A stretch of 64,000 nucleotides of DNA, from assembly GCF_000738775.1 (NCBI RefSeq), contig NZ_JPOC01000069.1, positions 1 through 64,000 on the forward strand, in the 5' to 3' direction. Shown one piece after another: positions 1-64,000 of this stretch (its first letter is position 1; each line of letters opens with the position of its first letter). The notes beneath the pieces were generated by a model. That model ran no database searches. It was not told the DNA's origin and saw only the letters and a program-made list of their open reading frames with translations. Source of the stretch: Prescottella defluvii. GTDB lineage: Bacteria > Actinomycetota > Actinomycetes > Mycobacteriales > Mycobacteriaceae. A program made the translations under genes and the position numbers.

Positions 1-46
1 TGAGCAATCTGCCGAGATATGTGGTTCGGGCATTACGGTGGGACAC

Positions 47-103
47 GAGAACCTCCGAGCGGATGTGGGCCTTAGACAAGCCACACCCCACTCGGAGGTT
101 CTC
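47..103. terminator. Long hairpin, likely terminator of the gentisate operon
   Basis: A 13-bp perfect inverted repeat (47-59 with 91-103) encloses a 31-nt loop that can partly fold on itself (GTGG with CCAC). It lies about 50 bp beyond the stop of the minus-strand maleylpyruvate isomerase gene, where a terminator is expected. No clear U-tract follows. It could also be the end of a mobile element that extends left of the window; no transposase is visible to decide. Confidence 0.45.
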
Positions 104-151
104 TTCACATCAAGCCGACACGCCCGCTACCAACGTCCTGACCGGGTACAC

Positions 152-868
152 CTAGAGCCAGCGTGGCGGCGTCAGGTCGCCCCCGGCGGTCAGCCCGGCC
201 GACCCGCGCCCGCACGCCCACCGGACCACGGCCGCCAGTGGACCCGCGACCGTGTCGGTGACCGGCGGACCGTCCTCCACGACCACGAACCGGCGATCGT
301 CCACCTCGAGGACCAGGCCCGCGCCGTCGCCCTTACGTCGCCACATCCCGACGACGTCGTCGAGCAGGGAGTCGAGCACCACGTCGGGGAACTCGTCGAA
401 ACGCCCGCCGTTCCCGAGATCGACCGCGTGGATCCACATCTCACGGCTGCGCATCCACGCGGTCTCCGACGCCGGAACCATCCGTCCCTGCGCCGTCCTC
501 ACCTCGACGCTCCACGCCTCCTGCCGAAGGTTGCGCCATCTCTCGTCGAGCCGGGCAGCTGTGTGGGTGAACAGGTTTCGCAACGACCCGGCACTGAGCG
601 TCGAGCCCTCCTCGATCTCCCGGGCCCGCTGCTCCACCGACTCGTACATCGGTGTCTCGATACCGGTCGCAGCCCAGTCGAGGAGCCGGCACAACGCGGC
701 GGCATTGTAGCCGACGTGCGCGACGAGATGCTTTCGCGTCCACCCGTCGAGCAGGCTCGGACCGGACAGGTCCGCATCGGACAGCACCGCGAGCCGCTGC
801 GCGAAGTATGCGGTGCCCTCCCGCGCGATGTTCAGCCGCTCGGCCAGATCCAGATCGTCGAAACCCAC
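152..868 (-). CDS. Mycothiol-dependent maleylpyruvate isomerase
   Basis: 238 aa. It isomerises maleylpyruvate, the gentisate ring-cleavage product, to fumarylpyruvate using mycothiol, the actinobacterial low-molecular-weight thiol. The N-terminal DinB-like helical bundle carries HLVAHVGYN (His51) and SREMWIHAVD (Glu143, His147). These match the zinc ligands described for the Corynebacterium enzyme (His52, Glu144, His148) with a one-residue shift. A C-terminal SCP2-like domain follows. I chose the GTG start at 868 because AGGAG sits just upstream; a longer reading would overlap the preceding hydrolase. It is last of three genes, only 8 bp behind the hydrolase, so the operon holds the whole gentisate route to fumarate and pyruvate. 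Confidence 0.9.
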   Translation of the reverse strand: MGFDDLDLAERLNIAREGTAYFAQRLAVLSDADLSGPSLLDGWTRKHLVAHVGYNAAALCRLLDWAATGIETPMYESVEQRAREIEEGSTLSAGSLRNLFTHTAARLDERWRNLRQEAWSVEVRTAQGRMVPASETAWMRSREMWIHAVDLGNGGRFDEFPDVVLDSLLDDVVGMWRRKGDGAGLVLEVDDRRFVVVEDGPPVTDTVAGPLAAVVRWACGRGSAGLTAGGDLTPPRWL

Positions 869-876
869 GGACGCTC

Positions 877-1698
877 CTAGTTCACGATGGTCTTGTTGCG
901 CACCGAGCCGAGCCCCTCGATGCTCACCTCGACCGTATCGCCGTCGCCGATGTAGCGTGCGGGCTTGCGCGCATGACCGACGCCGCCAGTGGTCCCGGTG
1001 ATGATGACGTCGCCGGGCTGCAGGGTGACGATGTGCGAGATGTACTCCACGAGCTTCGCCGGGGTGAACACCAGGTCGTCGGTGGTGGCCGACTGCATGA
1101 CCTCGCCCTCGAGACGGGTCTCGATCCTGGTACCCAGCCGGTAGTCGGTGACCAGGTGCGGGCCGAAGCCGCTGGTCTTCTCGAACGTCTTCCCCTGGTC
1201 CCACTGCAGTGTTCGGTACTGGTAGTCGCGCATCGTGTAGTCATTGATCACCGAGTAGCCGGCGATGTAGGACTCCGCGTCGGCCTCGGACACCTGGTAG
1301 GCCGGCTTGCCGATGACGACGGCCAGTTCGGCCTCCCAGTCCAACTGCGACGCCGCGTACGCGGGCACGATCACATCGTCGTACGGGCCGGTGAGCGCTT
1401 CCTTGAACTTCGAGAACAGCGTCGGGTACTCCGGCAGCTCGCGGCCCATCTCCTTGATGTGGGTTCCGTAGTTCAGGCCCACGCAGACGATCTTCCCCGG
1501 GCTCGGCACCACCGGCGCGTAGTCGGCGCCGGCCAGGTCGACGACCGCCCCGGACGCGTTCTCGGCGACGGTCTGCCAGTCCGGATCGTCAAGCAGCGCC
1601 GACAGGTCCGTATACCCGTCGACGACGGTGGCGGAGGTGTCGGAATCGACGCGGACGGCCGCGGTACCACCGTCGAGGCGGAGAGTAGCGAGACGCAT
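877..1698 (-). CDS. Fumarylpyruvate hydrolase (FAH family)
   Basis: 273 aa, the usual length for the short FAH family. It hydrolyses fumarylpyruvate to fumarate and pyruvate in the cytosol. Visible hallmarks are GKIVCVGLNYGTH, the metal-binding region around DWEAELAVVIGK (Glu, Glu), VINDYTMRDYQ, and a C-terminal GDVIITGTTGGVG segment typical of the fold. The ATG at 1698 begins MRLATLRLDGG, as in homologous hydrolases. The gene starts 5 bp after the gentisate dioxygenase stop and is followed after 8 bp by the isomerase, so the three are co-transcribed. Acylpyruvases of this family also accept related substrates; fumarylpyruvate is assigned from the neighbours. Confidence 0.88.
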   Translation of the reverse strand: MRLATLRLDGGTAAVRVDSDTSATVVDGYTDLSALLDDPDWQTVAENASGAVVDLAGADYAPVVPSPGKIVCVGLNYGTHIKEMGRELPEYPTLFSKFKEALTGPYDDVIVPAYAASQLDWEAELAVVIGKPAYQVSEADAESYIAGYSVINDYTMRDYQYRTLQWDQGKTFEKTSGFGPHLVTDYRLGTRIETRLEGEVMQSATTDDLVFTPAKLVEYISHIVTLQPGDVIITGTTGGVGHARKPARYIGDGDTVEVSIEGLGSVRNKTIVN

Positions 1699-1703
1699 GA
1701 GGA

Positions 1704-2774
1704 TCAGGCTCCTTCGGAAATATGAGTGCGATGAAAATGAAGACGCTCCACGATCGGTGCGTCCGAGAAGGCGAACAGGTCTATCCCACCATCGGTTTCG
1801 AGGTCCCACGGCACCCACGACGGAACGACGATCATGTCGCCCTTCGCGACGTCGTGCGTCTGGTCGCCGAGCCGGAAACTGCCCTCGCCCTCGAAAACCT
1901 GGAACACCACCGAGCCGACGTCCCGGCGGGTGCGGGTGGTCGCGCCGGCGCGCAGTCGGTGGAACTCCGCGCGAATCGTCGGCATCACGTCCCCGCCCGT
2001 GGTCGGGTTCGTGTACCGCACGGCGGCGTGCCCGGGCTCGGACGTGGCCGGGTACCCCTCGTCCTCGAGCGCGAACTGCTCCCGCAGTGCCGCGTCGGTG
2101 TGCTCCCACCGGTAGCACGCGATCGGCGAGCTGGTCATGGCATCGACGCCGACCAGCGGACGCAGGCCCGGATGCGCCCAGAGTCGCTCCGAGCGTGAGA
2201 CATCCGGCGTCGACATGTCGGTCACGCCGTCGGCCCCGAACTCGAAGAACCCGGTGTCGGTGTAGTTCACGAACGGGATGTCGAGACCGTCGATCCACGC
2301 CATCGGATGATCGGTCTCGTTGTGGTGGCCATGGAAGGCCCAGCCCGGCGTCAACAGGAAGTCGCCGCGGCGCATCGCCACCGGGTCACCGTTGACGACC
2401 GTCCACACCCCCTCGCCCTCGACGACGAATCGGAATGCGTTCTGCGAGTGGCGATGTTCCGGTGCGGTTTCACGTGGACCCAGGTACTGGATCGCCGCCC
2501 ACAACGTCGGCGTCACATACGGCACACCACCCAGGCCGGGGTTCGCCAACGCGATCGCCCGACGCTCTCCTCCACGACCGACGGGCACGAGGTCACCCGC
2601 CCGCTGGGCCAGCGGGTACAGCGTGGACCACTTCCACACGAACGGAACGGCTTTCGACGTGGGTGCCATCGGCATCAGATCGCCGAGCTGCGTCCACAAC
2701 GGATTGAGGTTCTCGGTCGCGAAATCGGCGTAGAGCTGATCCAGGGCGGGGTCGTGGGATTCTGCGGCAGTCAT
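1704..2774 (-). CDS. Gentisate 1,2-dioxygenase
   Basis: 356 aa, the normal length for this bicupin Fe(II) dioxygenase. It opens gentisate (2,5-dihydroxybenzoate) between C1 and C2 to maleylpyruvate. The first cupin shows EHRHSQNAFRFVVEGEG and a later FHGHHNE, which supply the His iron ligands; the second cupin (about residues 250-340) is recognisable but lacks the His set, as is usual. The N-terminal half (LNPLWTQLGDLMP, VPFVWKW) is characteristic of gentisate or 1-hydroxy-2-naphthoate dioxygenases. It is first gene of the minus-strand operon with fumarylpyruvate hydrolase and maleylpyruvate isomerase, which makes gentisate the expected substrate. The nearby AraC or IclR genes are candidate regulators. 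Confidence 0.92.
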   Translation of the reverse strand: MTAAESHDPALDQLYADFATENLNPLWTQLGDLMPMAPTSKAVPFVWKWSTLYPLAQRAGDLVPVGRGGERRAIALANPGLGGVPYVTPTLWAAIQYLGPRETAPEHRHSQNAFRFVVEGEGVWTVVNGDPVAMRRGDFLLTPGWAFHGHHNETDHPMAWIDGLDIPFVNYTDTGFFEFGADGVTDMSTPDVSRSERLWAHPGLRPLVGVDAMTSSPIACYRWEHTDAALREQFALEDEGYPATSEPGHAAVRYTNPTTGGDVMPTIRAEFHRLRAGATTRTRRDVGSVVFQVFEGEGSFRLGDQTHDVAKGDMIVVPSWVPWDLETDGGIDLFAFSDAPIVERLHFHRTHISEGA

Positions 2775-3013
2775 CGATTCTCCTCATGAGCACTCGCGTG
2801 CGACATCCGCCTCAACGTACGTAGCCGCTCCCGCGGAAACCCACTCAATTCTGCTGTGCGGAACTTGCGCCGAATGCTGCGCAAAGCGGCCTGCACCGTT
2901 GCGCTTCGCGCATAGTTCCGGCGCATTCCCCCTGCATACCGTGCCTGCACACACCCACCTACCTGCCGGCCGCCGAAACGGCCGGCACCCTGTCCCCCGC
3001 AGAGGAGAACGAC
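2775..3013. promoter_or_regulatory. Divergent promoter region between gentisate and monooxygenase operons
   Basis: A 239-bp intergenic region separates two divergent operons. It contains two inverted arms TGCGCAA (2878-2884) and TTGCGC (2899-2904), and a wider pair CGGAAC (2859-2864) and GTTCCG (2915-2920). These suggest one or two regulator sites for control of both operons by an IclR or AraC protein. AGAGGAGA precedes the + strand start at 3014. Site identity and regulator are inference. Confidence 0.4.
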
Positions 3014-4147
3014 ATGTCGACCCCGACGATGAGTTACGACGACCTGCTCGAAGCCCGCCGCGCCAGCGGCGTCGCGATGTTCAACGACAACCGGATGAAG
3101 CTCGGCATCTTCGGTTCGAATGTCAGCCACGGACTCATGGCCACGCACGCGGAGACCACGTACGAGCTGACGTGGGAACACGGCAAGAAGATCGCGCAAC
3201 TGGCCGACCGGCTCGGCTTCGAGGCGATGCTGCCGGTGGCCCGCTACCGCGGCATGGGTGGCGAGACCAACTTCAACGGCTCCAACTACGAGACCCACAC
3301 GTGGGCCGCGGGCATCGCCGAGGCGACCGAGAACATCATGGTGTTCACCACGATTCACGTGCCGACCAAGCATCCGATCGTCGCCGCGAAGGAGTCCGTC
3401 ACCGTCGACCACATCTCCGGTGGACGGCACGGACTGAACATGACCATGGGCTGGTACAAGGCCGAGATGGAGATGTTCGGCGGCACCCAGCGCGAACACG
3501 ATGTCCGCTACCGCTTCGGCTCCGAATGGATCGAGATCGTAAAGCGCATGTGGACCGAGGGTGAGGGAGTGAACTTCACCGGCGAATTCTTCGAGGTCAA
3601 GGACGCGTTCTCGTCCCCCAAGCCGATCCAGCAGCCGTACCCGGTGCTGGTGAACGCCGGCAACTCTCCGGCAGGACTCGAATTCTGTGCTCGTGAATGC
3701 GATTTCAACTTCATCGCCTTCTCCGACCCCGCCGAGGCGAAGGACACTGCCACCCGGGTGCGCGGCATCGCCCAGCAGCAGGGCAGCGACCTCGGCATCC
3801 TCAGCTACGGCAACATCATCTGCCGCGACACTGAGAAGGAGACCAAGCAACTTCTCGACCACATCCTCGAGCAGGGCGACTGGGACGTCGCGCGCCAGGT
3901 GTCCGGCGGGCTGGGTTCCGAGAGTGGGTCCTTCGACAAGATCAAGGCCATGCAGGAGCGGTTCATCCTGGGCTACGGCGGATACCCCCTCATCGGCACG
4001 CCGGAGCAGATCGTCGACCAACTCCTCGAACTCGAGCAGGCCGGCGTCGGTGGCATGATGGTCGGATTCCTCGACTACGCCCAGGAACTCGAGTACTTCG
4101 GTGAGCGGGTGCTGCCGCTCATGCGCGAAGCCGGACTGCGTCAGTGA
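3014..4147 (+). CDS. LLM-class flavin-dependent monooxygenase
   Basis: 377 aa luciferase-like (beta/alpha)8 flavin monooxygenase of the RutA/SfnG/SsuD type. It would use FMNH2 made by a separate reductase to oxygenate a small substrate. Family features are the start of strand 1 (MKLGIFGSNVSHG), the NFNGSNYETHTWAAGIAEAT segment, ISGGRHGLNMTMGWYKAE, which resembles the flavin-phosphate region of RutA-like proteins, and a C-terminal GTPEQIVDQLLEL. A strong AGAGGAGA ribosome site precedes the ATG. It is first gene of an operon with an FMN reductase and an aldehyde dehydrogenase, divergent from the gentisate operon. That suggests oxidative removal of a side chain or heteroatom group ahead of ring cleavage. 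The substrate is unknown. Confidence 0.8.
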   Translation: MSTPTMSYDDLLEARRASGVAMFNDNRMKLGIFGSNVSHGLMATHAETTYELTWEHGKKIAQLADRLGFEAMLPVARYRGMGGETNFNGSNYETHTWAAGIAEATENIMVFTTIHVPTKHPIVAAKESVTVDHISGGRHGLNMTMGWYKAEMEMFGGTQREHDVRYRFGSEWIEIVKRMWTEGEGVNFTGEFFEVKDAFSSPKPIQQPYPVLVNAGNSPAGLEFCARECDFNFIAFSDPAEAKDTATRVRGIAQQQGSDLGILSYGNIICRDTEKETKQLLDHILEQGDWDVARQVSGGLGSESGSFDKIKAMQERFILGYGGYPLIGTPEQIVDQLLELEQAGVGGMMVGFLDYAQELEYFGERVLPLMREAGLRQ

Positions 4148-4170
4148 CCCCGAAGTCAGTGACCCCGAAA
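4141..4170 (+). repeat. Perfect-like 15-bp tandem duplication over a stop codon
   Basis: TCAGTGACCCCGAAG is followed immediately by TCAGTGACCCCGAAA. The first copy carries the monooxygenase stop codon; the second lies in the spacer before the reductase. It looks like a recent slippage duplication that lengthened the intergenic gap and left the reductase without a strong ribosome site. Confidence 0.8.
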
Positions 4171-4181
4171 GCTGTTGTGAA

Positions 4182-4778
4182 ATGAAACTTCTCACCGTCT
4201 ACGGGAGCCCGACACCTCCGGGAAAACTCGCTCGTGCACTCGGCCTGATCGAGGCTGACGTGCGGGCGCGGTATCCGGGTTGGATCGTCGACCGACTGTG
4301 TCCCGAACCCACTGCCGATCCCGTCGTCGCACTCTGGGGCGACGACGCCGTCGACCGCGTGCAGGCCGCAGACGCGGTGGTGCTCGCCTCCCCGGTGTTC
4401 CGCGGGTCGTTCACCGGCACGCTGAAACTGCTCGTCGACGCCCTGCCCAACGAGGCCCTGCGCAACAAGCCCGTCGGGATCCTCACCGTGGCGGCCGCCC
4501 CGCACCACTTCCTGTCCGCGGAACGGCACCTGCGCGACGTCCTGTCCTGGTTCGGTGCCCTCACCGCCCCCAACGGCGCGTTCTTCGTCGACCGCACCTT
4601 CGCGTCCGACGACGTTCCCGCCGACGCCCGCGCCGACCTGCGCGAGTTCGTCGAGCAGGTGACGGCGCTGGCCGAGCGCCTCCCCGGACACCACTTCGGT
4701 CCCGACCCCCTCCATGTGCGATTCACCCGGTCGCAGGCGTCCGGCGCCTCGACCCCGGCGACAAGGAAGACGACATGA
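4182..4778 (+). CDS. NAD(P)H-dependent FMN reductase
   Basis: 198 aa flavodoxin-fold reductase. It supplies FMNH2 to the monooxygenase encoded just upstream. The phosphate-binding loop GSPTPPGK is at residues 8-15, and SPVFRGSFTGTLKLLVDALP corresponds to the conserved flavin-contact segment of SsuE/MsuE-type reductases. I chose the ATG at 4182 (MKLLTVYGSPT) because the flavodoxin beta-1 strand begins there; the open frame extends further upstream only through the preceding gene. The ribosome site is weak. The gene ends by ATGA overlap with the aldehyde dehydrogenase, indicating translational coupling. Confidence 0.82.
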   Translation: MKLLTVYGSPTPPGKLARALGLIEADVRARYPGWIVDRLCPEPTADPVVALWGDDAVDRVQAADAVVLASPVFRGSFTGTLKLLVDALPNEALRNKPVGILTVAAAPHHFLSAERHLRDVLSWFGALTAPNGAFFVDRTFASDDVPADARADLREFVEQVTALAERLPGHHFGPDPLHVRFTRSQASGASTPATRKTT

Positions 4779-6235
4779 CCACGATCGAGTCGGCACTGCG
4801 AGCCGATACGGCGCGCAACTACATCGGCGGCCATTGGGTGCCGTCGGAGACGACGGGCACCTCGTACTCACCGGCGACCGGCGAACCGCTCGGCACCTAC
4901 TACGAGGCCGACGCCGCTCAGGTGCACGACGCCATCCGGATCGCGAGGCACACGTTCGCCACCCATGCGTGGCGACGCGACCGGCAGCTGCGCGCCAGAG
5001 TGCTCGAGGAGATGGCGGACCGCATCGAGGCGGCGTCCGGCGAACTCGCGATGCTGCTCGCCCGCGAGAACGGAAAGATACTGCCGGAGGCGGACTTCGA
5101 GCTGAGCCTGACGCCGTCGAAGCTGCGGTACTACGCGGCACAGGCCCTTACCGATTCGGGCGGGGGCGGCCGGGTCCGCGACGGCGTGTACTCGATGCTG
5201 CTGTCCGAGCCGATCGGGGTCGCGGGCGTCATCGTGCCGTGGAACTCGCCGGTGGTGCTGGCGGTGCGGTCCTTCGCACCGGCACTCGCCGCCGGATGCA
5301 CCGTGGTGATGAAGATGGCAGCGCAGACCGCACTCGTGAACGCGCGGCTGGCCGAACTGCTGGCCGACTGCCCGTCCCTGCCGGACGGCGTACTCAACAT
5401 CTTCACCGAGTCCGGCAGCGACGGCGCGAAACTGCTGGTCTCCTCGCCGGACGTGAACGCCGTCAGCTACACCGGCAGCACTGCGGTGGGCCGGCAGATC
5501 ATGGCGGCAGGCGGTGCCACCCTCAAGCGCTTGTCCCTCGAACTGGGTGGCAAGACGCCGATGATCGTGTTCGACGACGCCGATCTGGACGCGGCGGTCG
5601 GCACGATCGTCGCCGGAATCACCACGTTCACCGGGCAGTTCTGCATGACCGGCAGCCGGATCCTCGTGCAGCGATCCATCGCGGACCGGGTCCGGGAGGC
5701 ACTCGTCCCCGCCCTCGCGCGGGTGCACGTGGGACCGGGCGACGACGACACGTCCCACATGGGTCCGATGATCGACGTCGCCTCACGCGACCGCCTCGAG
5801 GCGCTGCTTGCGGAGCACGCCGGCGACGCGGAGATCCTGGTCCGAGGCGGGCGCCCCGACGACCCCGCGCTCGACGACGGCGCCTACTTCCGGCCGGCGC
5901 TCCTCGCCGTCGACGACGTGAACTCCCCACTCGTGCAACGCGAACTGTTCGGACCGGTCGCCACGTTCGAGGTCTTCGACACCGAGGACGACGCCGTCAG
6001 GATGGCGAACGCCACCGAGTACGGACTCGCGGCCTCCGTGTGGACCCGTGACGGTGCGCGAGGACTGCGCATGGCAGACGCACTGGACGCCGGCACCGTC
6101 TGGACCAACGGCTGGGCCGTCGTCCTCGACCAGTTCGAGGAGGGCGGCTACAAGCAGAGCGGCCTCGGACGCCTCAACGGCCGACGGGCGCTCGAAGAGT
6201 TCCAGGAGTACAAGCACGTGGTTCAGGTGATCTGA
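4775..6235 (+). CDS. Aldehyde dehydrogenase (NAD(P)+)
   Basis: 486 aa, full length for the ALDH superfamily. It oxidises an aldehyde to the acid. Visible motifs are the Rossmann region IVPWNSPVVLAVRSFAPALAAG, the SYTGSTAVGRQI loop, the catalytic Glu in LELGGKTPMIVFDDAD, the catalytic Cys in FTGQFCMTGSR, and the C-terminal ELFGPVATFEVF and GYKQSGLGR. Third gene of the LLM monooxygenase operon, it overlaps the reductase by 4 bp. In this context it most likely oxidises the aldehyde released by the monooxygenase. It is related to aromatic or semialdehyde dehydrogenases, but the precise substrate cannot be read from sequence. Confidence 0.88.
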   Translation: MTTIESALRADTARNYIGGHWVPSETTGTSYSPATGEPLGTYYEADAAQVHDAIRIARHTFATHAWRRDRQLRARVLEEMADRIEAASGELAMLLARENGKILPEADFELSLTPSKLRYYAAQALTDSGGGGRVRDGVYSMLLSEPIGVAGVIVPWNSPVVLAVRSFAPALAAGCTVVMKMAAQTALVNARLAELLADCPSLPDGVLNIFTESGSDGAKLLVSSPDVNAVSYTGSTAVGRQIMAAGGATLKRLSLELGGKTPMIVFDDADLDAAVGTIVAGITTFTGQFCMTGSRILVQRSIADRVREALVPALARVHVGPGDDDTSHMGPMIDVASRDRLEALLAEHAGDAEILVRGGRPDDPALDDGAYFRPALLAVDDVNSPLVQRELFGPVATFEVFDTEDDAVRMANATEYGLAASVWTRDGARGLRMADALDAGTVWTNGWAVVLDQFEEGGYKQSGLGRLNGRRALEEFQEYKHVVQVI

Positions 6236-6245
6236 GCCGCCGGGA

Positions 6246-6281
6246 GGGTGGGGCGCCGGAACACCGGCCGGCGCCCCACCC
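6246..6281 (+). terminator. GC-rich hairpin after the aldehyde dehydrogenase
   Basis: A perfect 14-bp stem (6246-6259 with 6268-6281) closes an 8-nt loop, 10 bp after the aldehyde dehydrogenase stop. It has no long U-tract, as is common in actinobacteria. It sits between convergent genes (aldehyde dehydrogenase and AraC) and may serve both. Confidence 0.7.
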
Positions 6282-6300
6282 GCGTCACCGACATCGCGGC

Positions 6301-6346
6301 AGCATCACGAACGGCACCGCCGCAGCATCACGAACGGCACCGCCGC
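6301..6346. repeat. Two tandem copies of a 23-bp unit at the 3' end of the AraC gene
   Basis: AGCATCACGAACGGCACCGC plus CGC occurs twice in a row (6301-6323 and 6324-6346). The AraC stop codon lies inside the second copy, so the last codons of the regulator are duplicated just beyond its stop. This is a simple tandem duplication with no sign of mobility. Confidence 0.85.
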
Positions 6347-7329
6347 AGTGTCTCCGAGGGCGACTCCCCGTACATCTCCCGATACAGCAACGAGAACCGG
6401 CCCAGGTTGTAGAACCCCCACGACGCGGCAACGTCGGTGACGGTCACCTCGGGCGAGGACGGATGCAGCAGGTCGTCGCGCACACCGCGCAACCGCACGT
6501 CACGGATGTACTGGATCGGAGTGCGATCGAAGTGCCGCAGGAACTGATTCTGCAGCGTGCGGGCACTCGCGCCGGACACCGCCGTCAGGTCCGCCAGCGT
6601 CGGCAGGGATCGCGCGTGATCGTGCACGTAGTCGACCGCGCGCTGCAGCGCCTCGGGCACCTCCGGCCCGAGCGGTCGATCCAGGAGCTCGCGATGCGGC
6701 CCACCCGCCGCCATCACGAGATTCGTCAATGTCAGCGATTCCAGATGCCGACGGGAATTGTCGTATCTCGTGAGAATTCCCCCGTCCTCCCATTCCGACC
6801 GAATGAACTCGATACAACGGAGCAGTCCGCGGCCCGCCGTCGAATTCAAATCGACCACGAGATCGAAATCGACGGGGTCCGAAATTCGTGTCCGAGTCAG
6901 ATTCTCGAGATGACCCTCCAGGTCCACCCGCGGCACGCGAAGCGCGAACTGCGCAGTGTCGGAATCCCATTCGATGGTCTGCAGATGATGCGGCACCAGT
7001 ATCGCCGCACCCGCCATCGCCGCGGTCTCGCCCCGCACCGCGTCACCGCGCGCGACCCGACTTCCACCCGAAAGGGTGATGTTCACGTGGTACCAGTGCT
7101 TACTGGGCGGCAGTGTAATTCCCGCTCCCACACCGTAAGTCAGATAACCTAGCGTCAGCGCCCCATTCTGGACCGCATTCAGTCTCGCGTCCAGCCGACC
7201 ACCGCCGCGAGGTTCCAGCACATGCGGTTCGTACACTTCCGACACGACCGACTGTGCCAGGTCGACGTCGTCGGTGCGTAATCGCCCGTGCTGATGAAGC
7301 GGCTCGACCGCCTCGTGCGGCAGGGACAT
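6328..7329 (-). CDS. AraC-family transcriptional regulator
   Basis: 333 aa. An N-terminal AraC_binding_2-type ligand domain (about residues 20-200, with GYLTYG and the HWYHVNITLSG strand) is followed by two C-terminal helix-turn-helix motifs. The first lies around LADLTAVSGASARTLQNQFLRHF and the second around VTDVAASWGFYNLGRFSLLYREMYGESP, the conserved AraC second helix pair. The ATG at 7329 was preferred to the longer frame because GGAGG stands 5 bp before it. This subclass often activates oxygenase operons for alkanes, benzoate-like aromatics or ethers. The neighbouring LLM/ALDH or gentisate operon is the likely target, which is inference. Confidence 0.85.
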   Translation of the reverse strand: MSLPHEAVEPLHQHGRLRTDDVDLAQSVVSEVYEPHVLEPRGGGRLDARLNAVQNGALTLGYLTYGVGAGITLPPSKHWYHVNITLSGGSRVARGDAVRGETAAMAGAAILVPHHLQTIEWDSDTAQFALRVPRVDLEGHLENLTRTRISDPVDFDLVVDLNSTAGRGLLRCIEFIRSEWEDGGILTRYDNSRRHLESLTLTNLVMAAGGPHRELLDRPLGPEVPEALQRAVDYVHDHARSLPTLADLTAVSGASARTLQNQFLRHFDRTPIQYIRDVRLRGVRDDLLHPSSPEVTVTDVAASWGFYNLGRFSLLYREMYGESPSETLRRCRS

Positions 7330-7473
7330 TCCGACCTCCACGAAAGTCGTTCCCGCCAATGGATTTCCGGCGAACCCTGGCGCTCCCGTCGATGATAGCC
7401 AGGGAAACGCTGGAGATCGAGCCCCTTTCCGAACAACAGGGGACAACCCTCCGCCCGATCGGCACGCCTCGGC

Positions 7474-8319
7474 TCAGCCGATGTGGACGATCTCGACTTC
7501 GATGTCCCGGACGGCACTGCGCAGTTGCGCGATCAGTTGCCCGCCGAGGTGCTGCCGGTACCGCGCGGTCGGTACCGCCGCGGTGAGCGCGGCGATCGCC
7601 TGCCGTCGGCCGTTGCGCAGCGCGAGACCGAAGGCTGCCACTCCCGCCTCCGTCTGCTCGACGTTCACCGCGAAGCCGACTGCGCGGGCGGCCTCCAGCT
7701 CCGCACGGAACGCCTCGAACTCGCGCGGTGCAAGTCGGCGGTCCATGTCGTGTCCGCTTGCCGACGTCGGTGCCGGATCGACGTCCGGCCCGTCCGGCGA
7801 ACGCAGGTACAGCTGCTCCAGTGTCTGCGGCGGCAGCCCTGCCAGCAGGATCCGGCCGCCGGCAGTCCGTTCGGCGGGCAGCACCTGCCCCTGCCGGTCT
7901 CCCACCCGCAACGTGGAATCGGTCTCGGCCGAGTACAGGAATCGCACCTGCGAACCCACGCGGATCAGCAGATTGACGGTCTCACCGGTCGAGGTGGCAA
8001 GTGCGTCCATGTGCGGTCGGCACACGTCCGCGAGCTCACGGGTCCACCCGTGCTGCGCGGGCCCCACGCCCATTGCGGGCCCGGGGTGGTAGAGGCGCTT
8101 CTCGTCCTGGACCGCGAACCCCCGATAGACGAGCATCGCGAGCAGTCGATGCGCGGTGGACGGCGCCGTCCCCAGTTCCTCGGCGACGTCCTTGAGCCGG
8201 AGAGCCCCCACATCACGGAGCATCTGCAGCAGGCGCAGTGCATTGTCGACCGATTCGAGCGCATACGACGGCCGGGTGATCGTCGTCGACGCCTTGGTGG
8301 TCGGCGCTTTCTTCCGCAT
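7474..8319 (-). CDS. IclR-family transcriptional regulator
   Basis: 281 aa. The N-terminal winged helix is at about residues 18-80 (ALESVDNALRLLQML, LKDVAEELGTAPSTAHRLLAML) and the C-terminal IclR effector domain contains the typical ETVNLLIRVGSQVRFLYSAE region. It is encoded 145 bp upstream of the AraC gene on the same strand and downstream of the meta lower-pathway operon, from which a strong hairpin separates it. IclR proteins in Rhodococcus commonly control protocatechuate, gentisate or phthalate genes. Which of the flanking operons it serves cannot be told. Confidence 0.88.
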   Translation of the reverse strand: MRKKAPTTKASTTITRPSYALESVDNALRLLQMLRDVGALRLKDVAEELGTAPSTAHRLLAMLVYRGFAVQDEKRLYHPGPAMGVGPAQHGWTRELADVCRPHMDALATSTGETVNLLIRVGSQVRFLYSAETDSTLRVGDRQGQVLPAERTAGGRILLAGLPPQTLEQLYLRSPDGPDVDPAPTSASGHDMDRRLAPREFEAFRAELEAARAVGFAVNVEQTEAGVAAFGLALRNGRRQAIAALTAAVPTARYRQHLGGQLIAQLRSAVRDIEVEIVHIG

Positions 8320-8351
8320 GACGGAACTCTAGAGCGGCGGGCCGGAAACGC

Positions 8352-8388
8352 CTCGGGCGCCGTGACCGAATCGGTCACGGCGCCCGAG
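8352..8388 (-). terminator. Near-perfect 18-bp hairpin after the aldolase operon
   Basis: An 18-bp stem (8352-8369 with 8371-8388) is separated by one base, so it reads almost as one palindrome. It lies 15 bp beyond the aldolase stop on the minus strand and upstream of the IclR start. It should end the hydratase-dehydrogenase-aldolase transcript. Confidence 0.75.
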
Positions 8389-8403
8389 AAGGGTTGCCTG
8401 GGA

Positions 8404-9435
8404 TCAGGCGCTCTGGCCCTCGCGCTCCGCGACGAGGTTCAGTGCGATGTCGACGATCATGTCCTCCTGGCCACCGACCAGCTTGCGCTTGCCGGCCTCG
8501 AGCAGCAGGGTGCGGACGTCGATGCCGTAGCGGGCCGACGCGGTCTCGGCGTGGCGCAGGAAGCTCGAGTACACACCGGCGTAGCCGAGGGTGAGGGTCT
8601 CACGGTCGACGCGGACCGGACGGTCCTGCAGCGGGCGGACGATGTCGTCGGCAGCGTCCTGCAGCGCGAAGACGTCGCAGCCGTGCTTCCACTCGTGCAG
8701 GTCGGCGACGGCGATGAAGGGCTCGATGGGGCAGTTGCCCGCACCGGCGCCGTGGCCGGCCAGCGACGCGTCGACGCGGTAGACGCCCTCCTCGACGGCG
8801 ACGACACTGTTCGCGACCGACAGCGACAGGTTCTCGTGCGCGTGGATGCCGATCTCGGTGCCCTCGTCGAGCACGTCCTTGTAGGCGCGGACGCGGTCAC
8901 GGACACCGTTCATCGTCAGGCGTCCGCCCGAGTCGGTGACGTACACGCAGTGCGCGCCGTACGACTCCATCAGCTTGGCCTGCTTGGCCAGCTCCTCGGC
9001 GGGAGCCATGTGGCTCATCATCAGGAAGCCGGAGACGTCCATGCCGATCTCACGGGCCGTCTCGATGTGCTGCGCGGAGACGTCGGCCTCGGTGCAGTGC
9101 GTCGCGATGCGCACCGAGCGCACACCCAGCTTGTAGGCGTGCTTGAGCTCCTCGATGGTGCCGACACCCGGCAGCAGCAGGGTGGTCAGGCGGGCGCGCT
9201 CGAGCACGTCGGCCGCGGCCTCGATCCACTCCCAGTCGGTGTTGGAGCCGGGACCGTAGTTGACGGAACCACCGGCGAGGCCGTCACCGTGCGCAACCTC
9301 GATCGCGTCGACACCGGCGTCGTCGAGGGCCTTGACGATCCGACGGACGTCCTCCGGCGAGATGCGGTGGCGCACGGCGTGCATGCCGTCGCGCAGCGTG
9401 ACGTCCTGGACGAAGATGGTGGGGTTGGTGCTCAT
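8404..9435 (-). CDS. mhpE: 4-hydroxy-2-oxovalerate aldolase
   Basis: 343 aa, normal for the DmpG/BphI family. It cleaves 4-hydroxy-2-oxovalerate (or a longer homologue) to pyruvate and an aldehyde that is channelled to the partner dehydrogenase. The TIM barrel begins with the metal and catalytic segment [13 protein letters not shown]; the second metal site is [12 protein letters not shown], and the C-terminal helical domain that docks the dehydrogenase follows ([23 protein letters not shown]). It is third gene of the operon, overlapping the dehydrogenase by ATGA. In actinobacteria the same trio can also be HsaEFG in steroid side-ring breakdown, but no other hsa gene is visible here. Confidence 0.93.
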
Positions 9436-10376
9436 CGGGTGGCTTCCTTCTTCTGGGCGATGCGCTCAGCGATCTGCAGGCCGGCAGAGGTCATGATGTC
9501 GAGGTTGCCTGCGTAGGCGGGCAGGTAGTGTCCGGCACCCTCGACCTCGAGGAAGATCGACACCTGGTGCGTCGGACGGTTGCTGTCGGCGAGCAGGGTC
9601 TCGACCGGCTGATCCGCGGGGATCTCCGAGATCTGGACCTGCTGCTTGAGGCGGTAGCCCGGGACGTAGGCGGAGACGTCGCCGACCATCTTCGCGACCG
9701 ACTCACGGATCTGGTCGTGGGTGGCCGGGTCCGGCGCGTCCACGAGGCAGAAGACGGTGTCGCGCATGATCAGCGGCGGCTCGGCCGGGTTCAGGATGAT
9801 GATCGCCTTGCCGCGCTTGGCGCCACCGACCGACACGATCGCACCGGAGGTGGTCTCGGTGAACTCGTCGATGTTGGCGCGGGTGCCGGGGCCGGCGGAC
9901 TTCGACGCGATGGACGCGACGATCTCGGCGTACGCCACCGGGACGACCCGGGAGACGGCCGCAACCATCGGGATCGTGGCCTGGCCACCGCACGTCACCA
10001 TGTTGACGTTCGTCGCGTCGAGGTGCTCGTCACCGTTGACGGCCGGCACCACGAACGGGCCGATCGCGGCGGGGGTGAGGTCGATCATGCGCTTGCCGAG
10101 CGGGCGCAGACGCGCGTCGTTGACGAGGTGAGCCTTCGCCGACGTCGCGTCGAAGACGATGTCGATCTCGTCGAAGTTGGGGAGACCCACGAGGCCCTCG
10201 ACGCCCTCGGCGGTGATCGGCACGCCCATGGACGCGGCGCGCGCGAGACCGTCCGACGCGGGGTCGATACCGACCATCGCGCCCATCTCGAGGTGATCGG
10301 AGTGATTGAGCACCTTGATCATCAGATCGGTGCCGATGTTGCCGGATCCGATGATCGCGACCTTGACCTTGCTCAT
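9432..10376 (-). CDS. mhpF: Acetaldehyde dehydrogenase (acylating)
   Basis: 314 aa. It converts acetaldehyde or propanal from the aldolase into acetyl- or propionyl-CoA with NAD+ and CoA. It shows the N-terminal Rossmann motif [12 protein letters not shown], the catalytic cysteine in [13 protein letters not shown], and [15 protein letters not shown] near the C-terminus. The ATG at 10376 starts [12 protein letters not shown]; it overlaps the hydratase stop by 4 bp, and the aldolase start overlaps its own stop by 4 bp. The tight coupling fits the known 1:1 channelling complex with the aldolase. Confidence 0.93.
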
Positions 10377-11197
10377 GCCTCGGTTCCTTCCTTGAAACGT
10401 GTGGTCACGACACCGAGTCCGGACACGGAGACGGTGACGACATTGCCGGCCTGGACCGGCGCCATGGGGCCGAGGGCACCGGACAGGATTACCTGACCGG
10501 CGCGCAGCGGCTGGCCCAGTTCGCGTGCCGTGCGGGCGAGCCACACGACGGCCTCGATCGGGTCGCCCAGGCAGGCCTCGCCGTTGCCGGAGGACACCTC
10601 CTGGCCGTCGACTGCCATCGACATGACGACGTCCTTGGGCTCGAACTCGTCGAGCGTGCGGCGCTGCGTGCCGAGGACGTAGACGCCGGACGACGCGTTG
10701 TCGGCGACGGTGTCGCCGAAGCGGATGTCCCAGTTCTCGATGCGGCTGTCACAGATCTCGAGCGCGGCGACGGCGTACTCGATCGCGCCGCGCACCTGCG
10801 CGGCGTCGAGCGGGCCGTCGATGAGGTCGGCGCCGAGCACGAAGCCGACCTCGCCCTCGATCTTCGGCTGGATCAGCACGCTCATCGGGACGTCTTCGCC
10901 GTCGGCGTACTGCATGTCGGCGAAGAGGACGCCGAGATCGGGCTGGTTCACGCCGAGCTGCTGCTGGACCGCGACGGACGTGAGTCCGATCTTGCGGCCG
11001 ACGACGACGGCGCCCGCCTCGACGCGAAGCTCGTTGACGCGCTCCTGCACGGCGTACGCGGCCGCGAGGTCCTCGGCGCCGATCAGGTCACGGATCGGCG
11101 CGCAGGGCACACCGGCCGCGGCGGCCGACGCGAGTCGCTCCGCGGCAGCGGCGATAGCGGACTCGCTCACCGCGGTGGGGTTCGTGGACTGGGTCAT
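10373..11197 (-). CDS. mhpD: 2-keto-4-pentenoate hydratase
   Basis: 274 aa. It adds water to 2-hydroxypenta-2,4-dienoate to give 4-hydroxy-2-oxovalerate. Family segments are [20 protein letters not shown], the metal-binding [36 protein letters not shown], and the C-terminal [21 protein letters not shown]. It is first gene of the meta lower-pathway operon. The frame can be read upstream of 11197, but that would run through the divergent IclR gene, so the ATG at 11197 is preferred. The extradiol dioxygenase and C-C hydrolase that normally feed this enzyme are absent from the window. Confidence 0.92.
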
Positions 11198-11266
11198 GAC
11201 GCTAACTGTGCTGGGCCGAAGCCCCGCAGGCCAACCTTTCGTCTCACTCAGCGATACGCTCGGCGC

Positions 11267-12028
11267 ATGACCGGCGCCACCAACCTCGACACCGTCCTCG
11301 GCAAGGCGGTGACGATCCTGCGCGCCTTCCGCCCCGAGGACCAGGCCGTCCCCCTGGCCGAGTTGGTCCGCCGGACCGGACTGCACAAGGCGACCGTGCA
11401 CCGTCTCGCCAAGGAACTGGTCGCGAACCGACTGCTCGACCGCGTCGACGACGGCTACCGCCTCAGCGGCGGCCTGTTCGAACTCGGGATGCTCGCCTCG
11501 CTCGAGCGCAGCCTGCTCGAGATGGCGATGCCGTTCCTGCAGGACCTGTACGAGCGCACCCACGAGACCGTGCATCTCGGAGTCCGTGACGGTCACGACG
11601 TCGTCTACGTCGCGAAGATCGGCGGCCACCGGCAGGCCAACTCCCCGTCCCGCACCGGTGGCCGGATCCCGCTGCACTGCTCGGCGATCGGTAAGGCACT
11701 GCTCGCGCACTCCGATCCGGAGTTGCGCCGCGAGGTCCTCGCCTCCCCGATGGTCCGGCGGACGCCGCACACCGTCGTCGCACCGGGGATCCTGCGCGGC
11801 CAACTCGACAAGGTCGTCGAGACCGGGGTGGCGTTCGAGCGCGAGGAGTCGGCACTGGGGATCGCGTGCGTCGCCGCGCCGGTGTTCGGGCCCGACGACC
11901 GCATCGTCGCGGCGATCAGCGTCACCGGGCCCACCAACCGCTATCGGCCCGAGAGTCAGGTCGACGCGGTCCGGGCGGCAGCCGAGGGGCTGCGCAGCAC
12001 CATGGCCCGCCGCGAACGGCTCCGCTGA
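11267..12028 (+). CDS. IclR-family regulator divergent from the meta operon
   Basis: 253 aa. The N-terminal winged helix is at residues 8-65 (VLGKAVTILRAF, LAELVRRTGLHKATVHRLAKELVA) and the effector domain includes ETVHLGVRDGHDVVYVAKI and LHCSAIGKALLAH. It starts 69 bp from the hydratase start on the opposite strand, the usual layout for an IclR controlling the adjacent catabolic operon. It is a clear paralogue of the IclR at 7474-8319 by fold, but the sequences are well diverged. Local control of mhpDFE is inferred from position. Confidence 0.88.
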   Translation: MTGATNLDTVLGKAVTILRAFRPEDQAVPLAELVRRTGLHKATVHRLAKELVANRLLDRVDDGYRLSGGLFELGMLASLERSLLEMAMPFLQDLYERTHETVHLGVRDGHDVVYVAKIGGHRQANSPSRTGGRIPLHCSAIGKALLAHSDPELRREVLASPMVRRTPHTVVAPGILRGQLDKVVETGVAFEREESALGIACVAAPVFGPDDRIVAAISVTGPTNRYRPESQVDAVRAAAEGLRSTMARRERLR

Positions 12029-12030
12029 CG

Positions 12031-13089
12031 TCAGCCGCGCGCCCCCGCCACCGGGTCCGACCAGATGTCCATCGGAACGCATTCGACGCTGCGTCCGGCA
12101 CCGTCGAGGATGCGTCCCATCCGCTTGAAGAAGCGGAGAGTCACGGACCGGTCGACGATCTCGAGCGACGGCACCGTTCGCCGCAGCGACCGCTCCACCC
12201 GGTGCACGTCCTCGACCGAACGGACCCACACCGAGTAGAAGAAGTTGGCCGGCGCACCGGTGAGGACCAGGCACGCACGGGTCTCGGACCGCGCGACCAG
12301 ATGCCGGGCCACGTCGTCGCACTCGTCGACCGGCACCCGCGCCCACAGCCACACCGAGACCGGCCATCCCGAGAGTGGTTGCGCGACATCGCACCGCAGC
12401 AGCAGGGCGTGCCGGTCCAGGAGCGCGTTCAATCGCCGACGCGCGGTGCTGACACTGCAGTCGAGTTCGGCCGCGATCTCGGTGAGCGGCGCCCGGCCGT
12501 CCCGGAAGAGGGTCGTGATCAGCGCGCGGTCGGTCGCGTCGAGGGGACGCAGCGCCGACCCGGCCCGGTGCCCGCGGCCGTCCATCCGCGCACGCTGGTC
12601 CGCGTCGAGGGCCTGCAACTGCCACTCACCGCCCACCGCATACGGACGGATCACGAGATAGGTTCGGGTCGAACGAATTCCGGGAAGCGACTCGACGGAC
12701 GCCAGCAACATGTCCGACAGTGACGCCAGGTCGGGCACGCTGACCGTGAGCAGCAGGTCCCGCGCGCCGCTGGTGTGCTCGACGGTCAGCACGTGCGGCC
12801 ACCGGGCCAGGGTCTCAGCGGTCGCACGCACCTGCCCGGCCTCGCACTCGATCTCCACCAGGGCTGCCGTCTGCGGCCCCACGGGATGCGCCGTCACCCA
12901 GGCCGATCCGGTGTCGGCCAGTCGCGACCATCGTCGCGCAGCCGTCACGGGATCGATCCCCAGCGCGGCGCCCACCCTCGACCACGACGCCCTCGGTTCC
13001 AACTGGAGCGTGTTGATCAAACTGAGGTCGATCTCGTCCAGTTCGCCATATTTCTGAGCAAGCCTCTTGTTCACGGCAAAATCCTGCAA
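12031..13089 (-). CDS. Double-domain Lrp/AsnC-family regulator
   Basis: 352 aa, about twice a standard Lrp. The first half has an AsnC helix-turn-helix (LDEIDLSLINTLQLEPRASWSRVGAALGIDPVTAARRW) and a ligand-binding ferredoxin-like domain. The second half repeats this (LDATDRALITTLFRDGRAPLTEIAAELDCSVSTARRRLNAL, then VSVWLWARVPVDECDDVARHL). Such tandem Lrp proteins act as a pseudo-dimer in one chain. It lies divergent from an M20 amidohydrolase with a short palindrome between them, so it probably controls that gene in response to the amino acid or amide released. Confidence 0.85.
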   Translation of the reverse strand: MQDFAVNKRLAQKYGELDEIDLSLINTLQLEPRASWSRVGAALGIDPVTAARRWSRLADTGSAWVTAHPVGPQTAALVEIECEAGQVRATAETLARWPHVLTVEHTSGARDLLLTVSVPDLASLSDMLLASVESLPGIRSTRTYLVIRPYAVGGEWQLQALDADQRARMDGRGHRAGSALRPLDATDRALITTLFRDGRAPLTEIAAELDCSVSTARRRLNALLDRHALLLRCDVAQPLSGWPVSVWLWARVPVDECDDVARHLVARSETRACLVLTGAPANFFYSVWVRSVEDVHRVERSLRRTVPSLEIVDRSVTLRFFKRMGRILDGAGRSVECVPMDIWSDPVAGARG

Positions 13090-13101
13090 ATTCGGCGGTG
13101 G

Positions 13102-13122
13102 TGATGCACGTCGTGTGCATCA
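13102..13122. promoter_or_regulatory. Palindromic operator candidate for the AsnC regulator
   Basis: TGATGCAC (13102-13109) and GTGCATCA (13115-13122) form perfect 8-bp arms around a 5-bp spacer. The site lies in the 81-bp divergent gap, 13 bp upstream of the AsnC start and 48 bp upstream of the amidohydrolase start. Its position suits autoregulation and control of the amidohydrolase. No binding data are available. Confidence 0.55.
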
Positions 13123-13170
13123 TGCCTCGAGCCGCCGGACGGCGCGCAGCACCGAGGAGAGGAGACGTCC

Positions 13171-14382
13171 GTGTCGTTGACCGAGGACGCGAAGGACCTG
13201 CACGAGGACCTGGTTCGACTGCGCCGCAGTCTCCACGCCGAACCCGAAGTGGGCCTGCTTCTCCCGCGCAGCCAGGACAAGGTGCTCGCCGCGCTCGACG
13301 GACTGCCGCTCGAGGTCGGCACCGGGACGTCACTGAGTTCGGTCACTGCGGTCCTGCGCGGCGCGCGGCCCGGGCCGACGGTGCTGCTCCGCGGCGACAT
13401 GGACGCACTGCCGGTGGGCGAACGTTCCGGCGCCGACTACGCGTCGAGAACTCCGGGGCAGATGCACGCGTGCGGCCACGACCTGCACACCTCCATGCTG
13501 GTGGGCGCCGCGCACCTGCTGTCCGCGCGGCGCGAACATCTGGCCGGCGACGTCGTGTTCATGTTCCAGCCCGGCGAGGAGGGCTACGACGGCGCCGGGC
13601 ACATGCTGGCCGAGGGCGTGCTCGAGGCGTCGGGGTCCCGCCCGGTCGCCGCGTACGGTCTGCACGTGACCGCGTCGGGGCCGCCCGGCGGCGTGTTCGT
13701 CACCCGGAAGGGACCGTTGATGGCAGCGAGTGCCGTTGCGACGGTGCGGGTCCTGGGCCGCGGTGGACACGGGTCGTCCCCGTACGCGGCGCTCGACCCG
13801 ATCCCCGCGGCGTGCGAGATGGTGACGGCCCTGCAGACGTTCGCGACCCGCACGTTCGCCCCGTTCGACCCGGTCGTGCTGACCGTGGGCACCTTCCATG
13901 CCGGCACCGCGGCGAACGTCATTCCCGACGACGCCCGGTTCGACATCACGGTGCGGACCTTCTCCCCCGAGAGCCAGGCGAAGGCCCGGGACGGCATCAC
14001 CCGGGTGTGCCGGGGCATCGCCGCCGCACACGGGCTCGAGGTGGACGTCGACTACGACGAGCAGTATCCGGTGACCGTCAACGACGACACCGAGGCCGAG
14101 TTCGTGGCCGACGTGGTCACCGAGGTCCACGGCCCGGAGCGGTTCGCGTGGCAGCCGCAGCCGGCGTCCGCGTCCGAGGACTTCTCGCGGGTGCTGAACG
14201 AGATCCCCGGCGCCTTCGTGTTCCTCGGCGCGTGCCCCGCGGACCGCGATCCGACGACGGCCGCGTTCAACCATTCACCGCTCGCGGAGTTCGACGACGC
14301 CGTCCTCGGCGACGGCGCCGCGCTCTACGGCGAACTGGCGCTCCAGCGGCTCGCCGCGAGCGAAGCGGAGGGCGCCGCCTGA
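13171..14382 (+). CDS. M20-family amidohydrolase (N-acyl-amino acid hydrolase type)
   Basis: 403 aa zinc hydrolase of the M20D/HipO-IAA-amidohydrolase group. It would cleave an N-acyl or aroyl amino acid (hippurate-like) to the acid and amino acid. The metal and catalytic region is visible as RGDMDALPV, MHACGHDLHTSMLVGAA and FMFQPGEEGYDGAGHML; the lid/dimerisation domain contains GRGGHGSSPY; the C-terminal metal ligand region is SEDFSRVLNEIPGAFVFLG. The GTG at 13171 follows GAGGAGAGGAGA. It is a single gene divergent from the AsnC regulator. Substrate is inferred only at family level. Confidence 0.85.
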   Translation: MSLTEDAKDLHEDLVRLRRSLHAEPEVGLLLPRSQDKVLAALDGLPLEVGTGTSLSSVTAVLRGARPGPTVLLRGDMDALPVGERSGADYASRTPGQMHACGHDLHTSMLVGAAHLLSARREHLAGDVVFMFQPGEEGYDGAGHMLAEGVLEASGSRPVAAYGLHVTASGPPGGVFVTRKGPLMAASAVATVRVLGRGGHGSSPYAALDPIPAACEMVTALQTFATRTFAPFDPVVLTVGTFHAGTAANVIPDDARFDITVRTFSPESQAKARDGITRVCRGIAAAHGLEVDVDYDEQYPVTVNDDTEAEFVADVVTEVHGPERFAWQPQPASASEDFSRVLNEIPGAFVFLGACPADRDPTTAAFNHSPLAEFDDAVLGDGAALYGELALQRLAASEAEGAA

Positions 14383-14428
14383 GCCGTCCCCAGACCGGGC
14401 GATTCGCGGTCTTACGGGCGCGCCGCGT

Positions 14429-15091
14429 CTACTGCGAGACCTCGGGCATGTCGGGGACCCGAGTTGCGCCAACCACCCGGAGCGCGATGGCGACGTACTT
14501 CTGGGCAACCGCCTCCGGACCGTGAATACCCTCCGCTTGGTACCACCGGGGAATCACCTGGCACATACCGAGAATCGCCCGAGTAGCCTCGGCGGGATCG
14601 TCCACATCGAAGTCTCCGGCCTCGTCTCCGTCGCGCACGCATTCGAGCACCAGACCCTCGACGCTCTTCCGGACGGCGCGGTATCGCTCCCAATTCTCCG
14701 GGCCCAGGTACCGCGCTTCGCCCTCGAGAGCGGCCAACCGTGCACGGTTGGTCATCTGCAACACGATCGTGAAGATCACGTTGGCCAACCGCTGCACCGG
14801 ATCGTCGCCGCCCGCGGCGTTCGCAGCGACCGATCGGGAATGCAGGTCGTCGATGCTGCGCTCGAGGAGCGCGATGAGCAACCCTTCCTTGCTCTGGTGG
14901 TGGTAGTACAGGGACGGGACGGTTACGCCGACCCGACGAGCGATCTCCCGGACCGACGCCCCGTGGAAACCCGACTCGTAGAAGGCGTCGAGCGACGCCG
15001 ACAGGATGGGGGTCAGCTCCAACCTCTCCAGGCTGCACCAGTCACCCGAATCATCTGCACCTTCAGCCACGCCTGTCGACAACTCCGCCAC
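14429..15091 (-). CDS. TetR-family regulator (KstR2/fatty-acid type)
   Basis: 220 aa. The N-terminal TetR HTH at about residues 30-75 reads SASLDAFYESGFHGASVREIARRVGVTV followed by PSLYYHHQSKEGLL. The C-terminal domain ends in a pattern (MCQVIPRWYQAEG, EAVAQKYVAIALRVVG) shared with CoA-responsive TetR repressors of lipid catabolism. It lies downstream of the racemase/crotonase genes on the same strand. The closest unusual palindromes are those at 17338-17412, so it is one of two candidates (the other is at 42083) for the protein reading them. Ligand not known. Confidence 0.82.
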   Translation of the reverse strand: MAELSTGVAEGADDSGDWCSLERLELTPILSASLDAFYESGFHGASVREIARRVGVTVPSLYYHHQSKEGLLIALLERSIDDLHSRSVAANAAGGDDPVQRLANVIFTIVLQMTNRARLAALEGEARYLGPENWERYRAVRKSVEGLVLECVRDGDEAGDFDVDDPAEATRAILGMCQVIPRWYQAEGIHGPEAVAQKYVAIALRVVGATRVPDMPEVSQ

Positions 15092-15169
15092 TTGACCACA
15101 CCTATCGTTCCCATTGTGCCGATGTCCGAGATTACTCGGGCGTCCTAGGACTTCCGATCGACTCCGATA

Positions 15170-15204
15170 CCGCCGTCCGGATCGCCGACCGGCCCGGACG
15201 GCGG
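15170..15204 (-). terminator. Hairpin after the racemase gene
   Basis: An 11-bp GC-rich stem (15170-15180 with 15194-15204) closes a 13-nt loop, a few bases beyond the stop of the minus-strand racemase gene. It separates that operon from the TetR gene. Confidence 0.65.
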
Positions 15205-15208
15205 AGTG

Positions 15209-16309
15209 TCACTCCCCCAACCACTCCCGCAACACGTCTGAGCCGTCGACCCCCACCGGCCGCGGCGGGGTCGGCATTCCCGGCGAGCTCCGCGAGAACC
15301 GTGGTGCCGGCGCGGCCTGGGTGACGCCGTCGACATCCACCAGCGTGCCGCGCTCTCGGAGATAGGAGTCCCCGGCGACCTCGTCGAAAGACAGCACCGG
15401 CGTCACGCACGCATCGGTGCCGTCGAACACGTCGATCCAGTGCTCACGCCCCTTCGAGGCGATGACCTCGGAGAACCTCGCCCGCAACGTCGGCCAACCG
15501 GACCGGTCGTTCTGATCCGGCAGGTCCGCATCCGCGAGTCCCAGCCCGTTCAACAGCGCCTTGTAGAACTGCGGCTCGATGGCGCCGACAGCCACGGCTC
15601 GCCCATCGGCGCAGGCGTACGTGTCGTAGAACGGCGCGCCACCGTCGAGCAGGTTCGTCCCCGCACTCGACGACCACTGACCGAATCCACGCATCGCCCA
15701 CATCATCTGGGACAGCACGGCCACACCGTCGAGCATGGCCGCGTCGACCACCTGACCCAGGCCCGACCGCTGTCGCTCGAACAACGCCGACAGGATGCCC
15801 ACCAACAGGAACATCGAACCGCCGCCGAAATCGCCCACCAGGTTCAACGGTGGGACAGGTCGTTCGTCCGGCCGCCCGATCGCGTGCAGCGCGCCGGTCA
15901 GCGAGATGTAGTTGATGTCGTGGCCGGCCCGCGGGGCCATGGGGCCGGTCTGCCCCCAGCCTGTCATCCGGGCGTAGACCAGACCCGGGTTGACCTCGGC
16001 GCACGGTTCGGGCCCGAGCCCGAGACGCTCTGCCACGCCGGGCCGGTACCCCTCGATCAACACGTCGGCCTTCGAGATCAGCCGCAACACCATGTCGCGT
16101 TCGGCGCCGTTCTTCAGGTCGGCGGCCACCGATCGCCGGTTGCGCAGCATGTGGTCCGGGTTGCCGTCCAGCGCGTCGGGGGTGCTCGAGCTCGGTCGTT
16201 CGATGCGCACGACGTCGGCACCGAGATCACCCAGGATCATCGCGGCGTGCGGTCCGGGGCCGATACCGGCGAGCTCGATCACCCTCAGCCCGTCGAGAGG
16301 TCCGGTCAT
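15209..16309 (-). CDS. CaiB/BaiF family protein, alpha-methylacyl-CoA racemase-like
   Basis: 366 aa, the length of actinobacterial alpha-methylacyl-CoA racemases. It would epimerise 2-methyl-branched acyl-CoA esters so that S-specific dehydrogenases can act. Family motifs are [31 protein letters not shown] and [17 protein letters not shown]. The putative catalytic pair lies in [14 protein letters not shown] (His) and [13 protein letters not shown] (Asp), matching the His/Asp pair of the mycobacterial racemase rather than the single Asp of CoA transferases. The gene follows a crotonase on the same strand after about 120 bp. A transferase role is the alternative. Confidence 0.83.
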
Positions 16310-16428
16310 GAAGTCAGTCCTTTCCCGATCGGCGCCGGGATCACTACCGGCACCGTTGAGACGTTTCAGGGGTACAGGGGTTGCAGAGGGGTTCGACGAC
16401 GCGGTCGGTGTGTCGACACCGACCGCGG

Positions 16429-17208
16429 TCAGTGCCGGAACCGCGCGGGACGCTTGTTCCGGAACGCGTCGACGCCCTCCGCGAAGTCAGCGGCGGCGAG
16501 TAGTTCGAGTTGCCCCTCTCGCTCACGCTCGAAGGCCTTGTCGAGTTGCCCGAGCGTGGCGGCATTGATCGCGGCCTTGGTCTTGTGGAAGGCGACGGCG
16601 GGGCCGGCGGCCAGTCGGCGCGCGAGTGCCTCTACCTCCGTGTCGAATTCGTCGTCGGCATAGACCTGTGCGATGAGTCCCGCATCCAACGCTTCGGCGG
16701 CACCGAGGCGCTCCGCCAACAGCGCCAAGGCCATCGCACGCGCCCGTCCGACCGAGGCGGCGACCAGCGCGGTGGCACCGCCGTCCGGCATCAGTCCGAC
16801 TCTGGTGAAAGCCAGTAGAAAATAACTGGATTCGGATGCCACTACGAGGTCACAAGCCAACGCCAGCGATACACCCACTCCCGCAGCGGGCCCGCGGACG
16901 GCTCCGATCACCGGCCGCGAGAAGGTGCGGATCGTGTCGGCGACCCGGTTGGCGGCATCGATGACTGCCGGCGACGGCGGAGCGGAGAGGTCCAGGCCGT
17001 CCAGATCGGCCCCGGTGCAGAACGCGCGACCGGCGCCCGCAAGGACCGCGACCCGCACATCGGGGTCAGAGGAGCGCTTCTCGAACGCATCAGCGATTGC
17101 GTCCAGCGTCTCGGTACGGACAGCGTTCAAGCTCGTGGGTCGATCGATGACGACGCGCAGGACACCGTCCTCGACGGTACTGACGACACCCTGTTCGGTC
17201 GTTGTCAC
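16429..17208 (-). CDS. Enoyl-CoA hydratase/isomerase (crotonase)
   Basis: 259 aa. The crotonase fold is shown by [16 protein letters not shown], the oxyanion segment [16 protein letters not shown], and [24 protein letters not shown]. The second catalytic region, [16 protein letters not shown], lacks the usual two Glu of true hydratases (GLMPDGG in place of GLxPE/D types), so isomerase or another crotonase reaction is possible. The GTG at 17208 is preceded by AAGGAG at 5 bp. It is divergent from a second crotonase gene, with two operator-like palindromes between them, and upstream of the racemase. Confidence 0.83.
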
Positions 17209-17337
17209 ATGAGCTCCTTCGGTTGTCAGCCCTCGGATTCGGAGGGCCACCCGCGCGGTGGCGGAATGAGTCTCGAGCAAGGAACGGTCAAAGCCGCCCT
17301 GCGCGTCGGTGCAGCGTCACAATGCCCATCGGAATCA

Positions 17338-17412
17338 ACTTAACGTGCGCTAGATAACACCTACCGTTGATCTTCCCCGTTTGCCATGGTACCAATTTAG
17401 CGATCGTTAAGT
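17338..17412. promoter_or_regulatory. Two inverted copies of a TetR-type operator around a promoter
   Basis: ACTTAACGTGCGCTAGAT (17338-17355) and, on the opposite strand, ACTTAACGATCGCTAAAT (17395-17412) agree at 15 of 18 positions. Between them TTGATC (17367-17372) and TACCAA (17390-17395) with a 17-bp spacer make a plausible promoter towards the + strand crotonase; the second copy covers its -10 region. Related sites occur at 43231, 43927 and 49924. The sites fit repression of both divergent crotonase genes. Confidence 0.6.
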
Positions 17413-17438
17413 AAGTAGGATCGTCCTGAAGGAGTCCC

Positions 17439-18239
17439 ATGGCCGACGAGCCGATCAACACCGAGCCCGCCGCACTCTACGAGCGCCGAGGCAGCGTCGC
17501 GATCATCACCCTCAACCGTCCGCGCGCACTGAACGCAGTCAACGCGGAGCTCTCCACGGCCGTCGGGACACTGCTCGAGCAGGCCGACGCCGACGCCGAC
17601 GTACGGGTCATCGTCCTCACCGGTGCCGGACGCGCCTTCTGCGCGGGCGCAGACCTCAAGGCGCTCGGCAGTGGCGCCTCGCTCGACGCCGAGGGCCACC
17701 CGGAATGGGGGTTCGCGGGCTTCGTGCAGCACTGGGTGGGCAAGCCGACGATCGCGGCCGTCAACGGTTTCGCGCTCGGCGGTGGTACCGAACTGGTCCT
17801 CGCCGCGGACCTGGCAGTCATCGACGAACACGCACAGCTGGGGCTACCCGAGGTCACGCGCGGACTGTTCGCCGCGGCCGGTGGCGTGATCCGCCTGCAG
17901 CAGCAGATCCCCCGCAAGATCGCTCTCGAACTCGCGCTCACCGGCGCACCCATCACCGCGGTCGACGGACTGAACCTGGGTCTGGTCAACCGCGTCGCAC
18001 CCGCAGGCACCGCGCTCGAGGCAGCCCTCGAACTCGCCGAGAGCATCGCCGCGAATGCACCACTCGCCGTGCGTGAATCGAAGTCGATGATCCACCGGAC
18101 GGCCGCCTACTCGGACTGGGAACAGGGCGTGTGGGACCAGAACGCCAAGGCCATGGAGATCGTGTTCACCAGCGCCGACGCGCAGGAAGGACCGACGGCC
18201 TTCGCCGAGAAGCGCACGCCGGTCTGGCAGGGCCGCTGA
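17439..18239 (+). CDS. Enoyl-CoA hydratase (crotonase)
   Basis: 266 aa. It hydrates a trans-2-enoyl-CoA in beta-oxidation. Motifs are NRPRALNAVNAELSTAV, the oxyanion strand LTGAGRAFCAGADLKAL, NGFALGGGTELVLAADLAV, and the catalytic Glu pair region GLPEVTRGLFAAAGGVIRL. AAGGAG precedes the ATG. It heads a + strand run with a thiolase and an SDR that can carry out hydration, oxidation and thiolysis. Its paralogue on the opposite strand shares the control region. Confidence 0.87.
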   Translation: MADEPINTEPAALYERRGSVAIITLNRPRALNAVNAELSTAVGTLLEQADADADVRVIVLTGAGRAFCAGADLKALGSGASLDAEGHPEWGFAGFVQHWVGKPTIAAVNGFALGGGTELVLAADLAVIDEHAQLGLPEVTRGLFAAAGGVIRLQQQIPRKIALELALTGAPITAVDGLNLGLVNRVAPAGTALEAALELAESIAANAPLAVRESKSMIHRTAAYSDWEQGVWDQNAKAMEIVFTSADAQEGPTAFAEKRTPVWQGR

Positions 18240-18306
18240 CCGACGACATCGCCGCGGACGTCACGAACCGTCCACGGTCACCCATTCCCATTCGAAAGGA
18301 ACTCCC

Positions 18307-19500
18307 ATGACGAAGGCTGTCATTGTCGACGCCGTCCGTCTCGCGTCCGGAAAGGGCAAGCCCGGAGGCGTCCTGTCCGGCACGCACCCGGTCGAGATGC
18401 TCGCCCAGGTTCTGCGCGCGCTGGTCGAGCGCAACGATCTCGATCCCGCAATGGTCGACGACGTGATCGGCGGCTGCGTCCAGCAGGTCGGTGAGCAGGC
18501 ACTCAACATCGCCCGCACCGCGCTGCTCTCCGCCGGCTTCCCCGAGTCCGTGCCGGCCACCACCCTCGACCGCCAGTGCGGGTCGAGCCAGCAGGCCGCA
18601 CACTTCGCCGCGCAGGGCATCATGGCCGGCGCCTACGACATCGTCATCGCGTGTGGTGTCGAATCGATGAGCCGTATCCCGATGGGAACGTCGGGCCTCG
18701 GCCAGGACACCGCCGGCCCAGGCATTGCCGCTCGGTACCCTGAAGGGCTTATCCACCAGGGCATCTCGGCCGAGCTGATCGCCGCGAAGTGGAAGCTGGA
18801 CCGCGAGACCCTCGACTCGTACTCGGCCGAATCACACCGTCGCGCCGCCGCGGCGATCGAGTCGGGCTTCTTCGACACCGAGATCGTGCCGATCACCGTC
18901 ACGGCCGGATCCAGCGAGACGTACGAGCACTCCACCGACGAGACCGTCCGAGCCGCGACCACCGCCGAGGGGCTGGCCGGCCTGCGCCCGTCGTTCCGCA
19001 GCGACGAGTTCGCGGAGCGGTTCCCCGAAGCTCAGTGGCACATCACTCCCGGCAACTCGTCGCCGCTGACCGACGGCGCCTCCGCCGTGCTGATCATGAG
19101 CGAGGAGATGGCGTCCAAGCTGGGCCTGACCCCCCGCGCCCGGTTCCACTCGTTCTCCGTCACCGGCGACGACCCGATGTTCATGCTCACCGCGCCCATC
19201 CCGGCCACCCGGAAGGTCCTCGCCAAGGCCGGGCTGTCGATCGACGACATCGACGCCTACGAGGTGAACGAGGCCTTCGCGCCCGTCCCACTGATGTGGG
19301 CCAACGAATTCGGTGCCGATCCCGCCAAGCTCAACCCCCGCGGCGGCGCCATCGCCCTGGGCCACGCTCTCGGTTCCTCCGGCACCCGCCTGCTCACCAC
19401 TCTCGTCAATCACCTCGAAGCCACCGGCGGCCGCTACGGCCTGCAGACCATGTGCGAGGGCGCCGGCATGGCCAACGCCACCATCATCGAACGAATCTGA
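18307..19500 (+). CDS. Thiolase (acetyl-CoA acyltransferase)
   Basis: 397 aa, full-length degradative-type thiolase. It cleaves 3-ketoacyl-CoA with CoA to acetyl- or propionyl-CoA and a shortened acyl-CoA. The nucleophilic cysteine is Cys91 in [12 protein letters not shown]. The other active-site blocks are [32 protein letters not shown] with the catalytic His, and the C-terminal [12 protein letters not shown], in which one glycine of the usual CxGGG is replaced. AAAGGA lies just before the ATG. It sits between the crotonase and the SDR, completing one beta-oxidation round. Confidence 0.92.
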
Positions 19501-19528
19501 ACCACAAACACTTTCGGAAGGAACTGAC

Positions 19529-20290
<762 letters not shown>

Positions 20291-20302
20291 TCATCTCGGC
20301 AT

Positions 20303-20354
20303 GAGGATGGGGCCGACCCCGGGAGTGCGTTCCCCGAGGGTCGGCCCCATCCTC
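20303..20354 (+). terminator. 17-bp stem hairpin after the SDR
   Basis: A perfect 17-bp stem (20303-20319 with 20338-20354) with an 18-nt loop follows the SDR stop by 12 bp. It separates the crotonase-thiolase-SDR run from the acyl-CoA dehydrogenase and ligase downstream. Confidence 0.75.
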
Positions 20355-20433
20355 GACAGCGCGTCCGAACTCGTTGCCACCGTGCCGAACTGCCCGCCAC
20401 CGCCGACACCGGACCTACATCCAGGAGCACCCC

Positions 20434-21591
20434 TTGAAGCGCAACCACTTCGAAGCCGACCACGAGGCGTACCGCGAGACGGTACGAGAGTTCCTGGCAC
20501 GCGAGATCGAACCCAACTACGAACGGTGGGAGCAGGAACGTCTGATCAGCCGTTCGGCGTGGACCGCCGCCGGTAAGTACGGCATCGCGGGGCTCGGTAT
20601 CCCGGAGGAGTTCGGTGGGGCCGGGGTCACGGACTTCCGGTTCAGGCAGGTCGTCTTCGAGGAGATCGCGCGGACCGGAACTACCTCGTTCGGCGCCGGC
20701 ATGAGCGTGCACGACGACATCGTCGTCCCGTACATCCTGCATCTCGGTACCCAGGAGCAGAAGGCCCGCTGGCTGCCGGGGATGGCCGCCGGAGAGACCA
20801 TCGGCGCGATCGCGATGACCGAACCCGGCGCCGGTTCCGACCTGCAGGGAGTGCGGACCACCGCAGTACGGGACGGCGACGAATGGGTGATCAACGGACA
20901 GAAGACGTTCATCACCAACGGCATCCACTCAGACATGGTGATCGTCGTGTGCCGCACCGACCCGAATGCCGGGTCGAAGGGCTTCTCCCTGATCGTCGTC
21001 GAGCGCGACACCCCAGGATTCACTCGCGGGCGCAAGTTGCACAAGGTCGGAATGGCCGCTCAGGACACCGCGGAACTGGTCTTCGAGGACGTACGCGTTC
21101 CGGCCGAGAACCTGCTCGGAACCGAAGGCCGAGGCTTCGTCCACCTGATGGAAAACCTGCCACTCGAACGGATCTCCATCGCCGTGTCTGCGATCACCGC
21201 AGCCCGCGCGGCATACGAATGGACCAAGGACTACGTGTTCGAACGCAAGGCGTTCGGAAAGCCGATCGGCGACCTGCAGAACACCCGATTCGTCCTCGCC
21301 GAGATGCGCACCGAGATCGAGGTCACCGAGTCCCACATCGACCGTGCCGTTCTCGCACTCAACACCGGTGACCTCACTGCTGTGGACGCGTCGATGAGCA
21401 AGTGGTGGGCAACCGAACTGCAGAAGCGGGTCATCGACCGCGGCGTCCAGATGCACGGTGGCTACGGCTACATGATGGAGTACCCGATCGGCCGCGCCTA
21501 CGTCGACTCGAGAATCCAGACCATCTACGGCGGCACCACCGAGATCATGAAGGAAATCATCGGCCGCGACATCGCCGCCGAGTTCCGATGA
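20434..21591 (+). CDS. Acyl-CoA dehydrogenase, long-chain (LCAD)-like
   Basis: 385 aa flavoprotein oxidising acyl-CoA to enoyl-CoA. FAD and substrate segments are AMTEPGAGSDLQGVRT, WVINGQKTFITNG, and the C-terminal QMHGGYGYMMEYPIGRAY and YGGTTEIMKEIIGRD. The base position of medium- and short-chain enzymes is glycine here (YGGT). A Glu in NLPLERISIA fits the alternative base used by LCAD and isovaleryl-CoA dehydrogenase, so activity is expected. The start is taken as TTG at 20434 (LKRNHFEADHEAYR) because CAGGAG precedes it and no in-frame ATG or GTG fits. The next gene follows after 55 bp. Confidence 0.85.
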   Translation: MKRNHFEADHEAYRETVREFLAREIEPNYERWEQERLISRSAWTAAGKYGIAGLGIPEEFGGAGVTDFRFRQVVFEEIARTGTTSFGAGMSVHDDIVVPYILHLGTQEQKARWLPGMAAGETIGAIAMTEPGAGSDLQGVRTTAVRDGDEWVINGQKTFITNGIHSDMVIVVCRTDPNAGSKGFSLIVVERDTPGFTRGRKLHKVGMAAQDTAELVFEDVRVPAENLLGTEGRGFVHLMENLPLERISIAVSAITAARAAYEWTKDYVFERKAFGKPIGDLQNTRFVLAEMRTEIEVTESHIDRAVLALNTGDLTAVDASMSKWWATELQKRVIDRGVQMHGGYGYMMEYPIGRAYVDSRIQTIYGGTTEIMKEIIGRDIAAEFR

Positions 21592-21646
21592 CACAAGACC
21601 ACGACACTCTCCCCGGCCAGGCCGGCCTGTTCGGAAAGTAGGAGTC

Positions 21647-23167
21647 ATGTTCCCCGGCACCCACAGCGTCACCACACCGGACAAGGCCGCCGTCGTCATG
21701 GCTGCGACCGGGGCGACCGTCACCTACGCCGAACTCGAAGAACGATCCGCTCGCTTCGCGAGATGGATGTTCGACGCGGGACTGCGGCGCGGCGACCACA
21801 TCGCCGTGCTGTGCGACAACGATCCGACGATCTTCGAGTTGTACTGGGGCGCGATGCGTTCCGGGATCTACTTCACGGCCGTCAATCACCACGGCACGGT
21901 CGACGATCTCGCCTACGTGGTCACCGACTCGGATGCGGCGGTGCTCGTCGTGTCGGCCGCTCTGACCGGGCTCGCCACGGATCTGGCGGGACGCGTTCCG
22001 GCGGGCTGCCTGAGACTGGCCTTCGGTGGCCCGGTCCCCGGCTACGACTCCTACGAGGATGCGGTGGGCGCGGTATCGGCGGAGCCGTTGCCGGACCAGC
22101 CGTGCGGGGCGGACATGGTGTACTCGTCCGGGACGACGGGCCGGCCGAAGGGCATCAAGTCGCCCCTGCCCGATCGGCAGGTTCACCAGCCGCCCGGTCT
22201 CCCGGTGACGGCGATCGTCGAGAAGTTCTACGGATTCGGCGTCGACACCGTCTACCTCTCGCCGGCACCGATCTACCACGCCGCGCCGCTGCGGTACTGC
22301 ACAGCAACCCAGTCGCTCGGCGGCACCGTGGTGCTGATGGACCGGTTCGACGCCCGCGACGCCCTCGCAGCGATCGAGCGGTACTCGGTGACGCACGCGC
22401 AGTGGGTGCCCACCCACTTCATCCGAATGCTGAAGCTGCCCGCTGAGGAACGGACCCGGTACGACCTGAGTTCGCTACGGGTCGCCGTCCACGCCGCCGC
22501 GCCCTGCCCGGTCGAGGTGAAGGAGGCGATGCTCGACTGGTGGGGCAACGTGCTCTACGAGTACTACAGCTGCTCCGAGAACAACGGATCCACCCTGATC
22601 GACAGCGTCGAGTGGCGGCGCAAACCGGGCAGCGTCGGCCGCGACGGCGTGCAGGGCATCGCCCACATCTGCTCGGATGACGGCCGCGAACTCGGCCCGG
22701 GCGAGGTCGGATTGCTCTACTTCGAACGCGACGACTGGACATTCGAGTACCACAACGATTCCGAGAAAACCGCCGCTGCAAGACATCCCGACCATCCGAC
22801 ATGGACGACGGTCGGCGACGTCGGCTACCTCGACGAGGACCGGTATCTGTATCTCACCGACCGGGCGACCTTCATGATCATCTCGGGTGGCGTCAACATC
22901 TACCCACAGCAGATCGAGAACTGCCTCAGCGTTCACCCCGCGATCTGGGACGTCGCGGTGATCGGTATTCCGGATCCGGAGATGGGGCAGTCGGTTCAGG
23001 CCGTCGTGCAGGTGATGCCCGGCGCGACTCCGTCCGACGATCTGGCCCGCGACATCATCTCCTACGCCCGTGACCGGCTCGCCCGCTACCTGTGCCCGCG
23101 GTCGGTGCGGTTCGTCGACGTCCTGCCCCGCACCGAGACCGGCAAACTGGCGAAGCACCGGCTGTAG
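21647..23167 (+). CDS. Acyl-CoA synthetase (AMP-dependent, FadD-type)
   Basis: 506 aa ANL-superfamily enzyme that activates a carboxylic acid as acyl-CoA. The P-loop is YSSGTTGRPKGIKSPL at about residue 160; YYSCSENNGS corresponds to A5; TVGDVGYLDEDRYLYLTDR and the hinge and lysine region RTETGKLAKHRL close the C-terminal domain. TAGGAG precedes the ATG. It ends 12 bp from the convergent TetR stop. Together with the acyl-CoA dehydrogenase before it, it would start a beta-oxidation route. Acid substrate not predictable; short to medium branched chain is plausible from the neighbouring racemase-like gene. Confidence 0.88.
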   Translation: MFPGTHSVTTPDKAAVVMAATGATVTYAELEERSARFARWMFDAGLRRGDHIAVLCDNDPTIFELYWGAMRSGIYFTAVNHHGTVDDLAYVVTDSDAAVLVVSAALTGLATDLAGRVPAGCLRLAFGGPVPGYDSYEDAVGAVSAEPLPDQPCGADMVYSSGTTGRPKGIKSPLPDRQVHQPPGLPVTAIVEKFYGFGVDTVYLSPAPIYHAAPLRYCTATQSLGGTVVLMDRFDARDALAAIERYSVTHAQWVPTHFIRMLKLPAEERTRYDLSSLRVAVHAAAPCPVEVKEAMLDWWGNVLYEYYSCSENNGSTLIDSVEWRRKPGSVGRDGVQGIAHICSDDGRELGPGEVGLLYFERDDWTFEYHNDSEKTAAARHPDHPTWTTVGDVGYLDEDRYLYLTDRATFMIISGGVNIYPQQIENCLSVHPAIWDVAVIGIPDPEMGQSVQAVVQVMPGATPSDDLARDIISYARDRLARYLCPRSVRFVDVLPRTETGKLAKHRL

Positions 23168-23179
23168 GCAACCGGGGCG

Positions 23180-23845
23180 TCAATCGGATTGCGGGGCTCC
23201 CGATTCGGCATCCGCGCGGTCGAGACCGAGCGCTCCGATACACATCTGGTCCAGAGTATCGAGCAGGCTCGCCTCGTCCGCCTCGTCGCCCTGGACGAGC
23301 CACAGGTACAGGCTGTGGTCGACCATCGCCGCCATGGCACGGGCGGCCATGACCGGATCGAGGGACGCGCGAACCTCGCCCTGTTCCTGCCACCGGGCAA
23401 TGGCACGCGCGGTGCGGTCGATCAGCTGTCGACGATGCTCGTGGCGGAGGTCGCGGAATTCGTTGTTGAACGTCGCGACCTGCTCGACGATGGCCATCAG
23501 CTTCGCGTTGCGTCGGTACGCCTGGTAGTACGACCGGTTCGTTGCAATCAGTTTCGCGGCCGGCGACAGGTCGGGGTCGAGAGGTTCCCGGCGGTGCACA
23601 TCGTCGAACAGTCGGGTGCTCAACTCCTGGAACACGTCTTCTTTGGACTCGAAGTACCGGTAGAAGGTGCCGTAGGAGACGGACGCCTCCTGCGCGATCT
23701 GCTCCACTCGGGTGTCGGGGAACCCGACCTCCTCGAAGACCTTGCGCGCCGCGTCGAGCAGACTGTCCCGCGTCTTTCGCCCCCGCGCGGTGAGGGTGTC
23801 GACGGACGGCGGCGTGGAGGACGTGCTGGCGGGTGGCTTGCTCAC
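23180..23845 (-). CDS. TetR-family regulator with an identified operator
   Basis: 221 aa. The N-terminal HTH is at residues 22-70 (TRDSLLDAARKVFEEVGFPDTRVEQIAQEASVSYGTFYRYFESKEDVF) and is followed by a large helical ligand domain (DHSLYLWLVQ). Start GTG at 23845. A 19-bp palindrome lies 23 bp upstream, and an identical copy occurs 3.2 kb away between the SnoaL and VOC genes. Autorepression and control of those two operons follow from this arrangement. Likely ligand is an acyl-CoA intermediate of the acyl-CoA dehydrogenase/kinase pathway encoded nearby. Confidence 0.87.
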   Translation of the reverse strand: MSKPPASTSSTPPSVDTLTARGRKTRDSLLDAARKVFEEVGFPDTRVEQIAQEASVSYGTFYRYFESKEDVFQELSTRLFDDVHRREPLDPDLSPAAKLIATNRSYYQAYRRNAKLMAIVEQVATFNNEFRDLRHEHRRQLIDRTARAIARWQEQGEVRASLDPVMAARAMAAMVDHSLYLWLVQGDEADEASLLDTLDQMCIGALGLDRADAESGAPQSD

Positions 23846-23860
23846 TCACGCGAGTATCCC

Positions 23861-23886
23861 GGAAACATGACATGACTGTCAAGTCA
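23861..23886 (-). promoter_or_regulatory. TetR operator over the regulator's own promoter
   Basis: TGACATGACTGTCAAGTCA at 23868-23886 has the symmetry TGACnTGACnGTCAnGTCA. Read on the minus strand it contains a consensus TTGACA (-35), followed 18 bp later by GATACT (-10, around 23853-23858), directed at the TetR gene. Binding would cover the -35 element. The identical 19-mer recurs at 27053-27071. Confidence 0.8.
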
Positions 23887-23909
23887 CATCACGCCTCGGG
23901 CACGGAGCA

Positions 23910-23952
23910 CTCGACCCCTCCAGCGTAGACAGGCGTCGCGGGAGGGGTCGAG
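23910..23952 (-). terminator. 12-bp stem hairpin after the kinase gene
   Basis: CTCGACCCCTCC (23910-23921) pairs perfectly with GGAGGGGTCGAG (23941-23952), 14 bp beyond the stop of the minus-strand kinase gene and just before the TetR promoter. It ends the SnoaL-dehydrogenase-kinase operon. Confidence 0.7.
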
Positions 23953-23965
23953 GTTCGAGCCGGGA

Positions 23966-25342
23966 TCAGGCCGGAGACGGCCCGCGGAGGTGACGGGGGT
24001 TCGCCACCCGCAGCCGGGCGAGCACCGTCGTCGAGACGGTCCGGCAGACGGCGGGATCCGCGTACGGGAGGGTGCCCGCGCGAAGGCGGTCGGCAAGATC
24101 GGCCTCGGAACCGCAGCCGAGGGCCGTGAGCGCGGCCTGCACCTCGCCCGTGGAGTCGCCGGCACCGATCTCCCGTTCCGCGATACCCAGCAGGTTGACG
24201 CAGATCCGGAGCAGGTACCGCTCCCGCTCGTGCACGCCGTCGAGCACGGGGCCGACGTCGTCGCGAAGGGTGCCGCTGACCAACTCGAGGATCTCCGACA
24301 GGCTCGGACGGTCGTGCAGCGATGGCGCCGTGACGTCCGGGAGCGGCTCGACGTCGTCGAGCAGACCCAGGATCAGGAGCAGGTCGTACTCGGACTCGCA
24401 CACCCGCCGCCCGATCGCGGCGAGCTCGATCGAGTCCTCGGCCCCGCTGAGGTGCCGCTGCGACTGGAACTGGCTGAGCACCAACCACCGGAGGGTGCCG
24501 TAGGCCTCCCACCAGTGCAGTTCGTCGTCCGACGGCCGGATGCCCGTGGCGCGTTCGTAGCCGTCGAGCAGCTGTGCCCGGGTACCGATACCGGCGACCG
24601 GCGGCTCCGCGCCGAACCGCCACGCGCGCACGCAGAGCCATCCGAGGTCCTCGATCGGGTCACCGAGGTGCGCGAGTTCCCAATCCAGCACCCCGCGGAT
24701 CCCGGTGCCGTCGACCATCACGTTGCCGAGCCGGAAGTCACCGTGTACCAATGCGTCCGGCCGCTTGGCCGGCCGGTTGTCCCGCAGCCATCGAAGCCCG
24801 ATCTCGACGACGGGGCGGGGCTGATCGAGGTTCCGGTACACGGCCTCGATCGCATCCAACGGATCGCGGGCATCGAGCATCCCGAGGGTGCCGGTGTCGG
24901 CGGAGTGGATCTGCCCCAGCACGTACCCCATGTCGTCGGCGAGATGCGCCCGCACCTCGTCGAGCCCGGGGTCCCGCTGCAGCTTCCGCGGGATCGACTC
25001 GCCGACAACCATGTCCATCACCAGATACGGTGCATCGATGCCCGGTGCAGTGTCCCCCGACGCGAGGACGGCGGGAGCCGGAACCCCCACTGCCGCGGCG
25101 GCCCGCAGACACGCGACCTCCGCCCGCATCCGGTCGGCGTCGCCGTGCCCGGGCGGGTCCCGGCGCAGCACCACCTCCTGCGATCGGCCGTCCGCGTCGC
25201 GGACCTCGATCGCCCACACCTGACGGCTCGCGCCGCCGGTCAGCTGGCGGGGTTCCCCGACGGTCACCTCGGTACCGAAGGCCTCGCGCAGCGTGAGACG
25301 AACTCCGTCACCGAGGCTCACGGGAGCGTGGGTCACAGCCAC
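23966..25342 (-). CDS. Phosphotransferase (APH fold) fused to a DUF6285-like domain; LvaA-LvaB-like
   Basis: 458 aa. Residues 1 to about 340 form an aminoglycoside-phosphotransferase-like kinase with the catalytic loop VHGDFRLGNVMVD and the metal motif VLDWELAHLGDPIEDLGWL. Residues about 345-458 (RPSLSEILELV to RVANPRHL) look like the small DUF6285 protein often encoded separately beside such kinases. In Pseudomonas the separate pair LvaA/LvaB phosphorylates 4-hydroxyacyl-CoA, and the acyl-CoA dehydrogenase LvaC then removes phosphate to give the enoyl-CoA. Here the kinase overlaps an acyl-CoA dehydrogenase by 10 bp. A role in moving a 4-hydroxy group is therefore inferred. GTG start at 25342. 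Confidence 0.8.
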   Translation of the reverse strand: MAVTHAPVSLGDGVRLTLREAFGTEVTVGEPRQLTGGASRQVWAIEVRDADGRSQEVVLRRDPPGHGDADRMRAEVACLRAAAAVGVPAPAVLASGDTAPGIDAPYLVMDMVVGESIPRKLQRDPGLDEVRAHLADDMGYVLGQIHSADTGTLGMLDARDPLDAIEAVYRNLDQPRPVVEIGLRWLRDNRPAKRPDALVHGDFRLGNVMVDGTGIRGVLDWELAHLGDPIEDLGWLCVRAWRFGAEPPVAGIGTRAQLLDGYERATGIRPSDDELHWWEAYGTLRWLVLSQFQSQRHLSGAEDSIELAAIGRRVCESEYDLLLILGLLDDVEPLPDVTAPSLHDRPSLSEILELVSGTLRDDVGPVLDGVHERERYLLRICVNLLGIAEREIGAGDSTGEVQAALTALGCGSEADLADRLRAGTLPYADPAVCRTVSTTVLARLRVANPRHLRGPSPA

Positions 25343-26517
25343 GGCGCGGCACCCGGATCGCGCAGCAGTCGACGCGCCGTCGACATGCGATGCACCTCGT
25401 CCGGACCGTCGTAGACACGCGCGTAGCGCGCCTGCCGGTACATCCGTTCGAGCGGGGTGTCGGCAGTCAGTCCGAGCGCGCCGTGCACCTGGATGGCGCG
25501 ATCGACGACGTCGTGGAGCATCCGGGCTCCCCAGAACTTCACGAGACCGATCTGAATCCGAGCATCGTCGCCGGCATCCATCGCACGGGCGGCATCGAGG
25601 GTCATCAGGCGGGCCGCGTGGATCTGCGCCGCGGACTCCGCGATGTACCGGTGAATTTCACCCTTCTCGGCGAGCAGCGACCCGTGCACGTAGCGGGTGT
25701 TCGCGCGCTCGCACATCAGCTCGAATGCGCGCTGCGCCTGGCCGAGCCAGCGCATGCCGTGGAAGATCCGGCCGGGCCCGAGCCGGTCCTGCGCGACGAC
25801 GAAGCCCTTGCCCCGTTCGCCGAGCAGGTTGGCCACCGGCACCCGGACGTCGGTGAGCCGGACCTCGTAATGGTCGCTGGGATCGTGCCCCATGGTCGGG
25901 ATCGACCGGACGATCTCGAACCCGGGAGTGTCGGTCGGCACAATGATCGCGCTGATCCGGGAGTGCCGGGGCGCCGACTCCGGCTCGGTGCGCGCGAAGA
26001 CCGAACAGTATCCGGCGTCCGCCACACCGGTGGTGAACCACTTGAGCCCGTTGATGACCCAGGTATCGCCCTCGAGTTCCGCACGGGTCTCGATCAGCGT
26101 GGGGTCGGAGCCCGCGGTGTCGGGTTCGGTCAGACCGACCGACGGCAGGAACTCTCCCGCGACGATCGGCGGGATCCACCGTTGCTTCTGCTCGTCGGTT
26201 CCGTGCTTGTGCAGCATCAGGGTGTCCTGCATGGACACCGAACCGACCGCCAGCTGACCGAACTCGGATCGGCCGATGACCTCGTTGAGGAAGACGAAGT
26301 CGAGGAACGGAACGCCGCCACCCCCGACATCGGCCGGGTGCCCGAGCGCCCACAGGCCGAGCTCCTTCGCCCGTGAGCGCAACTGTTCGAGAGTCTTGTG
26401 GGCGACCTCGTCCTCCTTCGCGAGGACGGGTTCCGCCGGGATCACCTCGCCGTCGATGAACGCGCGCATCCGAGCACACAGGTCGGCGATGTCGCCTTCG
26501 GGATGGTTCGCAGTCAT
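25333..26517 (-). CDS. Acyl-CoA dehydrogenase, ACAD10/11 or LvaC-like
   Basis: 394 aa. FAD-domain motifs are GLTEPDTAGSDPTLIETRAE, WVINGLKWFTTG and FARTEPES; the C-terminal block VHGALGLTADTPLERMYRQARYARVYDGPDEVHRMSTARR has DGPDEVH, the pattern of the ACAD10/11 group. Family members partner an APH-type kinase; in mammals both domains are in one chain. Here the two genes overlap by 10 bp, which keeps products in fixed ratio. AAGGAGG lies before the ATG inside the SnoaL gene end. Probable job: elimination of phosphate from a 4-phosphoacyl-CoA to an enoyl-CoA, or plain dehydrogenation if the kinase acts elsewhere. Confidence 0.85.
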   Translation of the reverse strand: MTANHPEGDIADLCARMRAFIDGEVIPAEPVLAKEDEVAHKTLEQLRSRAKELGLWALGHPADVGGGGVPFLDFVFLNEVIGRSEFGQLAVGSVSMQDTLMLHKHGTDEQKQRWIPPIVAGEFLPSVGLTEPDTAGSDPTLIETRAELEGDTWVINGLKWFTTGVADAGYCSVFARTEPESAPRHSRISAIIVPTDTPGFEIVRSIPTMGHDPSDHYEVRLTDVRVPVANLLGERGKGFVVAQDRLGPGRIFHGMRWLGQAQRAFELMCERANTRYVHGSLLAEKGEIHRYIAESAAQIHAARLMTLDAARAMDAGDDARIQIGLVKFWGARMLHDVVDRAIQVHGALGLTADTPLERMYRQARYARVYDGPDEVHRMSTARRLLRDPGAAPWL

Positions 26518-26900
26518 GAGTGCCTCCTTGTGGCAGCAGCGGTCTGCAGGGGTCGAGTGGCGGCCGAATCGACGTACTCGTCGATACGGGAGACCCGCCC
26601 GTCCTCGACGCGGACGAACAGGCTGGCCGGCACCTCCAGCGGACCGTGTCCCGGGAGGGTGCCGCGCACGACGTGCTGTTGAGCGAATCCGTCGGGCAGC
26701 GTGTAGCGCCGAATGTCTTCGTAGCGGAGATTCTCGACGGTGCGGCCGAGCCAGCGCAGGGTGCGGAGATTCTCCGCGACCGTCTGTTCCAGTCCGTCGT
26801 CGTTGTGCCAGATGCGCGCGTCCGGCGAATACAGTTCGGCGAGCGTTGCCTCGTCGCCGCTGCAGACGGCGGCGAAAAAGCGATCTGCAAGGTCGTTCAT
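26514..26900 (-). CDS. SnoaL/NTF2-like small protein (WHN type)
   Basis: 128 aa single NTF2-like cone fold. It shares with two other proteins of this window (43510 and 44595) the pattern ARIWHNDDGLEQTVAENLRTL, then GFAQQHVVRG and a C-terminal RVEDGRVSRIDEYVD. Members of this superfamily act as cyclases, isomerases, dehydratases or binding proteins; the conserved Trp-His-Asn lines the pocket in comparable folds. First gene of the operon with the acyl-CoA dehydrogenase (4-bp overlap) and kinase, and divergent from a VOC protein. The ATG at 26900 was chosen for the AGGAGA upstream; the longer frame is a shadow. Exact reaction unknown. Confidence 0.78.
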   Translation of the reverse strand: MNDLADRFFAAVCSGDEATLAELYSPDARIWHNDDGLEQTVAENLRTLRWLGRTVENLRYEDIRRYTLPDGFAQQHVVRGTLPGHGPLEVPASLFVRVEDGRVSRIDEYVDSAATRPLQTAAATRRHS

Positions 26901-27037
26901 ACGAAAATGCTTCTCCTCACGGCGGTTACACGGAAGCGACAGCACGCAAGCCGCGCGCGGGACGGCGAAGGCCCGCAAGAACTCCCGGCCCCACCGATGG
27001 GGAACGAGGTGTTGACAGATGACCTGGCCACGGATGA

Positions 27038-27071
27038 GACTATCCAAGAATGTGACATGACTGTCAAGTCA
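27038..27071 (-). promoter_or_regulatory. Second TetR operator, between SnoaL and VOC genes
   Basis: TGACATGACTGTCAAGTCA at 27053-27071 is identical over 19 bp to the site before the TetR gene at 23180-23845. On the minus strand it holds TTGACA and, after 17 bp, GATAGT, a near-consensus promoter for the SnoaL-dehydrogenase-kinase operon. Its right edge is 44 bp from the VOC start, so the + strand operon can be controlled as well. Confidence 0.8.
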
Positions 27072-27115
27072 AATACAGGCCTCTTCTCGCCACGCCGTTC
27101 CACGAAAGGACCGCC

Positions 27116-27682
27116 ATGAAGGCCGTCAATCCGAAGTTCGAGTTCCGCGGAATCAATCACCTCGCGCTCGTGTGCTCGGACATGCAGCGCACCATCGACT
27201 TCTACTCGGGCACACTGGGTATGCCACTCGTCAAGACGCTCGATCTTCCCGGAAACCTCGGACAGCACTTCTTCTTCGACTGCGGAGGCGGAGACACGCT
27301 GGCGTTCTTCTGGCTGGCGGACGCACCGGACGGAGTTCCCGGGGTCTCCGCCCCGGCGGGACTGCCCGACCGGGACGAGCTCGTCAGCGCCGTCGGCTCG
27401 ATGAATCACGTGGCGTTCGCCGTCCCGCCGGAGAAGTTCGACGAGTACCGCAAGCGACTCAAGGCCGACGGCGTGCCGCTGAGCATCACCCTCAACCACG
27501 ACGACAGCCCCGAGGGCGCATCGCGGGAGATCCATGACGGCACCTTCGTCCGGTCGTTCTACTTCCAGGACCCCGACGGCGTCCTCCTCGAATTTGCCTG
27601 CTGGACACGTGAGCTCACCGAGGCCGACGTCTCGCACACGCCGAAGACCGCCGCCGACCGCCGCGTTCCCAGCGCTTCCTGA
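27116..27682 (+). CDS. VOC-superfamily protein (glyoxalase/dioxygenase fold)
   Basis: 188 aa with two beta-alpha-beta-beta-beta modules. Candidate metal ligands are His15 (GINHLALVCSDM), a His in GSMNHVAFAV, and the Glu in DGVLLEFACWTREL, the classic H/E layout of the superfamily. The central HFFFDCGGGDTLAFFW is shared with the protein at 44026, its close paralogue. Known members include glyoxalases, epimerases and extradiol-type dioxygenases, so the reaction is open. It heads a + strand operon with a carboxymuconolactone-decarboxylase-family protein and an ABM protein, under the TetR operator at 27053. AAAGGA precedes the ATG. Confidence 0.8.
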   Translation: MKAVNPKFEFRGINHLALVCSDMQRTIDFYSGTLGMPLVKTLDLPGNLGQHFFFDCGGGDTLAFFWLADAPDGVPGVSAPAGLPDRDELVSAVGSMNHVAFAVPPEKFDEYRKRLKADGVPLSITLNHDDSPEGASREIHDGTFVRSFYFQDPDGVLLEFACWTRELTEADVSHTPKTAADRRVPSAS

Positions 27683-27701
27683 CACCCCGAAAGGACACAG
27701 C

Positions 27702-28340
27702 ATGCCCCGCCTTCGTGAGGTCCCCCGCGCCGAGGTGACCGACGAGAAGATCCTCTTCTTCTACGACCGACTGTTCGGCCCCGACAAGGATCCCGCCGTC
27801 GACCACGGCACCATCCACGCCACCCCCGGCGACTGGTGGACCGTCTTCGCCCAGTCCTCCGACGTATTCCGGCACGCGGTACGCGGGTTCGCCCTCTACC
27901 GCAACGCCAGCCTCGACCCGCTGCTGCGCGAACTCGGCCAGGCCCGCGCCGGCTACGCCCGCGGCAGCCAGTTCGTCTTCTCCCAGCACTGCAAGCAGAT
28001 GCGCTCCCTCGGCGCGACCGAGGAGAAGATCGCGGCCCTCCCGCACTGGCAGATCAGCGACTTGTTCTCCGACATCGAGCGTGCCGTACTCGCCTACACC
28101 GACGGGCTCGTCCACGACGGCGGACGAGTCCCCGACGAGGTGTTCGCGGTCCTCCAGGCACACCTGTCGGACAAGGAGATCATGGAACTGACGTACATCA
28201 CCTGCATGTACGACATGCACGCCACGATCTGCCGCGCACTGCGACTCGAGTTCGACGACCGCCCCGAGCTGATCGAGGAAGTTCGTATCCCCGAAGGCGT
28301 CGTCGTCGCCGACCTCTCCGCCGACCTGGCCGGGGAGTAG
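27702..28340 (+). CDS. Carboxymuconolactone decarboxylase/AhpD-family protein
   Basis: 212 aa all-helical CMD-like protein. The core region ELGQARAGYARGSQFVFSQHCKQMRSLGATEEKIAAL has the typical spacing of this family but only the single Cys-containing SQHCKQ element rather than CxxC, so a peroxidase role is less likely. The N-terminal PRLREVPRAEVTDE and late MELTYITCMYDMHATICRAL are also typical. Such proteins often sit in aromatic and ketone degradation operons without a proven reaction. It starts 19 bp after the VOC stop with AAAGGA upstream. I infer it works on the same intermediate as the VOC protein. Confidence 0.78.
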   Translation: MPRLREVPRAEVTDEKILFFYDRLFGPDKDPAVDHGTIHATPGDWWTVFAQSSDVFRHAVRGFALYRNASLDPLLRELGQARAGYARGSQFVFSQHCKQMRSLGATEEKIAALPHWQISDLFSDIERAVLAYTDGLVHDGGRVPDEVFAVLQAHLSDKEIMELTYITCMYDMHATICRALRLEFDDRPELIEEVRIPEGVVVADLSADLAGE

Positions 28341-28391
28341 CCCACTCCGGTGCGGAAAACCCCTCCGCTCCCAGCTATCCAAGGATGAACT

Positions 28392-28688
28392 ATGGAACTT
28401 GTCGCTGTCCTGGAACTGACGTTCAAGCCGGACTCCCTCGAGTCGGCGCGCACCGTGATGGCGCGGGTGCTCACGGAGACTCGCCAGTTTCCCGGTTGCA
28501 TCTCCGTGAAGTCGGTCGTCGATAGCAAGCACCCCAACACCTGGCGTTTCGTCGAAACCTGGGAATCGGCCGAGCACGACGCCGAGTACCGCAAGTTCCG
28601 AGCCGGAGAGGGAGCCATCACCGATCTCGGCCCGCTGCTCGCAGGCGCACCGTCGCTCACCACGGGAACCGTCGACCCGGGACTGTGA
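28392..28688 (+). CDS. ABM-domain (antibiotic biosynthesis monooxygenase-like) protein
   Basis: 98 aa single ferredoxin-like ABM domain. ELVAVLELTFKPDSLESA, the PGCISVKSVVDSKHPNT strand pair and WRFVETWESAEHDAEYRK match the small dimeric ABM family, which includes cofactor-free monooxygenases and heme-degrading proteins. It is last gene of the VOC operon, 51 bp behind the decarboxylase-like gene, and is followed by a strong bidirectional hairpin. Its function in the pathway is not known. Confidence 0.75.
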   Translation: MELVAVLELTFKPDSLESARTVMARVLTETRQFPGCISVKSVVDSKHPNTWRFVETWESAEHDAEYRKFRAGEGAITDLGPLLAGAPSLTTGTVDPGL

Positions 28689-28715
28689 TCGACCGGCCGC
28701 CGGCCGTTCAACGAT

Positions 28716-28752
28716 GAAGGTCCCCTGCTGGAATCACCAGCAGGGGACCTTC
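28716..28752. terminator. Bidirectional terminator between convergent operons
   Basis: A perfect 16-bp stem (28716-28731 with 28737-28752) closes a 5-nt loop in the 80-bp gap between the ABM gene and the convergent CaiB gene. The stem starts with GAAGG and ends with CCTTC, giving short A/T-richer edges. Confidence 0.85.
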
Positions 28753-28768
28753 GTCGTCCGTGGCAGCG

Positions 28769-29983
28769 TCAGCTCGTCGCCTGGGCCGCGGTCCCGGCCG
28801 ACTGCAGGTCCGCCCATTGGCCGTCATCGACGCCGGCCAGCGTGGCGAGGACCTCACGGGTGTGTTCACCGAGACCCGGCCCCGGCGCGGGAGTGGCCGG
28901 CTGGGACCGGGAGAACTTGGGTACGACACCGGCGGCGGGCACCGCCACCCCGAACTGATTGACGAGGCGCACCACCATGTCGCGCGCGGCGTAGTGCGGA
29001 TCGGCGAGCATGTCCGGAGCGGTGTAGATGCGACCGGCCGGAACGCCGCTGTCCTCCATGATCTTCAACAGCACATCGGAACCCACCGTCGATGTCCAGG
29101 CACCGATGATGCCGTCGATCTCGGCCATGTTGTCGCCGCGCGGGCCGTGCTCGGCAAACCTCGGGTCGTCCGCCAGCTCGGGCCGGCCCATCGCGGTGCA
29201 GAGTCTGCGGAAGACGTTGTCGGCGTTGGCTGCGATGATCACTTCGGCTCCGTCGGATGTGGGGTACACATTCGACGGCGCCACACGGGGCAGCACCGAT
29301 CCGGTACGGCCGCGGGTGACACCGGCGATTTCGTGGTCGGCCATCGTCGATTCCATCAGGGCCGCGACCGCCTCGTAGATCGCGACGTCCACCTCCTGGC
29401 CCCGGCCACTGACCGAGCGCTCGTGGATTGCGGCGAGCGTTCCGATCACGGCGAACAGGGCTGCCAGGGAATCGCCGAGGCTGATGCCGACGCGGGTGGG
29501 GGGAAGCTCGGGATTACCCGTCGTGTGCCGGATGCCACCCATCGCCTCGCCGACACTGCCGAAACCGGCGTCCGTCGAACGTGGTCCGTTCTGACCGAAT
29601 CCCGAGACGTGGACGAGGATGATGCGCGGGTTGATTGCGGAGAGGGTCGCGTAGTCGAGTTCCCACTTCGCAAGCGTGCCGGGACGGAAGTTCTCGAGGA
29701 CGATGTCAGCTTCGGCGACCAGTTTGCGGATCAGGTCCCGGCCCTCGGGCTGACGCAGGTCGATCGCCACCGACTTCTTGTTACGCGCGATGGAGGGCCA
29801 CCACAGGCTTTCACCGTCGACCGTGACGCCCCACCGACGCATCGAGTCACCGGATGCGGGCGCCTCGACCTTGAGTACCTCAGCCCCGTAATCACCCAAG
29901 AGCTGCCCCGCGAAGGGGCCGGCAATGAAACTCCCCAGTTCGAGCACGCGCAGGCCGCTGAGCGGACCAGAAGATGTAGCCAT
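28769..29983 (-). CDS. CaiB/BaiF-family CoA transferase
   Basis: 404 aa type III CoA transferase. Conserved segments are GLRVLELGSFIAGPFAGQLLGDYGAEVLKVE, WWPSIARNKKSVAIDLR, ENFRPGTLAKWELDY and HVSGFGQNGPRS; a conserved Asp in GISLGDSLAALFAV fits the acyl-anhydride-forming aspartate. It moves CoA between an acyl-CoA donor (often succinyl-CoA) and an organic acid. ATG at 29983; the site GATTGTACACAATC lies only 5 bp before it, so the leader must be very short. Divergent from the GntR gene. The linked HMG-CoA-lyase-like gene suggests a branched dicarboxylic acid as acceptor, which is inference. Confidence 0.85.
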   Translation of the reverse strand: MATSSGPLSGLRVLELGSFIAGPFAGQLLGDYGAEVLKVEAPASGDSMRRWGVTVDGESLWWPSIARNKKSVAIDLRQPEGRDLIRKLVAEADIVLENFRPGTLAKWELDYATLSAINPRIILVHVSGFGQNGPRSTDAGFGSVGEAMGGIRHTTGNPELPPTRVGISLGDSLAALFAVIGTLAAIHERSVSGRGQEVDVAIYEAVAALMESTMADHEIAGVTRGRTGSVLPRVAPSNVYPTSDGAEVIIAANADNVFRRLCTAMGRPELADDPRFAEHGPRGDNMAEIDGIIGAWTSTVGSDVLLKIMEDSGVPAGRIYTAPDMLADPHYAARDMVVRLVNQFGVAVPAAGVVPKFSRSQPATPAPGPGLGEHTREVLATLAGVDDGQWADLQSAGTAAQATS

Positions 29984-29988
29984 GCGCC

Positions 29989-30002
29989 GATTGTACACAA
30001 TC
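29989..30002. promoter_or_regulatory. GntR operator candidate, CaiB/GntR intergenic region
   Basis: GATTGTACACAATC consists of perfect 6-bp arms GATTGT/ACAATC around AC. It lies 5 bp upstream of the CaiB start and 113 bp before the GntR start. Related sites precede the lyase (31744-31766) and ligase (32224-32237). The TTGT..ACAA core is typical for FCD-type GntR repressors. Confidence 0.7.
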
Positions 30003-30115
30003 CAGCCCAGCATCGCCCGATAATCGCGGATACCAGGCCTCTCTGCATACAACTGTCGATGAGGGGTCGGGATAGGCTTGCCGGGAATCGGCCCGACACA
30101 CGACAAAGAGGCACC

Positions 30116-30889
30116 GTGGCAACCACACCGCAGGCACCAGGCCAGGTCGCCTACTCCCAGATTCGCCAAGCGATCGTCGAGGGGCGCTACCGACCGGGTC
30201 AACGCCTGATCGAACAACGGATCGCCGAGCAGTTCGCGCTGTCTCGTACACCCGTGCGCGAGGCGCTTCGACGGCTCGAGGCCGAGGGGCTCGTCCTCAG
30301 CGAGCCGAACCGGGGAGCCGTCGTCCGCACCCTGTCGAGGGCCGACGTATCGGATATGTACGGTCTGCGCGCCCGACTCGAGGCCTACGCCGCCGAGCTC
30401 GCGGCCGAGCGCATCGACCCCGCCGAGCGGGAGCTTCTCGACGCGGGAATCGAGGCCTTCGCCCTGGCCCTGGCCTCCACTCCTGCCGATGCGGTCGATC
30501 GGGTTCGCGCCGTGGACACTGCGAACAGCCAGATCCATCGGGCCATCATGGCCGCCGCCAGGCACGAGCGGTTGAGCCGCCTACTCGAGAGCACTACCGA
30601 CGTACCGCTCGTCTTCCAGGCGTTCCGCCAATACGATCGCGGCCAGACGGAGCGATCACACCTGTTCCACCAACTCATCCGCGACGCGATCGTCGACGGC
30701 GACGGCCGACGCGCATCAGCCCTGATGTACGAGCATGTCCTGCAGGGCCGCGACGTGCTTCTCGCCCACCTCGCAGCGACCAGCAGCGACGAGGTGGACG
30801 AGCTGTTCGGCACGTCAGCGCGGAAAGCCGCCCGCACGAGCGAGCTGACCGGGAACCGGGGCGCCGAGAACACCGCCGAGCCAGTCTGA
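30116..30889 (+). CDS. GntR-family regulator, FCD subfamily
   Basis: 257 aa. The N-terminal winged helix (YSQIRQAIVEGRYRPGQRLIEQRIAEQFALSRTPVREALRRLEAEGLV) is at residues 13-75, and the C-terminal FCD helical domain (YGLRARLEAYAAELAAERI, NSQIHRAIMAAARHERLSRLL, HLFHQLIRDAIVDGD) holds His and Asp positions that bind a metal and an organic acid in relatives. GTG start at 30116 after AAAGAGG. Its last 75 bp overlap the convergent lyase gene. Three GATTGT..ACAATC sites in the next 2.2 kb define its probable regulon: CoA transferase, lyase, ligase and lactonase. Confidence 0.87.
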   Translation: MATTPQAPGQVAYSQIRQAIVEGRYRPGQRLIEQRIAEQFALSRTPVREALRRLEAEGLVLSEPNRGAVVRTLSRADVSDMYGLRARLEAYAAELAAERIDPAERELLDAGIEAFALALASTPADAVDRVRAVDTANSQIHRAIMAAARHERLSRLLESTTDVPLVFQAFRQYDRGQTERSHLFHQLIRDAIVDGDGRRASALMYEHVLQGRDVLLAHLAATSSDEVDELFGTSARKAARTSELTGNRGAENTAEPV

Positions 30890-31699
30890 CGCCTCGATCA
30901 ACTCGGACAGCCGGGCGCCCGACGGAATCCCACTGCGGTCGAGGAGATAGACCAGGTCCTCGGTCGCGATGTTGCCGGTGGCGTCCGGAGCAAACGGGCA
31001 TCCGCCGATCCCGCCGATCGAGGAATCCAGCACTGTCACACCGGCATCGATCGCCGCGACCGCGTTCGCGTAGCCGGTGTTGCGGGTGTTGTGGAAGTGG
31101 CAGCGCAGCCGAACGCCGGGCGCCGCTGCCGCGGTCCCCGCAACCAATCGGGCGACCTGGGCGGGCACCCCGACCCCGATGGTGTCGGCCAGCGCAATCT
31201 CGTCCACCCCCAACTCGGCCACCTGCCCCGCCAGGGCGAGGACCGCGGCTTCGGGAACCTCCCCCTCGAACGGGCAACCGAAGGCGGTGGCGATGGTGAC
31301 CGACACGCCGACGCCGGCGGCGCGGGCATCGTCGACGAGATCACGCACCGTGTGCACCGAGTCCGCGACCGACATCCGCTGGTTGCGCAGACTGAAGGTC
31401 TCGGACGCCACGACAACACAATTGACCTCGTTCACACCCGCCGCCACCGCGCGGTCGAAACCGCGGCGATTGAGCACGAGGCCGCTGTACGAGACATCGG
31501 CACGGCGCGGAACCCCCGCCATGACTGCCTCCGCATCGGCCATCTGCGGCACCGCGGCCGGGTGCACGAAGCTGGTGGCCTCGATTCGACGCAAGCCAGA
31601 CGCGATGGCGCGCTCGATGAGCGCGATCTTGTCGGCCGTCGAAACGTGCACCGCCTCGTTCTGCAGCCCGTCGCGGGGGCTCACCTCCACGATCTCCAC
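30815..31699 (-). CDS. Hydroxymethylglutaryl-CoA lyase-like enzyme
   Basis: 294 aa DRE-TIM metallolyase. It begins VEIVEVSPRDGLQNEAVHV, the metal-binding motif of HMG-CoA lyases. Later blocks are HFHNTRNTGYANAVAAIDAGV and SSIGGIGGCPFAPDATGNIATEDLVYLL with the catalytic cysteine. It cleaves HMG-CoA, or a related 3-hydroxy-3-alkyl dicarboxyl-CoA, to acetyl-CoA and an oxo acid. The GTG at 31699 is taken because GGAAGGGG precedes it; an ATG at 31753 would sit inside the GntR operator. The 3' end overlaps the convergent GntR gene by 75 bp. Confidence 0.87.
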   Translation of the reverse strand: MEIVEVSPRDGLQNEAVHVSTADKIALIERAIASGLRRIEATSFVHPAAVPQMADAEAVMAGVPRRADVSYSGLVLNRRGFDRAVAAGVNEVNCVVVASETFSLRNQRMSVADSVHTVRDLVDDARAAGVGVSVTIATAFGCPFEGEVPEAAVLALAGQVAELGVDEIALADTIGVGVPAQVARLVAGTAAAAPGVRLRCHFHNTRNTGYANAVAAIDAGVTVLDSSIGGIGGCPFAPDATGNIATEDLVYLLDRSGIPSGARLSELIEASDWLGGVLGAPVPGQLARAGGFPR

Positions 31700-31743
31700 G
31701 GCGCGTCCCCTTCCGTTGCAACTCTGTTCAGCGAACCACACAC

Positions 31744-31766
31744 GATTGTACACATTGTATACAATG
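31744..31766. promoter_or_regulatory. GntR operator before the lyase
   Basis: CATTGTATACAATG (31753-31766) is a perfect 14-bp palindrome, and an extra half site GATTGT (31744-31749) abuts it. It lies 45-67 bp upstream of the lyase start and matches the sites at 29989 and 32224. Confidence 0.75.
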
Positions 31767-32223
31767 CGATCACATCAGGTGGTGGACCACGGACCAGGAC
31801 TCGACGGGAACACAGTCCGTCGCCGAACCGTCACGGTCGACAACTGCATCGCCGCACTCGCGCGGCGTCTGCACCTCACGACCCCCCGCACCGCCTTGCG
31901 GCACCACGCTGCAGGTAATGATTCCACCCCGCCGGCGCTAGTGGGTTCCGACTCCGAGACTCCCCGATGCGTCCAGTGCGCCAACAGTATTGAATGCGCG
32001 TGACGGACCTGCTTGCAGCGGGCGGAGTGACCCGCGCGAGCCTTCACTCCCGGACTCCATCGCCGCCCCGCCCCGTCCGGCAAGGGCCCGGTCGCGAGGC
32101 GCAACCCATCCGCACTCCGGGGCCACCCCACGGCCCGGTTTCCATACAGTCCGTCGGCCATCAGACCGGAAAGTTTCCATCCGTTTCGGGAATCCACTTG
32201 TGACCTGTGGCACTTGCGCGTTA
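31767..32223. other. Intergenic stretch with no recognised gene
   Basis: 457 bp between the lyase operator and the ligase operator. Open frames exist on both strands, but none resembles a known family or has a convincing ribosome site. It may hold the remnant of a lost gene; I see nothing firm in it. Confidence 0.4.
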
Positions 32224-32237
32224 GATTGTGTGCAATC
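32224..32237. promoter_or_regulatory. GntR operator before the ligase
   Basis: GATTGTGTGCAATC has arms GATTGT/GCAATC that match in 5 of 6 pairs and align with the other two GATTGT..ACAATC sites. It ends 38 bp upstream of the ligase ATG, close to the expected transcription start. Confidence 0.65.
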
Positions 32238-32275
32238 CGCGCTCGCTCGGCCTCGTCCTGACTGGAGTCCCCCAC

Positions 32276-33811
32276 ATGCTTTACAGCGATCTTCTGCGGC
32301 GAAACGCCGTTCGCTTCCGCAATCGGACCGCGCTCGCGATGGACGATGGATCGGACTCCCGGACCTACGCCGAGCTCTACCAGCGTGCCCTGCGCCTGGC
32401 CAACGGTCTGAGCGGCCTAGCCGCGCCCGGTGATCGAGTTGCACTGCTGTCCGAGAACAACCTCGAGTACGTCGAGGCCTACTACGGCGTCCCGAGCGCC
32501 GGCATGGTTCTGACCCTGCTCAACTACCGGCTGCACCCCAAGGAATGGGTCTGGATCCTGAACGACTCGGGGGCCCGCGTGCTGATCGTGGAGTCGAAGT
32601 TCCTGGAGGTGATCGCGGACCACCGCTCCGAACTCACGAGCGTCGAGCACATCATCGTGATCGGGGAGAAAGCCACGGGTTTCACGCCGTACGAGAACGT
32701 CCTGCAGTCCGCGTCGACCATTGCCCCACGGCTGCAGATCAGCGACGACGACGACGCCTGGCTCCTGTACACCAGCGGAACAACCGGTAAGCCCAAGGGT
32801 GCTCGGCTCAGCCATCGCAACCTCAACACCGCGTTGGTCCAGTCCGCGATCGAATACGACCCGCGACCGGACACCTGCTTCCTCAACCCCCTGCCGCTCT
32901 GCCACATCGCCGGCTACCTGACCCCGCTCCACCAGTTCCACGGCGGCTCGGTCCTGATGATGACCGGCTGGGATCCCGAGCGGTGGATGCAGTTGGTGCG
33001 GGATCACCGCGTGACGAGCGCCGGGCTCGTTCCGACGATGGTGCAGATGCTGCTGACCCACCCGAAGATCAACGACTACGACCTCGGCAGCCTGGAGTGG
33101 TTGGGCTACGGCGCGTCGAAGATTCCCGCAGACGTGCTGCGCCACACCATCGATCAGTTCGGCCCGATCGTGTACGCGGGCATGGGCATGACGGAACTCG
33201 GCGGCAACATGCTCACGCTCGACAAGGCCGCACACGTCCGGGCGGCTCACGGCGAGGAGCATCTGCTCAACGCCGTCGGGAAGCCGATGTCCCTGGTCGA
33301 TGTCCGCGTCGTCGATCCGTTCGGAGAAGACTGCGCGACCGGCGAGGTCGGGGAGATCGTGGTGCAGGGCGATCAGGTGACCAAGGGCTACTTCGGCAAT
33401 CCCGAGGCGGACGGCCAGGCGTTCAGGGACGGCTGGTTCCACACCGGGGACCTGGCCCACCAGGACGAGGAGGGCTTCCTCTACATCGTCGATCGCGCCA
33501 AGGACATGATCATCTCGGGCGGCGAGAACGTGTACTCCAGCGAGGTCGAGAACGCGATCTACACCCACCCCGACGTCCTCGAAGCCGCGGTCATCGGAAC
33601 ACCCGACGAGAAGTGGGGCGAGCTCGTCACCGCTGTCGTCGTCCGCAAGCCCGGGACCCAGCTGACCGCCGACGACGTGGTCGGCAGTTGCAGGTCCCAG
33701 CTCGCCACCTTCAAGCAGCCCCGCAAGGTCGTCTTCGTCGACGAGATGCCCCAGACCGTCAGCGGCAAGATCCGCAAGAACGTTCTGCGGGAACAGTTCT
33801 CTGACAACTGA
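32276..33811 (+). CDS. Acyl-CoA synthetase (AMP-dependent)
   Basis: 511 aa ANL ligase. The P-loop LLYTSGTTGKPKGARLSH is near residue 165, GMGMTELGGNML forms A5, and GWFHTGDLAHQDEEGFLYIVDRAKDMIISGGENVYSSEVE and the terminal PQTVSGKIRKNVLR carry the C-terminal domain and catalytic lysine. ATG at 32276 with GGAG upstream. It is co-transcribed with a lactonase-like gene 36 bp on. With a GntR site in its promoter it belongs with the CoA transferase and lyase, perhaps activating the first acid of the route. Medium-chain or aromatic acids are both possible. Confidence 0.88.
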   Translation: MLYSDLLRRNAVRFRNRTALAMDDGSDSRTYAELYQRALRLANGLSGLAAPGDRVALLSENNLEYVEAYYGVPSAGMVLTLLNYRLHPKEWVWILNDSGARVLIVESKFLEVIADHRSELTSVEHIIVIGEKATGFTPYENVLQSASTIAPRLQISDDDDAWLLYTSGTTGKPKGARLSHRNLNTALVQSAIEYDPRPDTCFLNPLPLCHIAGYLTPLHQFHGGSVLMMTGWDPERWMQLVRDHRVTSAGLVPTMVQMLLTHPKINDYDLGSLEWLGYGASKIPADVLRHTIDQFGPIVYAGMGMTELGGNMLTLDKAAHVRAAHGEEHLLNAVGKPMSLVDVRVVDPFGEDCATGEVGEIVVQGDQVTKGYFGNPEADGQAFRDGWFHTGDLAHQDEEGFLYIVDRAKDMIISGGENVYSSEVENAIYTHPDVLEAAVIGTPDEKWGELVTAVVVRKPGTQLTADDVVGSCRSQLATFKQPRKVVFVDEMPQTVSGKIRKNVLREQFSDN

Positions 33812-33847
33812 CACACCACCCATGGCGCACGAACCGAGGAGAACCCG

Positions 33848-34786
33848 ATGTCTTTCAACGTAGTCACGACCGGCCTCAAGTTCCCTGAAGGCCCGGTGGC
33901 ACTGCCCGGCGGCGACGTGTTGGTCGTCGAGATCCATCGCGGCACGCTCACCCGCGTATCCCCCGACGGCACCACCACGGTGGTCGCCGAAGTCGGCGGC
34001 GGCCCCAACGGCGCCGCGATCGGCCCCGACGGTCGCGCGTACATCGCCAACTGCGGAGGGATGAACGCCACCGAAGCCTACGGTTACGTCTTCGCCGGCG
34101 GGACCCCCGACGACTACACCGGGGGCAGCATTCAAGCCGTCGACCTCGAAACCGGCGAGGTCGAGACGCTCTACACCGAGTGCGACGGCATCGCCCTTCG
34201 CGGCCCCAACGACATCGTCTTCGACGCGCACGGCGGCTTCTACTTCACCGACCACGGCAAGAGCGATGGCCTGACGACCGATCACGGCCGCGTCTACTAC
34301 GGCACCATCGACGGTTCGTCCATCCGTCTGGTCGCCGCGGAAATGCACGGCCCCAACGGAATCGGGATTTCCCCCGACGGCACCCGCCTCTACGTCAGCG
34401 AAACCTACACCGCGCGCGTCTGGTGGTGGGAGGTCACCGGCCCGGGTGAAGTCGTCGGTGGCCTCACGCTCGCCGGCTCCGGCGGGGGCAACTTCCTCTA
34501 CGGATCGCCGGACTTCCGCTACTTCGATTCGCTCGGCGTCGAGGCGGACGGCAACATCTGCGTCGCGTCACTGGCCACCCCCGGCATCTGCGTGATCAGT
34601 CCGGACGGCGAGTTGGTCGAGTTCGTCGGCATCGACACCGACGGCGACCCCGGGATCACGAACATCTGCTGGGGAGGGCAGGACATGCGGACGGCGTACG
34701 TCACCGCCTCGAGCACCGGCAAGCTGCTCCGATTCGACTGGCCCCGAGCCGGTCTGGTTCTCAACAACCAGGCCGTGCCGGTCTGA
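33848..34786 (+). CDS. SMP-30/gluconolactonase-family lactonase
   Basis: 312 aa six-bladed beta-propeller. Repeating blades are visible (KFPEGPVALPGGDVLVVEIHRGTLTRV, GGGPNGAAIGPDGRAYIANCGG, GPNDIVFDAHGGFYFTDHG, GPNGIGISPDGTRLYVSETYTARVWWWE). Conserved Glu, Asn and Asp residues in these (PEG, GPND, PDG) supply the divalent metal site. It probably opens a lactone to a hydroxy acid, which the ligase upstream could activate. GAGGAGA precedes the ATG. Last gene of its operon, followed by a strong hairpin. Confidence 0.85.
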   Translation: MSFNVVTTGLKFPEGPVALPGGDVLVVEIHRGTLTRVSPDGTTTVVAEVGGGPNGAAIGPDGRAYIANCGGMNATEAYGYVFAGGTPDDYTGGSIQAVDLETGEVETLYTECDGIALRGPNDIVFDAHGGFYFTDHGKSDGLTTDHGRVYYGTIDGSSIRLVAAEMHGPNGIGISPDGTRLYVSETYTARVWWWEVTGPGEVVGGLTLAGSGGGNFLYGSPDFRYFDSLGVEADGNICVASLATPGICVISPDGELVEFVGIDTDGDPGITNICWGGQDMRTAYVTASSTGKLLRFDWPRAGLVLNNQAVPV

Positions 34787-34800
34787 CAACCCCGTCGTCG

Positions 34801-34853
34801 ACGAACCCCCGTGGCGGCCCGCCACCTTCCGGTCGGGCCGCCCGGGGGTTCGT
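34801..34853. terminator. Hairpin between convergent lactonase and small-protein genes
   Basis: About 20 bases (34801-34821) pair with 34834-34853 with a single bulge around a 12-nt loop. It starts 14 bp after the lactonase stop and reaches the stop of the opposite gene, so it can end both transcripts. Confidence 0.75.
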
Positions 34854-35161
34854 CAGCTGTACCCGATGTGGGCGCGAATCGCGCCGTCGGCCCGCACCCA
34901 GCCCTTGCCGCGCGCGTACTTCCGCATCGCCTCGAAACCGGGCCGCCAATCGTCGCCGGCCCCATCCGCTTCCGCCAGACGCGTGACCGCCTCGGCGGAT
35001 ATCCAGGCGTGCCCATCAGCGGTCTCGCCCACCCCTGCGGACGCGAGAGTCTCTCCCACCCTGTCGATCTCGGTGCCGACCGGTGCGCGCACCGCGAAGT
35101 CGGTGAAGATCTCCCGATTCTCCAGCCGGACGGCGCCGAACTCGTCTACCACCAATTGCAT
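34853..35161 (-). CDS. Small protein of unknown function
   Basis: 102 aa, acidic in the first half, soluble, no signal peptide or membrane helix. It begins MQLVVDEFGAVRLENREIF, has a middle AWISAEAVTRLAEADGAGDDWRPGFEAM and ends in a basic KYARGKGWVRADGAIRAHIGY. I recognise no family. ATG at 35161 is preceded by GAGGATC. It lies divergent from the TetR-controlled flavin monooxygenase and convergent with the lactonase. Coding appears genuine from start, codon use and the terminator at its end; role unknown. Confidence 0.55.
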   Translation of the reverse strand: MQLVVDEFGAVRLENREIFTDFAVRAPVGTEIDRVGETLASAGVGETADGHAWISAEAVTRLAEADGAGDDWRPGFEAMRKYARGKGWVRADGAIRAHIGYS

Positions 35162-35310
35162 GACTGATCCTCGATCCTGAGTGTGATGTGCGGCAGGCGG
35201 AGACTCTAGATCGTCCTCGTCTCGGAACTCAAGCGCGGGATCCGACCGCGACCCAGTCCGGCATGAACTCGAGATCGTCAGCGTGGTAGCAACTTTCGGT
35301 GGTTTCACCC

Positions 35311-35350
35311 TTGACGGGAGAAAAAACTAAAACTAACGTCACTTTTAGAT
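35311..35350 (+). promoter_or_regulatory. Promoter and TetR operator of the flavin monooxygenase
   Basis: TTGACG (35311-35316) and TAACGT (35334-35339) with a 17-bp spacer form a good promoter. AAAACTAACGTCACTTTT (35328-35345) is a near-palindrome over the -10. Its TAACGTCA[C/G]TTTT core recurs at 37803-37815 before the flavin reductase. The TetR gene at 36446 lies between the two. Confidence 0.7.
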
Positions 35351-35382
35351 TTTGTGAACCCCGCCACCGAAAGGACCCTCAC

Positions 35383-36384
35383 ATGAAACTCGGCGTCATG
35401 AGCCTCGGCGACCACCTCCCCGACCCGCACACCGGAATCCGCACGTCACAGGGCGAGCGCCTGCGCTCCATCGTCGACAGCTCGGTCGAAGCGGAGAGCC
35501 TGGGATTCTCCATGGTCGCGCTGGGAGAGCACCACTTCAACGACTACATCATCTCGTCCCCGCAGCTCATGCTCGCCGCGATTGCCGAGCGCACGAAAAC
35601 GATTCGCTTGGCGACGGCGGTGACCCTGCTCGCCACCTCCGACCCGGTCCGGGTGGCGGAGGATTTCGCGATGCTCGACCAGTTGTCCGGAGGCCGGGCC
35701 GAGATCGTCGTCGGACGCGGCATCAACCCCGAGACCTACGCGGCATTCGGCGGCCTGGATCCCAAGCAGGGCCACGCCATCATGGGCGAGAAGATCCAAC
35801 TGCTGGATCAGCTCTGGAACTCCACGGAGCCCTTCAGTTGGTCCGGCGAGTTCCGCGGTCCTCTGGAGAATGTGCAGCTCAAGCCCTCACCGTTCGCGGG
35901 CGTGCCCCGCGTGTGGCTGGGCACCGGCACCACCGAGGAGTCCGTCCGGCGCACCGCCGAGCAGGGACTCCCCCTGATGCTGCCGAGCATCTTCGGCCGC
36001 CTCGACTCGTGGGGGCCGCTGGTGAAGCTGTACCGCGAATTGATGACCGAACAGGGCAAGGAGCCCCTGGTCGGGTCGTGCAGCTACGTCCATGTGGCAC
36101 AGGACAGCAAGGAAGCTCACGAACGGTGGCGCCCCTACCTGGTCAACTACGTCACGTGGGCTCGTGAACTGACCGGGAACAACATGCCCGTCGACTACGA
36201 CAAGCTGCTCGCAGGGACGGCCATGTCCGGCAACCCCGATGAGGTCGCCGACCGGATGCTCATGGTCAAGGATGTGGTCGACCCCGACATCCACCTGGCG
36301 GTCTTCGACGTGGGCGGCCTCCCGCACGAGCTTCTCGTCGAGAACATGCGCCTGTTCTCGTCCGAGGTCATGCCCAAGCTGTAA
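35383..36384 (+). CDS. LLM-class flavin-dependent monooxygenase
   Basis: 333 aa bacterial-luciferase-type protein. It begins MKLGVMSLGDHLPDPHTG; ESLGFSMVALGEHHFNDYIISSPQLMLAAIAERT holds the conserved His of the active-site strand; LDQLSGGRAEIVVGRGINPETYAAFG follows. The C-terminal GNPDEVADRMLMVKDVV is typical. It needs FMNH2, which the flavin reductase at 37227 with the same operator probably supplies. ATG at 35383 after AAAGGA. It is a different subgroup from the monooxygenase at 3014, so two distinct flavin systems are present. Substrate unknown. Confidence 0.82.
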   Translation: MKLGVMSLGDHLPDPHTGIRTSQGERLRSIVDSSVEAESLGFSMVALGEHHFNDYIISSPQLMLAAIAERTKTIRLATAVTLLATSDPVRVAEDFAMLDQLSGGRAEIVVGRGINPETYAAFGGLDPKQGHAIMGEKIQLLDQLWNSTEPFSWSGEFRGPLENVQLKPSPFAGVPRVWLGTGTTEESVRRTAEQGLPLMLPSIFGRLDSWGPLVKLYRELMTEQGKEPLVGSCSYVHVAQDSKEAHERWRPYLVNYVTWARELTGNNMPVDYDKLLAGTAMSGNPDEVADRMLMVKDVVDPDIHLAVFDVGGLPHELLVENMRLFSSEVMPKL

Positions 36385-36445
36385 AGGCGTCTTCTCGATA
36401 TCGATATGATCCAGGCCTGCAGTAGTCAGATCAAGGGGCCGCATC

Positions 36446-37111
36446 GTGCACACAAGGCGTACCGACCACCAATCCGCCGGGACCAAGGGACAGCAGACCG
36501 CACAGCTGATCAAGACCTCGGCGCGAACAGTTTTCGAACGCGACGGCTATCTCAATGCCAGGATGACCGATATCGCTGACGCTGCCGGCAAGTCTCCGGC
36601 CACGCTGTACAACTACTTCGACAACAAGAGCGAAATCCTCGCGGCGTTGCTGGAGGACTTCTTGGAGTACGTCCTCGCCGAGGGGAAGGATGCTCGGCGG
36701 CTCGACGGGTACACCCCGGATTCACTGAGATCGGCCATCGCGGCCTTCTGGCGGGCCTACACCGAGTTCATTCCGGAGTTGGTCGGCGTGACGCACGCCG
36801 CATCGGTCGAACCCGAGTTCACCCAGGTGTGGATGCAGATTCGCGACGTCGGCGTTCGCCAGATCGCGGCACACATCGTGAATCTGCAGGCCCATGGTTT
36901 CACCGATCCCAGCCTGAACCCGGAAGTCGCCGCCTCGGCCCTCTCTTCGATGCTCGAGCACAGTTGCTACCTGTGGCTGGGCACGAACGCGCAGGGCACG
37001 GGACGGCCGGCATCCGACGACCAGGCGATCGACACGATCAGCTACCTGTGGTCGCATGCGCTCGGGCTCGCCGAACCACGGCCGGGTGGAACGCGCCGAG
37101 CTCGTACGTAG
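36446..37111 (+). CDS. TetR-family regulator of the flavin monooxygenase/reductase pair
   Basis: 221 aa. The HTH at residues 18-66 is AQLIKTSARTVFERDGYLNARMTDIADAAGKSPATLYNYFDNKSEILAALL. The C-terminal domain (EHSCYLWLGTN, AIDTISYLWSHALGL) resembles the TetR_C group also seen in the regulator at 23180. Start GTG at 36446 with AAGGGG upstream; the gene follows the monooxygenase after 61 bp on the same strand and may share its transcript. Matching operator sites before the monooxygenase and before the convergent flavin reductase point to control of both. Confidence 0.85.
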   Translation: MHTRRTDHQSAGTKGQQTAQLIKTSARTVFERDGYLNARMTDIADAAGKSPATLYNYFDNKSEILAALLEDFLEYVLAEGKDARRLDGYTPDSLRSAIAAFWRAYTEFIPELVGVTHAASVEPEFTQVWMQIRDVGVRQIAAHIVNLQAHGFTDPSLNPEVAASALSSMLEHSCYLWLGTNAQGTGRPASDDQAIDTISYLWSHALGLAEPRPGGTRRART

Positions 37112-37135
37112 CGATCTCCAGCCGACACAACGACA

Positions 37136-37189
37136 ACGACCCCCGATCGACCCCCAAACTTCCAGGAGAGTGGGTCGACCGGGGGTCGT
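37136..37189. terminator. Hairpin between TetR and flavin reductase genes
   Basis: ACGACCCCCGATCGACCC (37136-37153) pairs with GGGTCGACCGGGGGTCGT (37172-37189), 17 of 18 positions, around an 18-nt loop. It lies between two convergent genes and should end both transcripts. Confidence 0.8.
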
Positions 37190-37226
37190 TCCGTCCGTCG
37201 GATGTGCGACCTTGTCGCGGCTGCGA

Positions 37227-37757
37227 CTATCGGGACAGAATCTCGTACTGGCCGCAGTAGTAGAGCAGTGGGCGACCCGACGGCCTCCGTTCGGTGTCCA
37301 CGACCCGACCGAGAACGATGTCGTGATCCCCGCCGGGGAAGACCGACTCGACAGTGCAATCGATATGCGCGAGGGAGCCCTCGATCAGCGGCGAACCCGT
37401 CTCTCCCGCACGCCAATCGATGGTGTCGAACTTGTCGTCGCGTCGCTGCGCGAACAGGTTGCTGACCTCGCGCTGGGACTCTTCGAGCACATTGATGCAG
37501 AAGGCCCCCGACGCCTTGATCTGTCCCCAACTCGACGATGTGGAGGAAGGGCAGAACATCACCATCGGAGGGTTTATCGACAAGGAGGAGAATGACTGAC
37601 AGGTCAGGCCCACCGGCTTGCCCGAGACGGTACCGGTCACGATCACCACCCCCGACGCGAAGTGACCGAGGACGTCCCGCAGTGCGCGGCCTCCGTCCTG
37701 CACGATTGTGTCGGAGCTCGCCTCCTTGTCCATAGGCGAGTTGCTGGGCTGCATCAT
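37227..37757 (-). CDS. Flavin reductase (HpaC/HsaB-like)
   Basis: 176 aa flavin reductase-like FMN-binding split-barrel. RDVLGHFASGVVIVTGTVSGKPVGLTCQSFSSLSINPPMVMFC is the family core, followed by ASGAFCINVLEESQREVSNLFA and DWRAGETGSPLIEGSLAHIDC. It reduces FMN or FAD with NAD(P)H and hands it to a separate monooxygenase. AGGAGG precedes two adjacent ATG codons. It shares an operator motif with the flavin monooxygenase at 35383, so the two probably form one two-component enzyme made from separate promoters. Confidence 0.86.
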   Translation of the reverse strand: MMQPSNSPMDKEASSDTIVQDGGRALRDVLGHFASGVVIVTGTVSGKPVGLTCQSFSSLSINPPMVMFCPSSTSSSWGQIKASGAFCINVLEESQREVSNLFAQRRDDKFDTIDWRAGETGSPLIEGSLAHIDCTVESVFPGGDHDIVLGRVVDTERRPSGRPLLYYCGQYEILSR

Positions 37758-37794
37758 GAGAGTCCTCCTGGCAGAACGCGATTCAAATTACATA

Positions 37795-37826
37795 ACTGAA
37801 TATAACGTCAGTTTTGGGCGTAGTTC
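37795..37826 (-). promoter_or_regulatory. Promoter and TetR operator of the flavin reductase
   Basis: AACTGA (37795-37800) and TCAGTT (37808-37813) form a perfect 6-bp inverted repeat. On the minus strand TTGAAC, an 18-bp gap and TATATT make a promoter towards the reductase, with the repeat over its -10. TAACGTCAGTTTT (37803-37815) matches the site at 35334. Confidence 0.68.
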
Positions 37827-37915
37827 AAATCTCGCCGTCCGCCCTCTCTTCAGCGGAATCCCTTACACGGGAACGAATTCTGATATCCGGGCAGGCCCAG
37901 CCGAGGGCCCACCCT

Positions 37916-39031
37916 TCACGATGAGGTGAGTCCAGCGAGGAGGTGCGCCACCACGGGCAGCGACGCGTCCGCGTCTCCGCGCCGGCCGCGCAAGACGTCC
38001 GGCGTCTGGGCCAGAGCACCCTCAGAGACCTCGAAGTCGTGCCGCCATTCGACGAACGTGCGGTGCTCCACCATCAGCCAGCGGCCGTCGCGGCGCTCGA
38101 ATCGGTCGAGGTAGCGGCCACCCGCAATGCCCTCGTAGTCCGTCTCGCGGCCGCCCCAGAAGGCGTCGACGGGAGCCGTCGGCGGAACGCGGTGGTAGGC
38201 GGTGACGTAGGTCTCGACCACAGCGGTGTCGCCGGCGAAGGAGAAGAGCATGTTGCCGATCTGGTGCTGGGTCCGCACCAGGGCACCCATCGATACGCGC
38301 GCGCCGGCCACCATCTCCTGCCAGCTCTTCTCAGTGTCGATGAAGACGGTTCGCCCGTCCTCGTGAAACACGCTGGGCATGAGGTCCCATCTGTTCCGGT
38401 CGACCGCGTGGCAGAACCGGGTGACCGCGTCGGCGATCTCTGCCCTGTCGACCAACCGTGCCACATCCATCCGGCCGGGCTCGCCTGTGCGCCAAGCCTC
38501 GACGACCGGCGCGGAGATGTCGGTGTCGTCCCGCCCACGCGACTGAGAGGGCACGTCGGCCAAGGCTCCCTCTCGCACCTGTCGATGGTTGCGCCACTCC
38601 ATCAGCAGGCGCCGGTCGGCGATTCGCCAGAGCCCGTCGCGGCGCTCGAAGCGGTCGATGTACCGCGCGCCCAGCACGACCTCGTACGCCTCCCCGGTGC
38701 CACCGAAAGACCCGCCCGGAGGCGCGTCCTGCGGAACCTGATGGAAGGCGGTCACATAGGTTTCGACGTGGGCGACGTCGCCGTCGAAGGCAATCTGGAT
38801 GTTGCCGACCTGGTGATGCGTGCGGCCGAGCGGCTCGAGCAGGGCGGACCCCTGGGCCACGAACTCGCGCCAGTGGCCGCCGATCGCCGACAGCCTGCAG
38901 GTGGCATCCTCGTGGAACACCGAGTCCATCAGCCACCAGCGTCGACGATCGGTCGCGTGACAGTACCGGTGGATCACATCGGTGATCGCGGCTCGGGCCG
39001 TTACCGATTCGAGTGTGTACTCAGCGTGCAT
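37916..39031 (-). CDS. Tandem-duplicated SnoaL-like protein
   Basis: 371 aa made of two homologous NTF2/SnoaL_4-type domains. The first (about residues 1-175) has ITDVIHRYCHATDRRRWWLMDSVFHEDA, and the second (about 190-371) repeats IADAVTRFCHAVDRNRWDLMPSVFHEDG. Each is followed by a THHQVGN or TQHQIGN element and RYxDRFERRDGLW/GRW. In dehydratase or hydroxylase-type relatives the Tyr/Phe, His and Asp positions line the pocket. It lies 7 bp downstream of the racemase-like gene on the same strand. The ATG at 39031 follows AGGAG. Enzymatic role unknown; the fusion gives a built-in dimer. Confidence 0.82.
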   Translation of the reverse strand: MHAEYTLESVTARAAITDVIHRYCHATDRRRWWLMDSVFHEDATCRLSAIGGHWREFVAQGSALLEPLGRTHHQVGNIQIAFDGDVAHVETYVTAFHQVPQDAPPGGSFGGTGEAYEVVLGARYIDRFERRDGLWRIADRRLLMEWRNHRQVREGALADVPSQSRGRDDTDISAPVVEAWRTGEPGRMDVARLVDRAEIADAVTRFCHAVDRNRWDLMPSVFHEDGRTVFIDTEKSWQEMVAGARVSMGALVRTQHQIGNMLFSFAGDTAVVETYVTAYHRVPPTAPVDAFWGGRETDYEGIAGGRYLDRFERRDGRWLMVEHRTFVEWRHDFEVSEGALAQTPDVLRGRRGDADASLPVVAHLLAGLTSS

Positions 39032-39038
39032 ATCTCGA

Positions 39039-39908
39039 TCACTCCTGCGTTTCGAGGGGCACGCCGGCCGGCAGTTCACACGAAGCGGTGCCGTCGTCAT
39101 TCAGCACGCAGACGGGGCAATCTTCCTGATCCTCGCCGAACGCGAGGTCTGCCGCCTTCATCATCTCCGCCAGGACGTGATGGCGATCCGACTTGGGCAC
39201 GCGAGGATCGCGCGCGGGCTGCAGGCCGAGCGCGACCATCGACTCGAGCTGCCGGTACCCGGCAGTGGTCGGGTCCACGATGGGGACGCTCGCGCGCGAC
39301 GCGAGCACATCGGCGACCGGGCTCATGCAGTTGCACCCGAGAATGATCGACTCGGCGCCGTCCTGCACCGCAAGCTCGATCTCGTCGAGGATGCGCTCGA
39401 TCATGTGCTCGCGTCCGGACCTCATCTGGGTGAGGAAGTTGTCCTCGTCGGCAAGCGTGCCCTGCTCGTCCGGCGTGGAGACGTACCGCACCGAAATGCA
39501 TTGCTGCCCTATGGGGTTCTCGCGGAGGAGTCGCTCGTATACGAAGCTCATCGTCTCCGGCCAGATCGTGACGATGCTGAACCGAGACCCCAGTGCCGCC
39601 GCCGCCAGGAGGCTGGCCTGACCGCTACCGATCACCGGAATGTCAACGGCGGCACGCGCGGCCGCGAGTCCATAGTCCGGTACCCCGCCGATCAGGACCC
39701 CGGCATACCCGTCGCGGTCGGCTCGAATGGCCGCTTCCGCGTACGTCATATCGGAGAGAAGCAGGTCGGTCGCATTGACAGGGGTGATTCGAATCTCGGT
39801 ATCCACCACGTCGACAGCGAAACCTGGCGTGATCAGGTGCTCGGGAATCCGATTTCCCTCCCGCTGCGCGCCGCCCTTGAGGTCCAAATATGCTATGCGC
39901 CTGGCCAA
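39039..39908 (-). CDS. Asp/Glu/hydantoin racemase-superfamily protein lacking the first catalytic Cys
   Basis: 289 aa. The fold is recognised from SGQASLLAAAALGSRFSIVTIW and the second catalytic block SIILGCNCMSPVADVLASR with its cysteine. The first half-site, which should carry a Cys in a GC.D-type turn, reads GVLIGGVPDYGLAAA, so one of the two catalytic cysteines is Gly. A decarboxylase or isomerase of the arylmalonate or maleate type, which uses one Cys, is therefore more likely than a racemase. The C-terminus carries an unusual EDCPVCVLNDDGTASC tail. Followed at 7 bp by the duplicated SnoaL gene. Confidence 0.72.
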   Translation of the reverse strand: MARRIAYLDLKGGAQREGNRIPEHLITPGFAVDVVDTEIRITPVNATDLLLSDMTYAEAAIRADRDGYAGVLIGGVPDYGLAAARAAVDIPVIGSGQASLLAAAALGSRFSIVTIWPETMSFVYERLLRENPIGQQCISVRYVSTPDEQGTLADEDNFLTQMRSGREHMIERILDEIELAVQDGAESIILGCNCMSPVADVLASRASVPIVDPTTAGYRQLESMVALGLQPARDPRVPKSDRHHVLAEMMKAADLAFGEDQEDCPVCVLNDDGTASCELPAGVPLETQE

Positions 39909-40106
39909 TTGATTCTCCTAGACTGCGAATGTGAGTGTCGTCACTTCGTCGGAGGCTATCAGAAATAGGTTCCCTCGAGAAGAGAACCGAGACCAGGTCG
40001 AGGATGGAAATCGGTGATCGAATAGCCCACTGACAGAATCAGTCTCGTAGATTCGTCGCGCGAGGAAGCAGGCGCCTCGACACACGGAACGGAGGTGGAT
40101 CCGAAT

Positions 40107-41771
40107 TCAGCCCCGAGCGGCTCGATAGACATCACCGTGCTCGACGCGCATGACCTTCTTGTCGAGCTTGCCGACGCTCGTGCGCGGGAGCTTGTCGACA
40201 TACAGGACCGTGTCAGGCAACTGCCACTTGGCGAAGGCGCCGCCGAGTAGCGCATGGATCTCGGCGAGCGCGACTTCCTCTCCATCCGTGGTCACCATGA
40301 TCACGACCGGACGTTCCTGCCATTTCGGATGCTCGACACCGATCACCGCCGCCTCAGCCACCCGAGGATGGGCAATGATCGCGTTCTCCATATCGATCGA
40401 CGAAATCCATTCGCCGCCACTCTTGATGACATCCTTGAGGCGGTCCGCGAGCTTGAGGTAGCCGTTCTGATCGATGGTGCCGATATCGCCGCTGCGCCAG
40501 TAACCGTCGAGGAACTTGTCGGCGTCGTCATCAAGCTTGTGGTACCGCGCGGTGATCCACGGTCCCCGCAGCAGGACCTCGCCCTTACTGTTGCCGTCGT
40601 GCGGCAAGTCGTTGCCCTCCGGATCTACGATCCGCACATCGACACCGCCCGCGGGAAGACCCTGATAGCGCTTGATGCTCCACCATTCGTCTTCCGTCAC
40701 CTTGCCCTGCAAGGTCACCTTGCGGCCGTAGTTGACGAAAGCCATCGGCGCAGTCTCGGTAGCCCCGTACGCATGGATGAAGTCGGCACCGGTCAATTCG
40801 TAGAAACCACGCATGAGCGAGAGCGCGGGCTCGGTGGCGCCGGACAGCAGTCGGGTGCGACTGAAGTCCGGTTTGACGTCGAGTGTCTCGATGTAGTCGA
40901 GCATCGGCTGGAAGATCGCTGGCGCGCCGTTCGCGACCGTCACGTTCTCGTCGATCATCACGTCCGCCAACATGTCCGTGTCCTGCGCCGAATAGCGGCC
41001 GGGCAGAACGATCTTGGCCGCGACGTAGACGGCAGACTGCGGAAGGCCCCAGGACTGACTGTGGAACATCGGCGTGATCAGCATGACCGCGTCGGCGGCG
41101 CTCATTCCGTAGGACGAAGCCTGCGTCAGGGTGTGCAGGTAGATCGCTCGATGTGAGTAGTACACGCCCTTCGGCCGGCCGGTGGTTCCGGTCGTGTAGC
41201 AGGCGCTGTAGGCGGAACTCTCGTCGATCATCGGCCAGTCGATTTCCGGGGACGCCTTCGCCACCAGGTCCTCGAAATGACGGACGTTCGGCAACGTGGT
41301 GGCAATCTCCGAGAGAGGCTTGTCGGACATCACCACCCACGTGACCTCCGGGGCAAACGGCGCCACCGACTCCGCGACGCTCAGCAGGCTCTCATCCACC
41401 AGGACGACAGACGCGCCACCGTGGGTGGCGACATACCCCACATCCTCGGGCGCCAGGCGCAGGTTCATCTGCAGCATCACCGCTCCGGTGCCCGGGATGG
41501 CCCAGTAGAGCTCGAAATGCCGCTTGCTGTTCCAGTCCAGGATCCCCACCACATCACCGGGTTTCACGCCCAGGTCGGTCAGGGCGTTGGCAATCCGCTT
41601 GATGCGCGCGTAGGCGTCGCCGTAGGTGTAGCGGTCCCATCCCCCGTCGCCGGTGCGATAGACGATCTCGCGCTCCGGGTAGTTGCGGGCCGAATGACGG
41701 ATCAGCGTGGTCGTGTTGAGCTGATACGAGTCGTCATTCGTCGACGGGTGCCCCTTGACAATCGCGGTCAT
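40107..41771 (-). CDS. Acyl-CoA synthetase (AMP-dependent, long type)
   Basis: 554 aa, the length of medium/long-chain fatty acid or aryl-acid CoA ligases. The P-loop is YTTGTTGRPKGVYYSHRA; HAYGATETAPMAFVNYG is A5; DGYWRSGDIGTIDQNGYLKLADRLKDVIKSGGEWISSIDMENAI and LPRTSVGKLDKKVMR complete the C-terminal domain. ATG at 41771 has GAGGAG upstream. The gene is separated from the racemase-like gene by about 200 bp and lies downstream of the XRE-TetR gene on the same strand. Its promoter region (41772-42082) holds a repeated CTCTGCCA motif. Acid not known. Confidence 0.87.
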   Translation of the reverse strand: MTAIVKGHPSTNDDSYQLNTTTLIRHSARNYPEREIVYRTGDGGWDRYTYGDAYARIKRIANALTDLGVKPGDVVGILDWNSKRHFELYWAIPGTGAVMLQMNLRLAPEDVGYVATHGGASVVLVDESLLSVAESVAPFAPEVTWVVMSDKPLSEIATTLPNVRHFEDLVAKASPEIDWPMIDESSAYSACYTTGTTGRPKGVYYSHRAIYLHTLTQASSYGMSAADAVMLITPMFHSQSWGLPQSAVYVAAKIVLPGRYSAQDTDMLADVMIDENVTVANGAPAIFQPMLDYIETLDVKPDFSRTRLLSGATEPALSLMRGFYELTGADFIHAYGATETAPMAFVNYGRKVTLQGKVTEDEWWSIKRYQGLPAGGVDVRIVDPEGNDLPHDGNSKGEVLLRGPWITARYHKLDDDADKFLDGYWRSGDIGTIDQNGYLKLADRLKDVIKSGGEWISSIDMENAIIAHPRVAEAAVIGVEHPKWQERPVVIMVTTDGEEVALAEIHALLGGAFAKWQLPDTVLYVDKLPRTSVGKLDKKVMRVEHGDVYRAARG

Positions 41772-42082
41772 TGCGCGCTCCTCAGATCCGGTTGTCCTAC
41801 TGGTACTGCTCGCGCCCACCGATGACGCCAAGGGTCCTGCCCACGATGCGGGATTCACGCACCTGCACTCGCACCCTGAGCTGCGACACCCTCTGGGACT
41901 GACCACTCAGATACCGCATTATTCTGCATGGCAGAGCATCTCTCTTATTCAGAGTTGCACAGGTCAACGATGCAAGTCAAGAAACGCAGGCCGAAAACTG
42001 AAGCCGCCCGGAAACTCTCGACCATCCGACACCGCGTGGAGCACTGCAGCAGGGAGCCGACGAATCGCCTGGCGTTGCTTCG
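41772..42082. promoter_or_regulatory. Promoter region of the ligase with a TCTGC..GCAGA element
   Basis: 311 bp without a gene. TCTGC (41933-41937) and GCAGA (41941-41945) form an inverted repeat, and read on the minus strand the segment gives CTCTGCCATGCAG. Similar strings occur at 50013-50025 and 50632-50645. Nothing else in this stretch resembles a gene. Confidence 0.4.
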
Positions 42083-42943
42083 TCAGTCCCGCAAACGCGA
42101 AATACCCGACGAGCCGGCGCTGGCCATGGCCAGCGCAAGGTCGGTGTACTCCCGTGCGATCTCGTGGGGGGGCGGGCTCACGCCAGGCTTGTACCAATCG
42201 GCCACGGCAACGCACATCGTGACGATCGCAGTGGCGGTCGACGACGCCGGCACGGTTCCGACCCGCCCCGCATCACGGCAGGCCTCCACGGCGGCCTGCA
42301 CAATGTCCCGGACCTGCAGCCGCGCCTGGAGGTGCAGCGATCGGCCGGACTCGTCGAGCGACCGTAGCTCAGTGGACGCGAGCACCGCCGAGGCCTGACG
42401 GTACGTGTGGAAGAGGATCACGCACTCGACCAGGTTCGCCAACCGTTCAGCGGGTGAATCCGCTTCGGCGTCCGCAGCCACGCATCGGCCTATCAGCTCG
42501 GCCATCGCGCCCTGCAGCAATTCAGTGAGCAGAACGTCCTTGCTCTCCACGTGGTAGTAGACGCCGGCCATCGACAAGCCGCACCGGTCGGCGATCATCC
42601 TGACGGTGGCAGCGTGGTAGCCGACCTCTACAAAGACGTCCAACGCCGTCCGAAAGACCGGGGGGAGGTCCAGCGGCTCGAAGTCTCGCCAGTCGTCGAA
42701 CCGTGGGCCGGCAGGCTCGGGCGGACGCAGATCCAGCGGCACCCCGAGCGCGGCCGAGAGGGCCTGCAAGCGCTCGTGACCCGGCAGGCTCTTCCCGTTC
42801 TCGAACTCACTCAGAGATGACGGGCTCATGCCGACCAGCTGAGCAAGCTGCCGGAGCCCGACCTCGCGCTCGATACGCGCCGCGCGAATCCTGGCGCCCA
42901 GCTCTTCCCCGCCGACTCGTCCCGCGCGCTCCATGAGCACCAC
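42083..42943 (-). CDS. Hybrid XRE-TetR transcriptional regulator
   Basis: 286 aa with two DNA-binding domains. Residues about 14-72 are an XRE/Cro-type HTH (ARIRAARIEREVGLRQLAQLVGMSPSSLSEFENGKSLPG). Residues about 95-148 form a TetR HTH (FVEVGYHAATVRMIADRCGLSMAGVYYHVESKDVLL), and the rest is a TetR ligand domain ending like KstR2-type repressors (TMCVAVADWYKPG, ALAMASA). The start codon is uncertain: GTG at 42943 or ATG at 42934. It is divergent from the SnoaL-VOC-SnoaL operon, whose promoter carries an ACTTAGCGATCG site that this protein or the TetR at 14429 may read. Confidence 0.83.
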   Translation of the reverse strand: MVLMERAGRVGGEELGARIRAARIEREVGLRQLAQLVGMSPSSLSEFENGKSLPGHERLQALSAALGVPLDLRPPEPAGPRFDDWRDFEPLDLPPVFRTALDVFVEVGYHAATVRMIADRCGLSMAGVYYHVESKDVLLTELLQGAMAELIGRCVAADAEADSPAERLANLVECVILFHTYRQASAVLASTELRSLDESGRSLHLQARLQVRDIVQAAVEACRDAGRVGTVPASSTATAIVTMCVAVADWYKPGVSPPPHEIAREYTDLALAMASAGSSGISRLRD

Positions 42944-43509
42944 GGTATCCCGCCGTCACGCGATCACCCGGCCGGACGACCACCATCCACAACGATGGCC
43001 TGTCCGGTCATGCACGCCGCATCGTCGCTCCCAATGACAAGCACCGCCGCCCCGCGGCCGATGCGCGAGCCGGCGCCGTGACGATTACAGATTTGGCCTC
43101 AAACGGTTGCGACCGGCCACTCCGACACCCCCTCCGACGTGCCGATTCTGTCAAGCAGAAGCAATCTCTGGCACAGCAGCCAGGCACGGCGAATGGATCG
43201 TCGTCAATAGCACGATCACCCACCCGTTCGAAACTTAGCGATCGATAGGTCTTGACGAACCAAACGGACGGGAATACGGTCTTCGTGAGACATCCGAGCG
43301 ATGCGCGTCACAGCCCGAGACGAGTGCGAGCCGGCAGCCGCGGAACCCGGGAGTGGGACCACCTGCGCGCCGCCGATCCGCTTCCTCGACTCAGGCGACA
43401 TCCTGCTCGAGCACGTAGCCCGGACCCGCAAGTTGCGCAACGCCAACAACTCTCACGCCCTCGCAAGCAAGCTCAGCGCCGCCGACGGCGCCTAGTCAGG
43501 AGTACTCCA
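42944..43509. other. Divergent control region, with small possible leader ORF
   Basis: 566 bp between the XRE-TetR gene and the SnoaL gene. It holds the operator and promoter described separately at 43231-43280. A 64-codon frame (43301-43495) lies between that promoter and the SnoaL gene, but it has no ribosome site and no recognised family; it may be leader sequence. The left 250 bp hold nothing I can name. Confidence 0.4.
43231..43280 (+). promoter_or_regulatory. ACTTAGCGATCG-type operator and promoter of the SnoaL-VOC operon
   Basis: AAACTTAGCGATCGATAGGT (43231-43250) is followed directly by CTTGACG. TTGACG (43252-43257) and TACGGT (43275-43280) with a 17-bp spacer make the promoter, so the palindrome sits just upstream of -35. 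Sister sites are at 17395, 43927 and 49924. Confidence 0.65.
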
Positions 43510-43878
43510 ATGAGCGACATCCTCGAGTTCGCAGACCAGTTCTTCAACGCCGTCTCGGACGGCGACATCGACGCGGTGGCCGGCTTCTACCGTGACGACG
43601 TGACCGTCTGGCACAACTTCGACAACCTCGACCAGTCCCGTGAGGACAACCTCGTGACCCTTGCGGGAATCTCCGGCCGCTATGACGCCTTCGGCTACGC
43701 GGACATCCGCCACACCGCCCTCGAGGACGGTTTCCTCCGTCAGCACGTCATCCAGGCCACGGTCGGGGAGAAGACCGTAAACGTCCCCGCGGTCCTTCGC
43801 GTGTACGTCGAGAGCGGCAAGATCCACCGCATCGAGGAGTACTTCGACCGGGGCCAACTCAACGCCGTGTTCAGCTGA
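43510..43878 (+). CDS. SnoaL/NTF2-like small protein (WHN type)
   Basis: 122 aa NTF2-like fold, paralogue of the proteins at 44595 and 26514. Shared elements are DVTVWHNFDNLDQSREDNL, GFLRQHVIQATVGEKTVNVP and KIHRIEEYFDRG. The first residues (SDILEFADQFFNAVSDGDIDAVAGFY) form the usual first helices. CAGGAG precedes the ATG. First complete gene of a three-gene operon with a VOC protein and a second SnoaL protein. Conserved Trp-His-Asn suggests a pocket function rather than a structural one; reaction unknown. Confidence 0.8.
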   Translation: MSDILEFADQFFNAVSDGDIDAVAGFYRDDVTVWHNFDNLDQSREDNLVTLAGISGRYDAFGYADIRHTALEDGFLRQHVIQATVGEKTVNVPAVLRVYVESGKIHRIEEYFDRGQLNAVFS

Positions 43879-43926
43879 CCCGACCCACGACACCGGGCGC
43901 CGGGCACCACGACGACCACCGTTCGC

Positions 43927-43946
43927 GACTTAGCGATCGTTCGATC
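43927..43946 (+). promoter_or_regulatory. ACTTAGCGATCG-type operator before the VOC gene
   Basis: GACTTAGCGATCGTTCGATC lies in the gap between the first SnoaL gene and the VOC gene and agrees with the other copies in the core CTTAGCGATCG. A TACCGT at 43970-43975 could be a -10 element; no good -35 is visible. Confidence 0.6.
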
Positions 43947-44025
43947 TTTCCCATCCGATCACTCGGACCTACCGTCGAGCCGAGAATCCGGCGAGATGGC
44001 CGCCATACAGCGAGGAGAATGTGAC

Positions 44026-44598
44026 ATGACAAACACGGAATTCGAACTAGGTGGCGTGTGCCACCTGGCGCTGGTGTGCCAGGACATGGAGCGCACCGTC
44101 GACTTCTACACCAACGTCCTGGGTATGAAGCTGTCCATGACGCTCTCCCTGCCCGGCGGTGGCCAGCACTTCTTCTTCGACATGGGCGGCGGCCAGTTCA
44201 TCGCGTTCTTCTGGTTCGCCGACGCTGCCCCGCACGCCCCCGGCATCGCGGCGCCCGCGGCCATCCCCGGCATCGGCAAGGAGATCGCGTCGGCGCACGG
44301 CTCGATGAACCACGTCTCGTTCAAGATCCCGCTCGACAAGTTCGACGAGTACAAGGCCAAGCTCGAGGCCAAGGGTGTGCAGACCGGACCGATGCTCAAC
44401 CACGACAAGTCCGAGCGCGGGATCAGCCTCCAGGACAGCGACTCCACGTTCGTGAAGTCGATCTACTTCTTCGACCCGGACGGCATTCTGCTCGAGTTCG
44501 CGGCGTGGACCCGCGAGTTGCGCGAGGACGACGTCGCGCACGCACCCCGGACCGCGGACGGCGGCCTCGGCACCCCGGTCGGGACTGCTGCCAAGTGA
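44026..44598 (+). CDS. VOC-superfamily protein
   Basis: 190 aa, close paralogue of the protein at 27116 in both length and motifs. Candidate metal ligands are His13 (GVCHLALVCQDM), a His in GSMNHVSFKI and the Glu in DGILLEFAAWTREL. HFFFDMGGGQFIAFFW is the shared central strand. CGAGGAG precedes the ATG. The gene overlaps the following SnoaL gene by 4 bp (GTGA), so the two are translated together. This strict pairing with SnoaL proteins is repeated at 26.5-27.7 kb, indicating a joint function. Confidence 0.82.
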   Translation: MTNTEFELGGVCHLALVCQDMERTVDFYTNVLGMKLSMTLSLPGGGQHFFFDMGGGQFIAFFWFADAAPHAPGIAAPAAIPGIGKEIASAHGSMNHVSFKIPLDKFDEYKAKLEAKGVQTGPMLNHDKSERGISLQDSDSTFVKSIYFFDPDGILLEFAAWTRELREDDVAHAPRTADGGLGTPVGTAAK

Positions 44599-44963
44599 GT
44601 GAGATGCTCGCGCTCGCAGACAAGATGTTCACCGCCCTCAGCCGAGGCGATGTCGCCGTCCTCGACGAGATCTATCACGCGGACGTGAAGATCTGGCACA
44701 ACTGGGACAACGCCGAGCAGTCCCGTGAGGACAACCTCCGCATCCTCTCGGGCATCCCCACCCGCTATGACGACTTCGGCTACGACGAAGCCCGCTGTAC
44801 CGCCCTCGAGGACGGCTTTGTGCGCCAGCACGTCATCCGGGCGACTATCGGGGACAAGACCGTCAACGTCCCCACGATCTTCCGGGTGTTCGTCGACGGC
44901 GGTAAGATCCGCCGCATCGAGGAGTACCTGGACGCCGGCGAACTTCGCAAGGTCTTTGCCTGA
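44595..44963 (+). CDS. SnoaL/NTF2-like small protein (WHN type)
   Basis: 122 aa, nearest relative of the protein at 43510 (same length; DVKIWHNWDNAEQSREDNLRIL and GFVRQHVIRATIGDKTVNVP align without gaps). The GTG start at 44595 overlaps the VOC stop. An ATG at 44604 is an alternative start. Last gene of the operon, followed by a strong terminator. Two near-identical SnoaL proteins around one VOC protein suggest a heteromer or sequential use. Confidence 0.8.
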   Translation: MSEMLALADKMFTALSRGDVAVLDEIYHADVKIWHNWDNAEQSREDNLRILSGIPTRYDDFGYDEARCTALEDGFVRQHVIRATIGDKTVNVPTIFRVFVDGGKIRRIEEYLDAGELRKVFA

Positions 44964-44982
44964 ATAGAGACATGATCAAGAG

Positions 44983-45019
44983 AACAGCCCCGCCGATCGA
45001 TTCGATCGGCGGGGCTGTT
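44983..45019. terminator. Perfect 18-bp stem terminator between convergent operons
   Basis: Bases 44983-45000 pair perfectly with 45002-45019 with only one unpaired base at the centre; TTTCC follows on the + strand. It lies between the SnoaL-VOC-SnoaL operon and the IclR gene that runs against it. Confidence 0.9.
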
Positions 45020-45065
45020 TCCTTGCCTTATCTTGCCGCGCAGGAAGATTCGTTCGATGCCGAGA

Positions 45066-45848
45066 TCACAGGAAGAACGCCGCGACCTCGTCCACCGCCT
45101 GGGTCAGTGCGGCGGCGATCTCCTCGCGGGTCACGTCGGACATCCGACTCTTGGGCGTGGAGACGTTCAGCGTGTAGCGCGCCCCGCCGTACTCCCCGAG
45201 AGAGACCGCCACCGACGCAACTTCATCCTCGGACTCCTCGTCGCTCATGGCGAACCCGACCCGGCGGACCTCCGCTAGCTGGCGCAACAGAACCGACCGC
45301 TTGGTGATCGAGTGCGAGGTGAGGCCCCCCGGCAACTTCTCCTTGGGGTAGAGCTCGCGCACCCCACTGTCCTCCAGCGTGGCGAGCAGCGCCTTGCCCG
45401 ACGACGTGCAGTGCGCAGGCATCGTCATGCCCATGCGGGATCCCACGCGCACCGCCCGAGCACTCTCGACCGAGTCCACGAAGGTCACCGTGTTCCCGTC
45501 GAGACGGGCCAGGTGGACCGTCTCGCCGAGGCTGGCCGAGAGCCGTTCGAGGACCGGGTGCACGCGCGCCCGAACGTCGGTCTGGCGCAGGACCGCGAAC
45601 GCTATCGTCGTCAGCGCCGGACCCGGCTCGTAAGCCCGCGAGCCCTCGACCTGACGAACGAAACCGCGGTACTGGAGCATCGCCAGCAGCCGGTGCGCAG
45701 TCGACGAGGCCACCGAGAGATACTCGCTCACCTCGGTCAGCCGGATGCTGCGACGATCGCCGAGCAGCAGCAGGATCCGAAGCGCATTGTCGACAGACTC
45801 GATCGGGTACTGCGGACGATTCGGAGGTGCATCTTCCTTTGCAGTCAC
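45066..45848 (-). CDS. IclR-family regulator
   Basis: 260 aa. The N-terminal winged helix (PIESVDNALRILLLLGDRRSIRLTEVSEYLSVASSTAHRLLAMLQYRGF) is at residues 15-70, and the effector domain includes GETVHLARLDGNTVTFVDSVES and AHCTSSGKALLATL. It resembles the IclR at 7474 in the first 60 residues (SVDNALRxLxxL, STAHRLLAML.YRGF). It begins inside the stop of the ligase gene (ATGA), so it is the last gene of that operon and is made with the enzymes it may control. Confidence 0.88.
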   Translation of the reverse strand: MTAKEDAPPNRPQYPIESVDNALRILLLLGDRRSIRLTEVSEYLSVASSTAHRLLAMLQYRGFVRQVEGSRAYEPGPALTTIAFAVLRQTDVRARVHPVLERLSASLGETVHLARLDGNTVTFVDSVESARAVRVGSRMGMTMPAHCTSSGKALLATLEDSGVRELYPKEKLPGGLTSHSITKRSVLLRQLAEVRRVGFAMSDEESEDEVASVAVSLGEYGGARYTLNVSTPKSRMSDVTREEIAAALTQAVDEVAAFFL

Positions 45849-47425
45849 GCAGGTAGGGTAACGGCCGGGGTGCGCAACTCGTTCTTGGTGACCTTGCCCG
45901 AGGCGTTTCGCGGCAGCGCATCGACGATCACGAGGTCGGTCGGCAGCTTGTAACGGGCCAACCTCTCCCCCGCCCAGGTGCGCAACTCCTCGATGGTCAG
46001 ATCCGCCGCGCCCTGCTTCAGCGCGACCACCGCGACCGGGGTCTCGCCCCAGGTCTCGTGGGCCCTGCCGATCACGGCAACCTCGGCGATGTCGGGGTGG
46101 CCGGCCAGCGCATTCTCGACCTCGGCGCAGTAGATGTTCTCACCGCCGGAGATGATCATGTCCTTCGCGCGGTCCACGACGTAGATGAAGCCTTCCTCGT
46201 CCATCCGCACCAGGTCGCCGGAGTGGAACCAGCCGCCGACGAAGGCCTGCGCCGTCGCCTCCGGGTTGTTCCAGTACCCGGACATGAGCCCCTGGCCGCG
46301 GTAGACGATCTCCCCGACCTCACCGGGCTGCACATCCACCATGTCGGGGTCGACGATGCGAGCCCAGACCCCGGGCACCGGTCGCCCGACGGAGCCGATC
46401 TTGCGGCGTGAGTCCTTGGCCTCCAGCACGCACGTCACCGGGGACATCTCGGTCTGCCCGAAGAGCGCGAGGCTCGCCGCGCCCGGCAGAACCTCGCCCA
46501 TCCTGCGGAGCAGGGTGTCGCTGGCCGGCGCCGCACCCCAGGAGCTGACACGGAGCCTTGACAGGTCACGCGGCACCCGCTCCTGCTCGTCGCAGACCGC
46601 CTGCCACTGAGTGGGTACGAGGAACGTCGACGTGACCCGCTCGCGCTCCGCGACATCGAGGAGGGCGCCCGCGTCGAACGAGACGCTGGGCATGACGACC
46701 ATCGTGGCGCCCATCAGGATCGCCGGCGCCACCAAGCCGAGGGTGCCGATGTGGAACAGCGGCGCGGCGCAGAGGCTGACCTCGTCGTGCATTTCGAAGC
46801 GGAACGCCATCACGTTCGTGGCCGCCTGCGCGGCCAGGTTGCGATGTGTCAGCACGGCGCCCTTGGGGCGTCCGGTCGTGCCCGAGGTGTACATGAGCAG
46901 CGCAGGCTCCGACTCCTCGGTCACGGCGATCGAGGCGCCCGAACCGGGGTGGGCGACGAGGACGTCGTACGACGTCGCGCCATCGGCGCTCTCGCTGCCG
47001 ACCTGGAAGACCTGCACCGGACCCTCGACGTCCGCGGACGCGGCGATTCCGGTGGCGCTCGTCTGCCCGTCCACGAAGAGGACGGCGGAACCGCTGTCGT
47101 CGAGTGTGAACGCCACCTCGCCGACGCTGAGGCGGAAGTTGATCGGCACTGCAATAGCGCCGATCCGGTTGGCGGCGATCATGATCTCGATGTACTCGGC
47201 CTGGTTTCCCATCAGCAGCGCAACGCGGTCCCCGCGCCCCACGCCGCGCTCGGCGAGCGCGGCAGAGACGGCAACCACGCGCTGCTGGAGTTGCGCCCAG
47301 GTGATCCGACGGTCGCCGAATACAATCGCCGTCAAGTCACCTCGTTCGAACGCATGTCGGTCAACCTGGTTGACCCAGTGTTGCTTTCGAGCGAGCCCCA
47401 GCTCGTCGTTCTCGGTGCTCATCAT
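45845..47425 (-). CDS. Acyl-CoA synthetase (AMP-dependent)
   Basis: 526 aa ANL ligase. P-loop LLMYTSGTTGRPKGAVLTHR, A5 region LFGQTEMSPVTCV, C-terminal GGWFHSGDLVRMDEEGFIYVVDRAKDMIISGGENIYCAEVE and LPRNASGKVTKNELR. Two adjacent ATG codons at 47425 and 47422 are possible starts; the first overlaps the hydrolase stop by 1 bp. It sits in an operon of decayed Liv transporter, FMN reductase, alpha/beta hydrolase, ligase, IclR. A plausible order is ester or lactone hydrolysis followed by CoA activation of the acid. Confidence 0.88.
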   Translation of the reverse strand: MMSTENDELGLARKQHWVNQVDRHAFERGDLTAIVFGDRRITWAQLQQRVVAVSAALAERGVGRGDRVALLMGNQAEYIEIMIAANRIGAIAVPINFRLSVGEVAFTLDDSGSAVLFVDGQTSATGIAASADVEGPVQVFQVGSESADGATSYDVLVAHPGSGASIAVTEESEPALLMYTSGTTGRPKGAVLTHRNLAAQAATNVMAFRFEMHDEVSLCAAPLFHIGTLGLVAPAILMGATMVVMPSVSFDAGALLDVAERERVTSTFLVPTQWQAVCDEQERVPRDLSRLRVSSWGAAPASDTLLRRMGEVLPGAASLALFGQTEMSPVTCVLEAKDSRRKIGSVGRPVPGVWARIVDPDMVDVQPGEVGEIVYRGQGLMSGYWNNPEATAQAFVGGWFHSGDLVRMDEEGFIYVVDRAKDMIISGGENIYCAEVENALAGHPDIAEVAVIGRAHETWGETPVAVVALKQGAADLTIEELRTWAGERLARYKLPTDLVIVDALPRNASGKVTKNELRTPAVTLPA

Positions 47426-48570
47426 CACTGCTTCTCTGGGAAACGCTCGGCGATCCAGTCGCACATCACCTCGGCAACCTTCTCGCGGGCACCGGCCGGC
47501 TCGACGAAGTAGTGATCGCCCGGCAGGTCCTTGCGCTGCTTGTCGGTGCTGGCGATGGCGTTGTACAGCGCGTCCGCATCGCTCGGGAACACACCCGTGT
47601 CGCCGTCGGGGTTGATGACGAACGCCGGCACGGTGATCTTCTCCATGTGCATTTCCGCGCGGCACTGGGATTCTTCAAGGCTCCACATGTGCAGCCAGTT
47701 CCGCAACGTGCTGCCGGCGCCGATGCCGCGGTCGCCGCGGTTGGCCACGGCGGTCGAACCGCGATAGCACTCGCCCGCAGGGCGACTGCTCGGCTCCAGC
47801 GTCGCGTCGACCATGCGGGGGTCCGCCCAGGTCCGCGGAACACCGAAGTGCCGGTCGAAGTAGCCGGCGGCGGTGACCCGGGCAAGCTCCTCCCGGGCCC
47901 ACGCGGTGATCCGGTGGTTGCGGGCAACCTGCGCGGCGCGGTATCGCTCGATGAACTCCGCGGAGTACGGCGGGCCGTTCTCGGGGTTGAACAGGTCGAG
48001 TTCGGGGTCGGACAGCGTCGGGTCGTTCTCGTCTACGACAGCTGCGTCCAGCCACGAGGTCAGCACATCAGGCCGGCCGCCGTGCGCGGCGAGCGAGATG
48101 TAGGCGTCGCCGGGGATGAGGTCGTCGATCCCCAGCGCGGGTTCCATATCGCGGGCGGGACGGATGCACGACTCGACGGCTTGCGCCTGGTAGGCCGCCA
48201 TCAGCGACCCGCCGCCGGAATTACCGAGCAGGACAACCTGATCCACACCTGCATGTTCCTTCAACCAGCGGACGCCCACGCCGATGTCGACCAGGGCCTG
48301 GTCGAGATTGAAGAGCTCCTCGTAGCCGCGGTACCGGGTGTTCCAGCCCAGGAATCCAACACCGCGCTCAGCCATGAACTCGGCGACGTAATGTTCGGAG
48401 AAGTCAATCTGGTAGTGCGAGGCGATCATCGCAATGCGCGGCTTCTTGCCGGCCGGCGTGTAATAGATCCCCTGGCACGGGTAGCCGCCGGCCCCCGCGC
48501 GCTTCGCACCCGGGGACTCGCTGCTGACGAATTCCTTGTGGACGTTCGGGCTGGTGGTAGCGCCGGTCAT
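47425..48570 (-). CDS. Alpha/beta hydrolase
   Basis: 381 aa. The nucleophile elbow is LLGNSGGGSLMAAYQ, preceded by the strand RIAMIASHYQIDFSEHYVAEFMAERGVGFLGWNTRYRG and followed near the C-terminus by FVINPDGDTGVFPSDADALY (acid) and GDHYFVEPAG (His). The N-terminal 35 residues and a long cap (GSTAVANRGDRGIGAGSTLRNWLHMWS) make it larger than simple esterases. ATG at 48570 begins 2 bp after the FMN reductase stop. In context it probably hydrolyses an ester, thioester or ring-fission product; substrate unknown. Confidence 0.82.
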   Translation of the reverse strand: MTGATTSPNVHKEFVSSESPGAKRAGAGGYPCQGIYYTPAGKKPRIAMIASHYQIDFSEHYVAEFMAERGVGFLGWNTRYRGYEELFNLDQALVDIGVGVRWLKEHAGVDQVVLLGNSGGGSLMAAYQAQAVESCIRPARDMEPALGIDDLIPGDAYISLAAHGGRPDVLTSWLDAAVVDENDPTLSDPELDLFNPENGPPYSAEFIERYRAAQVARNHRITAWAREELARVTAAGYFDRHFGVPRTWADPRMVDATLEPSSRPAGECYRGSTAVANRGDRGIGAGSTLRNWLHMWSLEESQCRAEMHMEKITVPAFVINPDGDTGVFPSDADALYNAIASTDKQRKDLPGDHYFVEPAGAREKVAEVMCDWIAERFPEKQ

Positions 48571-48572
48571 GG

Positions 48573-49148
48573 TTAGACAACCTCGTATTCATTGAGACTT
48601 GCGTATTTCTTCAGGTGCGTAAACATCAAATCGACCCGTTCGAGGACGATGGGATCCGTCAGCCGGCCCTGCTCGTCGAAGTGATCGGGCGCGAAGCTGA
48701 GAAGAATCTCGGGCCCCGGCAACACGGGGGACCGCGAGAAGACGAAGGTGTGACGCAGTTCGAACTGGCTGCGCGCCGTGCCGAGGCGGCCGGGCGTCGC
48801 GCCCATGAGCGCCACCGGCTTGCGCTCGAGTACCGAGTGCCCGAGCGGCAGCGAGAGCCAGTCGAGTGCGTTCTTCAGGACGCCGGGGATGCCGCCGTTG
48901 TATTCCGGCGTCGCAATCAGCAGGGCATCAGCAGCTTCGACCTCGGCGCGCAGCGCGTGGACGCTCTCTGCCTCGTTACCGAAATCATCTTCGTTGAGCA
49001 TCGGGATCTCGCCCAGCAGCTTCGTGACCCGTACGTCGACGTCGGCGGGCGCCATTGCCGCGGCCGCCTCGATGAGCTTGCGGTTCCACGAGTCCGCGCG
49101 GAGGCTGCCTGCAATCGCGCAGATTACAAACTTTCCGTCTTTCATCAT
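48573..49148 (-). CDS. NADPH-dependent FMN reductase (flavodoxin-like)
   Basis: 191 aa. The phosphate loop AIAGSLRADSWNRKL and the ATPEYNGGIPGVLKNALDWLS flavin-contact block are diagnostic of the NADPH-dependent FMN reductase/azoreductase family. Two ATG codons at 49148 and 49145 follow AGGAG at 3-6 bp; the first overlaps the decayed ATPase stop. No monooxygenase lies in the same operon, so it may act as a quinone or flavin reductase, or supply a flavin oxygenase elsewhere. Confidence 0.82.
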   Translation of the reverse strand: MMKDGKFVICAIAGSLRADSWNRKLIEAAAAMAPADVDVRVTKLLGEIPMLNEDDFGNEAESVHALRAEVEAADALLIATPEYNGGIPGVLKNALDWLSLPLGHSVLERKPVALMGATPGRLGTARSQFELRHTFVFSRSPVLPGPEILLSFAPDHFDEQGRLTDPIVLERVDLMFTHLKKYASLNEYEVV

Positions 49149-49590
49149 GCAGCTCCTAGATATGCCGCGACGACAGCTTCGTCGCGGATAACCTCGGCGG
49201 GCTTGCCGAGGGCGATTCTTTGACCGAAGTTGAGGACGCAGACGCGGCTCGGGATGCCCCTGACCATCTTCATGTCGTGCTCCACGGGCAGGATGGCCAC
49301 GCCCAGGTCCTGGTTCACTTGCACGAGCCCCGGTTCCATCGACAGCGCTCGCGCCAACTCGATGCGGTTCTGCGTGGCGTTCTCCGCACCCGCGACGCGC
49401 ACCGAACCTGACTGCGGTGCGTACACGCCGAGCAGACCCGAAACCCACGCATCTGCGTCGACTTACCCGCGCCGTTGGGCCCGAGGACGCTGACGATCCG
49501 GCCCCGGGGAACCGTAAGGCTCACGTCCTCGAGCGCCAGCGAGGCTGCGCCGTAACGGATCCTGATCCTGTCGATGACCAGCGAGTTCAT
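49145..49590 (-). pseudogene. Decayed Liv-type ABC transporter ATPase
   Basis: The 5' part starts MNSLVIDRIRIRYGAASLALEDVSLTVPRG and still has a perfect Walker A (GPNGAGKST). A frameshift follows immediately, and the other frame continues as GVYAPQSGSVRVAG. Two deletions have removed the middle, including the signature and Walker B; the intact end EHDMKMVRG ... AAYLGAA is that of a LivF-type ATPase. Roughly 150 codons remain from a usual 235-250. It overlaps the permease remnant by ATGA and the FMN reductase start by ATG, as the living operon would have done. Loss looks recent because the ends are well conserved. Confidence 0.82.
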
Positions 49591-49836
49591 TTGCCACCTC
49601 CGGAGATTCGGGCTCGGATCCAGCCGATAGGCCGCTTGAAGAGCGCGACCGACCTTTGGGCTCGAAGAATGAGGACCAGCACGATCACGAGGCCGTGCAG
49701 GAACTGAGAGAGCAGGGGCGCGGTGACGCCACCGCCCGCGCTCGCCTCCTTCGAGACAAACAGAAGGTACGGCGAGACAAGCCGTGAGCATCGCAGCGAC
49801 CGCGACGGCCCGAATCGTCTTCCTCAACCTCATCAC
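49587..49836 (-). pseudogene. Fused remnants of a Liv-type lipoprotein signal and a LivM permease end
   Basis: From 49836 (GTG) or 49833 (ATG) a lipoprotein signal peptide reads MRLRKTIRAVAVAAMLTACLAV with LTAC as lipobox, the start of a substrate-binding protein. After about 28 codons it joins, in a shifted frame, the C-terminus of a branched-chain amino acid permease: GGGVTAPLLSQFLHGLVIVLVLILRAQ, ending at 49587. Everything between, about 3 kb in a full operon, is gone. A single large deletion from the first to the last part of the transporter is the simplest reading. Confidence 0.75.
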
Positions 49837-49899
49837 AATGTCCCTGTTGCAATCTGCGACCAGACGCGCATCGAATCTGTGTTCCTGCGCATTGAACAG

Positions 49900-49946
49900 C
49901 CCTGCAGCCCGCGAGTCAAGACCTTACTAGCGATCGATAAGTGCCA
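49900..49946 (-). promoter_or_regulatory. ACTTAGCGATCG-type operator and promoter of the decayed transporter operon
   Basis: TTACTAGCGATCGATAAGTG lies at 49924-49943. On the minus strand the palindrome is followed by AGGTC, TTGACT, a 17-bp spacer and TTCAAT, a promoter for the operon from 49836 to 45066. The AGGTCTTGAC join is the same as at 43231-43257, so both operons probably answer to one regulator. Confidence 0.65.
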
Positions 49947-50234
49947 ATCGTCAGCCTCACTACCTGCATATACCCATCTTGATTTCTCTCTGCAGAGAGC
50001 AACTCTGCCAAACATGCAGGTCCTCGTCGCGCGGGCGGAGCACGGGAGTCACCGGCTGTGGAGCGCTCCGAACACGACGGACGGCGGACCCGTAGGGGCG
50101 TCCGTAGTTGAACCAGTCGACCCGTTCCAGGGTGGCAACTTCGACCTGGCCCACGGTCCACCCCGAGATTGCCGGCGCGATCGCGCACGCGTGCGCGATC
50201 AGCGCCCCGCAGATCGGCAGATCGGTCCGCCCAC

Positions 50235-50525
50235 GCGACGCCCAGTTCGAGACAGTCACCCAGGTTCGGCAGGTTTCGGCAAGTCCACCCGACCCTCTCA
50301 ACCGATCGGCTTCAGCGTCCCGCCCGCCGAGACGACGGACAACGACAGCGATGCGATGACGTCGACCGGGATCGCGCGAAGCACCGCCTCCTGTATCGAA
50401 GTACCGGTAGACGCGAGGCTGTGGCCGCGCGTGAGCACCACCAGCCGATCAAGGGAGTCGGCCACATCGTCGCCCAGGGCAGGTTGTGAATCAAAGCAGC
50501 ACTGGGGAATACGGCGCTCCGAGTT
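50235..50525 (-). pseudogene. Broken copy of the class II aldolase (phtC-like) gene
   Basis: This stretch matches the 3' half of the intact gene at 59210-59944. The translated parts NPALGDDVADSL, MRGHGLTSTGASVQEAVLRAI and DVIASLSLSIVSAGGTL of the intact protein appear here as QPALGDDVADSL, TRGHSLASTGTSIQEAVLRAI and DVIASLSLSVVSAGGTL. A base is missing near 50490 and small indels disrupt the end around 50270-50300. The 5' half is absent. The copy points to an earlier duplication of the phthalate-type cluster, or to a related cluster lost from here. Confidence 0.85.
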
Positions 50526-50971
50526 TCCGGTTGCCTGCGGGCGACAGCGGAGGTGCCGGATGCTGACCCACCAACGGTTCAGCTCACGCCTCGGACCCAC
50601 CGCAAGGCAGACTTCCATCTCTCTACAGAATCGGCTCTGCCAAATGCGCATGTCGACTCGTTGCGTATCCGAGGTCGCTCGGCGTGGTTGCAAACCGATG
50701 CCGGCCCTCGCCAGTGCGCCACATGGCACCCCGCGACAGACCGGGGAGGCTGCAGCCTGATGCGATCGGACCCCGCATCGAACCGCCGCCGCGGCGAGCG
50801 CGCGACCACTGCACAGTCTCCAATCTTCTCTTCCATGAAGAAATTGCTTCTGCTACTGTGCTACGTGATGTGGGTCTCTCTCGGTGATCAGCGGGCCGGC
50901 AGCGACCCAACTCCCAGCCTCAGCCTGAACGCGCGGTCAGGTCTAAGAACACACCCCCCTGAAGGATGGTA
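50526..50971. other. Gene-free stretch before the substrate-binding protein gene
   Basis: 446 bp with no recognised gene. It holds a CTCTGCCAAATGC element at 50632, similar to one at 50013 and to the minus-strand copy near 41935, and a lower-GC portion around 50810-50880 that may contain the promoter of the ABC operon. Frames on both strands resemble no known protein. Confidence 0.4.
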
Positions 50972-52579
50972 ATGAAGCGAACAATTCATCGGCGGGCGCT
51001 TTCCACCCTGGTCCTAATTTCGACTTGTGGACTCATAGCCGCTGGATGCGCGTCCTCCGCCGGTTCATCCGACGGCGGTGCCGAACCGAAACTCATTCGG
51101 GCCGAGGTGATTGGCGAGCAGTCTCCTGAGGGAAACGCTATCGGAAATGCGACTCTGACTTATGCATCGCATTCGTTGACCAATACACTGGACCCGATCA
51201 AGGGCAGGACTTCCCCCTGGCTCGGCGGCACCGAAATGGCCGCAATCTACGACGTCCTGGTGCGATGGGACCCAGAGTCCGCAAACTTTGTGCCGCAGCT
51301 CGCCGAGTCGCTCACGGAGTCTGCCGATAGACTCTCGTGGACCATCAAACTCCGTGACGGGGTGAAGTTCAGCAATGGCGATACTCTGGACGCTTCAGCC
51401 GTCATGGCCAGCACCAATCGCATGACCGAGGGCAAGGCCACGTACAGCGACCAATTCATGGCGAACGTGCGATCCATGGAGGCGCCCGACCCCGGTACCG
51501 TCACCTATTACCTGAACAATCCGTGGACCGACTTTCCCGTGCTCCTGACCACAGGGTTCGGCATGATCACCCACCCGGACTCATTTCGGGACGGGAGCTT
51601 CGTCGAGCCGATCGGTGTTGGGCCGTACACCGTCAAATCTGTCAATCCCGGAGTCGAACTCGTTCTCGCGCCACGCGAGGACTATTGGGGTGGGAAGCCG
51701 AGAATCGGCGGACTCAAGTTCGTAGACCTTCATGGTGAGCAGCCGATGGTCGATGCGCTCAAGGCGGGCGAGGTACAGATGGCGTATCTCAGGGGTGGAG
51801 ACGCCATCGAGACGATGCGGGCCGAGTTCCCCGGATACTACGAGCCGGTAAGCATGGTCGACAACGGCCTTATCAATATCAGGGAAGGACGTGCCGCCCA
51901 CGATATCCGCGTCCGCCAGGCAATCGTGAAGGCAATCGATCCTGTCATCATCAACGAACGCGCCAGGGACGGACTGAACTCGCCCGGACTCGAGCTGTTC
52001 CAAGAGTGGTCCAACATGCACGGCGCGATCCCCGGTCCTACTCAGGACATTGACGCCGCCCGCGAGCTCGTCAATGAGGCCAAGGCGGACGGATACGATG
52101 GAAAATTGACGTTCGCCTCGTTGCAGGATCCAGCGTCGGTAAATCTGGCATTGGCGATGCAGTCAATGCTCCAAAATGTCGGCTTCGAAGTCAAAATCCA
52201 ACCTAATGCGACTAAGAATGATATCGCCAAGACGTTCTATGTCACTCATGACTTCGACGTGAGCGTTGGCGGCACGGCGGTGCCCGATTCCGCGCCGCTC
52301 CCCAGGCTTCAAGGCCTGCTCGTGACTGGATCCAGCCAGAACGTGAGTGGCTACAGCAATCCCAAGATGGACGAAGTGATCTCCCAGATTCAGGCTGCCG
52401 CCACCCCGGAGGAGCGTAGGGCTGGATTCGAGGAGATGCAGACGATCATCAACGAGGATGCGCCGATCGTGCCGTTGGGTTCGGGCGCAAACTTCGTCAC
52501 CTGGGCGCCGAACGTCCACGGTGCAAAGGCCGGTATGGATGGGCTGGTGCTCTTCGACAAGATCTGGATCTCGGACTAA
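50972..52579 (+). CDS. ABC transporter substrate-binding lipoprotein (SBP_bac_5 family)
   Basis: 535 aa periplasm-facing lipoprotein of the peptide/nickel/opine type. A signal peptide with lipobox (LIAAGCAS, Cys about 26) is followed by family blocks: LTNTLDPIKGRTSPWLGGTEMAAIYDVLVRWDP, SWTIKLRDGVKFSNGDTLDASAV, GVGPYTVKSVNPG, and the C-terminal SGYSNPKMDEVISQIQAA. AAGGA precedes the ATG at 50972; the ATG at 50966 is inside the ribosome site. Base composition is visibly less GC-rich than in neighbouring genes. It is separated by about 480 bp from the permease genes. Probable ligands are aromatic acids or esters given the locus, or peptides. Confidence 0.87.
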   Translation: MKRTIHRRALSTLVLISTCGLIAAGCASSAGSSDGGAEPKLIRAEVIGEQSPEGNAIGNATLTYASHSLTNTLDPIKGRTSPWLGGTEMAAIYDVLVRWDPESANFVPQLAESLTESADRLSWTIKLRDGVKFSNGDTLDASAVMASTNRMTEGKATYSDQFMANVRSMEAPDPGTVTYYLNNPWTDFPVLLTTGFGMITHPDSFRDGSFVEPIGVGPYTVKSVNPGVELVLAPREDYWGGKPRIGGLKFVDLHGEQPMVDALKAGEVQMAYLRGGDAIETMRAEFPGYYEPVSMVDNGLINIREGRAAHDIRVRQAIVKAIDPVIINERARDGLNSPGLELFQEWSNMHGAIPGPTQDIDAARELVNEAKADGYDGKLTFASLQDPASVNLALAMQSMLQNVGFEVKIQPNATKNDIAKTFYVTHDFDVSVGGTAVPDSAPLPRLQGLLVTGSSQNVSGYSNPKMDEVISQIQAAATPEERRAGFEEMQTIINEDAPIVPLGSGANFVTWAPNVHGAKAGMDGLVLFDKIWISD

Positions 52580-52615
52580 GCACACTCCGACCTCGAGGCC
52601 CTTCGGACCTCGGGC

Positions 52616-52664
52616 CCGCCCCCAACAACCTGACCACGCCCCGCGGTGTGCAAGTTGGGGGCGG
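52616..52664 (+). terminator. 11-bp stem hairpin after the substrate-binding protein gene
   Basis: CCGCCCCCAAC (52616-52626) pairs with GTTGGGGGCGG (52654-52664). It follows the stop by about 37 bp and may limit read-through so that the binding protein is made in excess over the membrane parts. Confidence 0.55.
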
Positions 52665-53062
52665 CAGGAGGCAGTGCGACCAGACGGATCGAAGTCCGGC
52701 GATGAACGCAGTCCATTGCAGGAATCGAGAGCCTTCTCTTCCATCCAGGACAGGAATGGACTCGCTTCTCGCAGATGCCGTGGCGTCCTACCACGGTGTG
52801 CCGGACCGGCGACCCGGCCCAGAGAATCGTCGGGCCGGGCTGACCCTGCTGGGCATGGACACCTCGCCTGAGGGATTACAGGTTCATCGCCGGCCGCGGA
52901 GGATTGGGATCAAATCGATTGGCAACCTTGAAAATTCGTTCATCGATGCCAGTGCACGACCCTGCGCGCCTTACGGACTTTGCGGCCGTTACATAGGCCG
53001 GCTCAGCAATCACATCGAAGTGAGGATCAACGGATGATTTCAGAAAGGAGACGACTGCAGCG
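52665..53062. other. Intergenic stretch before the permease genes
   Basis: About 400 bp without a recognisable gene. AGAAAGGAGA at 53041-53050 is the ribosome site for the permease. A frame from 52648 to 53037 is open but matches nothing and lacks a start signal. A separate promoter for the permease-ATPase genes may lie here; no clear -35/-10 pair was found. Confidence 0.4.
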
Positions 53063-54016
53063 ATGACCAAGGCCGTGTTCAAGAAGATCGGCGAACTTGT
53101 TGTCGTGCTCTTCGTCGTCAGCCTCGGCACCTTTGGACTGGTGTCGCTTATCCCCGGCGATCCGTCGGTGGCCGCACTCGGAGAAGGGCGCACCCCCGAG
53201 GAGTACGCCCAGGCCCGGCTCGAGATGGGTCTGGACGACCCGTTCTTCACGCGCTATTGGCACTGGCTCTCCAACGCCCTGCAAGGTGACCTCGGAAGGT
53301 CACTGGTACCGCCGCAGAGCGACGTGATGGAGCGCATCGGCGCAGCCCTGCCCGTGAGCGTCCAGCTCGCCATCATGGGCCTGTTCATCGCGCTCGTCGT
53401 GGCGATCCCGCTCGCGATGTGGTCCGCGCGTCACCAGGGCGGCCTGATCGACCGGATCATCAGCGCCTGCACCTTCGGTGTGCTGTCGATCCCCAGCTTC
53501 CTCTCCGGTCTGCTGCTGATCATGCTGTTCGTGAACCACCTCGGCTGGTTCCCCCGCTCGCAGTGGGTGCGCATCTCCGAGGGCATTGGCGAGAACTTGT
53601 ACCACGCGATCCTGCCGGCGATTGCGATCAGCCTGCTCGAGATGGCGATGTTCCTGCGGATCCTGCGCAGCGACCTGATCACCACCCTGCAGGAGAACTT
53701 CATCCTGGTCTCCAAGGCCAAGGGCACGTCCAACATGAGACTGCTGGTGAGCGACGCGCTGCGGCCGTCCTCGTTCTCCCTGATCACGATGCTCGGTCTC
53801 GTGATCGGCTCGATGATCGGCTCGACCGTCATCGTCGAGACGCTGTTCTCGCTACCCGGTTTGGGCTCACTGATCGTGCGTGCCGCCCAGCAGGGCGACA
53901 TGCCGATGGTCCAGGGCGCCGTGCTGGTGATCGCGGTCATCTACGTGGTGGCTAACGGAATCATCGATATCTCCTATGGATACCTCGACCCGAGGAGCCG
54001 ACGAGCCCATGTCTAA
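53063..54016 (+). CDS. ABC transporter permease (DppB-type)
   Basis: 317 aa with six predicted membrane helices. The N-terminal helix is LVVVLFVVSLGTFGLVSLIPGDP. The EAA-type loop around ILRSDLITTLQENFILVSKAKGTSNMRLLVSDALRPS contacts the ATPase, and VIVETLFSLPGLGSLIVRAAQQGDMPMVQGAVLV is the conserved late segment. It forms the membrane channel with the next gene product. GAAAGGAG precedes the ATG; the 3' end overlaps the second permease gene by 8 bp. Confidence 0.9.
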   Translation: MTKAVFKKIGELVVVLFVVSLGTFGLVSLIPGDPSVAALGEGRTPEEYAQARLEMGLDDPFFTRYWHWLSNALQGDLGRSLVPPQSDVMERIGAALPVSVQLAIMGLFIALVVAIPLAMWSARHQGGLIDRIISACTFGVLSIPSFLSGLLLIMLFVNHLGWFPRSQWVRISEGIGENLYHAILPAIAISLLEMAMFLRILRSDLITTLQENFILVSKAKGTSNMRLLVSDALRPSSFSLITMLGLVIGSMIGSTVIVETLFSLPGLGSLIVRAAQQGDMPMVQGAVLVIAVIYVVANGIIDISYGYLDPRSRRAHV

Positions 54017-55139
54017 TCTCACCCATCCCGACCTCAACGACCCGGAACAGGCCATTCCGGCCGCGGCCCAGGGCGCTGCCGTGATCGTGGCCGAACCACC
54101 GGCTCCTGACATCATGCCGGGGACCACGAGCGAGCGACGCGACCTCTATGTCCGCGGCGGCATCCTATTGGCGATCGGGGTCATCGCGTTGGGCTTCGCG
54201 CTCGGCGCAGGCCCCGTCGTGATGGCGCTGCGCGTCATCGTCGGCATCATCGGCCTCATCGGCATCTACATGGGGTTCCGCCGCATTGGCCTGGCCAAGT
54301 TCGGTGGGGACTTCGACCTGACGTTCGTCCTGTCCTGCATGTGGCTGGTCTTCATCGTGGGTATCGCGATCCTCGCGCCGCTGCTTCCGCTGGCTGAGTA
54401 CAAGGACACGAAGAAGACGCTCTCGGCCAAGGGCTTCGCTCCGCCGAGCCTCTTCTCCGATCATCCGCTCGGCACCAACAACTTCGGCCTCGACATGCTG
54501 GCCCGCTCCATCTACGGCGCGCGGTCCTCGCTCGTCGTCGCCGTCACGGCCGTGCTCATCGGGATCATCATCGGTGGCGCGATCGGCATCCTCGCCGGCT
54601 ACTTCGGCGGCGTGGTCGACTCCGTGATCGGTGTCCTGACCAACTCGCTGCTCGCGGTCCCGGCGCTGATCCTGCTGATCGCTCTGGCCGCGGTGCTCGA
54701 GCCGAGCCTGATGAACATCTCGTTCGCGCTCTCGGTACTCGCGATACCGTCGATGATCCGTATCGCGCGAGCGAATACGCTGACATTCTCGCAACGGGAG
54801 TTCGTGCTCGCCGCCCGCGCGATGGGCGCAACCCGCTGGCGCGTGATGGTGCGCGAACTCGCTCCGAACGTGGCGTTGCCGCTCGCCTCGCTGGGCATGG
54901 TGATGATCTCCGTACTGATCGTGGCGGAGGCCTCGCTGAGCTTCCTCGGTCTCGGCATCCAGCCGCCGATTCCGACCTGGGGCAACATGATCGCCGAGGG
55001 TCAGGGCGGCGTGCTCGAGAAGCACGCGTTCATCGTGTTCGTTCCCGGCATGTTCCTGTTCCTGACCGTCTTCTCTTTCAACATCGTCGGCGAGAAGGCC
55101 CAGAAGGCCACCGGCGGCTCGCGCGAGGCCAAGCTGTGA
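54009..55139 (+). CDS. ABC transporter permease (DppC-type) with an extended N-terminus
   Basis: 376 aa, about 80 residues longer than a typical DppC. The extension (residues 1-110) contains two extra hydrophobic segments (GGILLAIGVIALGFALGAGPVVMALR and VIVGIIGLIGIYMGFRRIGL) ahead of the usual first helix. The standard domain shows HPLGTNNFGLDMLARSIYGARSSL, the EAA-like loop FVLAARAMGATRWRVMVRELAPN, and ASLSFLGLGIQPPIPTWGNMIAEG. ATG at 54009 overlaps the first permease by 8 bp. Confidence 0.88.
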   Translation: MSNLTHPDLNDPEQAIPAAAQGAAVIVAEPPAPDIMPGTTSERRDLYVRGGILLAIGVIALGFALGAGPVVMALRVIVGIIGLIGIYMGFRRIGLAKFGGDFDLTFVLSCMWLVFIVGIAILAPLLPLAEYKDTKKTLSAKGFAPPSLFSDHPLGTNNFGLDMLARSIYGARSSLVVAVTAVLIGIIIGGAIGILAGYFGGVVDSVIGVLTNSLLAVPALILLIALAAVLEPSLMNISFALSVLAIPSMIRIARANTLTFSQREFVLAARAMGATRWRVMVRELAPNVALPLASLGMVMISVLIVAEASLSFLGLGIQPPIPTWGNMIAEGQGGVLEKHAFIVFVPGMFLFLTVFSFNIVGEKAQKATGGSREAKL

Positions 55140-55167
55140 TGGCCCTGTACGGCAAAGGAAGTGACCG

Positions 55168-56298
55168 ATGAGCAAGCATTCGAACAACACTGAAACCAAC
55201 AGCGGCTCCACCGCTGCCCCGGCAGGCACCCCGCTCCTCACGGTCGAGAACGTCTCCACGCACTTTCGCACCAAGCGCGGCCAGCTGCGCGCAGTCGACG
55301 GCGTCTCGCTCACCGTCGACGCCGGCGAGACCCTGGGCCTGGTCGGTGAGTCCGGCTCCGGCAAGTCGGTGCTGGGCCAGACCGTCATGGGCCTGATCTC
55401 CAGCGACGGCGCCACCACGGTGACCGGCAAGATCGTCTTCGGGGGCCGCGACATGCAGACGCTGACCCGCAAAGAGCAGCAGAAGCTGTGGGGCAACGAC
55501 ATCGCGATGGTGTTCCAGGATCCGATGACGGCGCTGAACCCGTTCAAGCACATCGGCACGCATCTGACCGAGTCGATCCGTGCCCACCTGGGCCTCGACA
55601 AGCTGCAGGCCCGTGAGCGTGCCATCGAGCTGCTTCGCAAAGTGCGTATCCCCGAGCCGACCCGGCGCGTGGACCAGTATCCACACGAACTCTCGGGCGG
55701 CATGCGCCAGCGCGTAGTCATCGCGATGGCCCTGGCCTGCGATCCGACCCTCACCATCGCCGACGAGCCGACCACCGCGCTCGACGTCACGGTCCAGAAG
55801 CAGATCCTCGAACTGCTCGACCAGCTCCGCAAGGAGATGGGGATGGCAGGGATCTTGGTCAGCCACGACCTCGGAGTCGTCGCGGGCCAGACGGACCGTG
55901 TAGCCGTGATGTACGCGGGCCGCATCGTCGAGACGGCGCCGACGCGCCAACTCTTCGACGCGCCCCGACACCCGTACACGCAGGCGCTCCTCGCCGCCAT
56001 TCCCCGCATCGCGGATGAGCCCCACCAGGTGCTCGACGCCATCGAGGGCGGCCTGCCCGACATGACCAAGCCGATCCGCGGCTGCTCCTTCGCGACCCGC
56101 TGCCTCTACGCGCAGGAGAAGTGCCGGACGCAGACGCCGGAGCTGGTGGCCACGGCCGATACCGCGGATGCCAGGCATCCCCACGAGGCGGCCTGTCACT
56201 TCCCGGTCGGCACCCCTGAGGGCGACGCGGCGCTGGCGGCCAACCACAAGGCCGGGCGCACCGCGACCGGCCGCGAGCTGACTTTGGAGGCTGTGTAA
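55168..56298 (+). CDS. ABC transporter ATPase (DppD-type)
   Basis: 376 aa. Walker A is GESGSGKSVLG (about residues 68-78), the signature is LSGGMRQRVVIAMALACDP, and Walker B is LTIADEPTTALDVTVQ; the H-loop is VSHDLGVVAGQ. The C-terminal oligopeptide-transporter domain has GCSFATRCLYAQEKC, the cysteine cluster of the family. AAAGGAA lies upstream of the ATG. It ends with TAATG, sharing one base with the next ATPase start. It pairs with that ATPase to drive the importer. Confidence 0.92.
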   Translation: MSKHSNNTETNSGSTAAPAGTPLLTVENVSTHFRTKRGQLRAVDGVSLTVDAGETLGLVGESGSGKSVLGQTVMGLISSDGATTVTGKIVFGGRDMQTLTRKEQQKLWGNDIAMVFQDPMTALNPFKHIGTHLTESIRAHLGLDKLQARERAIELLRKVRIPEPTRRVDQYPHELSGGMRQRVVIAMALACDPTLTIADEPTTALDVTVQKQILELLDQLRKEMGMAGILVSHDLGVVAGQTDRVAVMYAGRIVETAPTRQLFDAPRHPYTQALLAAIPRIADEPHQVLDAIEGGLPDMTKPIRGCSFATRCLYAQEKCRTQTPELVATADTADARHPHEAACHFPVGTPEGDAALAANHKAGRTATGRELTLEAV

Positions 56299-57284
56299 TG
56301 GCTGGCAGTGGCACCGCGCATCTGCGGGTGGATCACAAGCGGATCCTCACCGTCGAGGACCTGGTCGTGGAATTCCCGGCCGGCAAGCAAACCGTGCACG
56401 CGGTCTCGGGCATCAGCTTCGACCTGGTCCCGGGCGAGACGCTGGGAATCGTCGGCGAGTCCGGCTGTGGCAAGTCCACGGCCGGCAGGGCCATCATGCA
56501 GCTGCCGAAGCCCACCTCGGGCGAGATCGTGCTCGACGGCATCGACTTGGGCGGGCTCTCGTCGAAGAACCTGCGGACCATGCGCGCGCAGATGCAGATG
56601 ATCATGCAGGACCCGATCTCCTCGCTGAACCCGCGCCGCAAGGTCAAGCACCTCATCACCGAGGGCGTGCGAATCTGGGGCGTCACGGGCAAGGCCAAAC
56701 TGGAGTCCATGGGCCGCGAGATGCTCAACGCTGTGGGTCTGAACCCGGACATGGTGTGGGAGAAGACCTCCCACGAGCTCTCGGGCGGCCAGTGCCAGCG
56801 CATCTGTATCGCGCGGGCGCTGATGCTCAAGCCGAAGCTACTGATCTGCGATGAGCCGGTCTCCAGCCTCGACGTGTCCGTACAGGCGCAGGTCCTGAAC
56901 CTTCTCGAGGAGACCAAGAAGGAATTCGAGTTCACGATGATCTTCATCGCCCACAACATGGCGGTGGTCAAGAACATCAGCGACCGGATGATGGTGATGT
57001 ACCTCGGCAAGGTCTGCGAGGTCATCCCGACCGATGACGTGCAGAGCACGGCACGGCACCCATATACGCGGCTGCTACTGGCGTCGATTCCTGATCCGGA
57101 TCGTGCCCGCGACGCCGAGGACGAACTCGCGACCATCGAGGGGGATCTGCCCTCGCCGCTGAACCCGCCGTCGGGCTGCCGCTTCCGCACACGCTGCCCG
57201 TTGGCGACCGAGCGCTGCGCGCAGGAGGAGCCGTTGCTGCAGGAGGTCGGCATGGGCCACTTCGTGGCCTGCCACAACGTGTAG
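56298..57284 (+). CDS. ABC transporter ATPase (DppF-type)
   Basis: 328 aa. Walker A GESGCGKSTAGRAIMQL, Walker B LLICDEPVSSLDVSVQ, H-loop IAHNMAVVKNISDR. The signature is LSGGQCQRICIARAL, with Cys where Arg is common (LSGGQRQR); the change is not in a catalytic residue. The C-terminal peptide-transporter domain has GCRFRTRCPLATERC. Last gene of the transporter operon. A weak 7-bp hairpin (57294-57300 with 57311-57317) follows. Confidence 0.9.
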   Translation: MAGSGTAHLRVDHKRILTVEDLVVEFPAGKQTVHAVSGISFDLVPGETLGIVGESGCGKSTAGRAIMQLPKPTSGEIVLDGIDLGGLSSKNLRTMRAQMQMIMQDPISSLNPRRKVKHLITEGVRIWGVTGKAKLESMGREMLNAVGLNPDMVWEKTSHELSGGQCQRICIARALMLKPKLLICDEPVSSLDVSVQAQVLNLLEETKKEFEFTMIFIAHNMAVVKNISDRMMVMYLGKVCEVIPTDDVQSTARHPYTRLLLASIPDPDRARDAEDELATIEGDLPSPLNPPSGCRFRTRCPLATERCAQEEPLLQEVGMGHFVACHNV

Positions 57285-58307
57285 TCCGAGCCTGTTTCGC
57301 TCCCTCGCGGGCGAAACTGCAGTTGGCGGTCGTCATACGTTTTCTGCAGGCTGGTCGACAGCGTCCGGTGGGGTCGCGGAATCGGTGTGCGGGAATGCCG
57401 TGAGCACAACGGCCTTCCCGCCGCCCATCATTGCACCACCCTCCGGAAGATCCCGCATGCTGTCGGTGGTCGTATACCATTGACGGGCACGGACTTCCGG
57501 ATAGCCGGACGCGAACTCCAGATTGATCGAGGCCACCACCACCGACGCCTGCTCAATCGAGACCCCAGACAGGCAGGTTCGGCATGCCCTGAGTCTTGCC
57601 TGCCGCTGCCCCGCCAACAGACTGTTGCACCACAGCAGTTTTCAGACCGACATGCAGGTCGGACATCACCTATCCGACTTGCGACGAAGGCGATATACAC
57701 CTGCGCTGATCACATGCGGACCGAGTTGGTGACCGCGGCTGTCTACATGGCCGTCGAGACGCAGGCATGGTCGGCTGACAGGCACAATCATGCACTTGGA
57801 CAGAGACTCTCAGTGCACCGCTGCGGCGACGACTCAGACCTGCGAGCGGCATGGACTCTGCAGCCAATGGGACGGACCCGGACGTGTTGGGATAGCGCCG
57901 GCCCCGAATCTCTGTGGTCGACTCCAAATACGAACTTTGCTACCGAGTAAGCTACGTCCAGAATGTTGAACTAGTTGCCGCAGTCGATAACTGACTGATC
58001 TACTGCAACACTACGCGGAGGCACTCCACGATCAGGATGCTCAGCCCACTGCAGTGAGGCACCTGTGCCGTGGGCGGGCAGGGACGTGTCGGCATGATCG
58101 AGATGGGTCATCGCGCAGTATCTTGGGTTGAGTCACTTTGATCGGCAAGGCGTTCACCACTACGCGATGGCCCGCCGCCGTCATGGCAGCGATACGCGGC
58201 CAATCCGGCTGGTCAGGGCCTCACCAAATGCCCACCACCCCCTGGACTCCTCCTATGGGAGCCCAGGCTGCGAGATGCGGTGCCGGCTGCCCGGCACCAC
58301 GGCGTCG
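57285..58307. other. 1-kb intergenic region, probably with gene remnants
   Basis: No intact gene. On the minus strand a frame ending near 57333 (VVVASINLEFASGYPEVRARQW, then TTTDSMRDLPEGGAMMGGGKAVVLTAFPHTD) reads like real protein sequence, but it lacks a start signal and family and may be a fragment. The part 57700-58100 is less GC-rich. No transposase or tRNA is visible. Confidence 0.45.
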
Positions 58308-59069
58308 TCACGCTGCCGTGAAGCCTGCGTCGATTGTCAGGACACTCCCGATCGCCGATGCGGCACCGGGCGAACTCAGCCACATAATGCCCGAGGCGAT
58401 CTCTTCAGGTGTGCTGTACCGTCCCAGCGGATATCCAGCACCGCCTTTGGATGGTGCCTCGCCTTCGAAAGAGTCCACGATCCGGTCGGCCATAGGTGTC
58501 TGGACGCCAGATGGACATACCGCGTTGATACGCACTCCGTTTCGCGCATACTGCAATCCGGCGCTACGAGTGAGGCCGAGGACGGCATGCTTGGAAGCGC
58601 TGTAGATGGCAGAGCGAGCGGAGCCGACCAAACCCGCGCCGGATGAGACGTTCACGATGGTGCCGCCCTCCGCCTGTTTCATCATCTGTTCGATCTGCGC
58701 TCGCATACAGTGCCAGACGCCCCGAAGATTCACGTCCATGGTGCGATCGAAGAGTGCGTCATCCTCTTCCAGAAGCTTCTTCGTTGCTCCTTCGACGCCG
58801 GCTGCATTGACAGCGGAGTCCAGTCTTCCCCATCGAGAGACAGTCGCCTCAACTGCTGCTCGCACTTCGTCACCCTGTGTAATGTCACAATGTAACGCCA
58901 GTGCCTCCGAACGGATTTCCTCGATCTGATTGACGACTTCCGCGAGCGCTTCCCTGTTGCGATCGACGACAGCCACCTTTCCGCCTTGTGCCGCGAACGC
59001 CAGTGCCGATGCTTTCCCGATACCGGATGCCGCTCCGGTAATGAAAATCGTCTTGTTCTCAAAGTCCAC
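58308..59069 (-). CDS. SDR-family oxidoreductase
   Basis: 253 aa classical SDR. TGAASGIGKAS is the cofactor loop, NAAGVEG and the catalytic Ser in IVNVSSGAGLV, Tyr/Lys in YSASKHAVLGLTRS, and C-terminal GSVLTIDAGFTAA are present. A GTG start at 59069 follows AGAGG. The sequence is typical of dehydrogenases for cyclic alcohols or diols. It lies downstream of the phthalate-type operon with its own short control region (59070-59209) and may be transcribed with it. Confidence 0.83.
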   Translation of the reverse strand: MDFENKTIFITGAASGIGKASALAFAAQGGKVAVVDRNREALAEVVNQIEEIRSEALALHCDITQGDEVRAAVEATVSRWGRLDSAVNAAGVEGATKKLLEEDDALFDRTMDVNLRGVWHCMRAQIEQMMKQAEGGTIVNVSSGAGLVGSARSAIYSASKHAVLGLTRSAGLQYARNGVRINAVCPSGVQTPMADRIVDSFEGEAPSKGGAGYPLGRYSTPEEIASGIMWLSSPGAASAIGSVLTIDAGFTAA

Positions 59070-59090
59070 TACACTGAACCTCTCGGGAGT

Positions 59091-59106
59091 GTGAGCTAGT
59101 GCTCAC
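59091..59106. promoter_or_regulatory. Inverted repeat before the SDR gene
   Basis: GTGAGC (59091-59096) and GCTCAC (59101-59106) are perfect arms around TAGT, 22-37 bp upstream of the SDR start. It may be an operator or a short RNA hairpin; no regulator can be assigned. Confidence 0.45.
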
Positions 59107-59209
59107 CGATATCTTGGAAGTCGGAATCTGCACTGCTGTCTGCGTATGCCATCGGACAGCCTCGCGTCGTGAATCGAGCCAAGTTGCAGGATGCGTCCCC
59201 GCAATGTCC

Positions 59210-59944
59210 TCAAGGTTGCGTGCCGAGCCGGGACACCTCGTGGCGCCAAGCGGCGCCGATGTTGAGACCAGCACCCAGGTTCGGCAGGTCCGCCAGATCC
59301 TCGGCACCGATCGGCACCAGCGTGCCGCCCGCCGAGACGATGGACAACGACAGCGAGGCGATCACGTCGACAGAGATAGCGCGAAGCACCGCCTCCTGCA
59401 CCGACGCGCCGGTGGACGTGAGGCCATGGCCGCGCATGAGCACCACCGGCCGATCGCCCAGGGAATCGGCCACATCGTCGCCCAGGGCAGGGTTGTGAAT
59501 CAAAGCGGCCCTGGGGAATACGGGCACTCCCCCGTGTGCCAGCACCGCTCCCGGGATGTCGTAGGCCCCGACGATGGGCAGGATGGGCAGCCCTGCGAGA
59601 TCGGCGGCCACGACATTGTGCGGGTGCGCGTGAACCACAGAGATGACATCCGGACGGCGCATGAGGATCCGGCTGTGCAGCGGCAACTCGTACGGCACGG
59701 TGTAGCCGCCGTCCAGTTCGCCGGCAGCACCCGGCTCACCGGTGAACCCCACCAGGCGGATGTCCTCCGGGGTGGTGTGTAGCAGCCCGCGCTCCCGTGG
59801 GCCCCGACAGCGGATCAGCATCCGCGACTCGTCGATCCGGAAGCTGATGTGCCCCAGGATCCCCGGGGCCAGCTGCCGGGCGGCGAGCACGCGGCAGCCC
59901 TCGGCGACCAGCTCCCGGAGCTCGTCCAGTTCCCCGGGCCTCAT
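59210..59944 (-). CDS. phtC: Class II aldolase/adducin-family decarboxylase, 3,4-dihydroxyphthalate type
   Basis: 244 aa. The adducin-like fold shows GHISFRI, the metal-site histidines in SVVHAHPHNVVAA, and a third His in LMRGHGLTSTGASVQEAVLRA. In Gram-positive phthalate clusters the protein of this family decarboxylates 3,4-dihydroxyphthalate to protocatechuate. It overlaps the reductase gene by ATGA. The gene order alpha, beta, dehydrogenase, ferredoxin, reductase, decarboxylase is that of known phthalate operons, which supports the call. A broken paralogue lies at 50235-50525. Confidence 0.8.
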   Translation of the reverse strand: MRPGELDELRELVAEGCRVLAARQLAPGILGHISFRIDESRMLIRCRGPRERGLLHTTPEDIRLVGFTGEPGAAGELDGGYTVPYELPLHSRILMRRPDVISVVHAHPHNVVAADLAGLPILPIVGAYDIPGAVLAHGGVPVFPRAALIHNPALGDDVADSLGDRPVVLMRGHGLTSTGASVQEAVLRAISVDVIASLSLSIVSAGGTLVPIGAEDLADLPNLGAGLNIGAAWRHEVSRLGTQP

Positions 59945-61143
59945 GCCTGCACCGCCGTGCCGGCGATCTGCGCGTGGACCTGGTCGGCCGGGCCGCCGGC
60001 CGCGATGGTGCGCCGCAGCTGGACCGAGGCCTTAGGCCAGTTCACGGTCAACCCGCCGCTGGCCCGCCCGTCCGCGTCCTGCCAGATCGCGGCAAGCCGG
60101 AAGGGCTCCGCCTGCTCCACGACGACCGGGGTGCCCGTGATGTCGCGGGTGCCGAACAGCTGGATCTTCCAGTCGTACTGGTCGCTCCAGACGTAGGCCA
60201 CCGGGTCGTGCGGGACGGGGGCATCGGGTGCGAAGATGTTGTGCGCCACACAGTTCGCCTGCTCCACCGCGTTGGTCCAGTGCTCGACGCGGGACGCCTT
60301 CCCCTGTCGCGGTTGGTACCAACGGGCGATGTCGCCGACGGCGAAGATGTGCTCGGCGCCGGCCACTCGGCCGAACTCGTCGCACTCCACGCCGTCCTCG
60401 AGCGCCAGGCCCGAGGACTCCAGCCAGCGCGTGTTCAGTACCGCGCCGATACCGACGACGACGGCGTCCACGAGAAGGCTCGCCCCGTCGGAGAGTTCGG
60501 CCCTGATGCCGCCCTCCACATGCTCGAGGGTGTCGACGGTGGCACCGAAGCGCGCGTCCACCCCGTGCGCACGGTGCAACTCTGAGAAGCGCTGTCCCAG
60601 CTCATCTCCCATCACTCGCGCCATGGGGGTGGGCGCCGGGTCGACGATCGTGACCTCGATGCCCTGTTTGCGGGCGAGGGAGGCGACCTCCGCGCCGATG
60701 AAACCCGCGCCGACGACCAGCAGGTGACTCGCGCCCAGCAGGCTCTCCCGCAGCGCGCGGGCGTCCGCGATGGTGCGCAGCACGTGCACGCCGGGGACCG
60801 ACCACGGCGCCGGCCGGGCGGCCGCGCCGGTCGCGATGACCAGCTCCTCGTAGTCGAGAACAACCCCGTCGCCCAGCACGACCTGCCTGTCCTGCGGACG
60901 CAACTCGACTGCGGCCCTGCCCAATACGAGCTCGATGTCGAGCTCGCGCGCCTCCTCCGCGGTGAGCAGTGGAACGTGTGCGTCGCCGTCGAGCGGGGCC
61001 TTGGACAGCGGCGGCTTGTCGTACGGCAGATGCGACTCGGCCTCGACCACCGTCACCTTGCCGGCGTAGCCCTCATTGCGCAGCGCCCGGGCCGTGCGGA
61101 TACCGCCGACCGAGCCGCCGACGATGAGAACCCCGCCGCTCAC
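59941..61143 (-). CDS. phtAd: Ferredoxin-NAD(P) reductase of the ring-hydroxylating dioxygenase
   Basis: 400 aa FAD-dependent pyridine nucleotide reductase. The FAD motif VGGSVGGIRTARALR is at residues 7-21, the NAD motif VVGAGFIGAEVASLARKQG is in the middle, and AEHIFAVGDIARWYQ is the second FAD contact; a C-terminal dimerisation domain follows. It passes electrons from NADH to the ferredoxin. GTG at 61143 overlaps the ferredoxin stop by 4 bp; the longer frame upstream is a shadow of that gene. Confidence 0.88.
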   Translation of the reverse strand: MSGGVLIVGGSVGGIRTARALRNEGYAGKVTVVEAESHLPYDKPPLSKAPLDGDAHVPLLTAEEARELDIELVLGRAAVELRPQDRQVVLGDGVVLDYEELVIATGAAARPAPWSVPGVHVLRTIADARALRESLLGASHLLVVGAGFIGAEVASLARKQGIEVTIVDPAPTPMARVMGDELGQRFSELHRAHGVDARFGATVDTLEHVEGGIRAELSDGASLLVDAVVVGIGAVLNTRWLESSGLALEDGVECDEFGRVAGAEHIFAVGDIARWYQPRQGKASRVEHWTNAVEQANCVAHNIFAPDAPVPHDPVAYVWSDQYDWKIQLFGTRDITGTPVVVEQAEPFRLAAIWQDADGRASGGLTVNWPKASVQLRRTIAAGGPADQVHAQIAGTAVQA

Positions 61144-61337
61144 TCGTCCTCCAGCCAGAGGGCGTTGGCCGGGCAGCTCTTCGCCGCGGTCTCGACCCGC
61201 TGGCGGTCGGACTCGTCCACGCGGGTCTTGAGCAGCACCACGAGGCCGTCGTCGTCCATGTCGTAGACGTCGTCCGCCGCGACCACGCAGTTCGCGTAGC
61301 CCTGGCACAGTTCGAGGTTCGCCTTGAGAATTGCCAT
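61140..61337 (-). CDS. phtAc: [3Fe-4S]-type ferredoxin
   Basis: 65 aa. It has three cysteines in the order ELCQGYANC (Cys11, Cys17) and KSCPANAL (Cys55), the pattern of small actinobacterial 3Fe-4S ferredoxins that serve cytochromes P450 and some dioxygenases; the fourth cluster ligand is absent. Acidic overall (YDMDDDGLVV). AAGGATCC lies just upstream of the ATG. It carries electrons from the reductase to the Rieske dioxygenase. Phthalate dioxygenases of relatives are reported to use this ferredoxin type. Confidence 0.9.
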   Translation of the reverse strand: MAILKANLELCQGYANCVVAADDVYDMDDDGLVVLLKTRVDESDRQRVETAAKSCPANALWLEDE

Positions 61338-61378
61338 TTTGGGATCCTTCCTTCAGTAGGTCGCGCGGACCACGGCGT

Positions 61379-62161
61379 TCAGACTTTGATGCCCATACCG
61401 CCGTCCGAGTGGACGACGCGGCCGGAGATGCCGCGCGACCGTTCGGAGGCGAGGAATACGTAGCTCCAGGCGTGGTCGAGGCCGTCGAGCGCGACGCCCA
61501 GCGGGTTGCGGCCCGCGAGTTCCTTCGCCCGGTCCGGGCCGTCGAGCCGGTTTTCCGTCAGGCCCAGCGTCGCAAGCCCGCTCAGGTCGGTGCCCAGGGT
61601 GCCGCCGGGGGCGACGCCGTTGACGCGGATGTCCGGCGCCAGCTCGTACGCGAGGGTGGTGACCAGCCCGCGCACCGCGAACTTCGACGAGACATAGAGC
61701 GTGCCGCCGCGGCCCGGGTAGTAGGCCGAGGTCGACTCGGTGAGCACGATGGAGCCGCCCGACTCGCGCAGCGCGGGTATCGCCGCCTTCACGCTGTGCA
61801 GGTGAGACTTGACGTTGACGGCGAACATCTCGTCGAACGCCTGGTCCAGCATGTCGGCGTCGATGCTCTCGAGCTTGCGGTAGAAGTCGAAGATGCCCAC
61901 GCAGTTGACCAGGACGTCCAGCCCGCCGAATCGGTCCACGACCGCCGACACCGCGGCGTTGTTGGCCGCCGCCTTGGTGGCGTCGCCCTGCACGACCTCG
62001 ACCTCGGGGTGCTCGGCCGCGAGGGCCTCGCACTTGGCCGCGTCCAGTTCGAGCACACCGACGCTGGCCCCCTCCGCGAGGAAGGCGTCGACCACGCCAC
62101 GCCCGATGCCCGATCCGGCCCCGACGATCAGTGCGCGCTTGCCGTCGAGCCAGCCGGTCAC
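61379..62161 (-). CDS. phtB: cis-dihydrodiol dehydrogenase (SDR), phthalate type
   Basis: 260 aa SDR. GAGSGIGRGVV is the cofactor loop, NCVGIFDFYRKLESI resembles the substrate loop of cis-dihydrodiol dehydrogenases (BphB/NidB-like), and the catalytic residues are in VLTESTSAYY and YVSSKFAVRGL. It rearomatises cis-dihydrodiol to the catechol. GTG at 62161 overlaps the small upstream gene by 4 bp. Followed by the ferredoxin gene after 41 bp. Confidence 0.83.
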   Translation of the reverse strand: MTGWLDGKRALIVGAGSGIGRGVVDAFLAEGASVGVLELDAAKCEALAAEHPEVEVVQGDATKAAANNAAVSAVVDRFGGLDVLVNCVGIFDFYRKLESIDADMLDQAFDEMFAVNVKSHLHSVKAAIPALRESGGSIVLTESTSAYYPGRGGTLYVSSKFAVRGLVTTLAYELAPDIRVNGVAPGGTLGTDLSGLATLGLTENRLDGPDRAKELAGRNPLGVALDGLDHAWSYVFLASERSRGISGRVVHSDGGMGIKV

Positions 62162-62469
62162 GAGGCGTCCTCGGTGGCGATGAGCGACTGGAACGGCTTG
62201 CCGACCATGGCCGAGAGCGTCGTCTCGTTCTGCCAGGTCAGGGCCTCCAGCTCGAGCGCGTCCAGGGTGATCCACTGACCGGACTTCGGCGACTCGATGA
62301 GCAGCCGCGCGCCGTTGCGGGTGTGCACCTTCGAGATCCGCATGTCCGAGAACTCGTTCGCGATGACGATGGTCTCGCCGTCGCGCTGGTCCTGCAGGAC
62401 ACCGAGCCGCGAGTTGGCCCGGGCCGCCGCCGCGGCGTCCTCCGCCTCACCCTCCCAGGAGAGCTTCAC
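62158..62469 (-). CDS. Small conserved protein of dioxygenase operons
   Basis: 103 aa. After an Ala-rich helix the core is ANEFSDMRISKVHTRNGARLLIESPKSGQWITLDALELEALTWQ, a pattern I recognise from small proteins next to actinobacterial ring-hydroxylating dioxygenases (often loosely named dihydrodiol dehydrogenase). No cofactor or metal motif is visible. It overlaps the beta-subunit gene by 4 bp and the dehydrogenase by 4 bp, so it is strictly co-expressed. A role in assembly or in binding product is possible. Confidence 0.72.
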   Translation of the reverse strand: MKLSWEGEAEDAAAAARANSRLGVLQDQRDGETIVIANEFSDMRISKVHTRNGARLLIESPKSGQWITLDALELEALTWQNETTLSAMVGKPFQSLIATEDAS

Positions 62470-63053
62470 AGGAACACCGCCAGGTTCTGCATGCGCAGCA
62501 CCGACTCGTCGGCGGCGATGTGCCGGCGGGCGAGCCGCCAGGCGCCGTCCTCGAGACGCAGCAGGTCGACGCGCCCGACCGAGAGCAGCGAGGGCTCCAG
62601 CACGTCGCCGCGGCTGCGGAACAGCAGGACGGCCGACTCCACGACGAGCTCGTTCTCGTTCTCGGTCGCGAAGGTGCGGACATTGGACAGGTGGTGGCGC
62701 AGGCGCGAGGGGGGGTCCTCAGCCCAGGCGTGGCCGGTGTCGAAGCGCGCGACACGGCGGCTCAGCGAGTACTTGTCCTCGTCGAAGTGCGCCATGTCCT
62801 TGGCCGTGTCATAGCCGGTGCCCAGCGCGGTGGTGACGCGGATCGGCATGAAGTAGTGGATGTCCTCGGCGAGGGTGTCCAGCCAGGCGTCGTAGTCCTG
62901 CTGGTCCAGGAGGTAGGACTCTTCCACCAGCCAGCGATGCGCCGTCAGGTGCCGCTGGTCGTCGAACGCCAGCGAGGCACCCACGGCCGTCGTCGTCGAC
63001 GCAGCCTGGCCCAGCGGGGAGCTGGCGGAATCGATGGGGATGTAGGTGCTCAT
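62466..63053 (-). CDS. phtAb: Ring-hydroxylating dioxygenase beta subunit
   Basis: 195 aa NTF2-like beta subunit, normal length. WLVEESYLLDQQDYDAWLDTLAEDIHYFMPIRVTT, YSLSRRVARFDTGHAWAEDPPSRLRHHLSNVRT and the final RLARRHIAADESVLRMQNLAVFL match the PAH/phthalate dioxygenase group. It builds the (alpha-beta)3 core without cofactor. The ATG at 63053 starts 2 bp after the alpha stop. Confidence 0.9.
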   Translation of the reverse strand: MSTYIPIDSASSPLGQAASTTTAVGASLAFDDQRHLTAHRWLVEESYLLDQQDYDAWLDTLAEDIHYFMPIRVTTALGTGYDTAKDMAHFDEDKYSLSRRVARFDTGHAWAEDPPSRLRHHLSNVRTFATENENELVVESAVLLFRSRGDVLEPSLLSVGRVDLLRLEDGAWRLARRHIAADESVLRMQNLAVFL

Positions 63054-63055
63054 GG

Positions 63056-64000
63056 CTACGCCTCCGCCTTCTCGCTGCTGCACTGTGCCGCCGTCTCGCT
63101 GCTGCACTCGCCGTCGACCTGCGGCGCACCGACGTGAATGTTGGCCGGCACGGGCGCCGGCTTCTCGAGGTAGTCGGCCCACTCGTTGAGCAGGTGCCGC
63201 TGGTTGTATTCGCCGTAACCGACGTGCGCGACGCCCGGACCGCAGAACTCGTCCTCGGTCAGGGGCTGCACCACCGGGCTGTCGTCGTGCAGCATGCCCA
63301 TACGACCATTGAGCAGCAGTCGGCGGGCCATCGATCCACCGGCTGTGTTGGTCAGCGAGACCCAGTTCTCGACGTCGTCCTGCTCGAACATGCCACTGCT
63401 GCCGAAGCACATCAGGTAGGCCTTGTAGGAGAGCTTCTTGAACTCCTCCGGGGCCTCCTTGTCGACGACGAACCAGGACAGGACCTCGGTCTCGTCGGCG
63501 CTGATCGGCTGCCACTGGCGGATCGAGATGAAGGGCAGGACGTCGTCGCCCTCGGCGACCTTCGGCCAGTTGTGGACCAGGCTGATGTTCGGGAAGACCG
63601 AGGCAGCCGAGATCATGAAGCCGTCGCGTCCGATGACGTCGATCTGCTCCTGGGACCACTGCCCCTTCATCCGCTCGACCATCTCGTCGGGGTAGCCGAC
63701 GTAGTTCATCTTCTCTTCGAAGGTGCCCGGGGGCAGCTTGTACGTGGTACCGCCGCCCTTGCCGGCCCAGTACGTGTTGCCGTCCTTGCGCTTCTCGGCC
63801 TTCGGCTCACGGAACAGGCCGATCTCCACGACGCTCGTGTGGGTCTGGGGCGTGTGGTACATGTCGCCGGCGAAGTTCTCGGCGCCGATCTTCCAGTTGG
63901 CCTTGACCCGCCAGCGCTGCGGTCCGCGGACCTCGACGCCGCTGGCGCTCTGCTTGGTGTAGTAGTCGAGGTAGAACTTGAAGTCGCCGAGGAAGTCCTC
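63056..64000 (-). CDS. phtAa: Ring-hydroxylating dioxygenase alpha subunit, 5' end outside window
   Basis: The C-terminal 314 residues are present; the Rieske domain lies beyond the right edge. The catalytic domain begins ANWKIGAENFAGDMYHTPQTHTS, which contains the Asp and two His of the mononuclear iron site. Then follow FPNISLVHNWPKV, SWFVVDKEAPEEFKK, QDDVENWVSLTNTAGG and GEYNQRHLLNEWADYL, a set typical of phthalate, pyrene and naphthalene dioxygenases of actinobacteria. With the rest of the operon, phthalate 3,4-dioxygenation is the best reading. The tail ends in a small CSSE repeat. The third iron ligand should be a carboxylate in QDDVENW. Confidence 0.85.
   Translation of the reverse strand, partial: EDFLGDFKFYLDYYTKQSASGVEVRGPQRWRVKANWKIGAENFAGDMYHTPQTHTSVVEIGLFREPKAEKRKDGNTYWAGKGGGTTYKLPPGTFEEKMNYVGYPDEMVERMKGQWSQEQIDVIGRDGFMISAASVFPNISLVHNWPKVAEGDDVLPFISIRQWQPISADETEVLSWFVVDKEAPEEFKKLSYKAYLMCFGSSGMFEQDDVENWVSLTNTAGGSMARRLLLNGRMGMLHDDSPVVQPLTEDEFCGPGVAHVGYGEYNQRHLLNEWADYLEKPAPVPANIHVGAPQVDGECSSETAAQCSSEKAEA

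Follow-up and report, generated by a model that had tools for sequence, protein, structure and literature searches.

The closest described systems couple a kinase to an acyl-CoA dehydrogenase (ACAD). According to the available excerpts of PMC11342911 and PMC12440821, ACAD10 and ACAD11 phosphorylate 4-hydroxyacyl-CoA and then eliminate the phosphate with no added electron acceptor; the kinase part or the ACAD part of ACAD10 could each be exchanged for a bacterial orthologue (PMC11342911, same excerpts). In the accessible portion of PMC6692424, LvaA, LvaB and LvaC of Pseudomonas putida are each required on levulinate, LvaB being a 12-kDa protein that is pulled down with LvaA, and lvaABCD homologues are placed in Alpha-, Beta- and Gammaproteobacteria; that portion holds no statement of a role for LvaB beyond binding LvaA. 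The consulted parts of PMC6692424, PMC9628823, PMC12440821 and PMC11342911, a set that does not include the first lva paper, make no mention of an LvaA-LvaB fusion, and the term DUF6285 was not found in the open-access literature searched, although "DUF6285 domain-containing protein" is already in use as the RefSeq name of genes like this. The 25-hydroxysteroid kinase of Sterolibacterium denitrificans is likewise an APH-fold kinase for activated alcohol dehydration, but it takes a 25-hydroxysteroid and acts on a tertiary alcohol; its lyase is given as unknown in the sections of PMC8449060 available.

Within the 64,000-nt stretch of Prescottella defluvii DNA analysed here (the window), we found an operon in the order SnoaL-ACAD-kinase/LvaB, with a TetR gene beside it (Table 1). 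The initial annotation had called a 458-aa frame overlapping an ACAD gene, together with an extra SnoaL protein, and both calls agree with the minus-strand frames found. The ACAD and kinase genes overlap by 10 nt with the first GTG of the kinase gene, or by a 4-nt GTGA with the second, and the SnoaL and ACAD genes overlap in an ATGA; the kinase/LvaB gene is translationally coupled to the ACAD gene. An SDR (LvaD), an acyl-CoA ligase (LvaE) and a PrpR-like regulator were all absent from this operon; acyl-CoA ligases and one SDR are present in other units of the window, among them an ECH-thiolase-SDR-ACAD-ligase gene set at 17439-23167. With moderate confidence, we read the operon as an accessory module under TetR control that dehydrates a hydroxyacyl-CoA at the expense of ATP, by phosphorylation and then phosphate elimination, on a substrate that is probably not levulinate. 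Each part belongs to a familiar family; what sets this version apart is the fusion, together with an altered partner ACAD and a putative genetic switch of its own.

Table 1. Features of the operon and its surroundings (positions in the 64,000-nt window)
Feature	Position	Strand	Evidence or remark
TetR-family regulator	23180..23845	-	PF00440 (TetR_N) 8.5e-17
19-bp operator-like site TGACATGACTGTCAAGTCA in tetR promoter	23868..23886	.	pattern search
Terminator-like hairpin 3' of kinase gene	23910..23952	-	16-nt arms, 94%; putative function
Fused kinase (LvaA-type) + LvaB (DUF6285), 458 aa	23966..25342	-	ORF + Pfam
Second possible GTG start of kinase/LvaB gene	25336	-	overlap analysis
Asp-type acyl-CoA dehydrogenase, ACAD10/11/LvaC clade, 394 aa	25333..26517	-	ORF, Pfam ACAD domains
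SnoaL_2-like protein, 128 aa, first gene of operon	26514..26900	-	SnoaL_2, E 1.2e-9 to 2.8e-9
Identical 19-bp site in divergent SnoaL/VOC promoter	27053..27071	.	pattern search
VOC (glyoxalase/dioxygenase-fold) protein, operator in common with SnoaL	27116..27682	+	PF00903 1.4e-17
CMD/AhpD-like protein after VOC gene	27702..28340	+	PF02627 2.2e-10
ABM-domain protein 3' of CMD gene	28392..28688	+	PF03992 4.5e-9; putative member, by position alone
Family III CoA-transferase, approximate start	28769..29962	-	PF02515 3.3e-120; conserved neighbourhood in 7/19 loci
HMG-CoA-lyase family protein	30815..31699	-	PF00682; NF004283 over cut-off; conserved neighbourhood in 7/19 loci
Acyl-CoA ligase	32276..33811	+	operator copy upstream of homologue in three relatives
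SMP-30/gluconolactonase-like protein, possible lactonase	33848..34786	+	PF08450 1.1e-39; 6/19 loci

The fused protein carries an APH kinase domain at residues 32-265 (24548..25249, minus strand; PF01636, 4.7e-39) and a DUF6285 domain at residues 370-450 (23993..24235, minus strand; PF19802, 5.3e-15). The latter scored 56.3 bits against a curated cut-off of 28.1 and was the single DUF6285 match in the whole genome. Residues 345-458 had been proposed for a profile check against DUF6285; the similarity was borne out, but the domain has the narrower limits given above. The kinase motifs VHGDFRLGN and LDWE are present exactly as first quoted, and in our alignment the catalytic residues D202, N207 and D220 are kept, with the HGD.R..N and DWE motifs intact. 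An AlphaFold model of the whole fused protein reached a pLDDT of 91.6 and a pTM of 0.90. The DUF6285 domain is predicted to be all-helical.

On a Stutzerimonas stutzeri plasmid (locus L196), a DUF6285 gene (profile match 1.9e-21) occupies the LvaB position of a canonical lva operon, whose genes run PrpR-like regulator, phosphotransferase, DUF6285, histidine phosphatase, ACAD, SDR, acyl-CoA synthetase, DUF485 and cation acetate symporter. Pseudomonadota loci L172-L176 combine a kinase, DUF6285, an Asp-type ACAD and an SDR, with a ligase in four of them and none in L176; L177 has the same set including the SDR, with its ligase on the opposite strand and its kinase and DUF6285 fused. When 33 window-type domains were compared by hhalign with 9 LvaB-position proteins of lva-type operons, which served as the reference instead of P. 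putida LvaB, the profiles matched over 115 columns (probability 99.6, E 6.8e-25). Because of this synteny and profile comparison, together with the PF19802 match, the C-terminal domain is, judged by homology, LvaB, and the fusion proposed for it in the initial annotation stands. It would act as a helical accessory subunit of its kinase class, here covalently tied to the kinase.

The window kinase bears the motif WRFG at residues 241-244. With identical copies excluded, WRFG/A was found in 118/124 distinct kinases that have DUF6285 no more than 1 kb away, and in 1/15 of those with no DUF6285 in the locus. This motif and an ELA..G....E..LL tail are common to the window and lva-operon kinases and do not occur in the ACAD11-type kinases aligned. 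By these marks the window kinase belongs to the LvaB-linked (LvaA-type) class, unlike ACAD11-type kinases, and the division between WRFG and its absence predicts which kinases need LvaB. Within 400 bp of 123 LvaB-linked kinases we recognised a Glu-type ACAD in 21 cases, an Asp-type ACAD in 24 and none in 78. The kinases beside Glu-type ACADs (for example Gordonia L077 and L082-L084, and the same-family loci L045, L046, L051 and L052) resemble ours in joining a kinase to DUF6285, fused or adjacent; their partners differ in that the catalytic residue is Glu (EGA[ED]EIQ-type) and the phosphate-site residues are all absent. Since LvaB-linked kinases adjoin ACADs of either type, the kinase class alone cannot fix the second step.

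The partner in the window, about 38% identical to ACAD11, has its nearest solved structures in human ACAD11 (2wbi, 237 bits), Mycobacterium abscessus 4hr3 (233) and mouse ACAD11 (231 and 228), the next match scoring 194. In a 53-row quick tree, for which the program warned of meeting long branches, human ACAD11, 4hr3 and the lva-type ACADs joined the Asp-type ACADs in one group (SH-aLRT 98), and the Glu-type partners formed a separate group (SH-aLRT 100). The enzyme has RLGPGRIFHGMR at residues 245-256, its catalytic Asp at 370 and the DGPDEVH end expected of it, as YDGPDEVH. Among 72 distinct aligned rows, equivalents of ACAD11 R626, H634, M636, R637 and D753 were found in 41/41 Asp rows (window included), the full set in 0/31 others. 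In the available part of PMC12440821, 4-phosphoacyl-CoA turnover is linked to the HCMR motif and the Asp, with R626 as a likely further residue; the HCMR Cys is Gly in the window ACAD and Cys, Ala, Ser, Gly or Val in other rows. Clade placement, catalytic Asp and retained phosphate-site residues thus uphold the earlier description of an ACAD10/11-like dehydrogenase.

That description had overlooked that the window ACAD is without the PDxGN loop. The enzyme falls in an actinobacterial subclade (16 tree rows, support 99) in which PDxGN is absent from 21/21 aligned rows; all other 20 distinct Asp-type rows have it. The residue mapped to ACAD11 Pro463, on the assumption of chain numbering, is replaced by Gln in the window and in all 21 subclade rows, and only part of the other 20 Asp rows keep the mapped cavity proline. 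This proline is thought to widen the ACAD11 cavity for phosphorylated substrates (PMC11342911, excerpts). The window ACAD is, to judge from the alignment, an ACAD11-clade enzyme with a changed pocket loop, and the lost loop together with Gln for the cavity proline argues for a different substrate.

Because the catalytic residues are kept, the genes are coupled and an operator-like site is held in common (see below), we infer a two-step reaction. The fused LvaA-LvaB kinase would phosphorylate a CoA-bound acid on a hydroxyl group, most likely that at C4; the FAD-bound Asp-type dehydrogenase would then remove the alpha proton and expel the phosphate with no net oxidation, and the resulting 2-enoyl-CoA could enter beta-oxidation through the gene set at 17439-23167. 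The natural substrate is probably another hydroxy acid, perhaps lactone-derived or branched; given a possible SMP-30-like lactonase and an acyl-CoA ligase in related clusters, an origin from a lactone is plausible, though no more than that. If the two-step reading is right, the chemistry by which mammals use 4-hydroxy fatty acids would be a single example of a broader strategy in bacteria, with more substrates to find. SMP-30-like genes number four in this genome.

The P. putida KT2440 lva operon, too, has an LvaA-class kinase, an LvaB (DUF6285) and an Asp-type ACAD, and with the LvaC-clade placement of ours and the requirement for LvaA, LvaB and LvaC on levulinate, these likenesses would suit a plain pathway for levulinate/4-hydroxyvalerate, or for 4-hydroxy fatty acids in general, in which an actinobacterial lva system has simply fused A and B. 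We consider this unlikely. Apart from the fusion, the window operon differs from that of P. putida in its gene order, in a TetR gene that replaces the PrpR-like/sigma-54 regulator and in an ACAD of another subclade; the SDR and ligase missing from our operon both lie beside the kinase in L172-L175 and L177, and L196 has transporters as well. The window kinase was also distant from the lva-operon kinases in our kinase comparison. An operon with neither SDR nor ligase and an ACAD with a changed pocket loop make levulinate or 4-hydroxyvalerate an improbable natural substrate, and general 4-hydroxy acids could be served by a separate ACAD11-type pair in the same genome.

That pair emerged from a search at E 1e-60, which returned two further Asp-type ACADs in the genome. 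The one on contig C7 has APDTGN and the HCMR motif and adjoins a kinase without WRFG or DUF6285; the other (C66) is 45% identical to the window ACAD and has a kinase about 7 kb off. At the same threshold, C7-type ACADs, 38-41% identical to the window ACAD, were found in 12/14 genomes of the genus (missing from G002 and G012) and adjoined a kinase in 8/8 loci examined of those twelve genomes, our own included. ACAD10/ACAD11 and such bacterial pairs share with the window a kinase and an Asp-type ACAD with the five phosphate-site equivalents, but the aligned kinases of ACAD11-type pairs lack WRFG, no LvaB lies beside them and the PDxGN loop is present in their ACAD; mammalian ACAD10/11 join kinase and ACAD in one chain, whereas the fusion partner of the window kinase is LvaB. 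The DUF6285 module was present in 3/14 genus genomes, one of which (G007) has kinase and LvaB as separate genes. Because the genome also holds this ACAD11-type pair, whose ACAD is so frequent in the genus, the window module is accessory and not housekeeping. The initial annotation had expected the same pathway in an actinobacterium; the clade, kinase and LvaB marks agree with that, but with an ACAD11-type pair elsewhere in the genome, simple equivalence does not hold.

Slightly less probable than the plain levulinate pathway is a kinase that, like 25-hydroxysteroid kinase, phosphorylates an isoprenoid- or steroid-like acid on a tertiary or remote hydroxyl group, with the Asp-type ACAD as phosphate lyase. 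The top structural matches of the kinase in Foldseek and VIA-align were indeed 25-hydroxysteroid kinase (9fsg/9ft5), Rv3168 and 3dxp, HMG-CoA-lyase-like and CoA-transferase genes recur nearby, and the lyase partner missing from the account of the steroid enzyme would be supplied. The fold ranking, however, mirrors what has been solved and includes kinases of non-CoA substrates, and 3dxp, like the ACAD11-type kinases, lacks WRFG in an alignment that excluded 25-hydroxysteroid kinase and Rv3168. The ACAD mechanism, moreover, requires a thioester-activated alpha proton.

The dedicated TetR foreseen for the locus has its gene, and a matching operator-like site frames the operon. The site, TGACATGACTGTCAAGTCA, is an imperfect palindrome with exactly two copies in the window, and the TetR may well bind it. 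Its degenerate form, TGACNNGACNGTCNNGTCA, had no copy elsewhere in the 5.13-Mb genome (reversed-pattern control, 0). Across the genus, a related pattern with at most one mismatch occurred only in the three DUF6285-bearing genomes (in G007 with one mismatch), the reversed control giving one chance site, in G003; such co-occurrence is the expectation for a site owned by the cluster and indicates that the site is not common. Eight related loci (L033, L061-L066 and L068) have the operator at a VOC/TetR or VOC/SnoaL promoter, two of them (L033 and L061) with a second copy before tetR, and in L063, L065 and L066 an additional copy lies 179-1003 bp away from the region matched in a gene for an acyl-CoA ligase.

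Window-type ACADs also keep characteristic company: VOC genes were nearby in 13/19 loci (3/95 among the other loci), CMD in 13/19 (2/95), SnoaL in 10/19 (3/95), HMG-CoA-lyase-like genes in 7/19 (4/95) and SMP-30 genes in 6/19 (4/95), counts that exclude loci under 11 kb, kinase-less loci and the window itself and in which window-protein queries favour close kin. That the two proteins are not sequential, the kinase modifying some other small molecule and the ACAD being an ordinary FAD dehydrogenase, is the least probable reading, for although APH-fold kinases act on many alcohols and no ACAD was recognised within 400 bp of 78/123 LvaB-linked kinases, the genes overlap and have an operator-like site in common, the ACAD has a catalytic Asp and phosphate-site residues, and kinase, LvaB and Asp-type ACAD recur together in Actinomycetota, Pseudomonadota and a Thermus plasmid. 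Beyond the dehydration module that we favour, a broader picture is tentative and somewhat short of an even chance: a distinct actinobacterial branch in which the fused kinase and a lyase with a re-cut pocket would act on bulky or branched (lactone-derived) hydroxyacyl-CoA within a dedicated VOC/CMD/SnoaL regulon, bacterial kinases of this kind falling into an LvaB-dependent class (WRFG, with Asp- or Glu-type ACADs) and an LvaB-free, ACAD10/11-like class.

The initial annotation had presented the A + B fusion as a different arrangement; it exists, but it is not peculiar to this organism and recurs in relatives and in two phylum samples. Since it occurs naturally and repeatedly, and its single chain is modelled with high confidence scores, it offers one protein for testing the role of LvaB. 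Among the matches listed, 51/80 named relatives were fused and 29/80 had separate genes, a ratio biased towards fusions by a query built from fused proteins. In evenly drawn samples, DUF6285 was found in 26/296 Actinomycetota genomes (25 over the cut-off) and 26/299 Pseudomonadota genomes. The fusion was present in 4 of the 26 DUF6285-bearing Actinomycetota (G000, G307, G029 and G082; G277 not counted) and in 4 of the 26 Pseudomonadota (L177 and L179-L181), the latter count drawing on 20 loci, on L122 and on five cases judged by their open frames, which at 124-291 aa could not accommodate a fusion. On the kinase tree, 13 changes between fused and separate states were needed, 5 of them forced by starred branches.

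LvaB-linked kinases were found near acyl-CoA dehydrogenases (ACADs) with a catalytic Glu (EGAEEIQ-like) in loci L045, L046, L051, L052, L069, L072, L076, L077, L080, L082-L084, L090, L092, L093, L105, L126, L127, L133 and L179-L181. LvaB was either fused to the kinase or separate in these loci, and the phosphate-site residues were absent from their Glu-type ACADs. The genome under study also carries a third Asp-type ACAD, on contig C66, in which RLGPGRIHHAMR and the catalytic Asp are present and the PDxGN pocket loop is absent. No kinase adjoins this gene (the nearest lies at about 7 kb), and other genomes of the genus hold matches of the same kind.

We identified a kinase-LvaB fusion in Pseudomonadota (L177) amid lva-operon content, with an SDR, an Asp-type ACAD and, on the opposite strand, a ligase. 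Since our kinase tree placed this kinase in the lva-type group, the fusion is apparently independent of the actinobacterial ones. In the Stutzerimonas lva operon (L196), LvaB is followed by a histidine phosphatase. The P. citronellolis cluster is reported without lvaB (PMC6692424), and its histidine phosphatase gene is numbered three after lvaA; set against the Stutzerimonas order, this numbering leaves room for an lvaB that may have been overlooked.

A variant operator, TGACGTGACAGTCATGTCA, was found upstream of an acyl-CoA ligase in three related loci (L063, L065, L066), the ligase being a homologue of the one at 32276-33811 in the window. This putative operator would extend the regulon. The genes that end directly before tetR form a beta-oxidation set, into which the product of the kinase/ACAD module could feed; ECH, thiolase, SDR and ACAD likewise adjoin the cluster in L033.

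Coordinates of the features discussed (window unless a locus or contig is named)
Feature	Position	Strand
Third Asp-type ACAD	L226:13101-14276 = C66:79100-80275	
Pseudomonadota fusion locus	L177:2303-7823	
Stutzerimonas lva operon	L196:5875-9983	
Variant operators	L063:17156-17174; L065:13403-13421; L066:12107-12125	
Acyl-CoA ligase	32276-33811	+
ECH, thiolase, SDR, ordinary ACAD, acyl-CoA synthetase	17439-23167	+
Second VOC gene	44026-44598	
Small ORFs	43510-43878; 44604-44963	
Lower meta-cleavage genes	8404-10376	

Elsewhere in the window, a second VOC gene, similar to the one at 27116, is flanked by two small ORFs that resemble SnoaL by eye; the one at 43510-43878 had no Pfam match at E 1e-4. 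Lower meta-cleavage pathway genes were also present, encoding an acetaldehyde dehydrogenase and a 4-hydroxy-2-oxovalerate aldolase-like protein with HMGL and DmpG communication domains.
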